Below are positions 1 through 64,000 of a stretch of 64,000 nucleotides of DNA, piece after piece. Where the stretch lies: positions 3,679,001 through 3,743,000 of the forward strand of contig NZ_CP121634.1 in NCBI RefSeq assembly GCF_029714945.1, in the 5' to 3' direction. The number at the start of each line of letters is the position of its first letter. The stretch's first letter is position 1. The position numbers were made by a program, and so were the translations under genes. This DNA is from Bradyrhizobium sp. CIAT3101. GTDB taxonomy: Bacteria > Pseudomonadota > Alphaproteobacteria > Rhizobiales > Xanthobacteraceae. The notes beneath the pieces are model-generated. The model was not told the origin of the DNA and made no database searches. It saw nothing but the letters and a program-made list of their open reading frames with translations.

Positions 1-1504
1 GCCAAAAGCAGAGCGAGAAGCCGTCGATGAAAGCCAGGACATTGGCCTCGCGCGCGACGGTTTCCGAAAAAACCTGGATCGCTCGTGCCGAGGCCGCGTC
101 CGCACCACGATCCGAGAGATGATCGGCGAGCGCGGTCAACCGATGGCTCACCTCGGAATCACCGTCTGCAACATGAAGTCCGAGATAGTTCGAATGGATC
201 TGCTCGCGGACGCGTAGCCATGTCGTCATCAAGGCCACACCGACCTCCGCGCCGACCACGCGGATAACCTGGATATAGGCGGAGAATGCGGTTGCGCGCG
301 ACGAATCCGAGTTTGCGACCAGGGTAAGAATGACCGGCGTCAAGGTGAAGACCTGGCCGACCGACAGCAGGAGGACGATCAGACGAAAGTCCGGCGGCGC
401 CCAATCGCTGGACAATTGCATGCCAAGAAGACCCACTGCGGCGAAAGCCGAGAGTCCGAAGGCAGCGACCCAACGGGCATCGAAGTGTCGAAGGACGACG
501 ATCGAAAGTGGTATCAGCATCAATATCGGCAGGGCGCCATACGCCAGCATCAGCGATCCATACTGCTCGGGACGCAGCAGCGTGACGGTCCCGAGGAAGC
601 CGGGCACGAGGACGGAATTGGACAGGCTGGTCAGGGTGTAGAACAGAGCGGTTGCGAGGCCCAATCCGACGTTGCGCTTGAACAGCACGTTGATGTTGGC
701 CCAGGGATCGCCGGCGTAAATTTCGTTGACAAGGAAGGCCATGAACAGAGCGCCGCCTCCGGCGAGCAGACCGACCACGATGCCCGACCCGAGCCAATCG
801 AGCCGGTTGCCCTGATCGAGCCCCGCGTAGAACATCGACAACGACGCGCCGAACAAGAGCATGCCGGCCCAGTCGGCCCTGCGTAGGAGGCCGCGATTGA
901 TCTGGCATGGAGGTGTGCCGAGATAGACCAGCAATGCCATCAGCGGCGCAATCACGACGCCTTGCCAGTAGAACCATTGCCATCCGAGGTCCGCGGCAAA
1001 CAGTCCGGCGGCGGCAAGGCCTATATCCTGCGTCAGGCCAACGCGCACGGCATAGAGGGCGATTGCCCAGAGCCACCACTGCTTTGGCAAGTGACGGAAG
1101 ATGATCATGAACGTCGCCGGCACGAAGGTCCCCAGCAACATCCCGTAGACGATGCTCAATGCCATCAGCGTCTCGTAATTCCGCGTTAACGGGATGACAT
1201 AGGAGACGACGGCAAACAGCAGGCTGGGCACGGCCAGGATGCGTCGCAGTCCAAAGGTCGTGACGAGCCAGACCACCGCCGGCGCGACGAATATCTGCGA
1301 TCCGACGGAGGCTGTGTAGAGCCAGGCTCCCTCGTCGAAGCTGAGCGAGAACGCGCCGCGCAGATCGGGGAGGCCGTAGCCGATCAATCGTGTGTCGTAG
1401 TTGGTGAAAATGGAGCCAAGAACGACGGCTGCGACCGCGAACAGCGGTTGCGGAGTGATGCCGCCGAACGAAACGGGCCCGTGCCGATCGTCGTCGTCAC
1501 TCAT
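1..1504 (-). CDS. DHA2-family MFS multidrug efflux transporter (EmrB-like), 3' end cut by window edge
   Basis: My translation of the minus strand from ATG 1502-1504 is open to base 1 (501 codons) and starts MSDDDDRHGPVSFGG. It is very hydrophobic, with many membrane segments, for example around FAVAAVVLGSIFTNYDTRLIG and the WFYWQGVVIAPLMALLVYLG segment typical of 14-helix DHA2 drug:proton antiporters. The start codon overlaps the stop of the upstream HlyD gene as ATGA (1501-1504), so the two are translationally coupled. With that adaptor it would form an inner-membrane pump that pushes toxic or lipophilic compounds across the envelope. The outer-membrane channel is not in the window. Substrate is unknown; the aldehyde/stress neighbourhood hints at electrophiles or aromatic compounds (inference). 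C-terminus missing. Confidence 0.9.
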   Translation of the reverse strand, partial: MSDDDDRHGPVSFGGITPQPLFAVAAVVLGSIFTNYDTRLIGYGLPDLRGAFSLSFDEGAWLYTASVGSQIFVAPAVVWLVTTFGLRRILAVPSLLFAVVSYVIPLTRNYETLMALSIVYGMLLGTFVPATFMIIFRHLPKQWWLWAIALYAVRVGLTQDIGLAAAGLFAADLGWQWFYWQGVVIAPLMALLVYLGTPPCQINRGLLRRADWAGMLLFGASLSMFYAGLDQGNRLDWLGSGIVVGLLAGGGALFMAFLVNEIYAGDPWANINVLFKRNVGLGLATALFYTLTSLSNSVLVPGFLGTVTLLRPEQYGSLMLAYGALPILMLIPLSIVVLRHFDARWVAAFGLSAFAAVGLLGMQLSSDWAPPDFRLIVLLLSVGQVFTLTPVILTLVANSDSSRATAFSAYIQVIRVVGAEVGVALMTTWLRVREQIHSNYLGLHVADGDSEVSHRLTALADHLSDRGADAASARAIQVFSETVAREANVLAFIDGFSLCFW

Positions 1505-2628
1505 CCCCCGCCACCATCGACATGAATACGGGTGACGACGGACATGCCCGGCAACAGCTGAGCGAGCAGCGGCTGATGCTTGTCGAAGGCGATTCGCACG
1601 GGAATGCGCTGAACGACCTTGGTAAAATTCCCGGTCGCGTTATCCGGCGGGAGCAGCGCGAACTGGGAGCCGGACGCCGGCGAGATCCGCTCGACATGTC
1701 CGCGCAGCGGCCGGTCCGGAAAGCTATCGACGGCGATATCGACGGGTTGGCCCGGACGGATGCGCGTCAGCTGCGTTTCCTTGTAGTTCGCGATGACGTA
1801 GACGTCGGGGAGCGGCACGACATTGATGAAGTTGCGCCCGATGGTGACATAGTCGCCGCGCTGAACTTGCCGTTCGCTGACCACGCCATCAAACGGCGCG
1901 AGGATCCGGGTATAACCCAGTTTCAGACTCGCAGCGGCCAAAGTCGCTTTGGCGCCCTCGACATCCGCGGCACGCTGCTTTCTTGTCCCCTGGAGCACCT
2001 CGAGCTGGTGATGTTGTTCGGCGACAGCCGCGCGGCTGGCGCGGGTGTCGGCCTGCGCCTTGCTGTAAGCGGCGGTAGCCTGCTCGAGGCGCTGGCGCGT
2101 GCCTGCGTCGGTCTGCGACAGCGCTTGCTGCCGTTCCTGCTCCTGGCGCGCCTCGGTCTCGAGGGCCTCTGTCGATCGGAGCGTCGCTTCGGCCTGTGCG
2201 ATGACAGCATATTGGCGCTCGATCTGGTCACCAAGAATCGCAAGAACCGCCTGCGATGCGGCCAGGGTGGCGCCCGCCAGGTCGACCTGAGCCTGATAGT
2301 CGGCAGGATCGATCTGAATGAGCAGGTCGCCCGCCTTGACCGACTGGAAATCGTCGACAGCGACGGACGAGACCTGACCGGAGATGCGTGTGCTGAGGCG
2401 GGTAACATCCGCGCTCACATAGGCATCATCCGTCGACTGTATGGCGGCCTGACCCGTCCAGGTGTTCCAGTGATTCGCAGCCAGGGCGATCAGCGCAACA
2501 ACGATCAGCAGAACAAAGGCGGGAGCCAGGAACCGCAGATAGGACCGGGCTGCCGCAATCGCACGATGAGCGCGAAGCGGCTCGGGCGTGGCCGCGCGCA
2601 TCAACATGTCCTTTGAATCGACTGGCAT
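1501..2628 (-). CDS. HlyD/EmrA-family membrane fusion protein
   Basis: 375 aa, the usual length for EmrA-type periplasmic adaptors. One N-terminal membrane anchor lies at about residues 33-52. It is followed by the biotinyl-lipoyl-like half (AIQSTDDAYVSADVTRLS...ISGQV), a long Ala/Gln/Glu-rich alpha-hairpin (about 115-235) and the second barrel half (LGYTRILAPFDGVVSERQV). It links the inner-membrane DHA2 pump encoded next to it (ATGA overlap) to an outer-membrane channel. The ATG at 2628 has a GGTGAGGG ribosome site just upstream. It lies 56 bp downstream of the AraC gene on the same strand, so the three probably form one operon. Confidence 0.93.
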   Translation of the reverse strand: MPVDSKDMLMRAATPEPLRAHRAIAAARSYLRFLAPAFVLLIVVALIALAANHWNTWTGQAAIQSTDDAYVSADVTRLSTRISGQVSSVAVDDFQSVKAGDLLIQIDPADYQAQVDLAGATLAASQAVLAILGDQIERQYAVIAQAEATLRSTEALETEARQEQERQQALSQTDAGTRQRLEQATAAYSKAQADTRASRAAVAEQHHQLEVLQGTRKQRAADVEGAKATLAAASLKLGYTRILAPFDGVVSERQVQRGDYVTIGRNFINVVPLPDVYVIANYKETQLTRIRPGQPVDIAVDSFPDRPLRGHVERISPASGSQFALLPPDNATGNFTKVVQRIPVRIAFDKHQPLLAQLLPGMSVVTRIHVDGGGG

Positions 2629-2684
2629 TGACCCTCACCGGTCAGTCGTTCGACGCGCGCGAGATCTCCCGCGGATTGGTTATG

Positions 2685-3314
2685 CTATGGCCGGGAGTGG
2701 AGCAGGGACGATTGGAGCACACCACTGCATCTGGCTCCCTTGAACGCCCGCCGCCATGCGTGTGGATTGCGGCCCACCGTGCGGCGAAACAAGCGGCACA
2801 AAGCCGATTGATCGACCAGGCCGCAGGCGACTGCAATTTGGCTGAGCGGCTCGTTGGTCGTGAGCATCAGCTCCTGGGCGCGTATGGTTCGCCTCGTCGT
2901 CAGATAGGAGTGCGGCGGCTGGCCAAAGCTCTTCTTGAATGCCCGGGAAAAATAGCTGGGGCTGAGATTGACCACGCCGGCAAGCTCGGCTGTCGTCAGC
3001 GAGACGCTCAGATTGGCTTCGATATGCGTTTTCAGGCGGCGCTCTTGCCAGGGGGCCAGCCGACCTGCGCTCGCGGACGGAGCATCTGCGTGCTCGTCCA
3101 GGGTCGCACGCAAAATGTCCATCACGCAATCGATCAACTGCCTGGCACGGGCGTGGTCGGAGACGACGACGGCATCCGCGCTCCGAAGCAGTTCCATCAT
3201 TGTATGCGCAGAGGCAAGCGAAGACGGTTCGGCCGGCGTATCACCGTTCATGTTGCTGGCGATATGCGCCGGCATCGCCTCTGCGCCGCGAGACAGAGTG
3301 GTAGAGCCATCCAT
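2685..3314 (-). CDS. AraC/XylS-family transcriptional regulator
   Basis: 209 aa, shorter than classical AraC proteins. The C-terminal half is a two-helix-turn-helix AraC domain (about residues 95-195) with LSPSYFSRAFKKSFGQPPHSYL and ACGLVDQSALCRLFRRTVGRNPHAWRR, the two DNA-reading helices. The N-terminal 90 residues are not a recognisable sugar-binding cupin. It heads the operon with the EmrAB-like pump, so control of that pump and perhaps itself is likely. An upstream minus-strand TTTAC/TTTAA repeat (3374-3387) resembles motifs before other stress genes in this window, which makes this protein the best candidate for their regulator (inference). ATG 14 codons in is an alternative start. Confidence 0.9.
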   Translation of the reverse strand: MDGSTTLSRGAEAMPAHIASNMNGDTPAEPSSLASAHTMMELLRSADAVVVSDHARARQLIDCVMDILRATLDEHADAPSASAGRLAPWQERRLKTHIEANLSVSLTTAELAGVVNLSPSYFSRAFKKSFGQPPHSYLTTRRTIRAQELMLTTNEPLSQIAVACGLVDQSALCRLFRRTVGRNPHAWRRAFKGARCSGVLQSSLLHSRP

Positions 3315-3373
3315 GGTTCACCCGGTTGGAAATTGGCGCTGGAACCATGCGCGCGGGCCACGCCAGGCGAAAG

Positions 3374-3388
3374 TTAAAGGTTGTAAAA
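3374..3388 (-). promoter_or_regulatory. TTTAC-type repeat upstream of the AraC-EmrAB operon
   Basis: On the minus strand this reads TTTAC, four bases, TTTAA, about 60 bp before the AraC start codon. The spacing is 9 bp instead of the 10 bp seen at the best copies (4234 and 10317). It is a possible autoregulatory AraC site; the assignment rests only on resemblance to the other copies. Confidence 0.4.
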
Positions 3389-3544
3389 AGAGGAGGGAGC
3401 CTCTGGCCGGCTCTGTCCTCCATTTTACAGCACAAACGGGAAAGTCTCGGCGGTGCTGATCAAGGCAGCGGGCGCCGAATAGCTAGGATCCATTTCGTTG
3501 AGAATGGTTGGCAGACGGAGTCGTGAGAGCCAGGAGCACGCAAC

Positions 3545-4210
3545 ATGAGAGATGTGTTCGAGTTCGCGGAGCTGAGCAAGGAGACGCCGGTCTCGGATGT
3601 CGAAGACCATGTCCTGCTGAAGGAGATGTCCCACCGGATCAAGAACGAATATGCAGGCGTCATCAATGCAATCTCCTTGCGCGCCCACAAGTCGCAGAGC
3701 ACGGCAGTTCGGGCTGCGCTGACCGACGTAGCAACGCTTTTGATGCAGTTGTCGGATGTCCATCGGGCGCTGACGTGTCCGGCCGGCCGGCAACCAATCG
3801 AAGTCTGCGCCTATCTGCAGCGGTTGTGCGGCGCGGTGAGTGCTGCACGACTGAGGAATCGCAACATCAAGCTGCTGCTCGTCGAGTCCGAGCCACAGTT
3901 TCTTGCGGCCGAAAGCTGCTGGAAGCTTGGGCTTGCCGTCTCCGAGCTCATTACCAATTCGTGTCGACACGCATTTGGCCCGGCAGGCGGCGTTATCCGG
4001 ATCGAACTGTCGAAGGACGGGCCAATGGTAACGTGCTGCGTCTGCGATAATGGCCGCAACCGGAGCAAGCAGCCAGCGGGACTAGGTTTGAAGCTCATGC
4101 AATCCCTGGTGCAGAGCGTCGGAGGCACGTTCAACCGCGGCTTTGGCGAGCGCGGCGCCATCACGCTGATCTCGATGCCCAGCGGCGGAAATCCCAGCGG
4201 CCTGCACTGA
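3545..4210 (+). CDS. HisKA_2/HWE-type sensor histidine kinase without a sensor domain
   Basis: 221 aa. The phosphoacceptor box is LLKEMSHRIKNEYAG with His30. The ATPase domain follows, with an N-box (ELITNSCRHAF), a G1-like box (CDNGRN) and a G2-like box (GLGLKLMQSLV). This is the HisKA_2/HWE architecture common in alphaproteobacteria, where such kinases often feed light, blue-light or general-stress signalling. The protein starts only about 28 residues before the H-box, so there is no PAS, GAF or membrane sensor; input must come from a partner. No response regulator lies next to it. It is divergent from the AraC operon and upstream of the aldehyde dehydrogenase. Confidence 0.88.
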   Translation: MRDVFEFAELSKETPVSDVEDHVLLKEMSHRIKNEYAGVINAISLRAHKSQSTAVRAALTDVATLLMQLSDVHRALTCPAGRQPIEVCAYLQRLCGAVSAARLRNRNIKLLLVESEPQFLAAESCWKLGLAVSELITNSCRHAFGPAGGVIRIELSKDGPMVTCCVCDNGRNRSKQPAGLGLKLMQSLVQSVGGTFNRGFGERGAITLISMPSGGNPSGLH

Positions 4211-4233
4211 GAATTGCGCAGCGGGGCGTCGCC

Positions 4234-4248
4234 TTTACGTCTCTTTAC
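4234..4248 (+). promoter_or_regulatory. TTTAC-N5-TTTAC direct repeat before the aldehyde dehydrogenase gene
   Basis: An exact TTTAC at 4234-4238 and again at 4244-4248, one helical turn apart and about 70 bp before the start codon at 4319. The same arrangement occurs at 10317-10331, with near copies at 7116, 9022 and 10232. Tandem half-sites one turn apart are typical of AraC-type or OmpR-type binding. This is a candidate operator, not demonstrated. Confidence 0.5.
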
Positions 4249-4318
4249 TTGCTCGCAGGCAAGGCGAGGCCGATGTTCACAGATCGAGAGAGCCCACCGA
4301 ATAGCAGGAGCGCGAGAG

Positions 4319-5752
4319 ATGGCGGAAGCAAGGGCATTCGTAGCGGCCACACCCAACCTCTTTCAGACATTTAATCCGGCGACGGCTGAGAAGGGACTTG
4401 CCTATCCCGGGCATACCGTCGACCACGCATTGTCGATTGCCGCCAATGTTCATCGCGCACAGGTCGCGTGGCGCCGGGTGGGGTTTAGGGAACGCGCTCC
4501 CCTGATGAAGAACGCCGCCAAGGTCATTCGCGACAACAGCTCGCGCTATGCCGGGCTTATGACCGAGGAAATGGGCAAGCCTGTCACCGACGGCCTTGCC
4601 GAGCTCGAGAAATGTGCCACCTGTTGCGACTATTTCGCGGATGCCGCGGAAGGGTTTCTCAAGCCGATACCGATCGATATGAGTGCTGGCTATTCCGGCC
4701 CCGGTGCGCCGCCGAAGGCGTTTGCGACCTTCAATCCCCTCGGCGTCATCCTTGCGGTGATGCCGTGGAATTTTCCGTTCTGGCAGGTCATCCGGTTCGC
4801 TGCGCCGCATCTGATGGCTGGCAATGGTGGCGTCTTGAAGCATGCCTCCAACGTGCCAGGATGCGCGCTGGCGCTGGAGGAAATCTTCAGGTTGGCAGGA
4901 TTCCCGATCGACCTGTTCCGAACGGTGCTGCTGTCGTCTAGGGATTTGCGGCCGCTGATCGAAGACCCCCACATCGCCGCGGTCACGCTGACCGGCAGCG
5001 TGGCCGCCGGCAAGTCGGTCGCCGCAACCGCCGGCGCAGTGCTGAAGAAGGGTGTTTACGAACTCGGCGGCTCCGACGGCTATATCGTGCTCGAGGATGC
5101 GGACCCGATCGCCGCCGCCAGGATCTGTGCGCGCGGGCGCATGGTGAACGGCGGGCAGAGCTGCATCGCGGCCAAGCGCTTTGTCGTGGTCGAGAGCGTC
5201 AGGCCGGCTTTCGAGCGCGCGCTGGTCGAAGAGATGAAGCGTTTCGAGATGGGAGACCCCAGCGATCCCAAGACGCTGCTCGGGCCGATGGAAAGCGTGC
5301 ATTCGCGGGATCAGATCGCAAGCCAGGTCAATCAGAGCGTCAACAACGGTGCTAGGCTTCTGCTGGGCGGCGAGGCCCCGAAGCGCCCCGGCGCGTGGTT
5401 TCCGGCAACGATTCTGACGAACGTTCTGCCGGGCCAGGCGGCCCATGACGAGGAACTGTTCGGCCCCGTCGCTGCGGTCATATCCGCCAAGGACGAGCAG
5501 GACGCGATACGTATCGTGAATGCGAGCGAGTTCGGCCTGGGATCGGCGGTGATCACCGCTGATACCGCACGCGGCGAGCGCATCGCGGCGGAGGATCTCG
5601 ACGCCGGGGCGGCCTTCGTCAACCAGAACGTCCGGTCCGACCCGCGTCTGCCTTTCGGCGGGGTCAAGAACAGCGGTTACGGCAGGGAAGTCTCGGAGTT
5701 CGGCATTCGAGAGTTCTGCAACATCAAGACGGTTTTCGTCGAGAAGCTGTAG
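4319..5752 (+). CDS. NAD(P)-dependent aldehyde dehydrogenase
   Basis: 477 aa from the ATG at 4319, which has AGGAG 8-9 bases upstream; the open frame continues 35 codons further upstream but without a better start. It oxidises an aldehyde to the acid. Visible signature elements are PWNFPFWQ in the Rossmann half, the general base Glu248 in YELGGSDGY and the catalytic Cys282 in NGGQSCIAAKRF, then EELFGPVAAV and LPFGGVKNSGYGRE near the C-terminus. The length and GQSCIAAKR signature fit the succinate-semialdehyde dehydrogenase-like (SSDH) subgroup, but substrate cannot be fixed from sequence. A TTTAC repeat precedes it. It is probably co-transcribed with the reductase gene 68 bp downstream. Confidence 0.93.
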   Translation: MAEARAFVAATPNLFQTFNPATAEKGLAYPGHTVDHALSIAANVHRAQVAWRRVGFRERAPLMKNAAKVIRDNSSRYAGLMTEEMGKPVTDGLAELEKCATCCDYFADAAEGFLKPIPIDMSAGYSGPGAPPKAFATFNPLGVILAVMPWNFPFWQVIRFAAPHLMAGNGGVLKHASNVPGCALALEEIFRLAGFPIDLFRTVLLSSRDLRPLIEDPHIAAVTLTGSVAAGKSVAATAGAVLKKGVYELGGSDGYIVLEDADPIAAARICARGRMVNGGQSCIAAKRFVVVESVRPAFERALVEEMKRFEMGDPSDPKTLLGPMESVHSRDQIASQVNQSVNNGARLLLGGEAPKRPGAWFPATILTNVLPGQAAHDEELFGPVAAVISAKDEQDAIRIVNASEFGLGSAVITADTARGERIAAEDLDAGAAFVNQNVRSDPRLPFGGVKNSGYGREVSEFGIREFCNIKTVFVEKL

Positions 5753-5820
5753 GCGTGTTGAACTCAACCCGGCGTGGCCCGGAGCTTGACGCTGGACGTG
5801 CCGTTCTGACGGGGACGAAC

Positions 5821-6477
5821 GTGAAGACTTTCATTGTCGGCATTTCCGGAGAGACCGGGTTCAGGCTGGCGCGCCTGCTCAAGCAGCGCGGCGATGAGGT
5901 CGATGGCCTTTATCGCCGGGCTGAGCAGGGCGAACGACTCCGCTCCATCGGCGTTGCCGGTACGCACGGCGATCTCGTTCGGATCGATGAGGCGAAGCTC
6001 GCAGCCCATTTTTCAGGGAGCGACGTCATCGTCTTTACAGCCGGCGCTGGCGAATCTGGCAGCGACGCGATGATCGACGCTATCGATGGTGACGGCGTGA
6101 GCAAATCGATCGTTGCCGCCCGGCGCGCGGGCGTCAAGCGCTTCATCCTCGTCTCGGTGTTTCCTGAAGCCGGGCGCCAACAAGGATGGGGGGAAAGCTT
6201 CGAGCATTACATGGCCGTGAAAAAGCGCGCCGATGTGGAGTTATCCCGGACCGAGCTCGACTGGGTCATCTTGCGCCCGTCCTCCCTTAACAATGAAAGC
6301 GGAGTTGGCACGATCAGCCTCGGGCCCGCGGAGTTCCACACCGATATTCGTCGCGACGACGTCGCGGCAACGATCGCGGAACTGATTCACACGCCGGCCC
6401 TGCGACGCAGGATCCTGGAATTGACGGAGGGGGCGATGCCGATTGAGCGCGCCGTCAGAATGCAGATCGAGGGCTGA
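5821..6477 (+). CDS. NAD(P)-binding atypical SDR / NmrA-like reductase
   Basis: 218 aa from GTG 5821, chosen because the Rossmann strand and glycine motif (FIVGISGETGFRLA) begin at once and GGGGAC lies just upstream; an in-frame GTG at 5755 would add 22 unlikely residues. The fold is the single-domain YwnB/biliverdin-reductase-B type: VIVFTAGAG, then AGVKRFILVSV and WVILRPSSL. The family uses NAD(P)H for small redox steps or acts as a redox sensor. It follows the aldehyde dehydrogenase in the same direction and precedes a membrane protein, so probably one operon. Exact substrate unknown. Confidence 0.82.
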   Translation: MKTFIVGISGETGFRLARLLKQRGDEVDGLYRRAEQGERLRSIGVAGTHGDLVRIDEAKLAAHFSGSDVIVFTAGAGESGSDAMIDAIDGDGVSKSIVAARRAGVKRFILVSVFPEAGRQQGWGESFEHYMAVKKRADVELSRTELDWVILRPSSLNNESGVGTISLGPAEFHTDIRRDDVAATIAELIHTPALRRRILELTEGAMPIERAVRMQIEG

Positions 6478-6529
6478 CCTCGCGCGGCCTGCGCGCGCGG
6501 CGCGGCGTCAAGACGAGGGATCGATTGTC

Positions 6530-7087
6530 ATGAAGAGGCTCACGGCTTGGGAATTGATCTACGCTATCGTCATGGCAATCGCCTGTGCCGTCTCCTATTT
6601 CCTGACAACGGAGTTGCTCGGCGGCTTCATCGATCGCAGCGATACGCTTCTCGGCGGCATGTGGGCTGCGGTCGCAACCCTGTTCGTTTTCCGCGAGACT
6701 CGCGAGGGGAGCCTCTCGGCGGGGATATCGCGGCTGGCCGCGACCTTCGTGAGCTTCGTTCTCTGCTTCATCTACATCGCTCTGCTTCCTGTGAATGCAG
6801 CCGGCATCGGTCTGGTGATCGGCGTGGGGACCATCGCGATGCTGGTGCTGGGACGGCACGACGACATCGTGACCACAGGAATCACGACGACGGTCGTGCT
6901 CGTCGTCGCGGCCATCGACCCGACGCATGCCCTGGCGCAACCGCCGCTGCGCCTGCTCGACACGGTCGTCGGGATCGGCGTCGGCATGCTGGCGAAATGG
7001 GCCGCGTCTTATGCCCTGGCCCGTGCCGGCATTGCCCCGATGTCAGACAACGCGCTCCACGCGAAGGCGGGGCAGGCCGGGGCATGA
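6530..7087 (+). CDS. FUSC-like inner-membrane protein
   Basis: 185 aa from ATG 6530 with GAGGGA upstream; longer readings begin in the preceding gene's tail. There are about six hydrophobic segments, among them WELIYAIVMAIACAVSYFLTT, GISRLAATFVSFVLCFIYIAL and GIGLVIGVGTIAMLVLG, with a short conserved loop VFRETREGSLSAGISRL. The pattern resembles the membrane half of FUSC/aromatic-acid-exporter proteins, but the cytoplasmic half is absent. It may export an acid or aromatic product of the neighbouring dehydrogenases (inference). Confidence 0.68.
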   Translation: MKRLTAWELIYAIVMAIACAVSYFLTTELLGGFIDRSDTLLGGMWAAVATLFVFRETREGSLSAGISRLAATFVSFVLCFIYIALLPVNAAGIGLVIGVGTIAMLVLGRHDDIVTTGITTTVVLVVAAIDPTHALAQPPLRLLDTVVGIGVGMLAKWAASYALARAGIAPMSDNALHAKAGQAGA

Positions 7088-7115
7088 TGAGCTTCGGTCA
7101 GTTCAGTCTAGCCGC

Positions 7116-7140
7116 TTTTACATCTTTAAACTGGTTTTAC
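7116..7140 (+). promoter_or_regulatory. TTTTAC repeats upstream of the secreted hydrolase
   Basis: TTTTAC occurs at 7116-7121 and 7135-7140, 19 bp apart (nearly two helical turns), with a degenerate TTTAA between them at 7125-7129. This resembles the TTTAC direct repeats at 4234 and 10317. It lies about 180 bp before the ATG at 7322, so a promoter between is expected. Confidence 0.38.
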
Positions 7141-7321
7141 TCCGACCACACGCCTCTACTGGCTGCGGAAAACGCCGGCCTGAGAGGAAGATCACGACGA
7201 AGCTTCCGTCGCAGCCAACGTTTCAGGGCAAGGCGATGATCAGGCCGCTGACTGCAGCATTAGATTGTCTCGTGCCGATCGTGAACATGGCAATATCCCC
7301 ACCAGATGAAGGAACGCAGCT

Positions 7322-8080
7322 ATGAAATCGTACCAAGGCGTTATGGGCTTGAGCCTCCTGACCGCGATGGTTGCGATCGGCCAGCCGGTCTTGGCCGCCC
7401 AGCCGAAAGCCAAGACCGCAGTGCTTGTCCATGGCGCATTCGCGGACGGATCGAGCTGGGAGAAGGTCATTCCGTATCTCGAGAAGGCCGGGCTCAAGGT
7501 CGTTGCGGTCCAGAACCCGCTCGACTCGCTGGACAACGACGTCGCGGCGACCAAGCGGGCCATCCGGAATGCGGAAGGGCCCGTCGTTCTCGTCGGCCAT
7601 TCATGGGCCGGTGCCGTCATCACCGAGGCGGGGAATGACGACAAGGTCAAATCGCTGGTCTATGTGGCGGCTTACGCGCCGGACAAGGGCGAGTCGGTGA
7701 AGAGCGCGACCTCGAAATACCCCGATCCCGAGAGCTTGAAAACCTTCGTCAAGGATGCCGACGGTTATCTCACGATCAGCGAGGAGGGGATCAGGAAATA
7801 CTTCGCGGCCGACCTTGCGCCCAAGGAACAGGCGGTCGTCGCCGCGACACAGGGACCGTTCCACATCAGGACGCTCGGCGCCACGATCAGTCAGGCTGCG
7901 TGGCGAGAGAAGCCGACCTTCATGGTCGTTGCGACCAAGGATGCGATCATTCCGCCGCAAATGGAGAAGGACCAGGTGAAGGCGGCCAAAGCCACCGCGA
8001 TCGAGGTGCCTTCGAGCCACGTCGCGATGCTGGCTTTCCCGAAGGAAGTCTCCGAGCTGATCATCAAGGCAGCGGAGTGA
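7322..8080 (+). CDS. secreted alpha/beta hydrolase
   Basis: 252 aa with an N-terminal signal peptide ending near VLAAQP, so probably periplasmic. The core fold starts with TAVLVHGAFADGSSWEKV (oxyanion-hole HG), the nucleophile elbow is GHSWAG with Ser94, and the C-terminal His is in SSHVAML. This matches the AB_hydrolase_6/EstC-like group of small esterases. It most likely hydrolyses an ester or related compound in the periplasm; substrate unknown. It has its own upstream region with TTTAC repeats, and an imperfect terminator hairpin follows. Confidence 0.88.
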   Translation: MKSYQGVMGLSLLTAMVAIGQPVLAAQPKAKTAVLVHGAFADGSSWEKVIPYLEKAGLKVVAVQNPLDSLDNDVAATKRAIRNAEGPVVLVGHSWAGAVITEAGNDDKVKSLVYVAAYAPDKGESVKSATSKYPDPESLKTFVKDADGYLTISEEGIRKYFAADLAPKEQAVVAATQGPFHIRTLGATISQAAWREKPTFMVVATKDAIIPPQMEKDQVKAAKATAIEVPSSHVAMLAFPKEVSELIIKAAE

Positions 8081-8134
8081 TGCGGCGCCGTTACCGATAC
8101 GGATAGCTTCCCGCCGATCGGACGAATTTTGGGA

Positions 8135-8155
8135 GCCGCGCCCGTTTGGCGCGGC
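8135..8155 (+). terminator. hairpin after the hydrolase gene
   Basis: GCCGCGCC at 8135-8142 pairs perfectly with GGCGCGGC at 8148-8155 around a 5-base loop. Only a weak T-rich stretch follows (TTGATGCTT), so termination is probable but not certain. Confidence 0.5.
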
Positions 8156-8270
8156 TTGATGCTTGGCAGGGAAGGTCGCGTTCGTCGGCTCAGCAACGCA
8201 GTTGAGGCGCTCGCCGGTTCCCGGCGGCGCCTCTCAAGGGGTTTAACGACTCTGGCTTCAGATGGGTCGA

Positions 8271-8771
8271 TCAGGCTGATCGCGTGGCCTCGAACAGGAA
8301 CCAGGCCCGCCGCTCTGCCTGGTCGGTCCAGCCGTCGAGCAGTCCCGAAGTGCCATTGTCCTTGGCGTCATCAACGAGCGCCTTGGCTTCCCGGAATGCA
8401 CGAACCAGCGCGAAATTGTCTTCGCGCAGCTCGGCGAGCATGTCGCCGGCAGGCACGAACTCCGCGTCATTGTCCTTGATCGTCTGCCGGCGAGCGATGT
8501 CTCCGATCGATCGCAGGGTCGTATTGCCGGTCTTGCGAAGTCGCTCGGCGATGTCGTCGACGACCGAGAATATCTCCGTCGCCTGGTCGTCCAGCAACAG
8601 ATGGTAATCACGGAAATGTGGTCCAGCCATGTGCCAGTGGAAGTTCTTGGTCTTGAAATAGAGGGCGAGCAGATCCGCCAGGATCGTATTGAGCGCGTCG
8701 GCGGCCGTGGTGGTGTTGAGCAGCGCCAGGGCTGACGCGGACTCAGATGTCGGAATGCGAGCTGGAATCAT
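8271..8771 (-). CDS. dps: Dps-family DNA-binding ferritin
   Basis: 166 aa, standard Dps length. The ferroxidase signature is visible: KTKNFHWHMAGPHFRDYHLLLDDQATEIF, with the His and Asp/Glu that bind iron at the dimer interface. Dps dodecamers oxidise and store iron using hydrogen peroxide and protect DNA during stress. It is encoded alone on the minus strand. A TTTAC-N5-GTTAC repeat sits upstream (9022-9036), which ties it to the same candidate regulon as the aldehyde-handling genes. Confidence 0.95.
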   Translation of the reverse strand: MIPARIPTSESASALALLNTTTAADALNTILADLLALYFKTKNFHWHMAGPHFRDYHLLLDDQATEIFSVVDDIAERLRKTGNTTLRSIGDIARRQTIKDNDAEFVPAGDMLAELREDNFALVRAFREAKALVDDAKDNGTSGLLDGWTDQAERRAWFLFEATRSA

Positions 8772-9088
8772 TGTCGTCTCCTGACCTTGATGCGGCGAGC
8801 CGCGATGGAATGTGATGAAAAAGGACGATCGGGGCGCTTCCGAGGGGAGGACTCGGGCGGATTGCGCCCCGACCTACGCATGGCGCGCCGCCATCCGTAT
8901 GGCATTGGCTTTGGAAGGACGTGCGCTGATAGGCCAGACTTTCTGAAAGCCAAAGTCGTCAGGTATTTCCGAACCTGTCACAAGGGTAGAACCGCACAGC
9001 ATCAGGCTCAACTAAATCGGTGTAACGGCTCGTAAAATCTCGCAGGGTACAGAATTTATCCGGCGAGGAATGCTCGTCGATCGACGCC
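8772..9088. other. intergenic region upstream of dps
   Basis: 317 bases between the dps start and the stop of the aldo/keto reductase, both minus strand. I see no convincing gene. It should contain the dps promoter; the only notable element is the TTTAC-type repeat at 9022-9036, which lies about 250 bp from the dps start codon. Confidence 0.6.
9022..9036 (-). promoter_or_regulatory. TTTAC-N5-GTTAC repeat upstream of dps
   Basis: On the minus strand TTTAC (9036-9032) is followed after five bases by GTTAC (9026-9022), a 10-bp period like the exact copies at 4234 and 10317. Candidate operator for dps; the 250-bp distance is long. Confidence 0.38.
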
Positions 9089-10105
9089 TTATCTGTCGAT
9101 CGGCAGGGGTGCCTCAGCGGCCACAAGTCCCTTCTTTCGCAGGGCTTGCCAGAACTCGGCGGGAATTCTGGTCCTGAGCGCGGAGTGGTCTTCGAGGATG
9201 CGCCCGGGCTTGCTGGCGCCGGGAATGACCGCGGCCGACGCTGGGTGTGCCAGGGAAAAGTGCAGCGCTGCTGCCTTGATCGGGATCTTGTATTCCGCGC
9301 ACAGCGCCGAGATCTTCTCGACCTTGGTGGCAATCGCCGGCGGCACAGCCCCGTATTCGAAGTGGCGCCCGCCTGCGAGCACGCCGGAGCTATAGGGGCC
9401 GCCGATCACGATATCGACCTTCTTGCGCTGCGCGGCAGGCATCAACCGCTGCAGCGCCAGCTCATGGTCGAGCAGCGTATACCGGCCGGCGAGCAAGGTG
9501 GCATCCGGGGTCGCCTCGGTAAGGCCGAGCAGAAGCTCCACGGGTTCGACCTTGTTCACGCCAAGGCCCCAGCCCTTGATCACGCCCTCGTCGCGCAATT
9601 TCGACAGGGCGCGGAAAGCCCCCGTGCGCGCGGTTTCAAACATTGCGAGCCAGCGGTCGCCGTAGAAGTCCTGGGCGATATCGTGGACCCAGACGAAGTC
9701 GATATGGTCGACCTGCATGCGCTTGAGGCTGTCCTCGATCGATTTCATCGTGCCGTCGGCCGAATAATCGGGAACGATCTTGTTGGGGCGGCCGTGTTTG
9801 AAGATGTCGCCCTTGTCGCCGTGGTCCCGGCCGCTCGGATCTTCGACCTCGTCGAGGATCAGCCGGCCGACCTTTGAGCTGAGAACGTAGTCGGCGCGAG
9901 GTCGCCTGGAGAGCGCCTTGCCGAGGCGGATCTCCGCGAGGCCGGCTCCGTAGAAGGGCGCGGTATCGAAAAAGCGCGTGCCCGCGTCCCACGCTGCGTC
10001 GACCGTCGCAAGCGCCTCATCCTCGGGAATATCCCGATACATGTTGCCGAGTGGTGCTGTTCCGAACCCGAGCGGGCCTGCCAATAATGCTTCCCTGATT
10101 CTCAT
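9089..10105 (-). CDS. aldo/keto reductase
   Basis: 338 aa from ATG 10105, which has a perfect GGAGG six bases upstream; the open frame extends 28 codons further but without a ribosome site. The TIM-barrel signature is clear: LGFGTAPLGNMYRD at the start, catalytic Asp and Tyr in FFDTAPFYGAGLAE, Lys in LSSKVGR and His in FVWVHDI, then SLAHPASAAVIPGAS near the C-terminal cofactor pocket. It resembles the D-threo-aldose/L-fucose or pyridoxal dehydrogenase branch of the superfamily. It uses NAD(P)(H) on aldehydes, ketones or sugars. It is divergent from the DJ-1 gene with paired TTTAC motifs between. Confidence 0.93.
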   Translation of the reverse strand: MRIREALLAGPLGFGTAPLGNMYRDIPEDEALATVDAAWDAGTRFFDTAPFYGAGLAEIRLGKALSRRPRADYVLSSKVGRLILDEVEDPSGRDHGDKGDIFKHGRPNKIVPDYSADGTMKSIEDSLKRMQVDHIDFVWVHDIAQDFYGDRWLAMFETARTGAFRALSKLRDEGVIKGWGLGVNKVEPVELLLGLTEATPDATLLAGRYTLLDHELALQRLMPAAQRKKVDIVIGGPYSSGVLAGGRHFEYGAVPPAIATKVEKISALCAEYKIPIKAAALHFSLAHPASAAVIPGASKPGRILEDHSALRTRIPAEFWQALRKKGLVAAEAPLPIDR

Positions 10106-10231
10106 TTGAACCTCCGGTGACGATGACGTTGGCGCTGCCGGTGTGGCGCGGAGTGCATCGATCTCCGGCCGGCAAGAGCGCCTGTCCATTGGAGTCTATG
10201 TCGCGGATTTGCCGCTGACGAATAGCGATTT

Positions 10232-10246
10232 GTAAATCGAGGAAAA
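10232..10246 (-). promoter_or_regulatory. TTTTC-N5-TTTAC repeat facing the aldo/keto reductase
   Basis: Minus strand: TTTTC (10246-10242), five bases, TTTAC (10236-10232); 10-bp period. It lies 127 bp before the reductase start and shares pattern and spacing with the plus-strand copy 85 bp away. Confidence 0.42.
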
Positions 10247-10316
10247 TTGCTCGCGGCAAGAGCGATGCGGGACCGTGCAGCTCGGGTATCTGCCGGGCAC
10301 TCTCGTTGTCCGACGT

Positions 10317-10331
10317 TTTACATCTCTTTAC
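10317..10331 (+). promoter_or_regulatory. TTTAC-N5-TTTAC direct repeat facing the DJ-1 gene
   Basis: Exact TTTAC at 10317-10321 and 10327-10331, the same as at 4234-4248 including the spacer form RTCTC. It lies about 160 bp upstream of the start at 10489. It is one of the two best copies of the motif. Confidence 0.5.
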
Positions 10332-10488
10332 GGGCTTCGGCTCGCGCTTCCGATTATCTGTGACGGCGACAATGGTGTCGGTGTGGTCGAGCTCATCCGC
10401 AACGAGACATTGGTTGATAACGGATCTCCCGCATTTCGGCAGCGGAGCTGCCCTGCTCACACACAGGAACGAACGGAAGGTTGATACC

Positions 10489-11313
10489 ATGAGTAAGGCA
10501 AAGGTGCTGGTCGTTGGATCCAATGCCACCCAGATCGAAGTCCAGGGAGGCAAATGGGGACCGACTGGAAACTATCTCAACGAAACCGTCGTTCCGATCA
10601 TGGCGCTGATCGGCGCTGGCTACGACATTCAGCTCGCCACGCCGGACGGCACCAAGCCCCACATGGACAAGGCCTCTGACTCGGCCGCGCACTTCGGCGG
10701 CGACACCGCCGCCTACGCCCGCGCAAAGGCGTTCTGGAACAATGATCCCGCGATGAACCAGATCCAGCCGCTGGCTGCGGTGATCGCAAAGGGACTGGAC
10801 GGCTACGCCGGGGTCTTCGTACCGGGCGGCCAGGCGCCGGTCGTCGATCTGATGCAGGATCCGCAGATGGGCGAGGTGCTTCGTCACTTCCAAGATCGTG
10901 CGAAGCCGACGGCGCTGCTCTGTCATGGTCCGATTGCCCTGGTCTCGGCGATGGCGCGTCCGCGCGAGTTTCGTGCGGCTTTGATGGCCGGTGACGAGCT
11001 GGACGCAAAGGACCTGGCCAAGAGCTGGCCATATGCCGGCTATCGGATGACGATCTTTTCCGCCTCGGAAGAGATATGGGTCGAAAAGGAAATCCTGCAC
11101 GGCAAGATGTACTTCACCATGCCGCAGGCGCTCAGTGCAGCGGGAGGCGACGTGGTGACGACGAAGGTCGATTTCGAGCCCCACGTGATCGTCGATCGCG
11201 AGCTCATCACCGGCCAGAACCCGCGCTCCGATCATTCGGTCGGTGAGGCGCTGGTCAAGGCGCTCGATCAAGCGACCGCTCAACGTCAGCCTGGCGCCGC
11301 CGCTTCCGCCTGA
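10489..11313 (+). CDS. DJ-1/PfpI-family protein (Hsp31-like glyoxalase/deglycase type)
   Basis: 274 aa from ATG 10489 with GGAAGG upstream; a longer frame from 10306 is unlikely because that stretch holds the operator. The nucleophile elbow [12 protein letters not shown] contains Cys145, the catalytic residue of the class I glutamine-amidotransferase-like fold, preceded by [14 protein letters not shown]. Family members are glutathione-independent glyoxalases acting on methylglyoxal, or general protein repair factors; this fits the aldehyde-detoxifying neighbours. The oxidoreductase genes follow 58 bp downstream. Confidence 0.9.
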
Positions 11314-11371
11314 CCGGTCGCGGACGTCGCAGATCGCGCTGAGCCGAGCCGGGCAGATAGCAGGAGTTCAT

Positions 11372-11836
11372 ATGGCAACGACGCTGAACATCAACGGCCA
11401 GGACAGATCTTTCGAAGCGCCTGCCGAAATGCCCATGCTCTGGGTGTTGCGCGATATTCTCGGCTTCACCGGCACCAAGTTCGGTTGCGGCATGGCGCAG
11501 TGTGGCGCCTGCACGGTGCATGTCGATGGCAAGCCGGTGCGCTCCTGCGTGCTGCCCGTCGGCAACCTGCAGAGCCGCACCATTACCACCATCGAGGGTA
11601 TCGGTGCGACGCCGGTCGGGGCCAGGGTGCAGAAGGCCTGGCTCGATCTCGAGGTCGTGCAGTGCGGCTATTGCCAGTCCGGCCAGATCATGTCGGCAGC
11701 CGCGCTGTTAGCCGCGACGCCGGATCCCGACGATTCCGATATCGATGCCGCCATGGCAGGCAACATCTGTCGTTGCGGTACTTATGTGCGGATCCGCGCC
11801 GCCATCAAGCAGGCGGCGGCCGCTCAGAAGGCGTAG
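11372..11836 (+). CDS. 2Fe-2S subunit of an isoquinoline 1-oxidoreductase/aldehyde oxidase-type enzyme
   Basis: 154 aa from ATG 11372 with AGGAG upstream. Two iron-sulfur clusters are predicted from a plant-type ferredoxin motif ([20 protein letters not shown]...SC) and the four-helix domain ([12 protein letters not shown]...[12 protein letters not shown]). This is the small subunit of xanthine-oxidase-family hydroxylases of the IorA type; it passes electrons from the molybdenum centre of the partner encoded 8 bp downstream. The third component here is the cytochrome c encoded after that. Confidence 0.94.
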
Positions 11837-11844
11837 GTGACGTC

Positions 11845-14004
11845 ATGACCGCATCGCCGAATATCTCGCGTCGCCGGATGCTCGGCGGCACATTGGCAGC
11901 CGGTTTTGTGTTCGCCTTCCACGTTCCAATCGGAACCGCCGGGCCCGTGAAGGATGCAGGCAGCGGAACGTTCGCACCCAACGCCTATATCAGGATCGAC
12001 GCCGACGGCCAGGTGACGTTGGTGATGCCACAGGTCGAAATGGGCCAAGGCATCTACACGGGCGTTGCCACGATTCTTGCCGAAGAGCTCGATGCAGATC
12101 TGACCCAGGTCGTGCTCGAGCACGCTCCGCCGAACGAGAAGCTCTATGCCAACGCGTTGCTGGGTGTTCAGGCCACCGGCGGATCGACCTCGATCCGCGC
12201 ATTCTGGACCCCGTTGCGGAAAGCGGGCGCCACCGCGCGCGCGATCCTGATCACGGCCGCCGCCGAGCAGTGGCAGGTCGCGTCTCAGAGCTGCAGCACG
12301 ATCCAGGGCGCGGTAGTTCACAAGGAAAGCGGCCGTAAGCTCGGCTATGGCGAGCTTGTGGAGGCCGCCGGCAAGCTATCACCGCCGGACGACGTTGCGC
12401 TGAAGGACCCCAAGGACTTCGTCCTGGTCGGAAAGCCGTTGAAGCGGCTCGATACGCCGGACAAGGTCAACGGCAAGGTGATCTACGGCATCGACACCAT
12501 GATGGCCGGTTTGAAATTTGCGACGCTGGCGCAGTGCCCGGTGTTTGGCGGCAAGGTTGCGAAGGTCGACGACGAAGCCGCAAGGAAAGTCGCCGGCGTA
12601 CGGCAGATCATCGCGCTGGACGATCTGGTCGCCGTCGTCGGCGATCACATGTGGGCCGCCAAGTGCGGGCTCGAAGCACTCGAGGTCAGCTGGGACGAAG
12701 GCAAGAACGCCGACCTCAGCTCCAGGGACATCTGGGACCATCTTCGCGCGGCCAGCGAAGGTGAAGGTGTCGTCGCAAAATCCGTCGGAGACGTCGCCAA
12801 GGTGCTCAATTTCGGCGAGTCGCATGACGCGTCCTACGAGATGCCGTTCCTTGCCCATGCGACGATGGAGCCGCTGAACTGCACCGTCCATGTCACGCCG
12901 GATTCCTGCGACGTCTGGGTGGGAACGCAGATCATTGCGCGCGCACAGTCGGTCGCAGCAAAGGCAGCCGGTCTTTCGGAAAACAAGGTGACGATCCACC
13001 AGCATTTGCTCGGCGGAGGGTTCGGTCGCCGGCTCGAGGTCGACATGATCGCCGCCGCCGTGCGGATCGGCAGCAAGGTCGATGGGCCGGTCAAGATCGT
13101 CTGGACGCGCGAAGAGGACATCCAGCATGACCTCTACCGTCCGGTCTATCGCGACAGCATTTCGGCGAGGCTCTCCGGCGACAAGGTGATCGCCTTGAAG
13201 TACCGCGTCGCTGGCTCGTCGGTAATCGCGCGCTGGCTGCCGTCCGCCTTCAAGAAGGGCATCGATATCGACGCCGTCGACAGCGCCGTCGACATGCCCT
13301 ACGACATTCCGAATTTCCAGGTCGATTATGTCCGCGTCGAGCCGCCCGCCGTTCCGACCGGATTCTGGCGCGGCGTCGGTCCGAACAACAATGTGTTCGC
13401 GATCGAATGCTTCATGGACGAGCTGGCGCGTAAGGCGAACAAGGATCCGGTCGCATTTCGACGCGACATGCTCGGCAAGACGCCGCGGATCCGGCACGTG
13501 CTGGAGCTCGCGGCGGAGAAGTCGGGTTGGGGCCAGCCCTTGCGGCCTCGGGTCGGCCGCGGCATCAGCGTGCAGCCGACCTTCAACAGTTCGATCGCGA
13601 CTGTCGTCGAGGCGGAGGTGGACACCGGCGGCGATGTCTACATTCGCCGGGTGACGCTCGCGGTGGATTGCGGCCTCGCGGTCAACCCGGACACCGTGGT
13701 CGCGCAAGTCCAGGGCGGCATGATCTTCGGCCTGACCGCCGCCTTGTATGGCGAGATCACGGTGGAGAAGGGCCGCATCCAGCAGTCGAATTTTCACGAC
13801 TATCGCATGCTGCGCATCGACCAGATCCCGAAGATCGATGTTCACCTCGTGAAAAGCGGGGAGGCGCCGGGCGGAATCGGCGAGGCCAGCGTGGTCGGCG
13901 GACCTCCTGCGCTGCGTAATGCCATCTATGCGGCGACGGGTGTTGCCTTGCGCCGGCTTCCGATCGACCGGCAATTGATCGCGGAGAAGAAGTCGTGGTT
14001 GTGA
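11845..14004 (+). CDS. molybdopterin-binding subunit, IorB/aldehyde oxidase type, Tat-exported
   Basis: 719 aa. It opens with a twin-arginine signal (ISRRRMLGGTLAAGFVFAF), so it is folded with cofactor and exported to the periplasm. The xanthine-oxidase-family fold is marked by MPQVEMGQGIYTG, VQATGGSTSIR, FLAHATMEPLNCTVHV, LGGGFGRRLEVD, GFWRGVGPNNN and the C-terminal GGIGEASVVGGPPALRNA, where the Glu is the catalytic base. It would hydroxylate an aldehyde or N-heterocycle using water and pass electrons to the 2Fe-2S subunit. Gene spacing (8 bp upstream, overlap downstream) shows one operon. No XdhC-type maturation factor is seen nearby. Confidence 0.94.
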   Translation: MTASPNISRRRMLGGTLAAGFVFAFHVPIGTAGPVKDAGSGTFAPNAYIRIDADGQVTLVMPQVEMGQGIYTGVATILAEELDADLTQVVLEHAPPNEKLYANALLGVQATGGSTSIRAFWTPLRKAGATARAILITAAAEQWQVASQSCSTIQGAVVHKESGRKLGYGELVEAAGKLSPPDDVALKDPKDFVLVGKPLKRLDTPDKVNGKVIYGIDTMMAGLKFATLAQCPVFGGKVAKVDDEAARKVAGVRQIIALDDLVAVVGDHMWAAKCGLEALEVSWDEGKNADLSSRDIWDHLRAASEGEGVVAKSVGDVAKVLNFGESHDASYEMPFLAHATMEPLNCTVHVTPDSCDVWVGTQIIARAQSVAAKAAGLSENKVTIHQHLLGGGFGRRLEVDMIAAAVRIGSKVDGPVKIVWTREEDIQHDLYRPVYRDSISARLSGDKVIALKYRVAGSSVIARWLPSAFKKGIDIDAVDSAVDMPYDIPNFQVDYVRVEPPAVPTGFWRGVGPNNNVFAIECFMDELARKANKDPVAFRRDMLGKTPRIRHVLELAAEKSGWGQPLRPRVGRGISVQPTFNSSIATVVEAEVDTGGDVYIRRVTLAVDCGLAVNPDTVVAQVQGGMIFGLTAALYGEITVEKGRIQQSNFHDYRMLRIDQIPKIDVHLVKSGEAPGGIGEASVVGGPPALRNAIYAATGVALRRLPIDRQLIAEKKSWL

Positions 14005-15338
14005 GAACCATTGTCGTGAAATCCGTGATCGGCGCCGCGATTGCCGGCGCCGTCGTTGGGCTGGGCGCGATCTGGTACGTTCGCGGGCCGGGGCCGCTGG
14101 CGTTCACCGGCGGCAAGAACGTCGCCGTGGCGGACTACAAGGACGGCGACCCGACCGGCGTGCCTGCAGATATGAGGCAGGCCAGCCTGCTCGAGCGCGG
14201 CAAATATCTCACGGAGGCGGCGGACTGCGTGGTCTGCCATACCGGGCCGGGCGGCAAGAAATATGCTGGGGGCTTTGCGTTCAAGCTCCCGTTCGGAACC
14301 ATGTATTCGACCAACATCACGCCGGATACGGAGACGGGCATCGGCAAGTACACCGACCAGAAATTCCTCGACGCGATGCATCGCGGTGTGCGCCGCGATG
14401 GCGCACGGCTTTATCCGGCGATGCCCTACACGTCCTATACGTTCGTCACGGACGCCGATGCGCTCGCGATCAAGGCCTACCTCTTCAGCCTGGCGCCGGT
14501 GCGCGCCGTGCCGCCGGCAAACACGCTGCTGTTTCCGTTCAACCAGCGCTGGGCCATGACGTTCTGGTCACTGGTGTTCAATCCCGATACACGCTTCCAG
14601 CCTGACGCGTCGCAAAGCCTGAAATGGAATCGCGGAGCCTATTTGGCCGAGGCGCTGGCGCATTGCGGCGAGTGCCACACACCGCGCAATATCGGCTTTG
14701 CGCTGGATAACCGGAAGAAATTTGCCGGGGCGCCGGTCGCAGGCTGGCACGCGTCCGATATCTCCTCCAACAAGGTTAGCGGCCTCGGCGGCTGGAGTGA
14801 TGATGACATCGCCTCCTATCTCGCGGCCGGGCATGTGTCAGGTCACGGCACGGCGTCGGGGCCGATGGGCGAGGCCGTCGATCACTCCTTCAGCAAGATG
14901 ACGAAGGCCGATATCGAGGCGATGGTGACGTTCCTGCGGAGCGTTCCTCCCGCTGCGTCATCCGGCTCTTCCGCAAAGACGGTGCCCGCGCCGGTCTCCC
15001 ACAAGGATGGCGTGACCGCCAGCCTGCTCGGCAAGAAGGTGTTCGAGGGCGCTTGCGTGAGCTGCCACGGCTGGAGCGGCGAGAGCGTGGTCTCGAAATT
15101 TGCAACCCTGACCGGCAGCGCCGCCGTCAACGACCCGAGCGCGATGAATGTGGCGCAGATCGTGATCAGCGGCACGAGGCGCCTGACGCCGGAGGCCGCG
15201 CTGTCGATGCCCTCATTCGGCCATGCCTTCTCCGACGACGAGATCGCCGCAGTCGTCAACTACGTTACCGCGCGCTTTGGAACCAAGGGCTCGTCGCTCA
15301 CGGCGCGCGATATTGCTGACCTGCGGGCGCAGAACTAG
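13995..15338 (+). CDS. membrane-anchored triheme cytochrome c, electron acceptor of the oxidoreductase
   Basis: 447 aa from GTG 13995 (GGAG 8 bases upstream); GTG 14001, which overlaps the previous stop as GTGA, is an alternative. An N-terminal anchor (VIGAAIAGAVVGLGAIWYV) is followed by three CxxCH heme sites: CVVCH, CGECH and CVSCH. This is the cytochrome subunit arrangement of alcohol/aldehyde dehydrogenases. It should carry electrons from the periplasmic molybdoenzyme to the respiratory chain. Confidence 0.92.
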   Translation: MVVRTIVVKSVIGAAIAGAVVGLGAIWYVRGPGPLAFTGGKNVAVADYKDGDPTGVPADMRQASLLERGKYLTEAADCVVCHTGPGGKKYAGGFAFKLPFGTMYSTNITPDTETGIGKYTDQKFLDAMHRGVRRDGARLYPAMPYTSYTFVTDADALAIKAYLFSLAPVRAVPPANTLLFPFNQRWAMTFWSLVFNPDTRFQPDASQSLKWNRGAYLAEALAHCGECHTPRNIGFALDNRKKFAGAPVAGWHASDISSNKVSGLGGWSDDDIASYLAAGHVSGHGTASGPMGEAVDHSFSKMTKADIEAMVTFLRSVPPAASSGSSAKTVPAPVSHKDGVTASLLGKKVFEGACVSCHGWSGESVVSKFATLTGSAAVNDPSAMNVAQIVISGTRRLTPEAALSMPSFGHAFSDDEIAAVVNYVTARFGTKGSSLTARDIADLRAQN

Positions 15339-15374
15339 GACCTAGTGCGAAGCGAGACATAGCCCGCTCGAGAC

Positions 15375-15830
15375 ATGGGACTTGTCATGCCGTGCTCATA
15401 CGACTGCCTCACGCTCGAGGATGCGAAGCAGATGTTGTCCGCCGCCGAAGCGAAGGCGACGAGTCTTGGTATTGCGTACAATATGGCGGTGGTCGATGCC
15501 GGCGGTCATCTCCTGGCGTTCCTGCGTCAGGACGGCGCGCTGATCGGAAGTATCGATCTTGCGATCGACAAGGCGGTGACCGCGCGATTGTTCGACAAGG
15601 CGACATCGGACCTCGCGCAACTCGCACAGTCGGGAAGGCCGTTGTTCGGCATCCAGCAGAGCAATGCCGGCAAGGTCGTGATCTTTGGTGGAGGAATCCC
15701 CGTCGTGTTTGATGGGCGTGTGGTCGGTGCTGTCGGCACCAGCGCAGGCACAGTCGAACAGGACATTGCGGTTGCCGAGGCGGCGATATCGGCGCTTGGG
15801 CCCAAACCGAAGGGAGAGCTTGCCCGATGA
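15375..15830 (+). CDS. HbpS/GlcG-like heme-binding-fold protein
   Basis: 151 aa. The GlcG/HbpS fold is recognisable: [50 protein letters not shown], and [21 protein letters not shown] near the end. Family members bind heme or small ligands, or occur as accessory proteins next to oxidoreductases. Its last four bases (ATGA) overlap the start of hemA, so it is translationally coupled to heme synthesis. That makes heme sensing or chaperoning an attractive role (inference). Confidence 0.83.
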
Positions 15831-17056
15831 CCTACGATCAATTCTTTTCCGCAGCACTTGCGCGGCTCCACGAAGAACGGCGCTATCGCGTGTTTGCCGA
15901 CCTGGAACGGATCGCCGGGCGATTCCCGCACGCAATATGGCATTCCCCGGATGGTCCGCGCCCGGTCGTGATCTGGTGCTCGAACGATTACCTTGGCATG
16001 GGCCAGCACCCCAAGGTGATCGGCGCCATGGTCGAAACGGCAACCCGCATGGGTGCCGGCGCCGGCGGCACCCGCAACATTTCCGGCACCAACCATCCGC
16101 TGGTCGAACTGGAGCGCGAGCTGGCCGATCTGCACGGCAAGGAGGCCGCGCTGGTCTTCACCTCGGGCTACGTATCCAACGAGACCGGCATTGCGACCAT
16201 CGCAAAACTGTTGCCGGACTGCTTGATCCTGTCCGACGCCTGGAACCACAATTCGATGATCGAGGGCGTGCGGCGCGCCGGCGTGGAGAGGCGGAGATGG
16301 CTTCACAACGATGTCGGGCATCTCGAGGAATTGCTGGCGGCGGAGGCGCCCGAGAGGCCGAAGCTGATCGTGTTCGAGGCGATCTACTCGATGGACGGCG
16401 ACGTCGCGCCGGTAAAGCGCATCTGCGAGCTCGCAGAGCGCTATGGTGCGATGACCTACATCGACGAGGTCCATTCGGCCGGAATGTACGGGCCGCGCGG
16501 AGCCGGCATTGCGGCCCGTGAAGGCGTCCTGCATCGCATCGACGTGGTCGAGGGTACCCTCGCGAAGGCGTTCGGCTGCCTTGGCGGCTACATTGTGGGA
16601 AGTGCCGACGTCATCGATGCGGTGCGCTCCTATGCACCGGGATTCATTTTCACGACCGCGCTGCCGCCGGCGGTCTGCGCCGCCGCGACCGCGGCGATCC
16701 GGCATCTCAAAACGTCGCAATGGGAGCGTGACCGCCATCAGAAGCGTGCGGCGCGCGTCAAGTCCGTGCTGGATGCGGCTGGCCTGCCCGTCATGTCCAG
16801 CGAGACGCACATCGTCCCGCTGATGGTAGCAGACCCCGAAAAATGCAGAGCAGCCAGCGATCTCCTGCTTAGCGAGCACGGTATCTATGTCCAGCCTATC
16901 AACTATCCGACCGTCCCGCGTGGCACCGAGCGACTGCGGATTACGCCAACACCCTACCATGACGATGTCCTGATCGAGGCGCTGGCTGAAGCGCTGGTCA
17001 ATGTGTGGAGTCGTCTTGGTTTACCGCTGCGACAGCACGCCGTCGCGGCAGAGTGA
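15827..17056 (+). CDS. hemA: 5-aminolevulinate synthase
   Basis: 409 aa, full-length for alphaproteobacterial ALA synthase. It condenses glycine and succinyl-CoA with pyridoxal phosphate in the C4 (Shemin) pathway. Signature segments are [48 protein letters not shown] and the cofactor lysine Lys247 in [27 protein letters not shown] marks the C-terminus. The start overlaps the HbpS-like gene by ATGA. Its position behind a triheme cytochrome and a heme-binding-fold gene suggests locally supplied heme. Whether it is the main chromosomal copy or an extra one cannot be told here. Confidence 0.97.
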
Positions 17057-17446
17057 AACGCGTAGCGTCGTCGCACGGTGCGCGGTTTCACGTCGTTGAG
17101 ACGTCGTGTGACCTTCACGAGCGAAGCGGAAGACGCTCGTGACGCAACGTTGGATGGCGCAAGATCTGCCCGTCAGTTGATAAGCGCCAGTTCAAGGACT
17201 TCCAACACTGGATTGCAGCAATCATCTGCTCACGGAATGATTGGGCGCGGGTCTGCAACGACAATTTGTAGCAGCACGTCCCTTGGCGGCAACATCTAAG
17301 GTACAGACTCATCCTTGAGGCAACGCGCCCGGTGAACTATTAACGGAGAGCCAACTTCGTCCTGCTTCTCCGGCGCGACTTCGATAGTCCCCATGATCAC
17401 AAGTGTCGGCGTAACAACCTCCTATTGCAATGCGTGAACAAGCTCA
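17057..17446. other. gene-poor region downstream of hemA
   Basis: 390 bases. An imperfect inverted repeat right after the hemA stop (GTGAAAC 17053-17059 with GTTTCAC 17085-17091) may be a weak terminator. Short open frames on both strands have no ribosome site or family signature. I see no supported gene. Confidence 0.5.
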
Positions 17447-17617
17447 CTAGTGCCGCAGGACTGCCCGTTCGATGCTTGCTGCCAAGAGCGGTGTCTCGCC
17501 CTGATTGTGAGCGATCGAGGCGGGCTGACGCTGAATACGAAACTGCTCGAACGGGATGCCTTGCTGCCCAAGGAATGCGAGAAATTCGTCCGTCGCGTGA
17601 CGGTCAATAATGACCAT
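17447..17617 (-). CDS. small hypothetical protein
   Basis: 56 aa from ATG 17617, with GGAG nine bases upstream; the frame extends further upstream but the internal start has the ribosome site. The product begins MVIIDRHATDEFLAFLGQQG and is soluble and mixed in charge, with no domain I recognise. It lies in a gene-poor stretch near the tRNA-Gly fragment, so it may belong to an integrated element. It could still be a chance frame. Confidence 0.42.
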   Translation of the reverse strand: MVIIDRHATDEFLAFLGQQGIPFEQFRIQRQPASIAHNQGETPLLAASIERAVLRH

Positions 17618-17910
17618 CAAAAATTCTCCAAGAGGGCGCGTCCGCAAGGCGGGCAAGGCTCTAAGCGCTGCGTTTGCCGAGCCAATTTGTCTTGGCCCTT
17701 CGGTTGCGACCCTTCGCCCAAGAGATATTGAGCTCCTCGCCGGGGGCACTCGGAAAAGGGGCTCGCCGTCGGCGATTGCTATCACTGCCCCAGTCCCGGG
17801 TGCCGCAATTAAGCGGTCTCGTCGCTGCGCTCGGTCCCGCGTGCCGTCCCCGCTATTGCGAAGACGTCGCTATTGCTCACGCTTTTGCGGGGGCCATTTT
17901 GTTGTCGCGA

Positions 17911-17996
17911 TGCGCCTGTGGCGCACGCAGTTGGGGTCTGCGACCCCACGGCGGTCAAGGGCAATGCGAGCGCCGCGCGCGGCGCCCTTGACCGCC
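17911..17996. repeat. three tandem perfect hairpins, the last with a nested palindrome
   Basis: TGCGCC/GGCGCA (17911-17925, 3-base loop), GGGGTC/GACCCC (17933-17947, 3-base loop) and GGCGGTCAAGGGC/GCCCTTGACCGCC (17950-17996, 13-bp arms, 21-base interior). The interior of the third is almost entirely the 16-base palindrome GCGCCGCGCGCGGCGC (17970-17985). There is no coding explanation. It could be a structured RNA, a REP-like element or a mobile-element end. Confidence 0.75.
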
Positions 17997-18018
17997 TTCC
18001 CCCGCTCATTGGCGCGGG

Positions 18019-18058
18019 CCTAGTTCGGTTGCTTGAGCAACCGTCCTACACAACTAGG
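18019..18058. repeat. nested stem-loop CCTAGTT...AACTAGG
   Basis: An outer stem CCTAGTT (18019-18025) / AACTAGG (18052-18058) encloses an inner hairpin CGGTTGC-TTGA-GCAACCG (18026-18043). Both stems are perfect 7-mers, stacked directly on the 5' side. Part of the same structured stretch as 17911-17996. Confidence 0.7.
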
Positions 18059-18098
18059 AAATCCGATCTCACTTGTGTCGGCCCGACTTGGATAGTTA

Positions 18099-18125
18099 GG
18101 TCGCCTTATGACCGCTAAGGCGGCC
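18099..18125. repeat. hairpin around CGCCTTA/TAAGGCG
   Basis: CGCCTTA (18102-18108) pairs with TAAGGCG (18116-18122) over a 7-base loop, extended by one T-G wobble and GG/CC to ten pairs. It belongs to the hairpin cluster. A further TGACCG/CGGTCA hairpin (18143-18159) touches the stop of the small gene that follows and may act as its terminator. Confidence 0.65.
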
Positions 18126-18156
18126 TCAAACTAGAACGACTGTGACCGGCATACGG

Positions 18157-18339
18157 TCAGGTGAATTCGGCCTGCCGTGCCGCGGCGTCGTAGACCTTGA
18201 TTTGAATGGCCGGAAACCGGTCCTTCAGCTCGATGGCCGCTCTGTGCGCGCCTTCTCTGGTGGAGAACGTCGTTTTGGCGTGGCCATCTACAATGATCGC
18301 GAACCCTTCGAGTGGAAGGTCGTGAAGGCGCTGGTGCAT
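18157..18339 (-). CDS. small conserved-looking hypothetical protein
   Basis: 60 aa, MHQRLHDLPLEGFAIIVDGH at the start, then a stretch with alternating beta and helix character (FSTREGAHRAAIELKDRFP, IQIKVYDAAARQAEFT). The internal TREGA..AA.ELK.RFP..QI.VYDA pattern resembles small proteins of unknown function that I associate with Bradyrhizobium-type genomes (memory, not searched). A GGGGGAT lies about 12 bases before the ATG. Stop overlaps a hairpin. Confidence 0.6.
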   Translation of the reverse strand: MHQRLHDLPLEGFAIIVDGHAKTTFSTREGAHRAAIELKDRFPAIQIKVYDAAARQAEFT

Positions 18340-18428
18340 GATCGTTTAATATCCCCCGTGCGGCGGATTTGGCGTGAGTCGTGCGGACTGTTCAAGCCAT
18401 GGCGAGTGCCGACCGTGACCCGCCAGCC

Positions 18429-18581
18429 TCAGTCGGACAAGCGTCGGATCGCGACGATGCGCCAACGAGCGCCGTCGAACCATTTCTCCGCGGCGCTGCG
18501 AGCTGAGTCCTCGTTCAAAGCTTTGAGGTCAGTCTTCAGGTTCCGCTCGCCATCGGCGAGCTGAATTCGAAACATTGCCAT
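18429..18581 (-). CDS. small hypothetical protein
   Basis: 50 aa read by hand from the minus strand: MAMFRIQLADGERNLKTDLK... ending WRIVAIRRLSD. GGGAG lies seven bases upstream of the ATG at 18581. The sequence has balanced composition and a plausible small fold (FRIQLADGER, then a helix with DSARSAAEKWFDGARW), reading in the same direction as the 18157 gene 90 bp away. Function unknown. Confidence 0.58.
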   Translation of the reverse strand: MAMFRIQLADGERNLKTDLKALNEDSARSAAEKWFDGARWRIVAIRRLSD

Positions 18582-18599
18582 TTTGCGACTCCCTTAGTT

Positions 18600-18747
18600 G
18601 GAGGGGAGGTTGGCGCCGCATGGTTAATGAAAGGTTTGCGGTACCCAATCCGTCATTCTGATAATGATAAATTTTCTAATGATCTCAATAGGTAATGGGT
18701 TATTTAAATGTCAGAGCGAAAGAAAAAAAACGCTGGCGTAATTTGAG
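18600..18747. other. AT-rich stretch left of the tRNA-Gly fragment
   Basis: The composition drops sharply to AT-rich (around 18660-18735, including an A8 run near 18730) compared with the GC-rich surroundings. No gene. This is typical of the end of an integrated element. Confidence 0.55.
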
Positions 18748-18748
18748 A

Positions 18749-18792
18749 CTTCCAAGCTGAATACGAGGGTTCGATTCCCTTCACCCGCTCCA
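18749..18792 (+). other. 3' fragment of tRNA-Gly(GCC): candidate att site
   Basis: The 44 bases match, from memory of alphaproteobacterial tRNA-Gly(GCC), the end of the anticodon loop, anticodon stem (TTCCAAGCTGAA), variable loop, T arm (GAGGGTTCGATTCCCTTC) and acceptor strand CACCCGCTCCA. The T stem GAGGG/CCCTT..C and TTCGATT loop are intact, but the matching 5' half (expected GCGGGTG...) is absent. A truncated tRNA 3' end is the usual footprint of integrase-mediated insertion. Orientation implies the inserted element lies to the left. Exact left border is uncertain by a few bases. Confidence 0.75.
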
Positions 18793-18827
18793 GTGTTTTC
18801 AATGGCTTAGTCTGCCAAGTCTGTCTA

Positions 18828-18859
18828 ATTCTGACAGAGCGCGCTTTTTCATTCTGACA
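18828..18859 (+). repeat. ATTCTGACA direct repeats near the att fragment
   Basis: ATTCTGACA occurs at 18828-18836 and 18851-18859, and ATTCTGATA at 18655-18663 on the other side of the tRNA fragment. Short direct repeats around a tRNA core could be integrase arm-type sites. No further support. Confidence 0.35.
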
Positions 18860-18864
18860 AACGT

Positions 18865-18951
18865 TCACTTTCCCTTCGCTTGCCTGACTCGCCGCTTGAT
18901 GCGTTTCATTTGTGCATCCTGCTTTGCTTCATCGTCATCGTGCAGGTAACG
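18865..18951 (-). pseudogene. possible C-terminal remnant of a tyrosine integrase
   Basis: Minus-strand frame closed by an in-frame stop at 18952-18954 encodes 28 residues starting RYLHDDDEAKQDAQ and ending in a basic tail. The RYLHxxDEAK pattern resembles the region around the catalytic tyrosine at the very end of phage-type integrases (RYLHPDDEA in many). The position beside a tRNA fragment fits. Very short; may be chance. Confidence 0.3.
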
Positions 18952-19056
18952 TTACTCCCGTCCGGTTATGTTACTTGAATATTATCCATGCGATCACACA
19001 GGCGGGGTGAACCGCTGTGAGGGCGCGACTGCGACATGGTTTCGCTTGCGGGTTGC

Positions 19057-19554
19057 TCAGAACGGCGAGGCCACAGGCCATCGCAGCGAGTGCCACTGGC
19101 CGGCTGCGATCTGGCCGCGGCTCATTTTCGAGGCGACCGCGTTGCGCAGCTTCGCGAAATTCTCGCGGTTTCGTTTCGGGGCATGCGCCGCGGCCAGGTT
19201 GAGCCATTTGTAGGCGGCGACGTCGTCCTGCGGAACGCCCTGGCCCTTGTCGTAGGCGAGGCCCAGCAGATATTGCGCCGTACCATCGCCTTGTTCGGCT
19301 GCCAGGCGGTACCAATAGCCCGCGGCGTCGTAGGCCTGCGGAAGACCTTGTCCTGTCGCGTACATGAAGCCGACCATGGCCTGAGCGCGGGCGTTTCCTC
19401 GCTCGGCTAGCGGCAGCAACAGACGTGCGGCGCCGCTGTAATTGCCACGGGAGAATGCAGCGTTTCCGGCGCCGAGCGTATCCGCGTGGGCAACGCCAGT
19501 TGTGGCGATCCCCAGGACGGCCATGAGCAAGAGGAGTCTGCCCGACTTGATCAT
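19057..19554 (-). CDS. secreted Sel1-repeat (SLR) protein
   Basis: 165 aa from ATG 19554 with GGAGCGG upstream. A signal peptide (LLLLMAVLGIATTGVAHADT) precedes about three Sel1-like repeats: AAFSRGNYSGAARLLLPLAERGNARAQAMVGFMY, AYDAAGYWYRLAAEQGDGTAQYLLGLAY and DVAAYKWLNLAAAHA. Such helical repeats are protein-binding scaffolds, here periplasmic. It starts 16 bp after gspD on the same strand, so it is almost certainly co-transcribed and may assist secretin assembly or stability (inference). Confidence 0.88.
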   Translation of the reverse strand: MIKSGRLLLLMAVLGIATTGVAHADTLGAGNAAFSRGNYSGAARLLLPLAERGNARAQAMVGFMYATGQGLPQAYDAAGYWYRLAAEQGDGTAQYLLGLAYDKGQGVPQDDVAAYKWLNLAAAHAPKRNRENFAKLRNAVASKMSRGQIAAGQWHSLRWPVASPF

Positions 19555-19570
19555 AGATCCGCTCCGAGGT

Positions 19571-21943
19571 TCAGCGGTAGGTGGTGGGTGCAATCTGCTT
19601 CGGCCCGATCGCGTTGATCGTGCCTCGCAGCTTGGTGCGCAACTCCTCGGCGACGAAATGTGCGTCCGCGCCGTCACGGATGATTTGCGGGCGGATGAAG
19701 ATGATCAACTCGGTGCGCTTGATCTGCTTGTCGGTCTGCCCGAATACGGCCTCGCCGAGGACGGGGATCTGGTCGAGCCCCGGAATGCCCGCGCGGGATT
19801 TGGTCTGGCTGTCGCTGATCAGGCCCGCCAGCAGCACGGTCTGGCCGCTCGCGACCGCAACGGAGCTGCGCACCTTGCGGGTCGACACGGTCGGGGTGAG
19901 CGAGTTGGTCGAGGTCGAGGACGAGCTCGATGACGGCGAGGCGGCCACGGGATTGGAAATCTCCTGCTCGACGTCGAGCCTGACATTACCGTTGGCGTTG
20001 ATCCGCGGCACCACGCGCAGGATGATGCCGGTGCTGCGATAATCGGTGGTGTTGGCGATGGTGTTGCTGCCGGTCAGCACGGTTGCGCTTCCGGTCTGGA
20101 TCGGGATTTCGTCGCCGACCTGCAGCGTCGCGATCTGGTTGTCGATCACGACGACGGAGGGGTTCGACAGGACTTTGACGTCAGTGATCGAGTGCAGCGC
20201 GTTGAGCACGGCCCGCGGCGTCGAAGCGCTGCCGACGAGGAAATTGAAGCCGGGAATGGCGCGCTGGAGCGCGACGTCGGCCGCCGCGGCGACGACGGAG
20301 GTGGCGCCATTGTAGCCGAACGAGCCGGTATCAGGCTTGAGCCCGAGATCGCGGCTCATGATGTAGGACTGCACGCCGTACTGTAGGTCGTCCGTCAGTG
20401 TCACCTCGGCTATCGTTGCATCGATCGCGACCTGGAGCTGCGGCTGGTCGACTTCCTTGATGGTCTGTTCGATAGTGCGGTACTGCTCCTGGCTTGCATA
20501 GATCAGCAGCGTGTTGTTGACGCTGTCTGCGGTGATGCGGACGCCATCGAGCACGCCGGCCCCGCCAGGGCCGGAGCGTCCGCCGCTCTGGCCGGATGCG
20601 GAGTTGTCGAACAGGCCACCGCCGCCCTGGACGCCGCCGGCGCTCGATCCATAGCCGCCCTGATTGCCGGAGGAGGCGTCGGCCGATGCATTGCTGCTGC
20701 CGCCGCTGCGTCCGCTCGATCCGAAGCCTCCGGAGCCGGATTGGCCGGTCGGCGAGGCCGACAGGCGATTGAGTGCCGAGCCGCCGCTCGAACTCGCCGA
20801 CATGCCGGAGCCCGGCGCGACCTGGCCGGATGGACTATCGAGCGGTGACGAGGAGGAGCCTGAAGAGCCGCTGCCGCCGAACACGTCGTTCAGCACCCGC
20901 GCGATCTGCTTGGCATCGCCGAATTTCACCCGATAGACGTGGACTGCCGATCGTCCGGTATTGGTGGTGTCGAGACGGTGAATCCAGGTCTCGACGCGGC
21001 TCAGCAATTCCGGCTTCCGCGTCACCGCGAGCACCGCATTCATGCGGGCGATCGACTGGAACTTGATGACGCCCTGGGTCATGCCGCCTTCGCCGGAATC
21101 CACGATCTTGTCGAGTTCGGCGATGATCGGTCCCGGATTGCTGTTCTGCACCGGGAAGATGCCGACGGACTGTCCCTTCAGGAAGTCCGCGTCGAAGGAG
21201 AGCACGAGATCGACCGCGTTACGTCGCTCGCTTCCAGTGCCCTGAACCAGGATGAGATTGCGGCTGGTGTCGGCGCGGATCATGCCCTGCTTGGTGGCAA
21301 AGCTGTCGACCAGCTTGATGACCGTCTGCGCGGAGACATATTGTAGCGGCACGACCGTGATGCCGTAGCCGGGGACCATGCGGTCGGCCGCATCCGCCGA
21401 GCCGACCCCGACCGCGTCGGACTGGGGCATCAACCGGTAACCGGTGTCGTCGCGCACCAGCGCAACACCGACCAGGCGTAGCGCGTTTTCGAGCGCGAAC
21501 ACGACATCCGTCTTGGGGATCGGCCGGCCCGATGACAGGCTGATATTGCCCTGGACGCGCGGGTCGATGACGTAGCCGACGCCCAGGATGTCGCCGAGCA
21601 CGATCTTGGCGACCGAGGCGATCGGCGAATTGTCGAAATTCAACTCGAACTTGTCCGTGCTCGCCGTGGCGGCCTGCGCCGATGTCGCGATCGGCGTATC
21701 GTCGCCGGGATCGGCTGCATAGATCGCAGTCTTGGCCTTGGGGCCAGTGCTGAGCTGCCGCTGCGGCAACTGGTTCGGATAACGCGGCATCAGGTCGACT
21801 GAGCGGACCTTGTCGAAGACGTCGGGGTCCTTGTTGTTATTGTAGTCGGCCTCGATGTTACTCACAGTGTTGCACGACCCGAGTAGCACGGACATCAGTG
21901 CGCATTGAAGGACGAAGCCGATCCGGAATGCTGTTCGGCCCAC
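19571..21943 (-). CDS. gspD: type II secretion outer-membrane secretin GspD
   Basis: 790 aa from GTG 21943, chosen because GGGG lies six bases upstream and it gives a compact lipoprotein signal (FVLQCALMSVLLGSC, lipid-bearing Cys24). A GTG at 21955 is possible. N-terminal N0-N3 domains run to about residue 470 (FELNFDNSPIASVAKIVLGDILGVGYVIDP; PLQYVSAQTVIKLVDSFA; VYRVKFGDAKQIARVLNDVFG). The secretin barrel follows (VKVLSNPSVVVIDNQIATLQVGDEIPI; VRSSVAVASGQTVLLAGLISDS; PGLDQIPVLGEAVFG; RTELIIFIRPQII). A Gly/Ser-rich insert of about 110 residues interrupts the N3 region. It forms the outer-membrane exit pore. It is divergent from gspE-M. Confidence 0.95.
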   Translation of the reverse strand: MGRTAFRIGFVLQCALMSVLLGSCNTVSNIEADYNNNKDPDVFDKVRSVDLMPRYPNQLPQRQLSTGPKAKTAIYAADPGDDTPIATSAQAATASTDKFELNFDNSPIASVAKIVLGDILGVGYVIDPRVQGNISLSSGRPIPKTDVVFALENALRLVGVALVRDDTGYRLMPQSDAVGVGSADAADRMVPGYGITVVPLQYVSAQTVIKLVDSFATKQGMIRADTSRNLILVQGTGSERRNAVDLVLSFDADFLKGQSVGIFPVQNSNPGPIIAELDKIVDSGEGGMTQGVIKFQSIARMNAVLAVTRKPELLSRVETWIHRLDTTNTGRSAVHVYRVKFGDAKQIARVLNDVFGGSGSSGSSSSPLDSPSGQVAPGSGMSASSSGGSALNRLSASPTGQSGSGGFGSSGRSGGSSNASADASSGNQGGYGSSAGGVQGGGGLFDNSASGQSGGRSGPGGAGVLDGVRITADSVNNTLLIYASQEQYRTIEQTIKEVDQPQLQVAIDATIAEVTLTDDLQYGVQSYIMSRDLGLKPDTGSFGYNGATSVVAAAADVALQRAIPGFNFLVGSASTPRAVLNALHSITDVKVLSNPSVVVIDNQIATLQVGDEIPIQTGSATVLTGSNTIANTTDYRSTGIILRVVPRINANGNVRLDVEQEISNPVAASPSSSSSSTSTNSLTPTVSTRKVRSSVAVASGQTVLLAGLISDSQTKSRAGIPGLDQIPVLGEAVFGQTDKQIKRTELIIFIRPQIIRDGADAHFVAEELRTKLRGTINAIGPKQIAPTTYR

Positions 21944-22259
21944 AATCAACCCCACTCACGCGCTGCCCGTTGCCGCCGCGAGGCGGGGCGGGCCGAATGG
22001 GCGACTGCTTAACGCTGTCCTGTGACAGTCATGTGTTATCAATGTTGCCGATGATGCTACGAATGTGATCAAAATGTTATGTGATCGCGTGGCGGAGAAA
22101 ATCGCGCTGGAATATCAACGTCCTTGAGTGTCGTCCCGATGGACCGAGCCGGAGGCGCCGGCACGGGCAATCGCACCGTCACATTTCCATTCGGACAAGT
22201 AAGGTAAACGGCGCGCTCGCCGCTTTGAGCGGCTGTCAGAGTTTTGCCGGTAGACGTTC
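21944..22259. other. divergent promoter region of the gsp locus
   Basis: 316 bases between gspD and gspE. It contains AT-rich elements GTGTTATCAATGTTG (22033-22047) and AATGTTATGTG (22073-22083), which resemble ATGTTA/TAACAT motifs before several envelope genes further right. No gene. Confidence 0.6.
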
Positions 22260-23945
22260 ATGGCTTCCCCGAATGCGCACGAGTTTGCAGCTCGTTTCAG
22301 CCAGAAAACCGGCCTGAAGGCGGATGCGGACAAGCTCGGCAGGTTGAACGGATCCGGTCCCGCCGAGGGCGGCCTGCGCAAGCTCTGGGAAATGAGCGAA
22401 TTGTCGGCCAGCGAGTTTGCCGACGAGGTCGCGCTGTTCTTCGAGCTGCCGCGGGTCACGCTGCAGGAGATGATGGCGGCGGAATCCCGGGTGCAGCAGT
22501 TCTCGCGGCGGTTTCTGCGCGAGATGGCGGTGTTTCCGTGTCAGCCGGCCGGGGGATCGCCGGTGCTTGTGCTGGCCGACCCGACCGATCGCGCGTCGAT
22601 CCAGGCGGCGGGTATCGTACTTGGGACGGCGCCTATTATTAAAGTGGCCTCGTTCGAGGATATCGGCACCGTGCTCGATCAGCGTCTTGGTGAGGAGGAC
22701 GCTGCAGCCACCGACAACGCCGTAAATGCCACGGTGCAGGACGACGACATCGACAATTTGCGCGACCTCGCCAGCGGCGCGCCGGTCGTCCGGGCCGTCA
22801 ACGACTTGTTCGAGACGGCGGTGGAGCTGCGGGCCAGCGACATTCACATCGAGCCGGGTCGCTCGTCTCTGACCATACGTATGCGCGTCGATGGTCTGCT
22901 GCGCAATGTGGCAACGCCGAGCGGCGTGCCGCCGGCGGCGGTGATCTCCCGCATCAAGATCCTGGCGGGGCTCAACATTGCCGAGCGCCGTTTGCCGCAG
23001 GACGGTGGAGCGCGCGTACGTGCGGCGCGATCGGAGATCGACGTGCGCGTCGCGATCATGCCGACGCAGCATGGCGAGTCCGCCGTCATCCGTTTGCTGC
23101 CGCGGGATCGCGCGCTGCTGTCGATCGACAAGCTGGGCTTTCTGGCGAGCGATCAGGGCAAATTGCGCCGGATGCTGGCCCTGCCGCACGGCATGATCAT
23201 CGTCACCGGACCGACCGGCAGCGGCAAGACCACGACGCTCGCGACCGTGCTGTCGCTGCTCAACGAGCCGACACGGAAGATCCTGACCATCGAGGATCCC
23301 GTCGAATACGAAATCCCCGGCATTTCGCAATCTCAGGCCAAGCCGTCGATCGGCCTGACCTTTGCGACCGCGCTGCGCTCCTTCGTGCGTCAGGACCCTG
23401 ATGTGATCATGGTCGGCGAGGTCCGTGATTCCGAGACGGCGCATGTCGCCATCCACGCCGCGCTCACCGGCCATCTCGTGCTGACCACGCTGCACACCGA
23501 GACGGCGGCTGCCGCTGTGCCGCGTCTCCTCGATCTCGGCGTCGAGGCATTCCTGCTGCGCTCGACCTTGCGCGCGGTGATCGCGCAGCGTTTGGTGCGT
23601 CAGCTCTGCGACCGCTGCAAGACCAGCCGGCCGCTGACCCATGCCGACGTCGAAGCCGACCCGCGCTACACGGCGGTGGGTCTGTCCGTCGGTAACGTCA
23701 TCTTCGAACCGGCCGGCTGCGAGCGTTGCGGCGGCGTCGGCTATCGCGGCCGTATTGGCGTGTTCGAGGTGCTGGAGATGAACGAAGAGGTCCGCGCGCT
23801 GGTCGAGGAGCAGTCCGACTGGGAATCTATCGACAAGGTCGCCATCCGCAACGGCATGACGACGATGATCGAGGACGGCCTTGCAAAATGCCTGTCGGGC
23901 ATGACCTCGGCGGCGGAGATCCTTCGCGTGACCACCGTGCGGTGA
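22260..23945 (+). CDS. gspE: type II secretion ATPase GspE
   Basis: 561 aa. An N-terminal GspE-N domain (to about 150) is followed by the secretion ATPase core: Walker A GPTGSGKTTT (about 317-326), Asp box LTIEDPVEYEIPG, Walker B RQDPDVIMVGEVRDSETA and His box HLVLTTLHTE. A tetracysteine zinc motif (CDRCK...CERCGG, about 450-490) is present as in classical GspE. It powers pseudopilus assembly at the inner membrane. First gene of a ten-gene plus-strand operon. Confidence 0.97.
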   Translation: MASPNAHEFAARFSQKTGLKADADKLGRLNGSGPAEGGLRKLWEMSELSASEFADEVALFFELPRVTLQEMMAAESRVQQFSRRFLREMAVFPCQPAGGSPVLVLADPTDRASIQAAGIVLGTAPIIKVASFEDIGTVLDQRLGEEDAAATDNAVNATVQDDDIDNLRDLASGAPVVRAVNDLFETAVELRASDIHIEPGRSSLTIRMRVDGLLRNVATPSGVPPAAVISRIKILAGLNIAERRLPQDGGARVRAARSEIDVRVAIMPTQHGESAVIRLLPRDRALLSIDKLGFLASDQGKLRRMLALPHGMIIVTGPTGSGKTTTLATVLSLLNEPTRKILTIEDPVEYEIPGISQSQAKPSIGLTFATALRSFVRQDPDVIMVGEVRDSETAHVAIHAALTGHLVLTTLHTETAAAAVPRLLDLGVEAFLLRSTLRAVIAQRLVRQLCDRCKTSRPLTHADVEADPRYTAVGLSVGNVIFEPAGCERCGGVGYRGRIGVFEVLEMNEEVRALVEEQSDWESIDKVAIRNGMTTMIEDGLAKCLSGMTSAAEILRVTTVR

Positions 23946-23949
23946 CGAG

Positions 23950-25167
23950 ATGCCGAACTTCCGCTATCGCGCCCTGACACAGAAGGGCGAAGTCGTTTCC
24001 GGCTCGATCACCGCGGCCGATCTCTCCGAGGTCGCCCAGCGCATCGAATATCTCGGCCTGGTCGCGATCGATGCGGGCCCCGAGGAGGAAGCCAAGGGCT
24101 GGTCGCTGTCGCTGGCCTCGCTGACACTGTCGAAGCCGGGCCCAGCCGACGTCACCATCTTCACCCGCGATCTTGCGCTGCTACTGAAGGCCGGGGCACG
24201 GCTCAACGACGCGCTCGAGCTGCTCGCCAACGATATGGATGTGGGCCGGCTGCGGCCCGTGATCAACGAGATCAAGAACGCGATCCTGTCGGGCGAAAGC
24301 TTTGCCGAGGCACTCGGGCGCGAGCCGACGCTGTTTCCGCCGATGTATGTCGCCCTCGTCAGGGTCGGGGAGATGTCCGGCGGGCTCGATCACATCCTGG
24401 AGACGATCGGCATCGAGCGCACGCGGGCCGAGGCTTTGCGGCGCAAGGTCACCGGCGCCCTGCAATATCCCGCCTTCGTGCTGCTCGCGGCCGGCGGCGT
24501 CTTGATCTTCTTCGTCACGTTCGTGCTGCCGCAATTCTCCGCCGTGCTGCGTGACTTCAATGCGAAGACGGACCCGGTCATCGAGGTGTTCCTCACGCTG
24601 TCCGATATTCTGCGCGGCCATGGCCTCGAGGTTGGCGCCGTGGTCGGCATCGTTGTCATCGGCAGTTGGCTGGCCTGGCGCAGGCCCGGGGTCCGGGCCA
24701 GTGTCGTGACGCAACTCGCGCGGCTTCCGGTGATCTCCACGGTCGTGGAATTCCATCGCGCCGCTTTGTTCTCGCGCAATCTCGGCATCCTGCTCGGCAG
24801 CGGCGTGACGCTGACGGCGACGCTGCGCATCCTGATCGACATCATGACCGCCACCGGCGACGTGCCGGCCTGGGCGGCGATGGCGGATCGCGTCCGTCAC
24901 GGTGGTCGGCTCGCCGAAGCGCTGGCCGCCTCGGCCGTGTTGCCGCCGGTCGCGGTGCGCATGCTGCGGCTCGGCGAAGAGACGGGCCAGCTGCCGACGC
25001 TGTCAGGCCGGGTCGCGGAATTCTACGAGGAGAAGCTTCAGCGGCAGCTCGATCGCGTCGTGGCCATCATCGGCCCCGCGGCGATCATCCTCATCAGTGT
25101 CGTCGTCGGCGGATTGATCGTCTCGGTCATGACGGCGCTGTTGTCGGTTACGCAAGTTGTCGGATGA
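23950..25167 (+). CDS. gspF: type II secretion inner-membrane platform protein GspF
   Basis: 405 aa, starting 4 bp after gspE. It begins PNFRYRALTQKGEVVSGSI, typical of GspF. Two GspF repeats are visible (FTRDLALLLKAGARLNDALELLAND; FSRNLGILLGSGVTLTATLRIL) with membrane segments near AFVLLAAGGVLIFFVTFVL, VVGIVVIGSWLAW and IILISVVVGGLIVSVMTALL. It couples the ATPase to pseudopilin assembly. Confidence 0.96.
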   Translation: MPNFRYRALTQKGEVVSGSITAADLSEVAQRIEYLGLVAIDAGPEEEAKGWSLSLASLTLSKPGPADVTIFTRDLALLLKAGARLNDALELLANDMDVGRLRPVINEIKNAILSGESFAEALGREPTLFPPMYVALVRVGEMSGGLDHILETIGIERTRAEALRRKVTGALQYPAFVLLAAGGVLIFFVTFVLPQFSAVLRDFNAKTDPVIEVFLTLSDILRGHGLEVGAVVGIVVIGSWLAWRRPGVRASVVTQLARLPVISTVVEFHRAALFSRNLGILLGSGVTLTATLRILIDIMTATGDVPAWAAMADRVRHGGRLAEALAASAVLPPVAVRMLRLGEETGQLPTLSGRVAEFYEEKLQRQLDRVVAIIGPAAIILISVVVGGLIVSVMTALLSVTQVVG

Positions 25168-25183
25168 ACAGAGGAGGGCACGC

Positions 25184-25654
25184 ATGATCCGTTTTTCGAG
25201 GGGGAGCCTGTTCGCTCCGCCGCGGCGTCGTCGGCGCCGTCGCGGGGAGGAGGGTTTTACGCTGGTCGAAATGCTGGTGGTCATCACCATCATCGGCATG
25301 ATCATGGCCTTGGTCGGCCCGCGCGTGCTCAATTATCTCAGCGAGTCCCGCGTCAAGGCCGCAAAGATCCAGATCCAGAGTTTTGGCAGCGCGCTCGACC
25401 TGTTCTATCTAGATGCCGGCCGCTTCCCGACGAGCTCGGAAGGTCTGGCTGCGCTCGCGCGTCCGATCAGCGGCGTGAACTCCTGGAATGGTCCCTATGT
25501 GAAGGGCGGCAGCGTTCCCAACGATCCATGGGGCAATCCTTATGTCTACAAGCAGCCCGGTGAGAAGGATCCTTACGAAATCCGTTCGCTCGGTTCGGAT
25601 GGCCAGGAAGGCGGAACGGGAACGGCGGGCGATATCACTTCAGTCGCGAAATAG
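25184..25654 (+). CDS. gspG: major pseudopilin GspG
   Basis: 156 aa from ATG 25184 with GAGGAGGG upstream. The prepilin cleavage site EEGFTLVEMLVVITIIGMIM follows an unusually long, Arg-rich leader (RRRRRRR). The C-terminal GspG domain is standard: FGSALDLFYLDAGRFPTSSEGL, NGPYVKGGSVPNDPWGNPYVY. It is the main building block of the pseudopilus and needs a prepilin peptidase, which is not in this window. Confidence 0.96.
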   Translation: MIRFSRGSLFAPPRRRRRRRGEEGFTLVEMLVVITIIGMIMALVGPRVLNYLSESRVKAAKIQIQSFGSALDLFYLDAGRFPTSSEGLAALARPISGVNSWNGPYVKGGSVPNDPWGNPYVYKQPGEKDPYEIRSLGSDGQEGGTGTAGDITSVAK

Positions 25655-26114
25655 CGGCGAGGCCGGCTTCACGCTGCTGGAGATGGTCTGTGTTCTCGCG
25701 ATCATGGCGCTGCTCGTTGCCATCGCGCTGCCGCGCATGCCGATATCGACGTCGCGGCCGAAGCTGGAAGCCTACGCGATCCAGATCGCGACCTTGCTCA
25801 AGGCCGACCGCAATGCGGCGCTGGGACGCCGGCTCGCGGTCGGCGCCGTCGTCGATGCGCCGGGACGGACGATCAGGGCGGGCTCAAGCCCGAGCATCGT
25901 CAGGGTGCCTGACGATGTTGAGTTCGACGCGCTGCTGCCGCAGCGCTGCAACGGGCGCGACGTGCCGTCGACCATCACGTTTCTGCCGAGCGGGATGTCC
26001 TGTGGCGGAGCGATACGGCTGACGCGGCTCGGAAGCGGATTCGATGTAAGGGTGAACTGGTTGACGGGAGGGGTAGACATTGTCGCGCAGGATATCGTCC
26101 AGGCGTCACAGTGA
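25599..26114 (+). CDS. gspH: minor pseudopilin GspH
   Basis: 171 aa from ATG 25599, the nearest start codon before the prepilin signal; it overlaps the end of gspG by 56 bp in another frame. Processing motif EAGFTLLEMVCVLAIMALL; the rest is a short GspH domain with ADRNAALGRR and ITFLPSGMSCGGAIRL. GspH is part of the pseudopilus tip. The true start could be later at a non-standard codon. Confidence 0.85.
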   Translation: MARKAERERRAISLQSRNSGEAGFTLLEMVCVLAIMALLVAIALPRMPISTSRPKLEAYAIQIATLLKADRNAALGRRLAVGAVVDAPGRTIRAGSSPSIVRVPDDVEFDALLPQRCNGRDVPSTITFLPSGMSCGGAIRLTRLGSGFDVRVNWLTGGVDIVAQDIVQASQ

Positions 26115-26490
26115 AGCCGGCTTCACGATGATCGAGGCGGTGGTCGCGCTGGCGCTGGTGTCGATCGTGCTGGCCGCGATCGGCTCACTCGTCGCCAGGA
26201 ACGTGCGCGGCGCGCAGCAGCTCGAGCAGCATACCGCGTTGATGCAGACGGCGCGGCTGATCGCATCACGTCTGCCGCAGGGCGGTCAGCCGCTTCCGAC
26301 CGAGCTTGGGGGCAGGGAGGCCGGCTATCGTTGGCAGATGCGGATCTCGCCATTCGTGGATGACGAGACAGCGGTTCCGGATTCACCGTTCATCCCGCGC
26401 CGCATCGAGCTGCGCGTGCAGTCGCCAACCGGTGCGATCGTTTCGCTCGAGACCGTGCGCCTGCAATATCGCGAGGAGCCGCGCCAATGA
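26080..26490 (+). CDS. gspI: minor pseudopilin GspI
   Basis: 136 aa from TTG 26080, supported by a strong GGGAGGGG just upstream; it overlaps gspH by 35 bp. The leader is short, and the cleavage motif is SEAGFTMIEAVVALALVSIVL. The remainder (RYQWQM-like AGYRWQMRISPF) matches the compact GspI fold. A tip component with GspH, J and K. Confidence 0.88.
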   Translation: MSRRISSRRHSEAGFTMIEAVVALALVSIVLAAIGSLVARNVRGAQQLEQHTALMQTARLIASRLPQGGQPLPTELGGREAGYRWQMRISPFVDDETAVPDSPFIPRRIELRVQSPTGAIVSLETVRLQYREEPRQ

Positions 26491-27194
26491 GGCCGCTCCG
26501 GCGCTCAGCGTGGAGATTGACTGCGGGTTTCACCATGTTCGAAGCCCTCGTCGCCATTGCTTTGATGGGATTGGTTCTCGGCGCGCTGGCGAGTGTGACG
26601 GGCGAGTGGTTGCCGCCGTGGAATCGGGGCCTGCTCCAGACCCAGCGCAACGAGCAGATGACGATCGCGCTCGATCGCCTGGCGGCCGACCTGTCCGCGG
26701 CCGAGTTCGTCACGGCTGATCGAACCAGCAACAGGGCGCTGTTTCGAGGTGACGAGGCCGCCGTCACCTTCGTGCGCTCAGCACTGGGTCCGAACAACCG
26801 CTCGGGCCTGGAGATCGTGCGGATTGCCGAAACGAGCGACCGCAAGGGTCGGGTGCTGGTGCGATCGCGCGCACCTTTCGTCCTGCTCCCGACTGGGGAT
26901 CCGCTGGTTGATCCGATACCGTTCGCGGATCCGGTCGTGCTGCTGCGCGCGCCATTCCGCGTCACCTTTGCGTATGACGGCGCCGGTGGGGGGTGGACCG
27001 GCAAGTGGCCGAGTTGGGCCAGTATGCCTGCCGCAGTTCGCTTCGACATTCGTGACGGTGACCGCGGAATCGTACTTTCGACCGCCGTCCGTATACGCGC
27101 TGAGATGGGAGCGCCGCAGCCAGACCGTGCCGATGACGCTGCCCCTGCGGAGGCTCAAGTCAAACCGAATAACAATGCGCCGGAGGCAAGGTGA
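26487..27194 (+). CDS. gspJ: minor pseudopilin GspJ
   Basis: 235 aa, start overlapping the gspI stop as ATGA. Processing motif LTAGFTMFEALVAIALMGLV, then the GspJ pattern with DRLAADLSAAEFV and a long C-terminal domain ending in a proline/asparagine-rich tail. A component of the pseudopilus tip complex. Confidence 0.9.
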   Translation: MRPLRRSAWRLTAGFTMFEALVAIALMGLVLGALASVTGEWLPPWNRGLLQTQRNEQMTIALDRLAADLSAAEFVTADRTSNRALFRGDEAAVTFVRSALGPNNRSGLEIVRIAETSDRKGRVLVRSRAPFVLLPTGDPLVDPIPFADPVVLLRAPFRVTFAYDGAGGGWTGKWPSWASMPAAVRFDIRDGDRGIVLSTAVRIRAEMGAPQPDRADDAAPAEAQVKPNNNAPEAR

Positions 27195-28123
27195 CCAAGA
27201 CCTCCGCAACGATCCAAGGTTCGCGCTCCGGTCAGCGCGGGTTCATTGTTGTCGCTGCCCTGTGGCTGCTCGCTGCGCTGGCAGCGCTTGCCTTGGTGAG
27301 CTCGGCGTACATGACGCAGTCGGCGATTTCGCTCGCCGCGCTCGATGCGCCCGTGCAGCTCGGGATGATATCATCGGCCGGCGTCGAAATGACCGCTTAC
27401 AGGCTCTCGGCTCCCGCTGCGGTTTCGCGCCCGACGCATGGCGGATTTGCCTTCCGGCTGGCGAACGCGAGCGTGACGATCGAGTATCAGGCGGAGTCGG
27501 CACGCATTAATCTCAACATGGCTCCTCAGTCCATGATCAGTGGCCTGTTTTCAGCCCTCGGCATAGAGCCCGATACGGCCGGTCAACTTGCCAACAGAGT
27601 GGTCGCGTGGCGGAGCGCGCCCCGGCACAACGGGCAGGACAGCGAAGACGCGCTGTACGTCGCCGCCGGGCTGAACTACCTGCCACGCCATGCTCCCTTC
27701 AGTAGCGTCGATGAACTCGCACTCTTGCTGGGTGCGCCTGCGACGCTTTTGCAGCAGGCACGGCCATACTTGACGGTGTATAGCGGAACTGCGGCGATCA
27801 ACGTGCTGGACGCCGCTCCGCAAGTTATTTCCGCATTGCCCGAGATGAGCTCCACAAAGCTCGACGCATTCTTGAATCAGCGCGATTCATTGCCGTCGAC
27901 CGATCCGGAATTCGTGCTGGGTGCGCTCGGCGGCAGGGTGGCCGGTGCGTCGGTGGCCGGGAGCGATGCTTATCGCGTTCGGATGCAGATCATCTTGCCC
28001 GACGGGCGAAAGAGCATATCGGAAGGCGTCATTATGCTTTCCGGCCCCGGCGCGAAGACTGCCTATCGGGTGCTCACCTGGCGGGACGAAATCGATCCAG
28101 CGACAGGAGCGGCGCAGCGATGA
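27191..28123 (+). CDS. gspK: minor pseudopilin GspK
   Basis: 310 aa from GTG 27191, overlapping gspJ by GTGA. Membrane helix GFIVVAALWLLAALAALALV, then RINLNMAPQSMISGLF, the conserved segment after which GspK folds its large helical domain. As in other GspK proteins the residue at position 5 of the mature helix is not Glu, consistent with a tip protein. Caps the pseudopilus. Confidence 0.92.
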   Translation: MTKTSATIQGSRSGQRGFIVVAALWLLAALAALALVSSAYMTQSAISLAALDAPVQLGMISSAGVEMTAYRLSAPAAVSRPTHGGFAFRLANASVTIEYQAESARINLNMAPQSMISGLFSALGIEPDTAGQLANRVVAWRSAPRHNGQDSEDALYVAAGLNYLPRHAPFSSVDELALLLGAPATLLQQARPYLTVYSGTAAINVLDAAPQVISALPEMSSTKLDAFLNQRDSLPSTDPEFVLGALGGRVAGASVAGSDAYRVRMQIILPDGRKSISEGVIMLSGPGAKTAYRVLTWRDEIDPATGAAQR

Positions 28124-29193
28124 GCCTGGCGAGTGATATTACAGCAGCGCTATCCATGTGGATCGACACGGTCGCCGGCATCGTGAGCGCACGGCTTGCG
28201 CATGTGAAACCGGTACGTCGCATCGAGGTGGCTGAGGATGAGGCCGGCGCCTTCGCAATGCGGCTCTCATCAGGAACGAAAACCACCGACGGCGATCTTG
28301 CTCCCTTTGCGATCGAGATGGCGGACGGTGCCATCGGCAAGGAGCTATCTCCGCTATGGGCCGCCGCGGTTCGCGGTAGTGTGGTCGAATTGCGGTTACA
28401 GCCATCCCGCTTCGTGTTCCGTCCGATCGAGCTGCCCGGTCGCGCCGCCGAGTTCCTCGACGGCATCATTCGGGCGCAGATCGATCGCATCACTCCTTGG
28501 AACGCGAGCGAAGCGCTCTTCCATTGGACGCCACCGCGTGACATAGGCGGTGATCGCATCGAAACCACGGTGGTGACGACCGGGCGCGCGGCGGCGGCTT
28601 CTCTGGCGCAGGCGTTCTCCGATCTGGGCGCCACCGCTGTCGAGATCTCGACCGTGACATCGGATCACGGGAGGATCGTCGTGCTGGACCAGCGCGGCGG
28701 CAAGCAGGCCGAAAACCGCCGGCTGCGAACCGGCCTCGTCGCAACGCTCGCGACGACCGGTGTGCTGGCGATGCTGTCGTTTGGGTTCGGCGGGTTCGTC
28801 GCCGATTCCTATGACATGCAAGCCCAGCAGATCCAACAGCGGATTTCGGAGCGGCGCGCGATCATGCGGGGCAATCAGACCGGCGCGGGCGGCAGCCCGC
28901 TCGAGCTATTGATCCGCCGCAAGCAGAGCACACCCGCCAGCGTGATTGTGATTGATGCGCTGTCGGCGCTGCTGCCCCAGGATACTTATGCGACCGAAGT
29001 CCGGATCGAAGGGGACAAACTGCAGATCGTCGGGGTTACCCGCGATGCGCCGTCGCTGATCTCGATCCTGGAGCAGTCGCCACACTTTTCCAGCGCGGGC
29101 TTTTTTGCGCCGACGACACACGCCGCCAATGAGCCGGGCGACCGCTTTCACATTGAAACAAAGCTCAAGGCATATTTCGGGTCCGGCACATGA
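28120..29193 (+). CDS. gspL: type II secretion assembly protein GspL (PilN-like)
   Basis: 357 aa, overlapping gspK by ATGA. A cytoplasmic half with short-form actin-like features (VVELRLQPSRFVFRPIELPGRAAEFLDGIIRAQIDRITPW, a common GspL/PilM-N segment) precedes a membrane helix (LVATLATTGVLAMLSFGFGGF, about 206-226) and a periplasmic ferredoxin-like half. It connects GspE to GspM and the pseudopilus. Confidence 0.88.
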   Translation: MSLASDITAALSMWIDTVAGIVSARLAHVKPVRRIEVAEDEAGAFAMRLSSGTKTTDGDLAPFAIEMADGAIGKELSPLWAAAVRGSVVELRLQPSRFVFRPIELPGRAAEFLDGIIRAQIDRITPWNASEALFHWTPPRDIGGDRIETTVVTTGRAAAASLAQAFSDLGATAVEISTVTSDHGRIVVLDQRGGKQAENRRLRTGLVATLATTGVLAMLSFGFGGFVADSYDMQAQQIQQRISERRAIMRGNQTGAGGSPLELLIRRKQSTPASVIVIDALSALLPQDTYATEVRIEGDKLQIVGVTRDAPSLISILEQSPHFSSAGFFAPTTHAANEPGDRFHIETKLKAYFGSGT

Positions 29194-29747
29194 TGGGCAT
29201 GCAGAAAATCCAGGCACTCCTCGGACGGTTTCCGATCGCGGCGGCTGCCGCCTATCTCGCTCTGATCGCTCTGTTTCTGTTTGCCACGATCGGTACAGCG
29301 CTCGACATATTGGAGCGGCGTAGTGCAGTTGGGGCGGCCGCCGAGATCCTCGATCGGCTGGAGGTGCGGGGCGCGGAGCGGGTGCCGGCCGCGCGAGCCA
29401 ACGTCAATATCCCGCCGGGTTCACCCTTTCTCGAGGGCAACAGCGCCTCGCTCGCCGGCGCCGCGTTGCTCCAGCGCCTAGCGGCCGCGACGAAGCGGGT
29501 AAGCGGCAATACACTGTCGTCGCAGGTCGATCTCCTTGGGCCGAAGTCGAAGTCAGGCTTCATCACGGCAACCTCAAGCCTAGAAATCGATCCTGTCCAG
29601 CTTCAACCGCTTCTCTACGACCTCGAGGCGGGTATGCCGCTTCTGTTCATCGACGAGCTGGTCATCCAGGCGCCGTCGGCATCGACGCAGGGTGGAAAGC
29701 TACGCATCGTGCTCGGCGTCTCCGGGCAGCGGCAAAGCCAGAAGTAG
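29190..29747 (+). CDS. gspM: type II secretion assembly protein GspM
   Basis: 185 aa, overlapping gspL by ATGA. One N-terminal membrane helix (IAAAAAYLALIALFLFATIGT-like), then a periplasmic domain with LEGNSASLAGAALLQRLAAATKR and an EIDPVQLQPLLYDLEAGMPLLF segment typical of the GspM/PilO fold. Partner of GspL. Confidence 0.88.
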   Translation: MMGMQKIQALLGRFPIAAAAAYLALIALFLFATIGTALDILERRSAVGAAAEILDRLEVRGAERVPAARANVNIPPGSPFLEGNSASLAGAALLQRLAAATKRVSGNTLSSQVDLLGPKSKSGFITATSSLEIDPVQLQPLLYDLEAGMPLLFIDELVIQAPSASTQGGKLRIVLGVSGQRQSQK

Positions 29748-29884
29748 GGCGCCCATTACGATCATTGTTCACGAGATCGGGCTTGATCAAGTTGCGGCGA
29801 TATCATTATTATCATAGTGTCGCATTTCAGAGAGATGCGAACGTTATTGATCGCCGTCAAGTCGATACGGGGAAATGCGTGGAA

Positions 29885-30649
29885 ATGCGCGCACTTGCAC
29901 TGCTGATTGGTTCGTTGCTGATCGGCCATGCCTCGGCGCGGGCCGCGAATACGCCGCTGACGATGGATGCGCAGGCCGTCGACCCCGGTGGCGGCGATCT
30001 GTTCACGCCTAGGTCCGTGGAGCCAACGCCGGCTGTGGCTGCGTTGCCCGCCGCGACGCCGCCCGCAGTGCCTGCTGCCGCAGCTGCGGCTGTGCAATCG
30101 AATGAGCACATCACGAGCGGAAATCCGCTCTGGTCAATTCCCATGGCGCGATTGTCCGCGACCCGCGATCAACCGTTGTTCGCGCCGTCGCGCCGTCCGG
30201 CGCCGCGCCCCGAACTGCTGGCGCGCCCGGCTCCGGCGCCGGTCGCTGCGCCACCGCGGCAAGAGCCTGAGAAGCCGCAGCTCACGTTGCTGGGCACGGT
30301 CGCCGGATCGCGTGAGAGGATCGGATTGTTCATCGACCCCACCAGCAAGGCCGTGCTGCGGCTAAAGCGGGGACAGAACCATCAGGGATGGACATTGCAC
30401 GAGGTGCGGCCCCGTCAGGTCGAGTTGGCCAAGGGGCTGGACAGTACAGTTCTCGACATGCCGCCTCCCGACCTGAAGCCGGGCCCCCCAGCGGCGCTCG
30501 CTGCGGCTCCGCCGCCACCTTCGCCGGCGGCGCTCGCCGTCAACGCGAAGTCGCCGGGTATTCCGCCAACGCCAACGAATGCGAACATGCAGCGCGGACA
30601 GCTTCCGGCCAATTTAGCCAATCCATTCGCGCAGCAGTGGCCGCGGTAG
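29885..30649 (+). CDS. GspC/GspN-like periplasmic type II secretion protein
   Basis: 254 aa from ATG 29885. Signal peptide LIGSLLIGHASARAAN, then a Pro/Ala-rich linker and a small HR-like beta domain (PLFAPSRRPAP...LTLLGTVAGSRERIGLFIDPTSKAVLRLKRGQNHQGWTLHEVRPRQVEL), the homology region by which GspC binds GspD. A Pro-rich tail follows. No PDZ domain and no membrane anchor, so this is the short GspN/C-like form. Separated from gspM by 137 bp with its own AT-rich upstream region. Confidence 0.78.
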   Translation: MRALALLIGSLLIGHASARAANTPLTMDAQAVDPGGGDLFTPRSVEPTPAVAALPAATPPAVPAAAAAAVQSNEHITSGNPLWSIPMARLSATRDQPLFAPSRRPAPRPELLARPAPAPVAAPPRQEPEKPQLTLLGTVAGSRERIGLFIDPTSKAVLRLKRGQNHQGWTLHEVRPRQVELAKGLDSTVLDMPPPDLKPGPPAALAAAPPPPSPAALAVNAKSPGIPPTPTNANMQRGQLPANLANPFAQQWPR

Positions 30650-31031
30650 TCAGTGAACCGTGTCGCACCGGCGGCGGGCGAGCGTCTTCGCCTGATCTGA
30701 ATGCTAGCGATAATAGCGCCAGACCCGAGTGTCGTTGCGGCGGCCGCAGAGATGACAGCCGTATCTCGAACGCACGTGCTCGGACTGTCGCTATTTCCGG
30801 GCTGGGAATTCGCGACAATCGATCGAAATTGCACCGTCGTCACGCAATGACCGCATTTTTTCCAACATAACGATCGCTTTTCTTCGCAAATCTGAAATTG
30901 TTTTTAGTATCGGTCACAGCAACGATAAGAAACATTCTTACAACGATGGCAAATATGCGTCGCTAGGCAGCGGGCTGCTGTCCTCGCGAGCGCTCGACGT
31001 TTTGAGCGTGTGTTTTTGTTCGGGGGTAGAC
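30650..31031. other. intergenic region before a small coiled-coil gene
   Basis: 382 bases. The right half (about 30850-30955) is AT-rich with CAACATAACG (30865-30874) and repeated ACGAT words and is a plausible promoter. No supported gene. Confidence 0.5.
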
Positions 31032-31244
31032 ATGCGCGCGATAAATGCGACGGATCTGGCTCGCCTTGAGTCCGCGGCGCAAGATCCCAACGAGAACGTC
31101 TACGATCTCGGCCTGAAACAGGATGAAAGAAGCCGCCTTCGCCGCATCGAAGACCTCAAGCGTGAGAACGCGCTTCTGACGCTCGTGTTCGAGCAAACCC
31201 AGCTCGAAGTCGAGCGCCTACGCGAACTCCTCTCCGGCACCTGA
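31032..31244 (+). CDS. small coiled-coil protein of unknown function
   Basis: 70 aa from ATG 31032 with GGGGG upstream (GTG 31002 is less likely). The C-terminal half is one amphipathic helix rich in Glu, Arg and Leu (RIEDLKRENALLTLVFEQTQLEVERLRELL), likely a short coiled coil. No signal peptide. It stands alone between the gsp operon and the export lipoprotein gene; function not recognised. Confidence 0.6.
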   Translation: MRAINATDLARLESAAQDPNENVYDLGLKQDERSRLRRIEDLKRENALLTLVFEQTQLEVERLRELLSGT

Positions 31245-31506
31245 AGATCGCTGCGCGTTTCGGCTGGCCGATGTTGCCATGAGCCGCCGGTGCGTCGATC
31301 GTTCACTATTTCGCGGCTGCTTTTCTGAAGGTTTCCCGCGCACTCTCCGAACAATATCGTACATCTTGTTTTCGTGGTCGCCGCACCTGCAGCGTCTATG
31401 AAGCAGGAAACGCAAGCTGATCCGCAATTGGTCGCGGAAAGCGTGCAGGCGCGCGCTGCGCCTTGCAGGCTCAGCAAGCGGTACGCAGGCTGAGTACGAA
31501 ACGATC

Positions 31507-32685
31507 ATGCGATTGAGAGATGGTCTAGCGATCGCGTGTTATCTGATCTGTTCCACGCTGCTGGGCGGCTGCGGATTTGTTTCGATGTCAGGGCCGGCGA
31601 GCGTCGACGTCAAGGCGGAGAATACGAGCGTCCTGCCGTTCGCCATGGTCAAGCTCACCCCCGATATCGTGCATAAGCTGGAGAAGTTCGAGCCGAGCGG
31701 TTTGCCTGGCGGTCTAACGGATGCCCGTCCTCCCTCCAGCATCCGTTTCGGCATCGGCGATATCGTTAGCGTCACCATCTTTGAGGCGTCGGCCGGCGGT
31801 CTGTACATCCCGCTCGAAGCCGGCGTCCGGCCGGGCAACTTCGTCAACCTCCCTGATCAGGCCGTCGACAACGATGGCAACATCACGGTGCCATATGCTG
31901 GCAGGATACGCGCGGCGGGTCGTACCAACGTGCAGATCCAGGATGACATCCTCGCGCAGATCAAGAAGCGCGCGATCGATCCGCAAGTTGTCGTCACATC
32001 GAGCCAGCAGCGCTCATCGCTGGTCAGCGTGTTTGGCGAGGTCAGGACGCCGGTACGCTTCCCGATGCCGGCTGCCGGCGCGCAGGATCGCATCACCGAC
32101 GCGATCACCCGTGCAGGCGGCATCAGCGGCGCCGGCTGGGAAACCTGGGTTGTCCTCGAGCGTAGCGGTAAGCGCGCTACGCTACCGTTCGGAAACCTTG
32201 TCTATTTCCCCGCAAGCAACGTCTTCGTGCAGCCGGGGGACCGCATCTATCTCTATCGTGAGCCGATGAAGTTCGTCGCCTTTGGCGCGACCGGCCAGCA
32301 GGGTGAATTCAACTTCGACGCATGGCGTATCAATCTGACGCAGGCCGTCGCCAAGGCCGGAGGCCTGCTCGACCTGCAAGCCGACCCGGCCTCGGTGTTT
32401 CTCTATCGCCGCGAGCCGCGCGATGTCGCAAGTCAGCTCGGCATTGACTGTTCAAAATACGACGGCGAGACCGTTCCTGTTATCTTCAACGTCAATTTCC
32501 AGGACCCTGCGGGCTATTTCGTCGCCACCAAGATGCAGATGCGTCCCTTCGACGTGCTTTATGCCGCCAATGCGCCTCAGGTCGACATCACCAAGGTTCT
32601 CAATTTCATCAACACGGCGGTCGGAACGGCCGACAACGGGGCGCTCCTCGTCAACGATATCAAGGTGGTTCGAAGCAGGCTCTGA
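31507..32685 (+). CDS. Wza-type polysaccharide export lipoprotein
   Basis: 392 aa. A lipoprotein signal (CYLICSTLLGGC, lipid Cys22) is followed by a polysaccharide export domain (IRFGIGDIVSVTIFEA...NDGNITVPYAGRIRAAGRT) and SLBB-type repeats (VSVFGEVRTPVRFPM; VAFGATGQQGEFNF). It forms the outer-membrane channel for capsular or exopolysaccharide. No Wzc-type kinase lies beside it in this window; the priming transferase at 43944 is a likely partner. Confidence 0.94.
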   Translation: MRLRDGLAIACYLICSTLLGGCGFVSMSGPASVDVKAENTSVLPFAMVKLTPDIVHKLEKFEPSGLPGGLTDARPPSSIRFGIGDIVSVTIFEASAGGLYIPLEAGVRPGNFVNLPDQAVDNDGNITVPYAGRIRAAGRTNVQIQDDILAQIKKRAIDPQVVVTSSQQRSSLVSVFGEVRTPVRFPMPAAGAQDRITDAITRAGGISGAGWETWVVLERSGKRATLPFGNLVYFPASNVFVQPGDRIYLYREPMKFVAFGATGQQGEFNFDAWRINLTQAVAKAGGLLDLQADPASVFLYRREPRDVASQLGIDCSKYDGETVPVIFNVNFQDPAGYFVATKMQMRPFDVLYAANAPQVDITKVLNFINTAVGTADNGALLVNDIKVVRSRL

Positions 32686-32753
32686 GTGATGACGGGCGCA
32701 ACAGGCCGAAGGCGCGCGCCTTTCTGAAATGGGAACGCGTCATTTTCGACGAG

Positions 32754-32767
32754 TCATGTTAACATGA
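32754..32767. promoter_or_regulatory. 14-base palindrome TCATGTTAACATGA
   Basis: A perfect 14-base palindrome about 90 bp before the start at 32854. Another perfect palindrome, ATGATATCAT, follows at 32795-32804. The central GTTAAC matches the ATGTTA/TAACAT words seen before other envelope genes. Candidate operator pair. Confidence 0.45.
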
Positions 32768-32853
32768 GAGTCTCAACCGGGGCGGTGTTCGGCAATGATA
32801 TCATCGCTCGGCTCCCCGGCATCAGGCACGCTGGCTAATGGAGGCTTCGCGGC

Positions 32854-33282
32854 ATGGGCGATGCTCTGTCGAGGTTTAGATTTCTCCGTCGGGCCGGCCT
32901 GGCGGCTTGGCTCGTCGCGACCATGGCGATCCCAGCGATGGCACAGGCGCCAGGTCCGCTTAATTTGCCGGCCAATTCGCCGGCTGGACCTGGGGCGGGC
33001 ACGATTGTCGGTGGCGCGACCCCCAGTTCCACCGTTCAACGTTGCGTTGATGTTCAGATCGGAGGCGACAGCGCATTCGGCTGTCTGAATGAGAAGCTTC
33101 GTCGAGAGGTGGACAGGGTCAATCCGTCGCTCAACCTGCCTCCGATCGATGCGCGATCATCCGACGTGCGCGTGGGCCTTGGCAACGAGGCGTCTGTCCG
33201 CCAACAGTTAGGGTCCAACTACGGTCGCTCAATCACTCCCTATCGTCCGCCGCCCATCGCTAATGTGCTGCCGCATCGCTGA
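32854..33282 (+). CDS. secreted protein of unknown function
   Basis: 142 aa with signal peptide (LAAWLVATMAIPAMAQAP), then a Pro/Gly-rich segment and a polar domain containing two Cys (RCVDVQIGGDSAFGCLNEKLRREVDRV), which may form a disulfide. The stop overlaps the next start by one base (TGATG), so it is translated together with the lytic transglycosylase. Not a family I recognise. Confidence 0.72.
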   Translation: MGDALSRFRFLRRAGLAAWLVATMAIPAMAQAPGPLNLPANSPAGPGAGTIVGGATPSSTVQRCVDVQIGGDSAFGCLNEKLRREVDRVNPSLNLPPIDARSSDVRVGLGNEASVRQQLGSNYGRSITPYRPPPIANVLPHR

Positions 33283-34154
33283 TGTCGAAATCTCCTCCCC
33301 AAAGCGGGGCCGCGACGCCCGCACGTCAATTGCTGTGGCCCTCGATCGCGGTGTGCCTGCTCGCCATTCTGAGCGAGCAGGTGAGGGCACAACAGGACGA
33401 AGCCGGCCAAGGCACCGAAATCAGCGGCGCTCCGCCGGTGGATGCGGACGACAGCGCGTTCGAACCACTGGCGCTCGAGCGGTTCGCGCCGCGTGCGCTC
33501 ACGGCTGCCGATTTTCCGCCGGCCAATCCGCTGCTTGCGAACTACTCATTCCGAAGCAGCGCAGTATTTGGTCGCGACTGGCGCGCCGGCCGTGCCGAGT
33601 ATCGTCAACTCATCGAGCGTGAATCGCTCGCGTTTGGCCTGCCGCCAGCACTTGTTGATGCCGTGATGGCCGTCGAAAGCAGGTACAATCCGAACGTCGT
33701 CGGCTTGGACGGCGAGGTCGGATTGATGCAGGTGATGCTGCCGACGGCCCGGATGATGGGATTTGCCGGCACACCATCGGAGCTCGCCACGCCCGAAGTC
33801 AACGTCCACTATGGCGTCCAATACCTCGCCGGCGCCTGGCGCAGGGCCGGCGGCGATCTGTGCACGGCGACGATGAAATATCGTGCCGGCCACGGCGAGA
33901 CGCGGTTCTCCTATTTGTCGGTCGAATATTGCACGCGTGTTCGCGCGCATCTGGCAGCAAACGGCGTTGCCATCACCGGCTCTATTCCGCAGCCGACGTT
34001 CGGAAGGTCGTCCGCCAGCGCTGGTGGTGGGAGTAATGGCGGCGCCAGCCGTGGCCGGATCCGGACCGCCGTCGGCAGTACGATCAATTTCGCAGAGCTC
34101 AACACGCGTCTGCGCAGCGCAGCCGAGCGAAAATTGCCCTCCGATCTACGTTGA
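33282..34154 (+). CDS. lytic transglycosylase (SLT domain)
   Basis: 290 aa with an N-terminal signal peptide (WPSIAVCLLAILSEQVRAQ). The SLT fold is clear at about 115-225: LPPALVDAVMAVESRYNPNVVG with the catalytic Glu in VESRYNP, GLMQVMLPTARMMGF, and NVHYGVQYLAGAWRRAGGDLCTATMKYRAGHG. It cleaves peptidoglycan, probably to allow envelope complexes such as the export channel to cross the wall. The C-terminal Gly/Ser-rich stretch is a linker to a short tail. Confidence 0.92.
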   Translation: MSKSPPQSGAATPARQLLWPSIAVCLLAILSEQVRAQQDEAGQGTEISGAPPVDADDSAFEPLALERFAPRALTAADFPPANPLLANYSFRSSAVFGRDWRAGRAEYRQLIERESLAFGLPPALVDAVMAVESRYNPNVVGLDGEVGLMQVMLPTARMMGFAGTPSELATPEVNVHYGVQYLAGAWRRAGGDLCTATMKYRAGHGETRFSYLSVEYCTRVRAHLAANGVAITGSIPQPTFGRSSASAGGGSNGGASRGRIRTAVGSTINFAELNTRLRSAAERKLPSDLR

Positions 34155-34217
34155 TCAGGCGTTTATCGATCTCATACTGCTGAGATAAGTTGGCGGTCCC
34201 GGATCAAGCGCGGGGTA

Positions 34218-34481
34218 TCATGCCCGCTTTTTGCCGCCCATCGGACGCCGACGCCGCACCGCAGGCGTCGGACGGCTGGTCGATAGCGCCTGGCCAATCG
34301 CGCGCCAGCATTTTACAGCATCGCGGAACGCATGTTCATGGGCGGTGCTTCTGCCACGCCAGTCCATCAGCTGTTCGGCATCCGCAATCGTCGCCTCACC
34401 CGATTTGAGACGCATGATCCATGACAACGCCTCACGGGTTAACGGATCTAAGTGATCGACCTGATGGTTTCGTTTCGTCAC
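34218..34481 (-). CDS. truncated FecR-like protein (DUF4880 domain only)
   Basis: 87 aa from GTG 34481. It matches the N-terminal cytoplasmic DUF4880 domain of FecR-type anti-sigma regulators: EALSWIMRLKSGEATIADAEQLMDWRGRSTAHEHAFRDAVKCWRAIGQAL. Normal FecR proteins have about 320 residues with a membrane helix and a periplasmic FecR domain; both are missing here, replaced by a short basic tail. It overlaps the sigma factor gene by 50 bp. It could still bind the sigma factor but cannot sense the periplasm. Confidence 0.8.
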   Translation of the reverse strand: MTKRNHQVDHLDPLTREALSWIMRLKSGEATIADAEQLMDWRGRSTAHEHAFRDAVKCWRAIGQALSTSRPTPAVRRRRPMGGKKRA

Positions 34482-35091
34482 GACCCAGCGCTTTCCCGCC
34501 CATGCCGGTCACGAGCGGATGGCCCCGATCGACATATCTCTGTAGGTGAGACGATTCGGCGCGCTGAAAACCGAATTTGCCGCGTACGGGTCGTTTGAGG
34601 CGCTCGGCGCAATGCTCGACCGCCTGCTTGAGATCGGTCTCGACGGTCCGGACCGTGACGCCGAGGAGGATCGCGATCTCGCGGTTGGGCAGGCCCTCGA
34701 TGCGCGAGAGCATCAGGACGCGGCGCCGGCGCTCCGGCAGCTCGGCGATTGCGCGCTTGAGCTGCTCGACGTCTGAACGATCCTCGATCACGCGCGCAGC
34801 ATCCGGCCGATCGTCCGGGATCTCGAGCACGGCATCGACTTCGTCGGAGGTCAGGCGGCGCTTCTCGGCGCGGCGGCGGTCGGTGGCGATATTGAGGGCG
34901 ATCCGAAACAAATAAGCCTTGGGGCTGCGCACGGTCCCGATCTCCCGCATGCCGGCGAGACGGAGATAGGTTTCGTTGAGGGCCTCGGAGGCGAGGTCCG
35001 GCGAGCCGAGGCGGCGCGTCAGTCGCCGGTCGAAGTCGACATATTCGGCGAGCAGCAGGCTGCGCAGGTTGGAGATGATGTCGATCGTCAT
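34432..35091 (-). CDS. ECF-family RNA polymerase sigma factor (FecI-like)
   Basis: 219 aa from ATG 35091 with GGGG upstream. Sigma-2 region: LASEALNETYLRLAG...SPKAYLFRIALNIATDRRR; sigma-4 region: ELPERRRRVLMLSRIEGLPNREIAILLGVTVRTVETDLKQAVEHC. About 50 extra residues follow region 4. FecI-type factors are activated through a FecR partner and a TonB-dependent receptor; here the FecR is truncated and the nearest TonB-linked genes are the divergent TpsB-ExbB-ExbD-TonB operon starting 300 bp away, a plausible target (inference). Confidence 0.9.
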   Translation of the reverse strand: MTIDIISNLRSLLLAEYVDFDRRLTRRLGSPDLASEALNETYLRLAGMREIGTVRSPKAYLFRIALNIATDRRRAEKRRLTSDEVDAVLEIPDDRPDAARVIEDRSDVEQLKRAIAELPERRRRVLMLSRIEGLPNREIAILLGVTVRTVETDLKQAVEHCAERLKRPVRGKFGFQRAESSHLQRYVDRGHPLVTGMGGKALGRDETKPSGRSLRSVNP

Positions 35092-35390
35092 GTTACGCCC
35101 CACTTATTAAACCCCGAATTTTGCGGGACGGTAGAGAGGGCGCACAACGGTAATGTGACGAACTGTTAGTCAATAACAGATGTCTAACGATAGTCGTGTT
35201 ATGTTGCGTGAAATCACCACACCGATGATCGCGACGCGTCGCGCAGCGCGAGAATCTTTTCGCAACCGCCGCGAACGCGACGTCTACCGGATAAGGCCCG
35301 GCACACTGGTGCATCCCGGTTGGTTCGGGCTGTCCGAACATCACTGCGGTCGGCACAGGCTGGCCGCAATGCGAGAACGATATCGAGGCT
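35092..35390. other. divergent promoter region, sigma factor / TpsB operon
   Basis: 299 bases. It contains a perfect inverted repeat CTGTTA-N5-TAACAG (35163-35179) and nearby TCTAACGATAGTCGTGTTATG. It is expected to hold promoters for both directions. Confidence 0.55.
35163..35179. promoter_or_regulatory. inverted repeat CTGTTA-N5-TAACAG
   Basis: Perfect 6-bp arms around GTCAA, in the region between the sigma factor and the TpsB operon. Its GTTA/TAAC core is related to the motifs at 32754, 47561, 50290 and 61346. Candidate operator. Confidence 0.4.
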
Positions 35391-37172
35391 GTGGTGAATT
35401 CGCGTGGTCTGTATGAGAGGAGCGCGCGTCGCCATGCGCGTCTTCGGTTGCGCGATGTGCGGAGAAGCCGGTCGGCCGCCGCATGCGCTTCGCAGCTCGT
35501 TCTCTGCGGTCTGTTGATCTGCGCGGTCTGTGCGAGGCCCGCGGTGGCGAAGACCGAGGCCGGCGCCGCCAAGCCTGCTCCGGCGAAGCCCGCAGAGGGC
35601 ACGCCGGCCAAGAATGCCACGGAGCCAGGCAAACCGGCGGCTCCGGAGGCTCATTTCGATATCGACGAGTTTCGCGTCGAGGGCGCGGACAATCTGCCGC
35701 AGATCGAGGTCGAGGCGGCGGTCTATCCCTTCCTCGGTCCGAACAAGAGCGCACAGGACGTCGAGAAGGCACGCGCCGCGGTGGAGAAGGCCTATCACGA
35801 CAAGGGTCTGCAGACCGTGAGCGTGGGTGTCCCGCAGCAGGACGCCCAGCGCGGATTCATCGTGCTCAAGGTCACCGAGAGCCGTGTCGGGCGTCTGCGC
35901 GTCAAGGGCTCGCGCTATTTCGACCTCAAGAACATCAAGGACAACGCCCCCTCGCTGAAGGAGGGGACGCTGCCGAACTTTCAGGATGTGACGAAGGACA
36001 TCGTCGCGCTCAATCGCTGGGCCGACCGGCGCATCACGCCGGCGCTGCGCGCAGGCGTGGCGCCCGGCACGGTCGATGTCGATCTCAACGTCGAAGATAC
36101 CCTTCCGCTGCATGGCAGCGTCGAGCTCAACAACAAGCAGAGCCCGAGCACGACGCCGCTGCGGACCAGCGTCTCGATGCACTATGACGACCTCTGGCAA
36201 CTCGGTCATTCCATGACCTGGACCTACCAGGTCGCGCCGATGAATCCGAAGGACGCGATGGTGGTCTCCGGCTCGTATCTGGCGCGTACCGAGATCGACT
36301 GGCTCAGCGTTCTCGTCTACGGCCTGGTCTCGGACAGTTCGGTGGCAACCGTCGGCGGCGCGAACGTGGTCGGCCCGGGCCAGGTGATCGGCGGACGCGC
36401 GGTACTGACACTGCCCACGAAGGGCGACCTGTTTCAGACCTTGTCACTCGGCGTCGACTACAAGGATTTCAAGCAATCGCTGAAGCTTGGCAGCGACGCC
36501 TTCGACTCGCCGGTGACTTATGTGCCGCTGGTCGCGAGCTACGGTGCGACCTGGCAGGGCGAGGGGCATCTGACGCAGCTTAATGCCACCGTCACCACCG
36601 GTCTGCGTGGCGTTGGCTCGAGCCGCGATGAGTTCGACGCCAAGCGCTTCGATGCCACGGCGAGCTTCATCACGTTGCACGCTGATATCTCGCACACCCA
36701 GGATTTCGCCGGCGGCTTCCAGCTCTACGCAAAGCTCCAGGGCCAGGCGGCCGACCAGCCGCTGGTGTCGAGCGAGCAGCTCAGCCTCGGCGGACAGGAC
36801 ACGGTGCGCGGCTATCTCGAATCCGAGGTACTCGGCGATTACGGCGTCGCCGGGACGCTGGAGCTGCGCACGCCCAACCTCGCGCAATACATGCAGCAGA
36901 AGCTGCCCAACCCGCTCGGTGAATCCATCAAGTACAACGCGTTCGACGAATGGCGCTTCTTCGCATTCGTCGACGGCGGTAACGCCCGGATCTTTGAGCC
37001 GCTGATCGACCAGCAGTCGCATTTCGACCTCGCCAGCTATGGTGTCGGCATGCGGATGAAATCTCTTCGCTATCTCAACAGCATTATTTTCGTCGGTATG
37101 CCGCTGACCAGCCAGCAGGTCACCGTCGCCAACCATCCACGGTTCAGCTTTCGGGTCTGGGGAGAATTCTAG
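35391..37172 (+). CDS. TpsB/FhaC/ShlB-type two-partner secretion outer-membrane transporter
   Basis: 593 aa from GTG 35391 (GTG 35394 or 35457 also possible). Signal region LVLCGLLICAVCARPAVAK, then an Ala/Lys/Pro-rich linker. A POTRA domain follows at about 85-165 (HFDIDEFRVEGADNLPQIEVEAAVYPFLGP...GFIVLKVTESRVGRLRVKGSRYF). The 16-strand barrel comes next, with LSLGGQDTVRGYLESEVLGDYGV (the conserved VRGY motif of the pore-lining loop) and a terminal Phe-rich strand (FSFRVWGEF). It exports a large TpsA exoprotein; a TpsA N-terminus is encoded at 61498. It is immediately followed by ExbB, ExbD and TonB homologues. Confidence 0.9.
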   Translation: MVNSRGLYERSARRHARLRLRDVRRSRSAAACASQLVLCGLLICAVCARPAVAKTEAGAAKPAPAKPAEGTPAKNATEPGKPAAPEAHFDIDEFRVEGADNLPQIEVEAAVYPFLGPNKSAQDVEKARAAVEKAYHDKGLQTVSVGVPQQDAQRGFIVLKVTESRVGRLRVKGSRYFDLKNIKDNAPSLKEGTLPNFQDVTKDIVALNRWADRRITPALRAGVAPGTVDVDLNVEDTLPLHGSVELNNKQSPSTTPLRTSVSMHYDDLWQLGHSMTWTYQVAPMNPKDAMVVSGSYLARTEIDWLSVLVYGLVSDSSVATVGGANVVGPGQVIGGRAVLTLPTKGDLFQTLSLGVDYKDFKQSLKLGSDAFDSPVTYVPLVASYGATWQGEGHLTQLNATVTTGLRGVGSSRDEFDAKRFDATASFITLHADISHTQDFAGGFQLYAKLQGQAADQPLVSSEQLSLGGQDTVRGYLESEVLGDYGVAGTLELRTPNLAQYMQQKLPNPLGESIKYNAFDEWRFFAFVDGGNARIFEPLIDQQSHFDLASYGVGMRMKSLRYLNSIIFVGMPLTSQQVTVANHPRFSFRVWGEF

Positions 37173-39116
37173 ATGTCGCTCCTTCGCTTTGGATCACGCC
37201 GTGGACACGGCCTGAGCGCACCGGTGATGCTGCTTCTCGTTCTCATGGCAGTGTTGTGGCCGAAGCCCGCGTCCGCGTGGTGGAACGACCAGTGGACGCT
37301 GCGCAAGAAGATCACGATCGACACCGGCCAGTCAGGCGCCGGCATCAGCGACGCCATCGGCTCGGCGCCGGTGCTGGTGCGCCTGCATGTCGGTAATTTC
37401 CGCTTCGGCGCGGCGAAGGAGGATGGCGGCGATCTCCGCTTCATCGCCGGGGACGACAAGACGCCGCTCAAGCATCACGTCGAGAAATACGACTCTCTGC
37501 TCGGCGAGGCGCTGGTGTGGGTCGGTGTTCCCGATCTGAAGCCGGGCACGAAGAACGACATCTGGCTCTACTACGGAAACCAGAAGGCGCCGGCCGCGGT
37601 CGACGCCAAGGGCACCTACGATCCCGATACGCTGCTGGTCTATCATTTCAACGACCGCGGCACGCCGGCGCAGGACATCACCGCCTGGGCGAACTCCGCA
37701 CAGAACGCGGTGCCCGCGGCCGACGGTGCCATCATCGGGCAGGGCGCGCGCCTCGACGGGCAGACCGCGATCGCGCTTCCCGGCTCTCCCTCGCTCGTGC
37801 TCGCGGAAGGCGGCGAACTGACCTGGTCGATCTGGGTCAAGATGACTGCGCCGCAGCCGGGCGCCGTGCTGTTCTCCCGTACCGAGGGGGCGAACGCCCT
37901 CACGGTCGGCTTGGACAACGGTGTTGCGTTTGTCCAGGTCGCGAATGGCGGCAACACGCAGCGCAGCGCCGGCGGCGCGGCGATTGCGGCCGCCGGCTGG
38001 CATCAGGTCGCCTTTACGGCCAAGGGCGGACAGATCGCGCTCTATGTTGACGGCAGCCAGACCGCAACGCTGGCGGCAAGCCTGCCGACCATGACGGGTG
38101 TGGCCCAACTCGGTGCGGCTGCGGCCGCGCCAGCAGCCCCTGCTGCGGACGCCGCGGCGGCTCCGGCCGCAGGCGATGCGGCGGCGACGCCAGCGCCTGC
38201 ACCGGCGATTGCGGCCGTCGGCTTTGCCGGCGACGTCGACGAATTCCAGATCGCAAAGGTCGCGCGTCCTGCCGGCTTCATCAAGCTCGAGGCGATCGGG
38301 CAGGGGCCGGATCAAGCCAAGCTGATCTCGTTCAGCGTCGACGAGGAGACGTCGGGTTGGTTCAGCGGCGGCTATTTCGGCGTGATCCTGCGCTCGGTGA
38401 CGCTCGACGGTTGGGTCGTCATCGGCTTGCTCGCGATCATGGCCTTCATCAGCTGGTACGTCATGGTCGATCGCATCTCGTATCTCAATCGCGTCTCACG
38501 CGGCAACGAGCTGTTCCTCGGGCATTTCCGCCAGACCTCGACCGATATCGGCGGGCTGCTGCAGCTCGACAGCGAGGAGAACGATCCGAGCTTCGGCGGT
38601 GAGATGGGCAAGAAGCAGCGCAAGGCGGTCCACGGCGCGCCGCTGTATCGCCTGTTCGCAGCCGGCGCGCAGGAGATCCGGCGTCGCTTCGCTGGCGGCG
38701 GTTATCGCCGGCTGTCGCCGCAGGCGATCCAGTCGATCCGCGCCGTGCTCGACAGCGGCTTCGTGCGGGAGAGCCAGCGCCTCAACCGCTTGATGGTGAT
38801 GCTCACCATCGCGATTTCAGGCGGTCCGTTCATGGGCCTGCTCGGCACCGTCGTCGGCGTCATGATCACCTTCGCGGCGATCGCAGCGAGCGGCGACGTC
38901 AATGTTAACGCGATTGCGCCGGGCATCGCGGCCGCGCTGGTCGCCACCGTCGCCGGCCTCGGCGTCGCGATCCCCTCGTTGTTTGCCTACAATTATCTGA
39001 CGATCCGCATCAAGGACGTCTCCAGCGAGATGCAGGTCTTCGTCGACGAATTCATCACGCGGATCGCGGAATCCTACGAGCTGCCGGACGAGCCGGTGAA
39101 ACAGGCGGCGGAGTAG
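37173..39116 (+). CDS. DUF2341-LamG-like periplasmic module fused to an ExbB/TolQ/MotA proton channel
   Basis: 647 aa, starting directly after the TpsB stop. Signal peptide (LLLVLMAVLWPKPASAWW); DUF2341 domain (about 36-150: WWNDQWTLRKKITIDTGQSG, IWLYYGNQKAP); concanavalin/LamG-like domain (about 150-370: LTWSIWVKMTAPQPGAVLFS, GWHQVAFTAKGGQIALYVDG, VGFAGDVDEFQI) interrupted by an Ala/Pro-rich loop. The ExbB part follows with membrane segments near 412-431, 540-575 and 580-610 (GGPFMGLLGTVVGVMITFAAIA; AIAPGIAAALVATVAGLGVAIPSL). Ordinary ExbB lacks the 400-residue periplasmic head. Harvests proton-motive force for TonB; the head may bind glycan or the passenger. Confidence 0.92.
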   Translation: MSLLRFGSRRGHGLSAPVMLLLVLMAVLWPKPASAWWNDQWTLRKKITIDTGQSGAGISDAIGSAPVLVRLHVGNFRFGAAKEDGGDLRFIAGDDKTPLKHHVEKYDSLLGEALVWVGVPDLKPGTKNDIWLYYGNQKAPAAVDAKGTYDPDTLLVYHFNDRGTPAQDITAWANSAQNAVPAADGAIIGQGARLDGQTAIALPGSPSLVLAEGGELTWSIWVKMTAPQPGAVLFSRTEGANALTVGLDNGVAFVQVANGGNTQRSAGGAAIAAAGWHQVAFTAKGGQIALYVDGSQTATLAASLPTMTGVAQLGAAAAAPAAPAADAAAAPAAGDAAATPAPAPAIAAVGFAGDVDEFQIAKVARPAGFIKLEAIGQGPDQAKLISFSVDEETSGWFSGGYFGVILRSVTLDGWVVIGLLAIMAFISWYVMVDRISYLNRVSRGNELFLGHFRQTSTDIGGLLQLDSEENDPSFGGEMGKKQRKAVHGAPLYRLFAAGAQEIRRRFAGGGYRRLSPQAIQSIRAVLDSGFVRESQRLNRLMVMLTIAISGGPFMGLLGTVVGVMITFAAIAASGDVNVNAIAPGIAAALVATVAGLGVAIPSLFAYNYLTIRIKDVSSEMQVFVDEFITRIAESYELPDEPVKQAAE

Positions 39117-39120
39117 ATCC

Positions 39121-39525
39121 ATGCAAGTCCAATCCGAGAGCAAGCCGTACGACGACATCAACATCACGCCGATGCTCGATCTCGCTTACGTGCTCCTGGT
39201 GATCTTCATCATCATGACCACGGCGACCGTACAAGGCATGAAGGTGAACCTGCCGAAGGCGAGCGCGGCGCCGTCGCTCGCACAGCAGACCACCAAGGCG
39301 ATCACGGTCGCCAATGACGGCAAGCTGTTCCTCGACACCATTCCCGTCACGCTGCCCGAGCTCGAGCAGCGGCTGGTGCAGCAGCGCGCATTGACGCCGG
39401 AGTTTCCGATCGTGGTGCGCGGCGACGCCCAGACCCAGTACCAGAACGTCGTCGACGTGCTCGACATGCTCGGCCGCCTCAACTTCACCCAGGTCGGCAT
39501 GGCGACCAAGCCGGTGGCGCGGTGA
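39121..39525 (+). CDS. exbD: ExbD/TolR-family protein
   Basis: 134 aa. DINITPMLDLAYVLLVIFIIM is the single transmembrane helix with the proton-carrying Asp20; a periplasmic ExbD domain follows (ITVANDGKLFLDTIPVTLPELEQRL...VVRGDAQTQYQNVVDVLDMLGRLNF). It completes the ExbB-ExbD motor with the fused protein encoded just upstream. Confidence 0.95.
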   Translation: MQVQSESKPYDDINITPMLDLAYVLLVIFIIMTTATVQGMKVNLPKASAAPSLAQQTTKAITVANDGKLFLDTIPVTLPELEQRLVQQRALTPEFPIVVRGDAQTQYQNVVDVLDMLGRLNFTQVGMATKPVAR

Positions 39526-39546
39526 ACGAGAGCGCATGTAACGCCG

Positions 39547-40260
39547 ATGGACCCGCGCGACACCAACGAGGAAAACGAAGGACCGGCCTGGCGGCGCTAT
39601 TTGCTGCTGGGCGGTGGCGGTCTGCTCGTCATCGCGCTGATGGTCGGCGGCATCATGGTGCTGATGAGCGGCGACAAGAATCCGCCGCGCAAGGTGAACG
39701 AGCTCCAGGTCACGATGATCTTGCCGCCGCCACCACCTCCGCCTCCACCGCCGCCACCGGAAAAGCAGCCCGAGGACAAGGTGGTCGAGCAGACTCCTGT
39801 CAAGCAGGAGATGATCGAGGAGAAGCCGGTCGACATCCCCAAGGAAGCGCCGCCGGATGCGCCCGACACGCCGATGGACGCTCCGCCCTCGCTCGAAGCC
39901 AACACGGCGGGGCCGGGCACGCTGAAGGGCGGCAAGGGCGGCCTGATCGGCGGAGGTGGCGGCGGTGGTGGTGGCAGCAGCAAATGGGGTTGGTACGCGA
40001 GCATCGTGCAGGCCCAGATCGAGGCGGCGCTGCGCGCCAACGACAAGACGCGTCACGCCGTGATGCGGGTCAGGGTCCGGTTGTGGCCGGACGCGACCGG
40101 CCGGATCACGCGCGTGCAGCTGGTGTCTTCGACCGGCAACAACGAGCTCGACGCCGTGATCCGCGACCAGGTGCTCAACGGCATGACGTTGCGTGAGCCG
40201 CCGCCGAAGGAAATGCCGATGCCGATCGTGATGCAAGTCACGGCGCATAGTCCGGGGTGA
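39547..40260 (+). CDS. TonB-like energy transducer
   Basis: 237 aa. N-terminal membrane helix (YLLLGGGGLLVIALMVGGIMVLM), twelve consecutive prolines (about 60-71), an acidic Pro/Glu/Lys spacer, a Gly9 stretch, and a C-terminal TonB_C domain (YASIVQAQIEAALRAND...MRVRVRLWPDATGRITRVQLVSSTGNNELDAVIRDQVL). It should span the periplasm and deliver ExbB/ExbD energy to an outer-membrane partner. No plug-containing receptor is encoded in the window; the TpsB and the porin are the only candidates beside it. Confidence 0.92.
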   Translation: MDPRDTNEENEGPAWRRYLLLGGGGLLVIALMVGGIMVLMSGDKNPPRKVNELQVTMILPPPPPPPPPPPPEKQPEDKVVEQTPVKQEMIEEKPVDIPKEAPPDAPDTPMDAPPSLEANTAGPGTLKGGKGGLIGGGGGGGGGSSKWGWYASIVQAQIEAALRANDKTRHAVMRVRVRLWPDATGRITRVQLVSSTGNNELDAVIRDQVLNGMTLREPPPKEMPMPIVMQVTAHSPG

Positions 40261-40325
40261 GAAGAGGGCGGAACGGCGAGAGCCGTCGCCGCAAACGAGT
40301 TGAAGAGTGAAGAAGGGTTGATGCT

Positions 40326-42131
40326 ATGTGGCGTGCAGAGATGACAAAGCGACAGCTTGCGGGAACCGCGGCTATCCTGCTTGCGCTTTCCGTTCCCGCG
40401 TCGGCCCAGGACGATACACCGACGGGCAAGCGTCCCACCGTTTCGCGCGACGCACCGCCGTCGTCGAATGCGACCGTCAATTTGATCAACCTCCTGGTGA
40501 AGCAGGGCACGCTGAGCGAGGATCAGGCTGCGGCTCTGATCAAGCAGGCTGACGACGAGGCCTATGTCGCCCGCCAGGCGACGCGCGACGCCACGACCAA
40601 AGCGGAGGGTGCCGAGAAGGCAGCCACGACCGCGACGGACGCGGTCTCTCCGCCCGGCACGAAGCGTGTCACTTATGTCCCCGAGATCGTCAAGAAACAG
40701 CTGCGCGACGAAATTCGCGCCGAGGTCATGGCGAAGGCGGAGAAGGAGAACTGGGCGTCTCCAGGCAAATATCCGGAATGGGCACAGCGGATTCGGTTCT
40801 ACGGCGACATCCGTGCGCGATATGAAGGTGATCATTTTCCCGCTGGTAACCTGCCGCAGGAGAACTACAACGCGATCAACACGGGAAACCCGTTTCAAGA
40901 GGAGAATGGCAACTTCCCACCCAATCTCTATTTCCCGCCGTTCTACAACGTGACCCAGGATCGAAACCGTTTCCGCTTCCGCGCCCGTCTTGGCGCCGAC
41001 GTCGATCTGTCCGACGGCTTCTCGGCGGGCCTGCGGATCGCAACGGGCGATAGCAGCTCACCGGTCTCCACCAACCAGACGTTTGGCGGGAATGGCGGGA
41101 ATTTCTCCAAATACGCGCTTTGGCTCGATCGCGCCTTCATCAGGTACCAGCCGGTGCAGGATTTCGTTGCCACTGTCGGCCGGTTCGACAACCCGTTCTG
41201 GTCGCCGACCGATCTCGCCTGGTACAAGGATCTCGGTTTCGACGGATTTGCGATCCAGGCCAAGCACGAAGTCGACGAGGGCTTCACACCCTTCTTTGTC
41301 GGCGGTGCCTTTCCGATCTTCAACACAGATTTGAATGCGGGGCTCAACACCGTCGACCTGAACGGACCGATCAAGTCTCCCAGCCGCGATAGATGGCTGT
41401 TGGGTGCGCAGACCGGCTTCGGCGCCAGGTTTGATCCCGAGACCAACCTGAAACTGGCGGTGGCCTATTACGACTTCACCAACCTGCGCGGCAAGCTGTC
41501 GAGCTCCTGCCTGGTCATTACCGTCATTGACAGCTGCGACACAGATTTGTTGCGTCCCCTGTTCGCGCAGAAGGGCAACACCTACATGCGGCTACGCGAC
41601 ATTCCGACGTTGACGACGCCCGTCACCACGCTGGACTACCAGTTCTATGGGCTGGCTACCGACTTCCGGCCGGTTGTCGCCAGTGCCCAGCTCGACTTCG
41701 CCCAGTTCAATCCGATCCACATTACTCTCGATGCGGAATACGTCTGGAACACGGCATTCGATCGCGCAGCCGTGGCAGCCGTTGCGGTGAACAATTTTGC
41801 CGGTACATCGACCGGCGCGGCTGGCCCTTTCAACGGTGGCAACCAGGGTTGGCTCGCGCGTCTCACCGTGGGTGACAAGGAGATCAAGCATCTCTGGGAC
41901 TGGAATGCCCATGTCGGCTACAAATATCTCCAGTCGGACGCAACGGTCGACGCATTCGTCGATTCCGATTTCGGGCTCGGCGGCACAAATCTCAAGGGTT
42001 ACTTCATCGGCGGCAATGTCGGCCTCGCCGAGAATGTCTGGGCTTCAGTGCGCTGGATGAGCGCCAACAGCATTGCCGGGCTGCCTTACGCCGTCGACGT
42101 CGTCCAGCTCGATCTCAACGCGAGGTTCTGA
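40326..42131 (+). CDS. putative outer-membrane porin
   Basis: 601 aa from ATG 40326 (GAAGGG upstream). Signal peptide ending VPASAQ; a short helical/coiled stretch (NATVNLINLLVKQGTLSEDQAAALIKQ) typical of the putative-porin family precedes the beta-barrel, which starts around IRFYGDIRARYEGD and ends in a strand with terminal Phe (VVQLDLNARF). Many alternating aromatic strands (FSAGLRIATGD, FVATVGRFDNPFWSPTDLAWY). Likely a large diffusion or export channel; no plug domain, so not a classical TonB receptor. Confidence 0.88.
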   Translation: MWRAEMTKRQLAGTAAILLALSVPASAQDDTPTGKRPTVSRDAPPSSNATVNLINLLVKQGTLSEDQAAALIKQADDEAYVARQATRDATTKAEGAEKAATTATDAVSPPGTKRVTYVPEIVKKQLRDEIRAEVMAKAEKENWASPGKYPEWAQRIRFYGDIRARYEGDHFPAGNLPQENYNAINTGNPFQEENGNFPPNLYFPPFYNVTQDRNRFRFRARLGADVDLSDGFSAGLRIATGDSSSPVSTNQTFGGNGGNFSKYALWLDRAFIRYQPVQDFVATVGRFDNPFWSPTDLAWYKDLGFDGFAIQAKHEVDEGFTPFFVGGAFPIFNTDLNAGLNTVDLNGPIKSPSRDRWLLGAQTGFGARFDPETNLKLAVAYYDFTNLRGKLSSSCLVITVIDSCDTDLLRPLFAQKGNTYMRLRDIPTLTTPVTTLDYQFYGLATDFRPVVASAQLDFAQFNPIHITLDAEYVWNTAFDRAAVAAVAVNNFAGTSTGAAGPFNGGNQGWLARLTVGDKEIKHLWDWNAHVGYKYLQSDATVDAFVDSDFGLGGTNLKGYFIGGNVGLAENVWASVRWMSANSIAGLPYAVDVVQLDLNARF

Positions 42132-42133
42132 TC

Positions 42134-42727
42134 ATGCGGCTGTTGCGTGTTTCCTCCCTGGTCGCATTGGGGTTGATGGTCTGCTCGACCGCGCATGCGG
42201 ACCAGGAAGGCGATCGTCTGCGCGAGGCGTTGCGGTCCGCTACCGCGCAGGCGCGTGCGGCCGAAGACCAGCGTGCCGCTCTCCAGGCCAAGCTGACGGC
42301 AGCCGAGCAGGAACGAGAACGTCTGCGTAAGCAGAACGAGGCCTATCGAGCCCAGGTCAAGGAAGCCGAGCAAGCCTATCGCCAGGCCGTGAAGGACTTC
42401 AACGAGCGTCTCACCGAGCGTGATGATTCCCTCGAGAAGTGGAAGGTCGCCTATGCCGAGGCGGCCGGCGTGGCGCGCGCCAAGGATGCCGAGCGCGCCA
42501 AGTTCGAGGCTGAAGCGACCGCATTCAAGGCAAGCACCAAGGCCTGCGAGGCCAAGAACGTTCAGCTCGTGAAGACGGCCAACGAGGTCGTGACCAAATA
42601 CGAGGCGATGGATCCGTTCGAGAAGGTTCTCGACCACGATCCCGTATTTGGTTTGAAGCGCGTCGAGCATCAGAATGCCGCCCAGGACTACCGCGACAAG
42701 ATCATCGAACAGAAGGCCAAGCCATGA
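42134..42727 (+). CDS. periplasmic coiled-coil protein
   Basis: 197 aa, 2 bp after the porin. Signal peptide ending TAHADQ, then long Ala/Glu/Arg/Gln-rich helices from about 22 to 155 (AQARAAEDQRAALQAKLTAAEQERERLRKQ), the periodicity of a coiled coil, and one Cys (KACEAKN). The tail is DPFEKVLDHDPVFGLKRVEHQNAAQDYRDKI. Its last bases overlap the PpiC start by ATGA. Probably a periplasmic spacer or scaffold for the neighbouring membrane complex; family not recognised. Confidence 0.8.
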   Translation: MRLLRVSSLVALGLMVCSTAHADQEGDRLREALRSATAQARAAEDQRAALQAKLTAAEQERERLRKQNEAYRAQVKEAEQAYRQAVKDFNERLTERDDSLEKWKVAYAEAAGVARAKDAERAKFEAEATAFKASTKACEAKNVQLVKTANEVVTKYEAMDPFEKVLDHDPVFGLKRVEHQNAAQDYRDKIIEQKAKP

Positions 42728-43746
42728 CCCATGATGCATTCAAGACCGCCATGCTTGCGGGCGCGCTCTTCTTTGCGACCTCGTCCGTGGCCATGGCCCA
42801 GACCCGCAACGCTCCGCAGCCGACGCCGACGCCAGCGCGCCCCGCTCCGGCAGCTCCCACGCGGCCGGCGGCCGCCGAGGAGACTTCGGGCGTGGCCAAG
42901 GCAGGCGAGGTCATCGCGCGGGTCGGTGACAGCGACGTCACGGCGGACCAGGTGCGTGCGACGATCCAGCTGCTTGATGCGCGCCAGCAGGCCGCATTGG
43001 CACGCGATCCGGCTCTGCTCAGCCAGACGGTGCGGGCGATCCTCGCCAATCGCCTCGTGCTCAAGGAGGCGATGGCCAAGAAATGGGAGCAGCAGCCGGC
43101 CGTCGTCGACCAGCTGGCTCGCGCCCGCGAAAGCCTGATCGTCGAGAGCTATCTCCAATCCGTGACAACGCCGCCGGACAGTTTCCCGAGCGAGGCCGAG
43201 ATCAAGGGCGTGTACGAGGCCAACGCGAGCGCGTTGCTCGTCCCGCGTCGGTTCCGCCTGGCCCAGATCCTGGTCGCCGTGCCGAAGGATGCGGACAAGG
43301 CCGCCGAGGACGCCGCGCGGAAGAAGCTCGATGACGTCGTGAAGAAGGTCAAGCAGCCGGGCGCAGATTTCGCAGCGATTGCGCGTAGCTCATCGGACGA
43401 GTCTGTGTCGGCGGAGCATGACGGCGACATCGGTTGGGTGAACGAGCCTGATCTGCGCGGCGAAATTCGTGGCCAGGTCACGGGACTGCCGAAGTCAGGC
43501 ATCACCGACGCCGTCCGGCTCGACGACGGCTGGCACATCGTGAAGCTGCTGGATACCGAGGCAGCCCACACCCGGCCGTATGCGGAGGTGAGGGACGCGC
43601 TGATCCAGCGCATGCGGGCTGAACGCGTCGAGGCCAACCGCCGCGCCTATGTGACGGAATTGCTTAAGCAAACCCCGCCGGTCGTGAACGAAATCGCGCT
43701 GTCGAAACTACTCCAGACAAAGTCAGAGGCGCAGCCGGCGCGTTAG
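42724..43746 (+). CDS. periplasmic peptidyl-prolyl isomerase (parvulin/PpiC-SurA type)
   Basis: 340 aa, start overlapping the coiled-coil gene. Signal peptide (LAGALFFATSSVAMAQT), Pro/Ala linker, SurA-like N-terminal helices (VIARVGDSDVTADQVRATIQLLD...LVLKEAMAKKW), then the parvulin domain (about 170-270: RRFRLAQILVAVPKDADK, DFAAIARSSSDESVSAEHDGDIGWVNEPDL, GITDAVRLDDGWHIVKLLDTEAA). It would fold outer-membrane proteins, most obviously the TpsB and porin encoded in the same operon. Last gene of that run. Confidence 0.92.
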   Translation: MTHDAFKTAMLAGALFFATSSVAMAQTRNAPQPTPTPARPAPAAPTRPAAAEETSGVAKAGEVIARVGDSDVTADQVRATIQLLDARQQAALARDPALLSQTVRAILANRLVLKEAMAKKWEQQPAVVDQLARARESLIVESYLQSVTTPPDSFPSEAEIKGVYEANASALLVPRRFRLAQILVAVPKDADKAAEDAARKKLDDVVKKVKQPGADFAAIARSSSDESVSAEHDGDIGWVNEPDLRGEIRGQVTGLPKSGITDAVRLDDGWHIVKLLDTEAAHTRPYAEVRDALIQRMRAERVEANRRAYVTELLKQTPPVVNEIALSKLLQTKSEAQPAR

Positions 43747-43765
43747 TGCGCACGGCAGAACACAT

Positions 43766-43791
43766 GCCGGGCTTGATCCAACGGGCCCGGC
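43766..43791. repeat. GCCGGGC/GCCCGGC hairpin after the operon
   Basis: GCCGGGC at 43766-43772 pairs with GCCCGGC at 43785-43791. It lies just behind the last stop of the TpsB-to-PpiC operon. There is no U-rich tract, so it may be an intergenic repeat or a weak terminator. Confidence 0.45.
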
Positions 43792-43884
43792 CGTATTGTG
43801 CCGGGCATCCGCTCTGGATCCGACGGTTCTGGGTGACGTTGGCGGAAATTACCCTGGTGTGCACAGCGTTAATAATTGGGTAAG

Positions 43885-43900
43885 TATCATAATTATGATA
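43885..43900. promoter_or_regulatory. 16-base perfect palindrome TATCATAATTATGATA
   Basis: Perfect 16-base palindrome in an AT-rich patch 43 bp before the GTG start of the priming transferase. A related TATCATTATTATCATA stretch lies upstream of the GspC/N-like gene (around 29810-29825). Strong candidate operator for a dimeric regulator of polysaccharide synthesis. Confidence 0.55.
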
Positions 43901-43943
43901 TGAACGACGTGTTACGCGGGAACGCCATTAAAACGGGTGGGCC

Positions 43944-45392
43944 GTGACCGACGTAACCGACCGAAGCGACGCAATCGAAGCGTCGACAACCTTCGAGAGT
44001 GCATCAAGGCCGCGCATCAGCGTTCCGTTCGGCCTGATCGAGCCGCTTTTCGCGTTGGCCGACGTCCTGGTCATCGTCGCAGCGGGCGCGTTGGGTGGCT
44101 TGTTATATCACGGCGTGCTCGGCGCCGGGACCGGCGATCCCGGCGTCTGTGCTGGCTTGGGTTTGGTGGCGAGCCTGGCCTATGTGCTCGCGGCGCATTG
44201 TCTTGGTCTCTATCGGCTGAACGATTTGCTCCAGCGCGAGTACGATAGCGGGCGGATCTGGACCTGCTGGAGCGTGGCAATTCCGGTTCTCGCCGTCATC
44301 CTGTTTCTCTTCAAGTCCAGTGCGGAAACCTCGCGCGGCGCGATCGTTTGCCTGTTCGTTCTTGGAGGGATCGGTCTCGTTCTCGCACGGAGGCTGGCCA
44401 AGCGTCGCCTGCGTGCGGCTTTGATGACAGGCGCCATTCGCGGCCGGCGGGCGATCGTGATTGGAACGAAAGGCGAGTTGGCTTGTTTCGGGCGGCGCGA
44501 TCTTCTGGTCAGGTTCGGTCTGGATGAAGTCGGGCGCGTATTCTTGCCGCCGTCCTCGAAATCGAAAGCGTACGCCGAAACGGTGCTGGATCGCGTACGG
44601 GAGGCCGCGGCAGAGGAGATCGTCCTCGCATTGTCGTGGTCGGGCCCGGAAGACATTCAGTGGCTGCTCGATCAGTTGAGGGCGGTCCCGCTTCCGGTTC
44701 GCCTGCTTCCCGATCGCGCGGTGTCGACGGTGCTTCAGCGCCAGACCTCGATGCCGCAGCGATTGTATATGGTCGAGTTGCAGCGCACCCCACTGACCAC
44801 GCTTGAGCGTGGGGTGAAGCGGATGCTTGACGTGACGGTCGGTGCGACGTCGCTGATGTTGCTGACGCCGCTGTTGTTCGCGGCGGCGATTGCGATCAAG
44901 CTTGAATCACGTGGGCCAATCATCTTCCGGCAGCAGCGCCATGGTTTCAATGGCCGGTCCTTCACCATCTACAAGCTGCGGACCATGAAGGTCCAGGAGG
45001 ATGGCGCTGCCGTGGTGCAGGCCACGACAAGCGATCCACGTGTCACCCGCGTGGGACGTGTGCTCCGCTCGACCAGCATCGACGAACTCCCTCAATTATT
45101 GAACGTGCTGCAAGGGCATATGTCCGTCGTCGGGCCGCGTCCGCATGCCTTGGTCCATGACTACGAGTACGGACGCATGATCGCGAACTATTCGTTTCGC
45201 CACCACGTGAAGCCGGGAATTACAGGCTGGGCGCAGGTGCACGGATATCGAGGCGGTACGCCGCGACTGGAGCTCATGGAACGCCGAATTGCGCTGGATC
45301 TCTGGTATATCGATAATTGGAGCGTTGTGCTCGATATCAGGATCATCCTGAGGACGGTTTTTGAACTGGTCCGGGCGCAAAATGCGTATTGA
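43944..45392 (+). CDS. undecaprenyl-phosphate sugar-1-phosphate transferase (WbaP/ExoY type)
   Basis: 482 aa from GTG 43944. Several N-terminal membrane helices (FALADVLVIVAAGALGGLLYHGVL; IPVLAVILFLFKSS) and a nucleotide-binding-like middle part precede the catalytic bacterial sugar transferase domain (about 285-482: GVKRMLDVTVGATSLMLLTPLLF, IFRQQRHGFNGRSFTIYKLRTM, STSIDELPQLLNVLQGHMSVVGPRPHA, KPGITGWAQVHGYRGGT). It starts polysaccharide repeat synthesis by loading a sugar phosphate on the lipid carrier. First gene of the EPS region. Confidence 0.95.
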   Translation: MTDVTDRSDAIEASTTFESASRPRISVPFGLIEPLFALADVLVIVAAGALGGLLYHGVLGAGTGDPGVCAGLGLVASLAYVLAAHCLGLYRLNDLLQREYDSGRIWTCWSVAIPVLAVILFLFKSSAETSRGAIVCLFVLGGIGLVLARRLAKRRLRAALMTGAIRGRRAIVIGTKGELACFGRRDLLVRFGLDEVGRVFLPPSSKSKAYAETVLDRVREAAAEEIVLALSWSGPEDIQWLLDQLRAVPLPVRLLPDRAVSTVLQRQTSMPQRLYMVELQRTPLTTLERGVKRMLDVTVGATSLMLLTPLLFAAAIAIKLESRGPIIFRQQRHGFNGRSFTIYKLRTMKVQEDGAAVVQATTSDPRVTRVGRVLRSTSIDELPQLLNVLQGHMSVVGPRPHALVHDYEYGRMIANYSFRHHVKPGITGWAQVHGYRGGTPRLELMERRIALDLWYIDNWSVVLDIRIILRTVFELVRAQNAY

Positions 45393-45525
45393 CCGGACCG
45401 GTTTCAAGTCGCGCATCATGACTGACTGTCATTCATTTGATGTAGTAGCCACGGCTGGCTAGTTTCGCGCGCAACGGCTCTCCGCGCCGCGCGGTGATCG
45501 GGACCACATCCAAGGTTTGGACCAC

Positions 45526-47484
45526 ATGTTATTCCGACGATTGGTCATGGCTGCACCATCGATCGCGGTGTGGGCGTTGCTCGCGACCGTTGGTTCGTCG
45601 GTTGGCGAAGAAGCGGTCCAGGCCGATCGGCAGCCGCAGCGACTGCTGGTCGCTCCCCACGGTGGCACCGACACACGCCAGTCGCCGAATGGACCCCTGA
45701 GCCTGGGCGCCGCGCTGGAGGAAGCCACCAGGCGGCGCGTTGCCGATGCCGCGACGCCGCTCGAGCTCGAATTGCAGCCTGGAACCTATGATCTGGACAA
45801 GCCTATCGTGATCGATGCGCGCCTCGCAGGCGATGGCGGGATCACGCTCAAGGCAAAGCCTGGTGCAGACGTGCGCCTCGTCGGCTGGAAAAAAGTCGAG
45901 AGTATCATTCCTCCGGCGAAGGACATCGAAGACCAGCTTCCCGCGATCGCGCGCGGCAAGATAAAATATTACGCTCTGCCGCAATCCGAGTTTCCTGATC
46001 TCGGGGTGGAGCTGCCGCGAGGGCACTCGCTGCCGCGCCATGCGGCGGAGATGGAATTCTTCCTCGGCGATACGCCCCTGAGCCCGGCCCGGTGGCCCGC
46101 CACAGGCTATTCGGAAATCATGCGCGCCGTCGATGGATCGCGGGTCGTGATCCGTGACGCGCCGCTTTCCGCCGTTGCCGGTCGCACCGACGTCTGGTTC
46201 GCGGGATTTCCCGGCGTCGAGTGGGGTTACGAGCGTGTACAGGTAGCTGATGTCGATCCCGTCTCGGGTGTCATCCGGGCCGTTCGCCCATTCTCTTACC
46301 CACCGAGATGGCGCGATTTCGCCGCGCTGGAAGGCCCGCCAACTCTGTTCAGCGCGCCCAATCAGTTCTATTTCGATCGCGCCAATCGCGTGCTCGCGGT
46401 CTGGGCGCCCGTCAACGACGCGCGAACCATTCAGGCCTCGATCCTGACCAACGCGATCGTGATGACGGGCGCGCGGCACGTGCGGATCGAAGGGCTCAGC
46501 GTGCTGGGCGTGCGTGGTGACGCCATCCGGGTCGTCAACAGTGACGACGTGCAATTGGATCGCATCCAGGTCGCGGACGCCGGGATGCGCGGGGTCGCTG
46601 TCGAGGGCGGCCACGACTTTCTGCTGCAAAACTCCGTGATCCACGATACCGGCGACGAAGGCGCCTGGGTCACGGGTGGGGACCGGCAGAACCTCGTCTC
46701 TGCCGGGCACAGGATCCTGTCCAACACTCTGTTTCGCTTTGGGCGGCGCATCCGCAGCGGACGGGATGGAATCCGGATCGATGGCGTCGGTATCGTCGTC
46801 GAAGACAATGTCCTCAGCAACGGGCCGTCGCAGGCGATCGGCTTCCAGGGCAACGATCATCTCATCCGGCACAACGACATCTCGCGCACCATGTCGGAGT
46901 GCGGCGACTGCGCTGCGATCTACACGGGCAGGGACTGGAGCGCGCGCGGTACCTGTATCGACGGCAACGTCATCCACGGAATTACGCCGGCACCCGATCG
47001 GGACGTGAGCGGCATTTACCTCGACGATGCCGCAAGCGGAATCGTCGTCTGGCGCAACGCAATCGTGAGCCTGCGGCGGGGAGTCCTGGTTGGCGGCGGC
47101 CGCGATAATATCGTCATGGAAAATACGATCACCGATGCAGATCAGTTCGGGGTCCTGCTCGACGGGCGCGGCCTGAGCTGGGCCAAAGCCTCGGTGAACG
47201 ATCCGTCATCCGAGATTCGCCGCAGGCTCGTCGCTGTTCCCTATGACCGCGAGCCCTACCGCTCGCGCTATCCGCACCTGGCTGAGCTGCTGCAGGAGCA
47301 GCCCGGACAACCGAGGTACAACCTGATTTCCGGAAACACATTTGTTCGCGGCGCAGGCGTGGTGCTGGAGGATCCGGCGTTGCGCGCGCTGGTGCTGACC
47401 ACCCCACAGAAATTGAACGAAGCGAACGGGCAGGCCTGCCCGCCGCAATCCATTGCTGGCCGTCGCGGTCCACCGGCGGAATGA
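45526..47484 (+). CDS. secreted right-handed parallel beta-helix protein (pectate-lyase-like)
   Basis: 652 aa from ATG 45526. Signal peptide region (IAVWALLATVGSSVGEEA). The opening LLVAPHGGTDTRQSPNGPLSLGAALEEAT is the usual start of pectin-lyase-like beta helices; many short turns follow (IRIEGLSVLGVRGDAIRVVNSDDVQLDRIQVADAGMRGV; NVLSNGPSQAIGFQGNDHLIRHNDIS). Such proteins cleave, bind or epimerise polysaccharides. It is likely a secreted EPS-modifying enzyme; the catalytic type cannot be read with confidence. A 133-bp gap separates it from the transferase. Confidence 0.85.
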   Translation: MLFRRLVMAAPSIAVWALLATVGSSVGEEAVQADRQPQRLLVAPHGGTDTRQSPNGPLSLGAALEEATRRRVADAATPLELELQPGTYDLDKPIVIDARLAGDGGITLKAKPGADVRLVGWKKVESIIPPAKDIEDQLPAIARGKIKYYALPQSEFPDLGVELPRGHSLPRHAAEMEFFLGDTPLSPARWPATGYSEIMRAVDGSRVVIRDAPLSAVAGRTDVWFAGFPGVEWGYERVQVADVDPVSGVIRAVRPFSYPPRWRDFAALEGPPTLFSAPNQFYFDRANRVLAVWAPVNDARTIQASILTNAIVMTGARHVRIEGLSVLGVRGDAIRVVNSDDVQLDRIQVADAGMRGVAVEGGHDFLLQNSVIHDTGDEGAWVTGGDRQNLVSAGHRILSNTLFRFGRRIRSGRDGIRIDGVGIVVEDNVLSNGPSQAIGFQGNDHLIRHNDISRTMSECGDCAAIYTGRDWSARGTCIDGNVIHGITPAPDRDVSGIYLDDAASGIVVWRNAIVSLRRGVLVGGGRDNIVMENTITDADQFGVLLDGRGLSWAKASVNDPSSEIRRRLVAVPYDREPYRSRYPHLAELLQEQPGQPRYNLISGNTFVRGAGVVLEDPALRALVLTTPQKLNEANGQACPPQSIAGRRGPPAE

Positions 47485-47560
47485 TCGCCGCAAGCCTTCC
47501 GGGGCCTCGGAAGGCGGGTCGGCGGGCGGCCATCACGGTTCGTGATAAGCGTGTTAGTCG

Positions 47561-47571
47561 TTATGTTAACA
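47561..47571. promoter_or_regulatory. TTATGTTAACA element upstream of the FkbH-type gene
   Basis: ATGTTAAC-type word in the 171-bp gap before the gene at 47656, related to CATGTTAACATG at 32755 and the repeats at 50290 and 61346. Candidate site by similarity only. Confidence 0.35.
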
Positions 47572-47655
47572 GTCATCTCGCTGACAAGTTTTTCCACTAA
47601 GCCTCGCTGAGGCGCTGATACGTCCAGCGCGCCTCGGGGGAGGTCGAGTAAGGGC

Positions 47656-49500
47656 ATGTATCAGTCTGAATGGGCGCGGGCCGACCTCTCGGCGTGCACC
47701 GAGGCGCCAATCCCGGAATTTCGCTCGCGTCTCCCGGTGGCGGATGTGGCTGGCGTGATGCTGCTGCACTGGCAGGAGCACTGCGTCGAATGCGCCGTGC
47801 CGCAATGCTATTCGACGTGCCGCCTGTACGTTCCCCGCGGCGATGGCCGTTGTGCGCGATTTGCCTATGGTATCGTTCGTAACACCGCCGCGACTGGCGG
47901 GCTCGGCTTCGGCGCCGACATTCGTTTCCGCCGCTGGGCCAAGCTCGAGACCGAACTGACCGGCTGCCTTGTCTCGACCCGGTCACATCAGGTGATAGAG
48001 CGGTTCGACGCCGCCGCCAGCGGCGCGGTGAGCGCGGCCCATGCGGCGATCCGGCACATCGATTCGACGCGCAGCGTCTCCCATGACCTCTTGGCCAGGC
48101 TGCGCAGCCGGGTGTTGCGCCGGCTGGGCCGGGCTCACGCTCAATACAACGCCTTCGCCATCGAATGCTTTAGCCCGGAAAGCTCGCCGTTTCGCTTGGC
48201 GGTCAATTTGCGGGTCGATGATGCGACCATCTTTCGCCATGCCGTCGAGGTGGCGCCGGGACCGAACTTCTTCTCCATTCCTGTCCCGCTTCCGCACGAT
48301 CTCGCCGAAAGGGAGTATTTTCTGACGATTGAGCCTGAAGTCGATCACGAGGTTCGGGTGATCTTCACATGGCTTGATTTCGTCGCCTTGCGCCAGGGTG
48401 CGAACCTCCCGGTTGTTGGCGGGGAGGTGCGCGGCCCGGCACGCAAGGTCAAATGCGTCGCCTGGGATCTCGACAACACCCTGTGGCACGGCATCCTCGT
48501 CGAGGACGGTGTTGCCAAGCTCAGGCTGCGACCGGAGGCCGCCGCGTTGATCGAGCAGCTCGACGCCCGCGGCATCATTCAGACCGTCGTCAGCAAGAAC
48601 AATCACGACGACGCCATGACAGTCATCGCCAATTTTGGTTTGAGCGACTATTTCCTCTATCCGGCGATCAATTGGGGCCAGAAGAGCGCCAACCTGCAAC
48701 AGATCGCCGATCGCCTCAACATCAACATCGACACGTTCGCGCTGATCGACGACTCTCCCTTCGAAAGGCAGGAGGTCGGGACCGCGCTGCCGATGGTGCG
48801 GGTCTATGCGGAGCAGGGCCTCGAATCCGTGCTTGACCGGCCGGAGTTCGATGTACCCGTGACGTCGGCCAGCCGCCAGCGGCGGCTGTCCTATCTCACC
48901 GAAGTGCACCGCGATCGCGCCCGCGAGGTCTTCGGGGGCGATTATCTCGACTTCCTCCGCTCATGCGCGATAAAACTGCGCATCTTCAAGCCATCGACCG
49001 CCGCGGAGACCTTGCGCTGCCTCGAACTGATCGAGCGCACCAATCAGCTCAACCTTTCCGGCCGGAGTTACGATGCGGAGGCGTTCGACCGGCTGCTCCG
49101 CGCTCCCGGCAATCTCTGCCTTGCCATGGAGTGCGAAGACCGCTTCGGCAACTACGGGATCGTCGGGTTTGCCAGCGTCGTCGAAGACGCCGGGCAACCC
49201 ACGCTGCTGGATTTCGTCATGTCCTGCCGCGTGGCGCAGAAGCGTGTCGAACACAGCGTGTTCGGCTGGTTGGCGCGCCGCGCGCGCGAACGTGGACATC
49301 GGAAGCTGCTGGCCGATCTGCGGCCGACGTCCAAGAACAAGCCGCTGCTGAAGGTGTTCGAGGACATGCGCTTCTCGACCGAGAAGGAAGAAGCGGGCAG
49401 GGTCCTGCTGGCGCTTGATCTGGCGACTGCCGACCTCGAGGACGGGGCAGTGATTGCTCTGGATGCGAGCGATTTGGCCGGCGACAAAGTCGCTGCATGA
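47656..49500 (+). CDS. FkbH-like HAD-IIIC phosphatase/acyl-loading protein with a Cys-rich N-terminus
   Basis: 614 aa. The C-terminal half is the FkbH type: HAD motif I KCVAWDLDNTLWHGILVEDG, SKNNHDDA, LIDDSPFERQEV, then a GNAT-like half (FGNYGIVGFASVVED, SCRVAQKRVEHSVFGWLARRARE). FkbH proteins load glyceryl or similar acyl units onto carrier proteins. The first 270 residues are unusual: a cysteine motif C-x2-C-x4-C-x3-C plus a further Cys (HCVECAVPQCYSTC...DGRC) suggests a metal or iron-sulfur site, followed by a beta-rich part. It is coupled to the next gene by ATGA. Probably acylates the polysaccharide (inference). Confidence 0.88.
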   Translation: MYQSEWARADLSACTEAPIPEFRSRLPVADVAGVMLLHWQEHCVECAVPQCYSTCRLYVPRGDGRCARFAYGIVRNTAATGGLGFGADIRFRRWAKLETELTGCLVSTRSHQVIERFDAAASGAVSAAHAAIRHIDSTRSVSHDLLARLRSRVLRRLGRAHAQYNAFAIECFSPESSPFRLAVNLRVDDATIFRHAVEVAPGPNFFSIPVPLPHDLAEREYFLTIEPEVDHEVRVIFTWLDFVALRQGANLPVVGGEVRGPARKVKCVAWDLDNTLWHGILVEDGVAKLRLRPEAAALIEQLDARGIIQTVVSKNNHDDAMTVIANFGLSDYFLYPAINWGQKSANLQQIADRLNINIDTFALIDDSPFERQEVGTALPMVRVYAEQGLESVLDRPEFDVPVTSASRQRRLSYLTEVHRDRAREVFGGDYLDFLRSCAIKLRIFKPSTAAETLRCLELIERTNQLNLSGRSYDAEAFDRLLRAPGNLCLAMECEDRFGNYGIVGFASVVEDAGQPTLLDFVMSCRVAQKRVEHSVFGWLARRARERGHRKLLADLRPTSKNKPLLKVFEDMRFSTEKEEAGRVLLALDLATADLEDGAVIALDASDLAGDKVAA

Positions 49501-50246
49501 GGCGCCTGATCGTCAACGCCGACGATCTCGGGTACGACCGCGTCGTGAACGAGGACATTTTCCGGTTCATCGAAGCCGGGAGCGTGACCTCAGCGACCAT
49601 TCTGACAAATGGGCCGGCCGTTGAGGCGGCGGTGGCCCGGCTACAGGACTTCCCACGGGCGTCGTTCGGGGTTCACCTCAACGTCACTGAATTTCCGCCA
49701 TTGACAAGGGGTGCCGTGCTCGACGCTTTGTGCGACGAGAGCGGCGCGCTGGCGACAGGCTGGGTCAAGAAGCTGGCGTTGAGCGGAGCAACGAGGGACG
49801 CGGTGTTCCAGGAATGGTGCGCGCAAGTCGAGCGCGCTCTCGACCTGCGCGTACCGGTGTCGCATCTCGACTCGCACCATCACGTCCATACCCATCCGGC
49901 GCTGTTCGCCGTGTTCAAGCGCGTCCAGCTCCGCTTCAACATTCGCAAGGCGCGCCTGAGGCGCAACATCTTCAACATCGGCCGCCGGCGACCGGCGATA
50001 CGAGCGGCCACAACGGCGTGGAACGCGGCGTTCACCACGATCGTTCCCACGCAGACGACCAACGCCTTCACCGAATTTGCGACGCTCTATGAGCGGGTCG
50101 TCGCCGGGTGCCCCTGGACCGGCACGGTCGAATTGATGTGCCATCCCGGCAGTCCGCTGTTTACGGATGAGACGCGTCTGCTCGAGGGCGACTGGAGAGG
50201 CGTCCTCGGCCGCGACGTGGCCATGATCAGTTATCTTGACCTCTAA
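49497..50246 (+). CDS. YdjC/ChbG-family carbohydrate deacetylase
   Basis: 249 aa, start overlapping the FkbH-type gene. Metal-binding motifs of the family are visible: NADDLGYD at the N-terminus, FGVHLNVTE, and SHLDSHHHVHTHPALF with the second His set; ELMCHPG near the C-terminus. It removes N-acetyl groups from sugars or oligosaccharides. Fits modification of the EPS or of a precursor. Confidence 0.92.
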   Translation: MRRLIVNADDLGYDRVVNEDIFRFIEAGSVTSATILTNGPAVEAAVARLQDFPRASFGVHLNVTEFPPLTRGAVLDALCDESGALATGWVKKLALSGATRDAVFQEWCAQVERALDLRVPVSHLDSHHHVHTHPALFAVFKRVQLRFNIRKARLRRNIFNIGRRRPAIRAATTAWNAAFTTIVPTQTTNAFTEFATLYERVVAGCPWTGTVELMCHPGSPLFTDETRLLEGDWRGVLGRDVAMISYLDL

Positions 50247-50606
50247 TTTTGCGCTGGTGGACCAACGTTACCGCACGGCGACATGATGCTAACATGATAC
50301 AATGTTAAGTAGAGTGCGTCGTCCGCGGACTCTAGAGTCGTACGACGATGCTGGGCGTATCGGTGATCCTCCGTCCGCAAGGTCGAGAAACGGCGGGAGT
50401 TTCCGAGTTTTTTATTTCGAGTTGACGGTCGGTCACGCGGACTTGCTGGTCAGTCCGACCTGGACCGATAGCGGAAGGCCATAGACGGAGACGGGCAACG
50501 GAAATGGGTGTGGGAATCGCGAACAGCTGAGCTGCATTTTAGAACAGTCATCGAACGTATTCGAACCCATTCCGTCAACGGATCAACGAGAAGCACGGAG
50601 CTGGCG
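50247..50606. other. promoter region of the glycoside hydrolase gene
   Basis: 360 bases. It contains the inverted repeat TAACAT-N6-ATGTTA (50290-50307). Otherwise no gene; short frames lack support. Confidence 0.55.
50290..50307. promoter_or_regulatory. inverted repeat TAACAT-N6-ATGTTA
   Basis: Perfect 6-bp arms. Read on the minus strand the element includes CTTAACATTGTAT followed by GTTAGC, which recurs almost unchanged upstream of the TpsA gene (61355-61376). Two copies of such a long word argue for a shared operator. Confidence 0.5.
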
Positions 50607-52520
50607 ATGTCGACCTTGCTGATCCGACTTGGCCTACTGCTTGTGATATTGCTTCTGAGCGCAACCGCCTCAGCCCAGTCACCGATTCCCCTCTCTTATT
50701 TCGGAATGCACATTCTAAGCGATTCCAATCCATGGCCGGCGCTGCCAATCGGCTCGCGCCGCATGATAGTCAATGCGAATTGGTGGGACATCAGCGCTGG
50801 CCCTGGTCAATACGATTGGACAGCTTTCGATGCCATCGTGGCGAGATCAACGACGAGTGGTGCCGACGTTGTTTTCGATCTGGGAGGCTCCCCGGCATGG
50901 GCATCGTCCAATCCGAGCGCGGGTCCATGTGCATGGGGCTTTAATGGAAATTGTGTGGCGCCCCAGACGCAATATTGGGCAGCCTGGATCTCAGCGGCGG
51001 TGACTCATGCCGCCGGCAGGGTGAAATTCTGGGAAATATGGAACGAGCCGAACGACGGCGGCTTTTGGAGGGGCGATATTCCGACGATGGTAGCGTTGGC
51101 GCGGCAGGCCTATCAGACGATAAAGAGTATCGATCCAACCGCGAAGGTCTTGACGCCGGCTGTTTATTCCGATCCCACGGGCGGCACGATTGCGACCGAC
51201 GGCGTCGCGTGGATGATGGAGTTTCTCAGGCAGTGCAGCGTGCCGCCGGCGGGGAGCACGACGGCGCCGCCGTGCGCGGACATTCTAGCCTATCACGGCT
51301 ATCCGGTGAATTGGGCGGAGCTCGGCGACCAGACGCTCATGAGCCAGCGCACCATCCAGACTGGTGAAGGCAATATCTATCTGGGCGTTATCGATCCGGC
51401 GAGCTACCCGCTTCTTGGCGAACAGGCCATCATTGACATCCAGAAATACAAGAACATTGCCTCAACCTACGGCCTCGAAGCCGTGTGGAGCACCGAGGGC
51501 GGCCTTGGTGTCTGGCTTAAGAACAACTACGGAATCGACGGACAGCTCCCGTCCTGTCAGGCAGTGGATTGCCTGACGAATCCCATCTATCTGCAAAATC
51601 GGCAATTGTCCGCCGAGTATGTTGTCAAGACAACGATGCTGATGCAGGCCGGCGGGCTGGCGCGTTCGTACTGGTATGCCTACGACAATATCGCTCTCGG
51701 TTATCTCTGGGGTGGGCAGGGAACGAGCCTCAACGGGACGGGAACAGCCTACGCCTTGCTGGGCCAGTTGGTCGGTACGACGCCGGCCACACCGGTCGCG
51801 CGTCAAGCGACCACGAACCGGATCAGCAACCCCTCCGCGAGCGGAGCCATGGTCGGCTCTCCCGGAGCGACCCCGACGTCCTGGCGGGTCATTGCCGCCG
51901 ATGGCCTCGCGATTAACGTCGTCAATGTCGCGGGCGACGCTGTCGACTTCCGCATCCAGGGGACGCCGACGACCACGCGTACTTTTGCCCGGATCGAATT
52001 CGAAACCCCCGGCACGATCGCGTCCGTGCAGGGCACTCAATGGTTCGGCGGCTTCAACCAGAGCCTGATCGAGGGATCCTACAACAATGTCACGGTCTGG
52101 ACCGGCCTCGTCGAGTACAATGGCTCTCAGCAACCTATAACCTTCACCAGTGGCCAGAACGCCCCGGCGACGTCGTTGGACTATGCGCTCCAGCACAATC
52201 CGATCATGGCGATCACCAAGAGCCCGTATTGCGCGTTCGTGGTGCCGACGGTTGCGTTCGGCTATAGCGCGGGACAGCCGGTCGACGTCACCCTCCGACT
52301 GGCCCGGCCGAGCATCGACAATGGCACCACCTGGCAGGGGACCTATACGCGCGCGGACGGATCTTCCGTGATACTGGCCTGGGACTCGAGCGGAAACCCG
52401 ACGGTTCTTCCGCTCAGTCCGGGCTATAGCCGATACCAGGATGTGTCGGGTAGCATCACTACGATAACCGGCAACCAGGTCACGCTGACAAACTCGCCGA
52501 TATTCATTCTCAAGCCTTGA
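50607..52520 (+). CDS. secreted glycoside hydrolase (clan A, GH39/GH5-like)
   Basis: 637 aa from ATG 50607 with GGAG upstream. Signal peptide (LLLVILLLSATASAQ). TIM-barrel part with SYFGMHILSDSNPWPALPIGSRRM, the acid/base Glu in VKFWEIWNEPNDGGFW (about 146) and a probable nucleophile Glu in EAVWSTEGGLGVW (about 297), the spacing of clan A retaining enzymes. The last 200 residues are beta-rich accessory domains. It would trim or degrade a polysaccharide outside the cytoplasm. Found with the EPS genes, so self-polymer processing is likely. Confidence 0.87.
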   Translation: MSTLLIRLGLLLVILLLSATASAQSPIPLSYFGMHILSDSNPWPALPIGSRRMIVNANWWDISAGPGQYDWTAFDAIVARSTTSGADVVFDLGGSPAWASSNPSAGPCAWGFNGNCVAPQTQYWAAWISAAVTHAAGRVKFWEIWNEPNDGGFWRGDIPTMVALARQAYQTIKSIDPTAKVLTPAVYSDPTGGTIATDGVAWMMEFLRQCSVPPAGSTTAPPCADILAYHGYPVNWAELGDQTLMSQRTIQTGEGNIYLGVIDPASYPLLGEQAIIDIQKYKNIASTYGLEAVWSTEGGLGVWLKNNYGIDGQLPSCQAVDCLTNPIYLQNRQLSAEYVVKTTMLMQAGGLARSYWYAYDNIALGYLWGGQGTSLNGTGTAYALLGQLVGTTPATPVARQATTNRISNPSASGAMVGSPGATPTSWRVIAADGLAINVVNVAGDAVDFRIQGTPTTTRTFARIEFETPGTIASVQGTQWFGGFNQSLIEGSYNNVTVWTGLVEYNGSQQPITFTSGQNAPATSLDYALQHNPIMAITKSPYCAFVVPTVAFGYSAGQPVDVTLRLARPSIDNGTTWQGTYTRADGSSVILAWDSSGNPTVLPLSPGYSRYQDVSGSITTITGNQVTLTNSPIFILKP

Positions 52521-52670
52521 TTGGTTCGCGCATTTGGCAATCGATAATCGCGCTGCCATAGCGGTATGAAGCTCTCGTCATGGCCGGGCCATCCACGTCT
52601 TCGCCAGGCTGTCAGAATGCAAAGACGTCGATGCCCAGGACAAGTCCGTGCATGATGAAAGTCGTCGCAC

Positions 52671-53459
52671 TCACACCGCGACGGGGTTGCGGCCGGTGAT
52701 CCGTTCGAAAATCCGCCCATCGACTTGAAGGTTTTCGACATACCGCTCGAACGGCACATCGAGCTGGACAACGGAACGATGAATAACGCCACTCTCCGGT
52801 TTCACATACTGCAGGGCAGGAAGGCCGGTTGCGACGGTCTTGAACCCGATCTCGAAGCAGTATTGTTTCAAGGGCGAGGAAAAATGCCTGCGCATGCCGA
52901 ACGGATAGGCGAAGTGGATCACGGGCTCGAGAAGGATGTCTTCCAGGATGGCTTTACTGGTCCTGATCTCGTGCTTCGCCTTCTCCAGGGAAATGGCCGC
53001 CAAATTCGGGTGTGTGTGGGTATGCGCGCCGATGACGTGTCCCGCCGCGGCAATGCATTTCAATTCCTCGACAGTCAGCGTCGGCTCGGGCTCCGCGGAA
53101 ATACTTGAAAAGAACCGTCGGAGCTCGGCTTCGTCAGCGCGGTCACGAAACGAAACGGTATTGACGTAGAAGGTCGCTTTCGCGTCGAGCCGATCGAACA
53201 TCGGCAGGCAGGCGTACCATGACTGGTAGTTGTCATCGAGCGTCAGCATGATCATCCGGCCTGATCCGGTCAGGAATTCGTTCGGGCCGACGAAGCTGTA
53301 GCCGAGGTCGGCAAACCGCCGCATCAGCTGTTCCACGGCCGAGGCCCGTCCGCTCAACGAATGGAGATAAAGCGCCAGCTTGTCCGGAAGAGGCCGGCGC
53401 AGGAACGCTCTGTGAAACGCGCCAATAGAAGCGCGGAGCCGCGTTGCAGTATACGTCAT
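52671..53459 (-). CDS. polysaccharide deacetylase (NodB/CE4 family)
   Basis: 262 aa from ATG 53459 (longer frames start in the upstream gap). NodB-type motifs: MIMLTLDDNYQSWYACLPMFDRLDAKATFYV (TxDD) and IGAHTHTHPNLAAIS (HxxxH-type metal motif), then HFAYPFGMRRHFSS. It removes acetyl groups from polysaccharide or oligosaccharide. No signal peptide is evident, so it may act on cytoplasmic lipid-linked intermediates. Transcribed opposite to its neighbours. Confidence 0.9.
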   Translation of the reverse strand: MTYTATRLRASIGAFHRAFLRRPLPDKLALYLHSLSGRASAVEQLMRRFADLGYSFVGPNEFLTGSGRMIMLTLDDNYQSWYACLPMFDRLDAKATFYVNTVSFRDRADEAELRRFFSSISAEPEPTLTVEELKCIAAAGHVIGAHTHTHPNLAAISLEKAKHEIRTSKAILEDILLEPVIHFAYPFGMRRHFSSPLKQYCFEIGFKTVATGLPALQYVKPESGVIHRSVVQLDVPFERYVENLQVDGRIFERITGRNPVAV

Positions 53460-53677
53460 GACAAAATTCTTATCATTCGAAATCTCGTTTGATTGTGACA
53501 GGCAACGAAGCCATAAGCCGCAGCCGATCAAATGTTATTGGTCATCACGTCGTTATAGTTGCTGACTATTCAAAATCGTCGGCCCGGAACACCCAGGCTG
53601 CGGCGAAGGCCGCTTCGGCGGCCAATGCGCGAGCTGAAATCTGGCGGCTTTGTTAGTTCGACTGTTGGGCAGAATCA

Positions 53678-54805
53678 ATGCCGGGTATCGCGATCTGCAA
53701 CAACATGGTCACGCCGTATACGAACCGGCTCTTCAATCACATGATCGATTGTCACGGGCTCGATCTCACGGTGATATCGTGTGCCGCCCGGGAGAAGAAC
53801 CGCCAGTGGTCGGAACGGTACGCCGCACGGTATAACCACATCCTGCTTCGCGGAATCGAGTTCGATCTGCCCGGATCGAGGTCGGCGCATATCAATGTGG
53901 GGATGTGGAGCACGCTGTGCCGTCTGTCTCCCGATCTCGTCGCCATCAACGGTGTCTATCCGACGATGCTGGTCGCCGCGGCCTGGAGCCGGGTCCACAG
54001 GAAACCGCTGGTGTTTCTGACCGACGGGTGGGCGATCATGATGCCGCAAAGCATCTATCATCGCCTGACGCGACCGGCGGTCGTCGACCGTTGCCGGGCG
54101 ATCATCTGCGCGAGCGCGAAGGGCAGAGACTTCTTCGTGGAGCAGGGCGCGGACCCGGAGAAGATCTTCGTGGCGAACATCGTTCCGGCCTGGGGCGGAC
54201 CAGCTGACATTCCGGAATTCGCCCGGCGCCGCTATGACCTGCTGTGGTGCGGACGGGTGAATGACGAGCGAAAGAACTGGCCCTTCTTCGTCAAGCTCGT
54301 GCTTGAACTGAAGGGACGCCTGCGGGCCTTGTCGGTGCGCATCATCGCGGATAGTCCGTCGAGGCCCGAGGAGCTCGACCAGCTCTCTGCGGCGGATGTC
54401 GCATTCGAATATACTTCGCATGTCCCGCCGGAGGAGATTGCGTCGGTCTTCTCCACCGCGCGCGTGCTCGCCTTGCCGTCGAAGTCGGACGCATGGGGAC
54501 TGGTCTGCAACGAAGCGATGCAATGCGGCACGCCATGCATCGTCTCTCCATTCGTCGGGGCAGCGGACGAACTCGTGATCGACGACGCCTGCGGTTTGGT
54601 GCGCCCGCTCGAGGTCGAGCCGTGGGCGGCCGCGATTTCGCGGCTGGTCGACGATCCCGCGCGCTGGTCGGCGATGTCGCAGGCCGCGATCCAGGTCGCA
54701 TCGCAATTCAACCTCAATCGATCGGCGCGCAGGTACGTTGACGGGTTGAACTTCGCGGCAGCGGGCCCGCCGCCGGCCGCAAGGAAGCTTGCGTCCGCGA
54801 CCTGA
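53678..54805 (+). CDS. glycosyltransferase family 4
   Basis: 375 aa. GT-B fold with MPGIAICNNMVTPYTNRLFNHMID at the N-terminus and the retaining GT4 domain (about 185-350: YDLLWCGRVNDERKNWPFFVKLVLEL, VLALPSKSDAWGLVCNEAMQCGTPCIVSPFVGAADEL, including the E-x7-E-type motif). It transfers a sugar in EPS repeat assembly. Followed by the GNAT-like gene 38 bp downstream. Confidence 0.92.
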   Translation: MPGIAICNNMVTPYTNRLFNHMIDCHGLDLTVISCAAREKNRQWSERYAARYNHILLRGIEFDLPGSRSAHINVGMWSTLCRLSPDLVAINGVYPTMLVAAAWSRVHRKPLVFLTDGWAIMMPQSIYHRLTRPAVVDRCRAIICASAKGRDFFVEQGADPEKIFVANIVPAWGGPADIPEFARRRYDLLWCGRVNDERKNWPFFVKLVLELKGRLRALSVRIIADSPSRPEELDQLSAADVAFEYTSHVPPEEIASVFSTARVLALPSKSDAWGLVCNEAMQCGTPCIVSPFVGAADELVIDDACGLVRPLEVEPWAAAISRLVDDPARWSAMSQAAIQVASQFNLNRSARRYVDGLNFAAAGPPPAARKLASAT

Positions 54806-54843
54806 AGCGGTGCCGATGTTCGCCCCTGACTGAGAAAGCCAGG

Positions 54844-55821
54844 ATGAACTATTCCAGGATGTCGACGAGCGAGGACGGACAGGTGGCTGACAGCGTGATA
54901 TCCGATGCGGCGCCGGCGGGCGCCGACAATGGGACAGCAAATGGTGCCAAAGGAAGCGGTTCCGCGGCGCCGTCGCGCTCGCAACTGGTTCGGATCACCG
55001 ACGACCTCCTGCCGGCGACCTGCGAATTCCTCCATCACGAATTGAACGGTGATATTTCCGTCGAAGGCTGGAAATCGATGCTCCGCTATCCCTGGCTGCA
55101 ACCGAATTCGGACTACGGCATAGCGCTGGTTCGTCCGAACGAGGGCGTGGTCGGCGTCCTGATCGTCATCCACTCCGAGCAGATGATTGAGGGCAGGGTG
55201 GAGCGGTTCGCCAACCTGGCGCATTGGTGCGTGAAGCCTGCTTACCGAAGGGAAAGCCTGCGTCTCATGAAAGCGATGATGGCGCAGAAGGAGTTGAACC
55301 TGACGGGATTTTCTCCGATCAGGGAGGTCGCCAAGATCGTCTGTGGCCTGGGCTGGAAGAAACTCGACGACCATGTCTACTTGCTTCCCAACGTTGGAGT
55401 TTCGTTCGCGACACGCAAGCTGCGCGTGCTCACCTCATTCGACGAGATATTCGCGATCGTCGATGAGCGACACAAGCGCATCATGTCGGATCACGGCAGG
55501 GGGAGCCGTGGCCGATTTGTGCTGGTGACGGACGGAAGCCAATGGTGCCTGTCGGTCCATACGATCGAAACGCGCAAGGGCATTGCGCTCTCGATTCCGA
55601 TCTATCTCAGCGACTACGGCCACTTTCGTCGATGGATGACGCTGTTTCTGTCGACCTACCGCACACTCGACGGCTGCTGGGCGTCACTCTGCCAGCCGCG
55701 TTTTCTACCGAGCCGGCCGATGATCGCGGTCAGGCTGGCCGAGCCGCGCCCTCATGTCTTCAGATCGGCCGGCGCGGCCCCCGCGAGCGTCACCGCGCTG
55801 TATTCCGACGCTGTGCTGTGA
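54844..55821 (+). CDS. GNAT-like acetyltransferase-fold protein
   Basis: 325 aa; ATG 54844, alternative 54859. After a flexible Ala/Gly/Ser-rich first 45 residues comes a GNAT-like core (YGIALVRPNEGVVGVLIVIHSEQMIEGRVERFANLAHWCVKPAYRRESLRLMKAMMAQKE). The usual acetyl-CoA loop (Q/RxxGxG/A) is not clear. The second half (VLTSFDEIFAIVDERHKRIMSDHG...) is not recognised. Probably decorates the polysaccharide with an acyl group; moderate certainty. Confidence 0.7.
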   Translation: MNYSRMSTSEDGQVADSVISDAAPAGADNGTANGAKGSGSAAPSRSQLVRITDDLLPATCEFLHHELNGDISVEGWKSMLRYPWLQPNSDYGIALVRPNEGVVGVLIVIHSEQMIEGRVERFANLAHWCVKPAYRRESLRLMKAMMAQKELNLTGFSPIREVAKIVCGLGWKKLDDHVYLLPNVGVSFATRKLRVLTSFDEIFAIVDERHKRIMSDHGRGSRGRFVLVTDGSQWCLSVHTIETRKGIALSIPIYLSDYGHFRRWMTLFLSTYRTLDGCWASLCQPRFLPSRPMIAVRLAEPRPHVFRSAGAAPASVTALYSDAVL

Positions 55822-55880
55822 TGGCAGAAAGAGCTCGCCGGGCTGACGCGGACAGTTCGCTGAGGCATCAGCGCGCTTGA

Positions 55881-57044
55881 TCAGGCGGCGCGAGCCCTTT
55901 CGATCGCGCGTTGATAGATACCGATCAGGCTGTCGTAGCCGCGGTCTTCGCTGCACATGAGAATATAGGCCTGACGCGCGGACCGGCCCCATTGCGCCAA
56001 TTGACCGGGATCGTCGATCGCTTCGTTCATGGCGTGCACCCATCCGTCGATGTCGTCGGTCGCGATCAATCGTCCGGTCTTGCGGTCCTCCACGATTTCT
56101 GCGAGCGCGCCGATCCTGCTGGCGATGACCGGGGTGGAGCACGCCATCGCTTCGGCGACGATCATCGGGAATCCTTCATAACAGCGCGACGGAACGAGGA
56201 CCGCGCTCGCGCTCCGCAGTCTGCTCGCCACCTCCTCGCGGGCGATGCGTCCGGCAAAGGTGACATTCGGGGGGGCGATCGACCGCAAGCGATCCGTTTC
56301 CGGGCCGTCGCCCACGATCTCGACGTCGCCACGCACCTTTGCGGCCGCCTTCACAACGATATCGGCGCCTTTTTCCTCGCTCAACCGGCCGATATAGACC
56401 AGGCGCCCGTCGCGTAATGGCAGTCCAGGCCCGATATCCGGCGCGAAGTTGGGGCGCACGACGATCTGGTCCTCCGTGAAACCATCGGCGAGAAATCGCG
56501 ACTTTGCGAACTGCGTCATGGTCAGGACCGTGATGCGGGCGCGATGGCGATCCAGGACTCGCCGGAACACGTGACCCATATAGGCTGCAGCAGCCGAGCC
56601 GATGGCGGATCCCCGATAACACCTCCACCGGACCGCTGGCCATCGGTTGCGGCCGACACAGGATTCGCACGGCTGTCCGTCGCGCATGAGGATTCCGCCG
56701 GGGCAAATCGTACGAAAGTTATGTAGCGTCTGCACCACCGGGATGCCTTCGCGTGCAATCACGTCCAATCCGCCCGGCGACACGAGGGGGAAGAAGTTGT
56801 GCACATGCACGACATCAGGACGAGACGTCGAAATCATGTCGCCCAGGCGGGCAGCCGAGGTGCCGTTCCGTCCAACCTGCAGCGTCACCCTGATGCGGTC
56901 GCCGGTGTTCCTGATCTCCGAATTGTCAAAGAACGCGGTCTGCACGTCGTGGCCGCGCTGTCTGAGAAGATTGATCTCCTGGTTGACGACCGTGTCCTCG
57001 CCGCCAGCCTCCTGATAGATGTTGTGAATGACCAGAATCTTCAA
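55881..57044 (-). CDS. glycosyltransferase family 4
   Basis: 387 aa from TTG 57044 (GAGG six bases upstream; TTG 57050 also possible, no ATG fits). N-terminal GT4 acceptor half (KILVIHNIYQEAGGEDTVVNQEINLLRQRGH, DVVHVHNFFPLVSPGG) with a four-Cys-like segment (CPGGILMRDGQPCESCVGRNRWPAVRWRC), typical of this subgroup, and donor half with LVYIGRLSEEKGADIVVKAAAKV and VPSRCYEGFPMIVAEAMACSTPVIAS. Adds a sugar in EPS assembly. Same strand as the WecG-type gene upstream. Confidence 0.92.
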   Translation of the reverse strand: MKILVIHNIYQEAGGEDTVVNQEINLLRQRGHDVQTAFFDNSEIRNTGDRIRVTLQVGRNGTSAARLGDMISTSRPDVVHVHNFFPLVSPGGLDVIAREGIPVVQTLHNFRTICPGGILMRDGQPCESCVGRNRWPAVRWRCYRGSAIGSAAAAYMGHVFRRVLDRHRARITVLTMTQFAKSRFLADGFTEDQIVVRPNFAPDIGPGLPLRDGRLVYIGRLSEEKGADIVVKAAAKVRGDVEIVGDGPETDRLRSIAPPNVTFAGRIAREEVASRLRSASAVLVPSRCYEGFPMIVAEAMACSTPVIASRIGALAEIVEDRKTGRLIATDDIDGWVHAMNEAIDDPGQLAQWGRSARQAYILMCSEDRGYDSLIGIYQRAIERARAA

Positions 57045-57107
57045 AGCCAACCTCGATCGCGCAATGTCCCGATGCGGTCGCGTGAGCCGCGCTGCGGTCG
57101 CGGCGCG

Positions 57108-57986
57108 CTAAACGTGATGGAGCTTCTTCGGGGTTTGAGATTGCCGGAACCGAATTGCGATCGTCTCGAAGAGGGACAGAAATACGAATATCGGGGCGAT
57201 CACGAGGTAGCGTCTCCAAAGACGCCGGGGCTCTGTCACCAGACGATGAAGCCATTCTAGGCCATTGTTCCGCATCCAGAGCGGCGCGCGCGGCGTATTT
57301 CCGGACAGAAAATTGAACGCCGCTCCGACACCGATCATGATCGCACCGGGAATCGCTCCTGTGTGCTGGGACATCCAAATCTCTTGTTTCGGGCAGCCAA
57401 GCCCAATCCACACGATGTTGGGTTTCGATGCGTTGATGCGCTCGATCAGTTCGTTGTCCTCATCATCTGTGAGCGGCCGGAACGGCGGCGATTCGGTGCC
57501 ACAGATCGTGAGCCGGGGATTGAGTGTCGTTAGCGTCTGGGCCAGCCGATCAGGAACGCCCTTCGCGCCGCCCAGCAGAAAATGGCTCCAATCCCCGGGA
57601 GACAGACGACAAAGCTCCTGCATGAAATCGGGGCCGGGGACACGACCGATCGATTTCACACCGCGCGACCATGCGGTCCAAACCAGAGGTGTACCATCCG
57701 CGATGACGAGGTCGGCGCCTTTCAGGGCGCGGCTGAGAGCCGGATTCCACCGAGAGAGCATGATGCTATGCACATCGGTAACGCAAATGTAACGGCTCTT
57801 CTTCTCCTGGATCCACTCGCGGACAATCGCTGTCGCGGATGCCATGTCAACGACGCTCACTGGAGCTCCGACAATCCAGAAGCGCTCGGTCACCCGGTCA
57901 TTGGGGCGATCTGCCAATTCGGCGATGGCTGTCCCCGCGGGGACCATTCCGACGACAGGTGCGTATTGGTCGGACACAACAGACAT
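57108..57986 (-). CDS. WecG/TagA/CpsF-family glycosyltransferase
   Basis: 292 aa from ATG 57986. Family signature: APVSVVDMASATAIVREWIQ, YICVTDVHSIMLSRWNPALSRALKGADLVIADGTPLVW, FLLGGAKGVPDRLAQTL, IVWIGLGCPKQEIWM and the closing IGVGAAFNFLSGNTPRAPLWMRNNGLEWLHRLVTEPRRL. It adds an N-acetylmannosamine(uronic)-type or related sugar to a lipid-linked intermediate. A basic C-terminal helix probably holds it at the membrane. Confidence 0.95.
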   Translation of the reverse strand: MSVVSDQYAPVVGMVPAGTAIAELADRPNDRVTERFWIVGAPVSVVDMASATAIVREWIQEKKSRYICVTDVHSIMLSRWNPALSRALKGADLVIADGTPLVWTAWSRGVKSIGRVPGPDFMQELCRLSPGDWSHFLLGGAKGVPDRLAQTLTTLNPRLTICGTESPPFRPLTDDEDNELIERINASKPNIVWIGLGCPKQEIWMSQHTGAIPGAIMIGVGAAFNFLSGNTPRAPLWMRNNGLEWLHRLVTEPRRLWRRYLVIAPIFVFLSLFETIAIRFRQSQTPKKLHHV

Positions 57987-58083
57987 GACGTCGGCTCTCC
58001 CTCCGATACGCGAAACGACCGGATTTTTGCTTCTGCGGCGCCGCAGGATTGGGCGCTGATTTTTGGCGGCGTGTTTCGCGGGG

Positions 58084-59010
58084 CTATTGCGGTTTGATCT
58101 TGTCGTCGCGCCACGCGATCGGCGTTTCGGCGCGCAATTTGTCGACAAGCTCCACCTGGGCCTTGCGCCGAACGACGTTCTCAACCTGTTCGCGTACGGC
58201 AGCGAATTCGTTGGGCTTGCGAGTCCGCTCGTCTTCGATCTTGATGATGTGCCATCCGAACTCGGTCTTTATCGGCTTCGAAACGCCGCCCTTGCCGAGG
58301 GTGAATGCAACGTCAGCGTACTCCTTGCCCATCTGAGCCGCCGAGAGCCAACCCAGGTCTCCACCGTTCTTCTTTTCATTTTCGGCGTCGGTCATATCTC
58401 GGGCGACCGCGGCGAAATCTTCCTTGGCGACGCGTTCGAGAGCGCTCTTTGCTTTCGCTTCCGCGGCTGCAATCGCCGCCTCGTCGTTGGGGTTGGAGAA
58501 CTTGAAGATGATCGCGCGGATATGAAGCTCGCGTTCGGGTTTTGTATTCCGGATCGCGTCATCGTAGAATTTGCGAACATCCGCATCGGTCACGTTATCC
58601 GCCGTAACCTGCAACATCCGGTTCATCAGCGCCTTGTTCCGGGTGTAGGCCATGCGTCTTTGCAGATCGGCCTCGTCGACCAGGCCCTTATCCTTGGCGG
58701 CTTTGGAAAGGATGACGAGGTCATGGAGATAGGTCGCGATATAGAGGCGCTTGCTCTCCTCATCGAGGCCGGCAAGCATCTTGCCCATATCTTCCTCGGC
58801 CAACTGGATATCGCTCTGGTGAAGCTCGGTCGCTCCGACGACGCCGACGACGGGGTCGCTCGCCGGTGTCTGCGCGAAACTCGACGTGCAGGCGATCGCC
58901 AAAGAGCCCAACAGAACTATCGTCGAGAGGGCTGTCGTCGAAGCTGCTGTGCGACGCCGCCCGGCTGCCGCAATCGGCGCAATCGGAGAAAGACGCGGTA
59001 GACCTATCAT
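58084..59010 (-). CDS. periplasmic PpiC/SurA-type peptidyl-prolyl isomerase
   Basis: 308 aa from ATG 59010 (an AGGA lies 11 bases upstream). Signal peptide (LSTIVLLGSLAIACTSSFAQT), SurA-like N-terminal part (VVGVVGATELHQSDIQLAEEDMGKML), then the parvulin domain (ELHIRAIIFKFSNPNDEAA, DFAAVARDMTDAENEKKNGGDLGWLSAAQM, GGVSKPIKTEFGWHIIKIEDERTR). Folding helper for secreted or outer-membrane proteins; second such gene in the window. It ends about 100 bp before the WecG-type gene on the same strand. Confidence 0.93.
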   Translation of the reverse strand: MIGLPRLSPIAPIAAAGRRRTAASTTALSTIVLLGSLAIACTSSFAQTPASDPVVGVVGATELHQSDIQLAEEDMGKMLAGLDEESKRLYIATYLHDLVILSKAAKDKGLVDEADLQRRMAYTRNKALMNRMLQVTADNVTDADVRKFYDDAIRNTKPERELHIRAIIFKFSNPNDEAAIAAAEAKAKSALERVAKEDFAAVARDMTDAENEKKNGGDLGWLSAAQMGKEYADVAFTLGKGGVSKPIKTEFGWHIIKIEDERTRKPNEFAAVREQVENVVRRKAQVELVDKLRAETPIAWRDDKIKPQ

Positions 59011-59704
59011 TTGAACAATCCTGATCTCTGCAAGCCCAACATCTCGCGCGGTTCGCATACCCGGGGCCCCAAGACGAAAGCCGCTCGATCGGAGCGGTTG
59101 GGCACAGCTCGGAGTTATGCGAAGGAAGATGTTATCGGTGTAGGTATGTTGTGTTATTAACGTTATGATGAATGAGGTGAGACGAAGCAATGACGTCTCA
59201 CAGGCGCGATGCGGTGAGCTCGTGCGGGAAATGCTCGAATGAGAGCGTCGGCCGGCTTCGATGCAGCGCATCGCACGGTCAATGGAGCAGCCCGCCGGGT
59301 TGAATTTATCAGCCGCGCCGCAGCGATCGGTTGTCGCGAGAGGCCGACAAATTCGCCCCAATTCTTGCGGGTCCGTCTGCGATTTCAGCGCTTTTAGGCC
59401 GGACGTTGGTGCTGTGCGCGGCGTAGCATCCTCTCAGGCGAACATCAGAACGTGCGCGCTCGAGGGGCTGTGCCAGCGCTGTCGTCGCTCGCTTGAATGC
59501 ATGGTTTGCGCGAGCCACACCGATAGAAATTCGGGCTTGTTCTTCGGTGGACCGCATCCTTATCCACAGATCATTGGTGGGATGATATCGCCGCAATGTT
59601 AGTTCACATAATTAATATCAAAGCTTCACTCGCGGCATTTATGAGTGCCCCGCGCAATTGGCGAGGTGCCGTTGCGGCAAACTGAACCCAACTGGAGTTG
59701 GAAA
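59011..59704. other. divergent intergenic region between PpiC and PstS-like genes
   Basis: 694 bases without a supported gene. AT-rich patches flank it: GTTATTAACGTTATGATG near 59150-59167 and GCAATGTTAGTTCACATAAT near 59593-59612, the latter shortly before the PstS-like gene. Likely two separate promoters. Confidence 0.55.
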
Positions 59705-61204
59705 ATGAAAAAGAGTCTTGTCCTGGCGTCGGTTGCCTTGGGGGCGATGTTCGCCGCCGATGCAGCCAGCGCGCAAACGGTCATCCGGGGCGGCGGCGCT
59801 ACTTTCCCTTCAATCGCCTATCGCAATCTGTTCGATTGCGCGACCTTCCAGCCCTTCGGCCCCAGCTTCAGCACCCCCGCCGGCGTGACGCAGCCGCTCT
59901 CGGCTTCGTGCGTCGGCATTGGCCCGAACTTCCCGCATGATGCGTATCTCTTCCTGTACGCGCCGGTTGGTTCGGGCGCCGGCAAGGCCGGTTTCGTGGC
60001 TCACACCGCCAGCCCCGGCGGCAGCAACAACTGGACTGCCAAGGTGTCGGGCAACGTCCCGTACGCCGACAACACGTTTGCTCCCACCTGGCCGTATGCC
60101 AGCATCCAGTTCGCTGGCTCGGACGACCTTCTGCTCCCGAGCGACGTCTCGGCCTACAACACGAACAACGGACCTGCCAATTGGGGCAACATCCTGTTCA
60201 TGCCGGCAGTCATCGGCCCGGTGGCTATCTCGATCAACCCGACCAAGGACGGCAGCAACAACGCGTGGGCCGTGCCTGCCAACACCATCAAGCTGTCGCG
60301 CAAGTCGGTCTGCGGCATCTTCTCCGGCCACATCACGAAGTGGGATAACGCCTCGATCACCGCGGACAACGGCACCACCGTCGGCACCGGTCAGATCACT
60401 GTCGTTCACCGTACGGACGGCAGCGGCACCAACTTCCTGACGACGAACGCGCTGGCCAACCAGTGCCGGTCCGTGTTCGGAACGAACAACGAGTCCGACT
60501 CGACGCTGGTGCTGTACTCGTTCCCCTGGACCGACAACGGTGTTGCGGTCGCCCAGTGCCCGGCGCTGCCGGCTGTTGGTGCGAACAAGAACAACTGGCC
60601 CGATTCAGGCGTCAACGACCAGTGCGGCCACGCGATTTCCAACCCGGGTGGTGGCGTGTTCAATGGCCAGAACGGCAACGGCGGCGTTGCGAGCACTGTG
60701 AAGTCCGTCAACGGTGCGATCGGGTACAACACGGCCGACCAGGTGCAGCCGATCGTTGCCTCTGGTCCGCAGGTCGCCATGCTGCAGTCGCAGTATGACA
60801 TCGACAACGCGACCGGCCTGTATCATCTCCCGACCGCTGCTGGTGCTCAGGCAGCCATGGCTGCGGTGACCCCGGTGTTTGATGACACCAGCCGTTCGAA
60901 CCCGCTGAACTGGGCGGCTCAAGGTACGGTTCCGAACCCGGCGCTGCCGGGCTCCTACCCGATCGCGGGCTTCTCGTGGTTCCTGTTCTACCAGTGCTAC
61001 GCCGGCGCGGATGTGGCTGCGGTCATCCCGCAGTATCTCAACTTCCACTACGCGAACGCGCTGTCGGCGAGCGTCCTTGCCGACAACGGCATGGCGGTTC
61101 CCCCGGCTCCCTGGGTCAACGAGATCCAGAAGCTGATCACCACGACTTCGCCGTTCGGCCACACCGGCGACGGCGGCGTCTGCAACGCCAAGTCGGGCGC
61201 CTGA
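59705..61204 (+). CDS. secreted PstS-like (PBP-type) phosphate-binding-family protein
   Basis: 499 aa from ATG 59705, with TGGAG upstream. Signal peptide (SLVLASVALGAMFAADAASAQ). The start TVIRGGGATFPSIAYRNLF is the phosphate-binding PstS/DING-type opening; inside are SGHITKWDNASI and VVHRTDGSGTNFLTTNAL, the family's phosphate-loop signature TxGSGTxxxFT in slightly altered form. It is longer than classical PstS (about 345 aa) and lies without pst transporter genes. Related large PstS-like proteins in other bacteria are secreted by type II systems; that is a plausible route here (inference). A strong terminator follows. Confidence 0.85.
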   Translation: MKKSLVLASVALGAMFAADAASAQTVIRGGGATFPSIAYRNLFDCATFQPFGPSFSTPAGVTQPLSASCVGIGPNFPHDAYLFLYAPVGSGAGKAGFVAHTASPGGSNNWTAKVSGNVPYADNTFAPTWPYASIQFAGSDDLLLPSDVSAYNTNNGPANWGNILFMPAVIGPVAISINPTKDGSNNAWAVPANTIKLSRKSVCGIFSGHITKWDNASITADNGTTVGTGQITVVHRTDGSGTNFLTTNALANQCRSVFGTNNESDSTLVLYSFPWTDNGVAVAQCPALPAVGANKNNWPDSGVNDQCGHAISNPGGGVFNGQNGNGGVASTVKSVNGAIGYNTADQVQPIVASGPQVAMLQSQYDIDNATGLYHLPTAAGAQAAMAAVTPVFDDTSRSNPLNWAAQGTVPNPALPGSYPIAGFSWFLFYQCYAGADVAAVIPQYLNFHYANALSASVLADNGMAVPPAPWVNEIQKLITTTSPFGHTGDGGVCNAKSGA

Positions 61205-61237
61205 TCCGACGCTTCGTCTCGTCTGAACCGAGACCTG

Positions 61238-61271
61238 TGTGCACCCGGGAAACCGGGTGCACATTTTTTTT
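61238..61271 (+). terminator. rho-independent terminator of the PstS-like gene
   Basis: TGTGCACCCGG (61238-61248) pairs perfectly with CCGGGTGCACA (61253-61263) around a GAAA tetraloop, followed by eight T. It ends the PstS-like transcript and separates it from the TpsA gene. Confidence 0.95.
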
Positions 61272-61345
61272 GGCGCCGAAAGGATGCGCGCGGGTTCCCG
61301 ATCCACAGGTGGTGGATTGCCGGCAATACATCAAAACTGACACAT

Positions 61346-61363
61346 CAATGTTGCTTAACATTG
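61346..61363. promoter_or_regulatory. inverted repeat CAATGTT-N4-AACATTG upstream of the TpsA gene
   Basis: Perfect 7-bp arms around GCTT, about 135 bp before the TpsA start. The right half continues as CTTAACATTGTAT...GTTAGC, shared with the element at 50290. Candidate operator/promoter element. Confidence 0.5.
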
Positions 61364-61474
61364 TATAAACGTTAGCGTAACGATATGCGGACAATTGGGA
61401 TCCCAGGCGAAAGCCGTGGGCGTCCCACGCGGCAACCGTCGCCAGGCGCCGGGTGAAAGCCGAGGAGTTTGAAT

Positions 61475-61501
61475 ATGTTCACTGCAGGGTGTTGCGCGTG
61501 A
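61475..61501 (+). CDS. eight-codon leader ORF coupled to TpsA
   Basis: MFTAGCCA, with the best ribosome site of the area (GAGGAG 8 bases before the ATG). Its TGA overlaps the GTG used for the exoprotein as GTGA. Such leaders can couple translation or regulate it. It could also signal that the true TpsA start is elsewhere. Confidence 0.4.
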   Translation: MFTAGCCA

Positions 61502-64000
61502 CAATCCTTCGAGCGTTTCGTGGCCAGGGCGCCGCCGCCGTTTCGACCTATCTCCGTGGCGTCAGCATTGTCGCCTTGCTGGCGGGCGGCGGTACCGCCG
61601 GCGCGCGCAGCCTCAACAGCTCGTCAAGCATTTCGCTCACGAACGCCGCCAGCGCGGCGCAATTGGCTGCGGGGATACAGGCTGCCGCGGCGGCGCAGCA
61701 ATCGTCGCAATCGCTTGCCCGTGCAGCCGCGGCACTCCAGGCGGCGCGGGCTGCGCAGCAATCGGCAAAATCGCTGGCATCGACCTTGAAGGGTGGGGTC
61801 CCGGACGGCATCACGACCAACGGACTGATGCCGGCCGATGGAATCGCCGGTGACCCGACCTTGTGGCAAGGCGCGTTGGCGCCCACCCAAACCGTCGCCA
61901 ATGGCCGGACGCTGGTCGATATTCAACAGACACAGCAAAAGGCGATCCTGAACTGGAAGACGTTCAACGTCGGCCGCAACACCACGCTCACCTTCGATCA
62001 GCAGGCGAGCGACTGGACGGTCCTGAACCGGGTCTCGGACCCGTCTGCCTCTCCGAGCACGATCCTCGGGCAGATCAGCGCGAAGGGGGGCGTCTACATC
62101 ATCAACCAGAACGGCATCATCTTCGGCGGCGGCTCCCAGATCAATGTTCACGCGCTGGTGGCTTCTGATCTCGATGTCGGGACGCTCGGGCAGACGCGGT
62201 TCGACCGCGATCAGTTCTTCCTCGGCACCGGCATCGCCAATGGAACGCTTGCCGTCAAAAGCTTTTCGATCGGAGGGGAAGACAAGCAGACGAAAGCGAT
62301 CGGCGGTGGCGTGGTCGTTCAGGCCGGCGCCACGATACAGATCGACGATCCGGGCCCGGATAAGCCGGGTGGGTTCGCCTATCTGTTCGGCTCGAACGTC
62401 GCGAATTACGGCGAGATCAGTGTACCGAACGGGGAAGCAGCCCTGATTTCGGCGCGTGCTATCTTTCTGACGCCAAACAGCGACGCCGCCGCTAGTTTTC
62501 CGTCTGCTGTCCTGCCGGCGAAGGTGACGTTCCGCGGGACCGGGTTCCAACTTTCGCCATATGCAAACTCATACAATTTCGCTGGAACCCCCAGTGGTCC
62601 GTATTTGTCGGGGACAGGCTCTGTCGCCAATAACGGGCTGATCGAAACACGCAGCGGCATCGTCGAGATGGCGGGTGACCGGGTCAGCATCGGCGCCCAG
62701 GGTGTCATTTCGGCGGACACCAGCATCAGCCTTCCCAGCATGGTGCTGCTTCATGCGGCGACGAGTGTCGACCTGAGCGGCACGATCAGCATGCTCCCGT
62801 CCGACACTGGCGCGACGCTTCCGCAGTCGAGCAGCGCGGGAAGCAACGTCCAGAGCTTCATGCCAGCCTACGTCGAAGCGACGGCACAAGGTCAGGTCAC
62901 CGTCGAATCGAGCGGCCTCGTGTCGGCTCCTGCCGCGTCGATTTCGATCAATGTCGCGGACCTGACAGGCAGTCAGGGCAGCAGCAGAACCCTGTTCGGC
63001 GATGTATCGGTGAACGCATCGCTGTCGGGCCCGCAACGCGTGCTGCTCGCGCCCGGCGCCACCATCGACGTGGCCGGATTGCAGAACGTCGAGCTTCCGG
63101 CGAGCTACAATTTCATCTCTTTTACGCCGACCAACGAGTTTGCGGACATGCCGCTTCAGCGCAGCGGCGCGCTGTACGGACAGCCGCTGTGGATCGATAT
63201 TCGCGCGTCCGGAACGCGCAGCGACGGCACGACGTGGCTCGGCACACCGCTCGCGAACGCGAACGACGTCGTCAATGCGGTCGGCCGGAGCATCTTCCAG
63301 TTGATGACGGCCGGCGGCAATGTGTCGCTGACCACGCCCCAACTCAATGCTGCGGGCCAGGAGGTGGTGCTTCAGTCCGGGTCTGTGATCAACACGGCAG
63401 GCGGCAGCATTCGTTATCTGCCCGGAACGGTTCCGGTTACAATCCTTCTGGGCAGCGACGGCCGCAGATACAGCATGCAAAATGCCAGTCCCGACATGAC
63501 CTATGTCGGGATTGCCGGCGTGTTCACTTCCGCTCATTCGCATTGGGGGGACACGTACAAGCAGATCTGGAACACCAACACCACGATGCAGGTCTCGGGG
63601 TATACCGACGGGCAGGGTGCGGGCGGCGTTGCCGTCAGCACGGTGAACCCGGTGCTGGCGGGGACGCTGCTGTTCGGCTCGGTCGCCGGCGAGCGCCAGA
63701 TCGCGTCCGGCAGTTTGCCCTCGCAGGGCTATCTGACGCTCACCACGCCATCGACCGTCGTGATCGGAGCGAACGCGACGTCGCTGCCTGCCGATTTCGA
63801 TTCCAGATACAACCAGAATATCTATTCGGCCAATGGAACGCTGATCGGCAAGGGGACAGCGCTGCTCCCGCCGAATCCGACCAACGCGACAGACCTCGTG
63901 TCCTCGGATAATTTCGCGTCGACGAGCGCTTACCAGACGTTCCTGTCGGCAGACGAGCTTTCGGGCTACGGGCTCAGCGCGCTTTCCATCACGTCCAACG
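61498..64000 (+). CDS. filamentous-haemagglutinin-type TpsA exoprotein, 5' part (runs off right edge)
   Basis: Read by hand from GTG 61498 to the window end (834 codons, no stop); GTG 61453 is an alternative. A signal-like start (YLRGVSIVALLAGGGTAGA) is followed by an Ala/Gln/Ser repeat segment, then the TPS secretion domain: QQTQQKAILNWKTFNVGRNT, SDWTVLNRVSD, GQISAKGGVYIINQNGIIFGGG and INVHALVASDLDVG, typical of filamentous haemagglutinin N-terminal domains. After it come beta-helix turns (GLVSAPAASISINVADL; VVLQSGSVINTAGG). It should be exported by a TpsB; that of 35391 is the candidate. Full proteins of this type often exceed 2000 residues. Confidence 0.92.
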   Translation, partial: MTILRAFRGQGAAAVSTYLRGVSIVALLAGGGTAGARSLNSSSSISLTNAASAAQLAAGIQAAAAAQQSSQSLARAAAALQAARAAQQSAKSLASTLKGGVPDGITTNGLMPADGIAGDPTLWQGALAPTQTVANGRTLVDIQQTQQKAILNWKTFNVGRNTTLTFDQQASDWTVLNRVSDPSASPSTILGQISAKGGVYIINQNGIIFGGGSQINVHALVASDLDVGTLGQTRFDRDQFFLGTGIANGTLAVKSFSIGGEDKQTKAIGGGVVVQAGATIQIDDPGPDKPGGFAYLFGSNVANYGEISVPNGEAALISARAIFLTPNSDAAASFPSAVLPAKVTFRGTGFQLSPYANSYNFAGTPSGPYLSGTGSVANNGLIETRSGIVEMAGDRVSIGAQGVISADTSISLPSMVLLHAATSVDLSGTISMLPSDTGATLPQSSSAGSNVQSFMPAYVEATAQGQVTVESSGLVSAPAASISINVADLTGSQGSSRTLFGDVSVNASLSGPQRVLLAPGATIDVAGLQNVELPASYNFISFTPTNEFADMPLQRSGALYGQPLWIDIRASGTRSDGTTWLGTPLANANDVVNAVGRSIFQLMTAGGNVSLTTPQLNAAGQEVVLQSGSVINTAGGSIRYLPGTVPVTILLGSDGRRYSMQNASPDMTYVGIAGVFTSAHSHWGDTYKQIWNTNTTMQVSGYTDGQGAGGVAVSTVNPVLAGTLLFGSVAGERQIASGSLPSQGYLTLTTPSTVVIGANATSLPADFDSRYNQNIYSANGTLIGKGTALLPPNPTNATDLVSSDNFASTSAYQTFLSADELSGYGLSALSITSN

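What the first reader, a model, noticed from the sequence alone, without database searches (positions are those of the whole stretch)
35391..43746. A TonB-energised outer-membrane export operon: TpsB plus DUF2341/LamG-ExbB fusion, ExbD, TonB, porin, coiled coil and PpiC
Seen: seven genes in one direction with tiny gaps or overlaps. A TpsB transporter is followed with zero spacing by an ExbB channel carrying a 400-residue periplasmic DUF2341 and lectin-like head, then ExbD and a TonB with Pro12. Known: two-partner secretion is described as needing no TonB energy, and ExbB normally has no large periplasmic head. Inference: the motor may energise export or surface release of a TpsA protein (one is encoded at 61498), or open the porin. 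No plug-type TonB receptor is in the window, so the receiver of the force is unknown.
Basis: partly seen in the sequence, partly recalled or inferred. Interest (0 to 1): 0.8.

Follow-up and report, generated by a model that had tools for sequence, protein, structure and literature searches.

The report
Secretion system with proton-driven motor
A soil bacterium (Bradyrhizobium-like) groups the outer-membrane exporter for a giant surface protein with a dedicated, probably proton-driven motor, and in the sampled genomes of two bacterial phyla this motor and this class of giant protein were found together, which suggests that an export route thought to need no outside energy may be helped by a motor.

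Summary
In detail: TpsB, DUF2341/LamG-ExbB, ExbD, TonB, Porin_5, coiled coil and PpiC lie in one run at 35391-43746. The order matches P. aeruginosa pdtB-exbB2-exbD2-tonB4-PA0696 to PA0699, whose TonB system is called "still uncharacterized". New here: the ExbB fusion tracks one class of giant TpsA, those with C-terminal DUF3739. In 398 Pseudomonadota genomes DUF2341 is in 13 and DUF3739 in 14; 13 are shared, and the 14th has the ExbB core on a contig that starts inside the gene. TPS domains at large are in 141. Five of 145 Verrucomicrobiota genomes show the same link. TpsB is linked in 71 of 80 named loci. These TpsBs form one clade and seem to lack the H1 plug helix. The TpsAs end in a flexible tail, mostly with a strand-like motif. 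Best reading: a dedicated Ton-type motor serves export, anchoring or release of DUF3739 TpsAs; the window's client begins at 61453. What TonB touches is unproven. New variant of a known kind.

The parts
35391..37172 (+). TpsB outer-membrane transporter; POTRA_2 at residues 89-163; Ala/Pro/Lys-rich stretch and no H1-like helix seen between signal peptide and POTRA1
37173..39116 (+). ExbB/TolQ-type motor subunit with N-terminal DUF2341 + laminin-G head (periplasmic by inference)
39121..39525 (+). ExbD/TolR-type motor subunit; membrane Asp20 the same in all 107 aligned rows
39547..40260 (+). TonB (TonB_2 C-terminal domain) with Pro12 and Gly9 runs
40326..42131 (+). Porin_5; predicted 16 long strands (my count) with a long N-terminal helix and a disordered start
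42134..42727 (+). coiled-coil protein, PA0697-like by position
42724..43746 (+). PpiC-type peptidyl-prolyl isomerase
61453..64000 (+). TpsA: TPS domain; the 4195-aa frame runs off the window to about G000:C1:3752965, with DUF3739 and a C-terminal tail
34432..35103 (-). ECF sigma factor, 48% identical over 172 aa to the one beside the module in L057
33282..34154 (+). SLT lytic transglycosylase, 58% identical over 175 aa to the one that follows the module in L057

Best explanation
The operon is the transporter-plus-motor half of a distinct class of two-partner secretion. A giant TpsA with TPS domain and DUF3739 (window client: 61453 onward) passes through TpsB. A dedicated Ton-type motor (DUF2341/LamG-ExbB, ExbD, TonB), with Porin_5, a coiled coil and a PPIase, acts on the outer-membrane stage: finishing transport, holding the C-terminus, or releasing it. 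Shown: gene content, co-occurrence, one TpsB clade, conserved motor residues, conserved TpsA tail. Inferred: proton drive, that the short region before POTRA1 means no plug helix, and that TonB acts on TpsA, TpsB or Porin_5.
For: DUF2341 and DUF3739 fall in the same genomes: 13 of 398 and 14 of 398, 13 shared, Fisher p 1.7e-23 if species counted as independent; the 14th genome, G426, has ExbB core, ExbD, TonB and Porin_5 on a 3770-bp contig that begins inside ExbB. TPS domains in 141 of 398, so the tie is to one TpsA class. DUF3739 in 47 of 50 named fusion genomes. Verrucomicrobiota: 5 of 145 have DUF3739, and all 5 have TpsB and a DUF2341 frame of 628-752 aa next to each other on the same contig. 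Layouts differ (TpsB-ExbB..., TpsB-TpsA-ExbB......coil-TpsA, split in G410), yet the parts stay in the genome together. ExbD Asp 107 of 107 and two ExbB Thr 109 of 109 rows. TpsB clade 100/100; gap before POTRA1 0-35 in 10 module TpsBs, 45-80 in 10 others. TpsA tail motif 54 of 60, Cys pair 13 of 60.
Against: No experiment that I saw shows that the motor is needed for secretion. TpsA translocation into liposomes has been reconstituted without external energy (review PMC5422565, passages). P. aeruginosa tpsA, tpsB and tonB-homologue mutants were as virulent as wild type in VreI-induced zebrafish infection (PMC2729926); the passages read give no secretion assay of the tonB mutant. L067 is an ExbB-ExbD-TonB copy without TpsB or Porin_5 in its 19.9 kb, in a genome that also has a full module (L066). 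G550 and G557 have DUF3739 but no PF03865 hit, perhaps from contig ends. Nine of 80 named loci stay without a linked TpsB, and the 80 were gathered with an alignment of module ExbBs, which favours such loci.
Confidence: 0.6

Rival explanations
1. Uptake system: the TpsA is a surface ligand catcher (as HxuA is for haem-haemopexin), and TonB energises passage of the ligand through Porin_5.
For: Porin_5 is as constant a neighbour of the motor as ExbD and TonB: 66 of 66 loci, and it is in 14 of 14 DUF3739 genomes. The hxuABC operon joins TPS and a TonB-dependent transporter (PMC5422565, passages). A PstS-like gene lies before the window TpsA.
Against: The Porin_5 model shows strands and an N-terminal helix, and Pfam no plug domain; no Plug receptor was hit among the window ORFs scanned. 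No substrate gene set is tied to the module in what I read.
Confidence: 0.2
2. Envelope housekeeping: a Tol-like motor that steadies the outer membrane or peptidoglycan while a giant protein passes; the LamG head holds glycan.
For: ExbB and ExbD score best against TolQ and TolR models, below cut-off. DUF2341+LamG also sits on carbohydrate esterases (2 of 6 ORFs). SLT transglycosylases are neighbours in the window and in L057.
Against: In 398 genomes the fusion is restricted to those with DUF3739 TpsA, whereas general envelope upkeep should be wider.
Confidence: 0.12
3. Signalling: TonB and the VreA-like STN+TonB_2 protein report the state of TpsA secretion to the FecR/ECF pair; the motor serves regulation only.
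For: VreA-like, ECF and FecR genes lie beside the module in L057; the ORF clusters that hold the L057 ECF and FecR genes span 17 and 16 of 28 loci.
Against: VreA, not the motor, is the proposed signal protein of PUMA3 (PMC2729926, passages). Beside the window operon I found the ECF gene but no FecR or VreA among the ORFs scanned, and the TpsB-TpsA-motor loci were not examined for such genes.
Confidence: 0.08

Closest known systems
P. aeruginosa PUMA3/Pdt region: PA0690 pdtA, PA0692 pdtB, PA0693 exbB2, PA0694 exbD2, PA0695 tonB4, PA0696-PA0699 (PMC2729926, PMC4971064, PMC7035377; passages read)
   Same: Same order TpsB-ExbB-ExbD-TonB-porin-unknown-PpiC, with PA0698 extra before PpiC; a T2SS in the same region (hxc there, GspD/E/F in the window); an ECF sigma gene. 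Llamas et al. already noted TPS, ExbBD and PA0696 homologues together in other bacteria, R. palustris included.
   Different: The passages read do not link the motor to DUF3739 or DUF2341, and the 2020 paper calls the Ton genes uncharacterized. TpsA here lies 18 kb downstream of the operon. PAO1 sequences were not compared; other Pseudomonas ExbB proteins do carry DUF2341.
Classical two-partner secretion (FhaC/FHA, HMW1, HxuA)
   Same: TPS domain, POTRA and ShlB barrel; the Cys pair in 13 of 60 TpsA tails recalls the HMW1/HxuA C-terminal anchor (PMC5422565, passages).
   Different: Own Ton-type motor and Porin_5; TpsB with a short region before POTRA1. No POTRA_3 hit in the ten module TpsBs, but also none in four of the ten other TpsBs.
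Oar/PopC secretion in Myxococcus xanthus (PMC6434023, abstract and outline)
   Same: Ton motor with a role in protein secretion across the outer membrane.
   Different: There the channel is a plug-type TonB-dependent transporter; here it is a TpsB.
ExbB/TolQ relatives with extra N-terminal domains (DUF3450, DUF2341; PMC12505986, passages)
   Same: The fused DUF2341 domain is named there.
   Different: The passages read give no function or gene context for it.

Membership tests
Two-partner secretion (type Vb) | TpsB with POTRA and ShlB/FhaC barrel | tested here: met
   match to CdiB 6wim over residues 83-255
Two-partner secretion (type Vb) | client TpsA with N-terminal TPS domain | tested here: met
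   that this TpsA is the client is inferred
Two-partner secretion (type Vb) | H1 plug helix before POTRA1 (predicted in most TpsB, dispensable in FhaC) | tested here: not met
   by a crude cleavage rule on 10 module TpsBs; not strictly defining (PMC5422565)
Two-partner secretion (type Vb) | transport without pmf or ATP at the outer membrane | not testable with these tools
   needs deletion and secretion assays
Ton system | ExbB, ExbD, TonB with conserved proton-path residues | tested here: met
Ton system | plug-type TonB-dependent receptor as partner | tested here: inconclusive
   none in 15 of 20 window ORFs of 450 aa or more scanned; rest of genome not searched
PUMA3/Pdt locus | tpsB-exbB-exbD-tonB-porin-coil-ppiC order | tested here: met
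   against the gene tables of PMC2729926 and PMC7035377; PA0698 has no counterpart inside the window operon
PUMA3/Pdt locus | VreA (STN+TonB-like), ECF sigma, FecR-like regulator | tested here: inconclusive
   ECF in window; all three in relative L057; VreA and FecR not found among the window ORFs scanned
PUMA3/Pdt locus | sequence orthology to PA0690-PA0699 | not tested
   no PAO1 sequence was compared
Tol-Pal | TolQ/TolR equivalog scores, TolA, TolB, Pal | tested here: not met
   TolQ 124.5 bits of 221 needed and TolR 90.3 of 127.3 needed; TolA, TolB and Pal not sought

The most novel reading that the evidence does not exclude
TonB binds the secreted protein itself: the TpsA C-terminal strand motif (consensus about PSxxxVEVLGFG, in at least eight of 60 tails the very end of the chain) stays in the periplasm, adds as a strand to the TonB C-terminal domain as TonB boxes do, and the proton-driven motor pulls on, parks or releases a protein threaded through a TpsB that has no plug helix of its own. 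VreA-like TonB domains may read the same tail as a secretion sensor.
Probability: 0.18. Interest if true: 0.9.

Novelty: new variant of a known kind. Interest (0 to 1): 0.7.

Why it matters
How energy reaches two-partner secretion is an open question, and the usual answer is folding at the surface with no other source. Here all 19 sampled genomes with a DUF3739 TpsA (14 Pseudomonadota, 5 Verrucomicrobiota) also hold the motor gene or a DUF2341 frame of its size, which makes the question directly testable with gene deletions in harmless strains. It also gives a first function hint for DUF3739, DUF2341-ExbB, Porin_5 and an uncharacterised TonB system of Pseudomonas.

Tried and rejected
Chance neighbourhood of TpsB and a Ton operon: rejected by 28 loci of relatives (24 with TpsB by the first search) and 80 named loci. 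TpsB-less loci as counter-examples: most dissolved. In 18 of the 31 named loci without TpsB at once upstream, a TpsA frame of 2921-4187 aa lies between TpsB and ExbB; 4 have TpsB elsewhere in the locus (L112, L120, L135, L136); 9 stay open (L115, L119, L126, L130, L132, L137, L141, L146, L151).

DUF2341-ExbB without TPS in Verrucomicrobiota: my ExbB-core profile hit 9 of 12 DUF2341 regions weakly, 20-53 bits; the 12 regions come from 9 of the 16 genomes with DUF2341 but no DUF3739. Pfam showed no MotA_ExbB in the six such ORFs given to it, from four genomes, so for those it was a false alarm. L228, L229 and L231 also had weak hits and were not given to Pfam, and seven genomes were not read at all. 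Of six such genomes searched for TpsB, four have none, G718 has one on another contig, and G723 one below the cut-off.

A TonB box in TpsB or Porin_5: I saw no convincing conserved motif at TpsB N-termini (by eye); Porin_5 has a conserved stretch before the barrel, but nothing ties it to TonB. Solved-structure searches gave CdiB for TpsB only and nothing useful for Porin_5, TonB and the ExbB head. The Porin_5 model could not be compared with known folds. The tail-motif pattern was written after seeing the tails, so its 54 of 60 is descriptive; it also fits 16% of shuffled tails and 27% of upstream windows. TpsB bit scores come from a profile built on module TpsBs and favour them by construction; the tree (45 of 97 module rows sampled at random, 14 others, rows labelled by that score) was built without it, but its program warns of long branches meeting. 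A paper on the Ton genes of Sphingobium SYK-6 (PMC8599685, passages) gave nothing that identifies this module.
Full report
Observation. Pfam names them ShlB/POTRA_2, DUF2341 + Laminin_G_3 + MotA_ExbB, ExbD, TonB_2, Porin_5, no family over cut-off, and rotamase. ExbB and ExbD score best against the TolQ and TolR models but below the cut-offs. The genome is a single 9.37-Mb contig; the nearest named proteins are from Bradyrhizobium, and a 99% identical ExbB fusion is in Bradyrhizobium sp. CCGUVB4N. The TpsA starts at 61453 and runs off the window; its 4195-aa frame has a TPS domain and, near its end, DUF3739.

Relatives. The head matches over most of its length in 16 of 149 genomes of the family, the window's own included; five further genomes have only weak partial hits near E 1e-3. 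The module is thus patchy. DUF2341 occurs in 13 of 398 Pseudomonadota genomes. I read 28 loci from these two searches: TpsB was found in 24 by the first search. Of the four others, G167 and G500 have TpsB on the far side of the TpsA, G410 has TpsA, coil, Porin_5 and TpsB together on another contig, and G114:C30 is a second ExbB-ExbD-TonB copy in a genome with a full module. Of 66 loci with at least 6 kb downstream of ExbB, ExbD, TonB and Porin_5 are found in 66, the coil in 62, PpiC in 26. A TpsB frame starts within 3.5 kb upstream in 49 of 80; of the other 31, 4 have it elsewhere in the locus, 18 show TpsB-TpsA-ExbB on the same contig, 9 are open.

The client. In many flanks without TpsB a giant frame ended just before ExbB. 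It carries DUF3739 in the one tested by Pfam, L121, and all 18 match the C-terminal profile built from the window TpsA and its relatives. Over the same 398 genomes DUF3739 is in 14, including all 13 with DUF2341; the odd one, G426, has the ExbB core, ExbD, TonB and Porin_5 on a contig that begins inside ExbB. TPS domains as such are in 141 of 398. Porin_5 is in 14 of 14 and a PF03865 TpsB in 13 of 14 of the DUF3739 genomes, G426 being the miss. Of 50 named fusion genomes tested (50 of the 80 loci were given), 47 have DUF3739; the three misses, L079, L080 and L091, are metagenome-assembled drafts with the fusion on contigs of 3.5-8.7 kb. Some genomes hold several DUF3739 hits: nine in G571, six each in G595 (some partial) and G600, four in G603. 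In Verrucomicrobiota 5 of 145 genomes have DUF3739; all five have a DUF2341 frame of 628-752 aa on the same contig and a TpsB beside it. For three of them the frame is shown to be an ExbB (G575 as L081; G621 and G748); G693 and G733 were not read. G621 and G748 show TpsB-ExbB-ExbD-TonB-Porin_5-coil-TpsA. Sixteen further genomes of that phylum have DUF2341 without DUF3739; the six ORFs given to Pfam, from four of these genomes, lack MotA_ExbB, and two carry a carbohydrate-esterase domain instead, which hints that DUF2341+LamG binds glycan.

TpsB. The module TpsBs sit on one side of a branch with 100/100 support (45 of 97 sampled, against 14 others). Ten of them have 0-35 residues between a predicted signal-peptide cut and POTRA1; ten other TpsBs have 45-80 (my own crude cleavage rule, POTRA starts). 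In FhaC, H1 (about 20 residues, recalled) is followed by a 30-residue linker; H1 is dispensable there, the linker is not (PMC5422565, passages). None of the ten module TpsBs has a POTRA_3 hit, but neither have four of the ten others.

TpsA tail. Sixty distinct C-termini were compared. A strand-like motif lies within the last 75 residues in 54; the same pattern fits 16% of shuffled tails and 27% of windows further upstream. In at least eight the chain ends with it. Thirteen of 60 have a Cys pair in the last 45 residues, whereas Cys is otherwise almost absent, 56 in 109,412 residues. In HMW1 and HxuA a disulphide loop locks the C-terminus in the TpsB pore (PMC5422565, passages). The model of a B. 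manausense TpsA end (mean pLDDT 72, 35 sequences) has strands from 159 to 332 and a very low-confidence tail from 354 to 411 that holds the motif. The window TpsA has the motif (ASVFIVEVVGYGGG) but no Cys pair.

Motor and porin. The ExbD membrane Asp is kept in 107 of 107 rows and two ExbB Thr in 109 of 109, so proton drive is likely. Porin_5 is predicted (pLDDT 82.7, 59 sequences) with 16 long strands, a long N-terminal helix and a disordered start (strand count mine).

Known counterpart. Llamas et al. 2009 (PMC2729926, passages) list PA0690 tpsA, PA0692 tpsB, PA0693 exbB2, PA0694 exbD2, a tonB homologue PA0695, PA0696-PA0698 and PA0699 PpiC in the region governed by the ECF factor VreI, and noted TPS, ExbBD and PA0696 homologues together in other bacteria, R. 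palustris included. [quoted passage not shown] The window also has a T2SS cluster from GspD at 19571 to about 29190 and a PstS-like gene at 59645, as the P. aeruginosa region has the hxc T2SS. Searches of the held library for DUF3739 (no paper), DUF2341 with ExbB (two papers), two-partner secretion with TonB and ExbB (23 papers, listing read), TpsB with ExbD and TonB (five papers) and tonB4 with exbB2 (three papers) showed me no test of the motor in TPS; subscription journals are mostly missing there, and Faure et al. 2014 on PdtA was not read.

Mechanism. Most likely the motor serves the outer-membrane stage of TpsA export: completing it, holding the tail, or releasing it. The choice between TpsA tail, TpsB and Porin_5 as the thing TonB touches is open. 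Porin_5 is the constant outer-membrane neighbour of the motor, which speaks for it; DUF3739 TpsA is the constant client; the tail motif makes TpsA the boldest candidate. A Ton motor in protein secretion has a precedent in PopC/Oar (PMC6434023, abstract).

Limits. Species counts are not independent events. P. aeruginosa sequences were not compared. Fold comparison was unavailable. No experiment is reported here.

Noticed in passing
window 19571-29190: Type II secretion cluster: GspD (over its NCBIfam cut-off), GspE- and GspF-like genes, pseudopilins, GspK- and PilN-like genes, as hxc lies near pdt in P. aeruginosa.
   Followed up: partly
window 59645-61204: PstS-like binding protein directly before the TpsA, below the PstS cut-off.
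   Followed up: no
window 58084-59361 (-): Second PpiC-type isomerase near the TpsA, 29% identical over 98 aa to the operon's PpiC.
   Followed up: partly
window 31402-32682 and 43944-45392: Polysaccharide-export and WcaJ-type glycosyltransferase genes flank the operon.
   Followed up: no
G571, G595, G600, G603: Several DUF3739 TpsAs in one genome, so one TpsB-motor set may serve many clients; the number of modules in these genomes was not counted.
   Followed up: no
L112, L121, L126, L132, L139, L141, L148, L151, L152: Two ExbD-like genes in a row after ExbB in some loci.
   Followed up: no
L057:3705-7436: VreA-like STN+TonB_2 protein, a further TonB, ECF sigma and FecR before TpsB: PUMA3-like regulation outside Pseudomonas.
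   Followed up: partly
L067:7627-10611: Second DUF2341-ExbB/ExbD/TonB copy in G114 without TpsB or Porin_5 in 19.9 kb.
   Followed up: partly
L237:6603-9773, L238:8003-10996: DUF2341+LamG fused to a SASA carbohydrate esterase in Verrucomicrobiota.
   Followed up: partly
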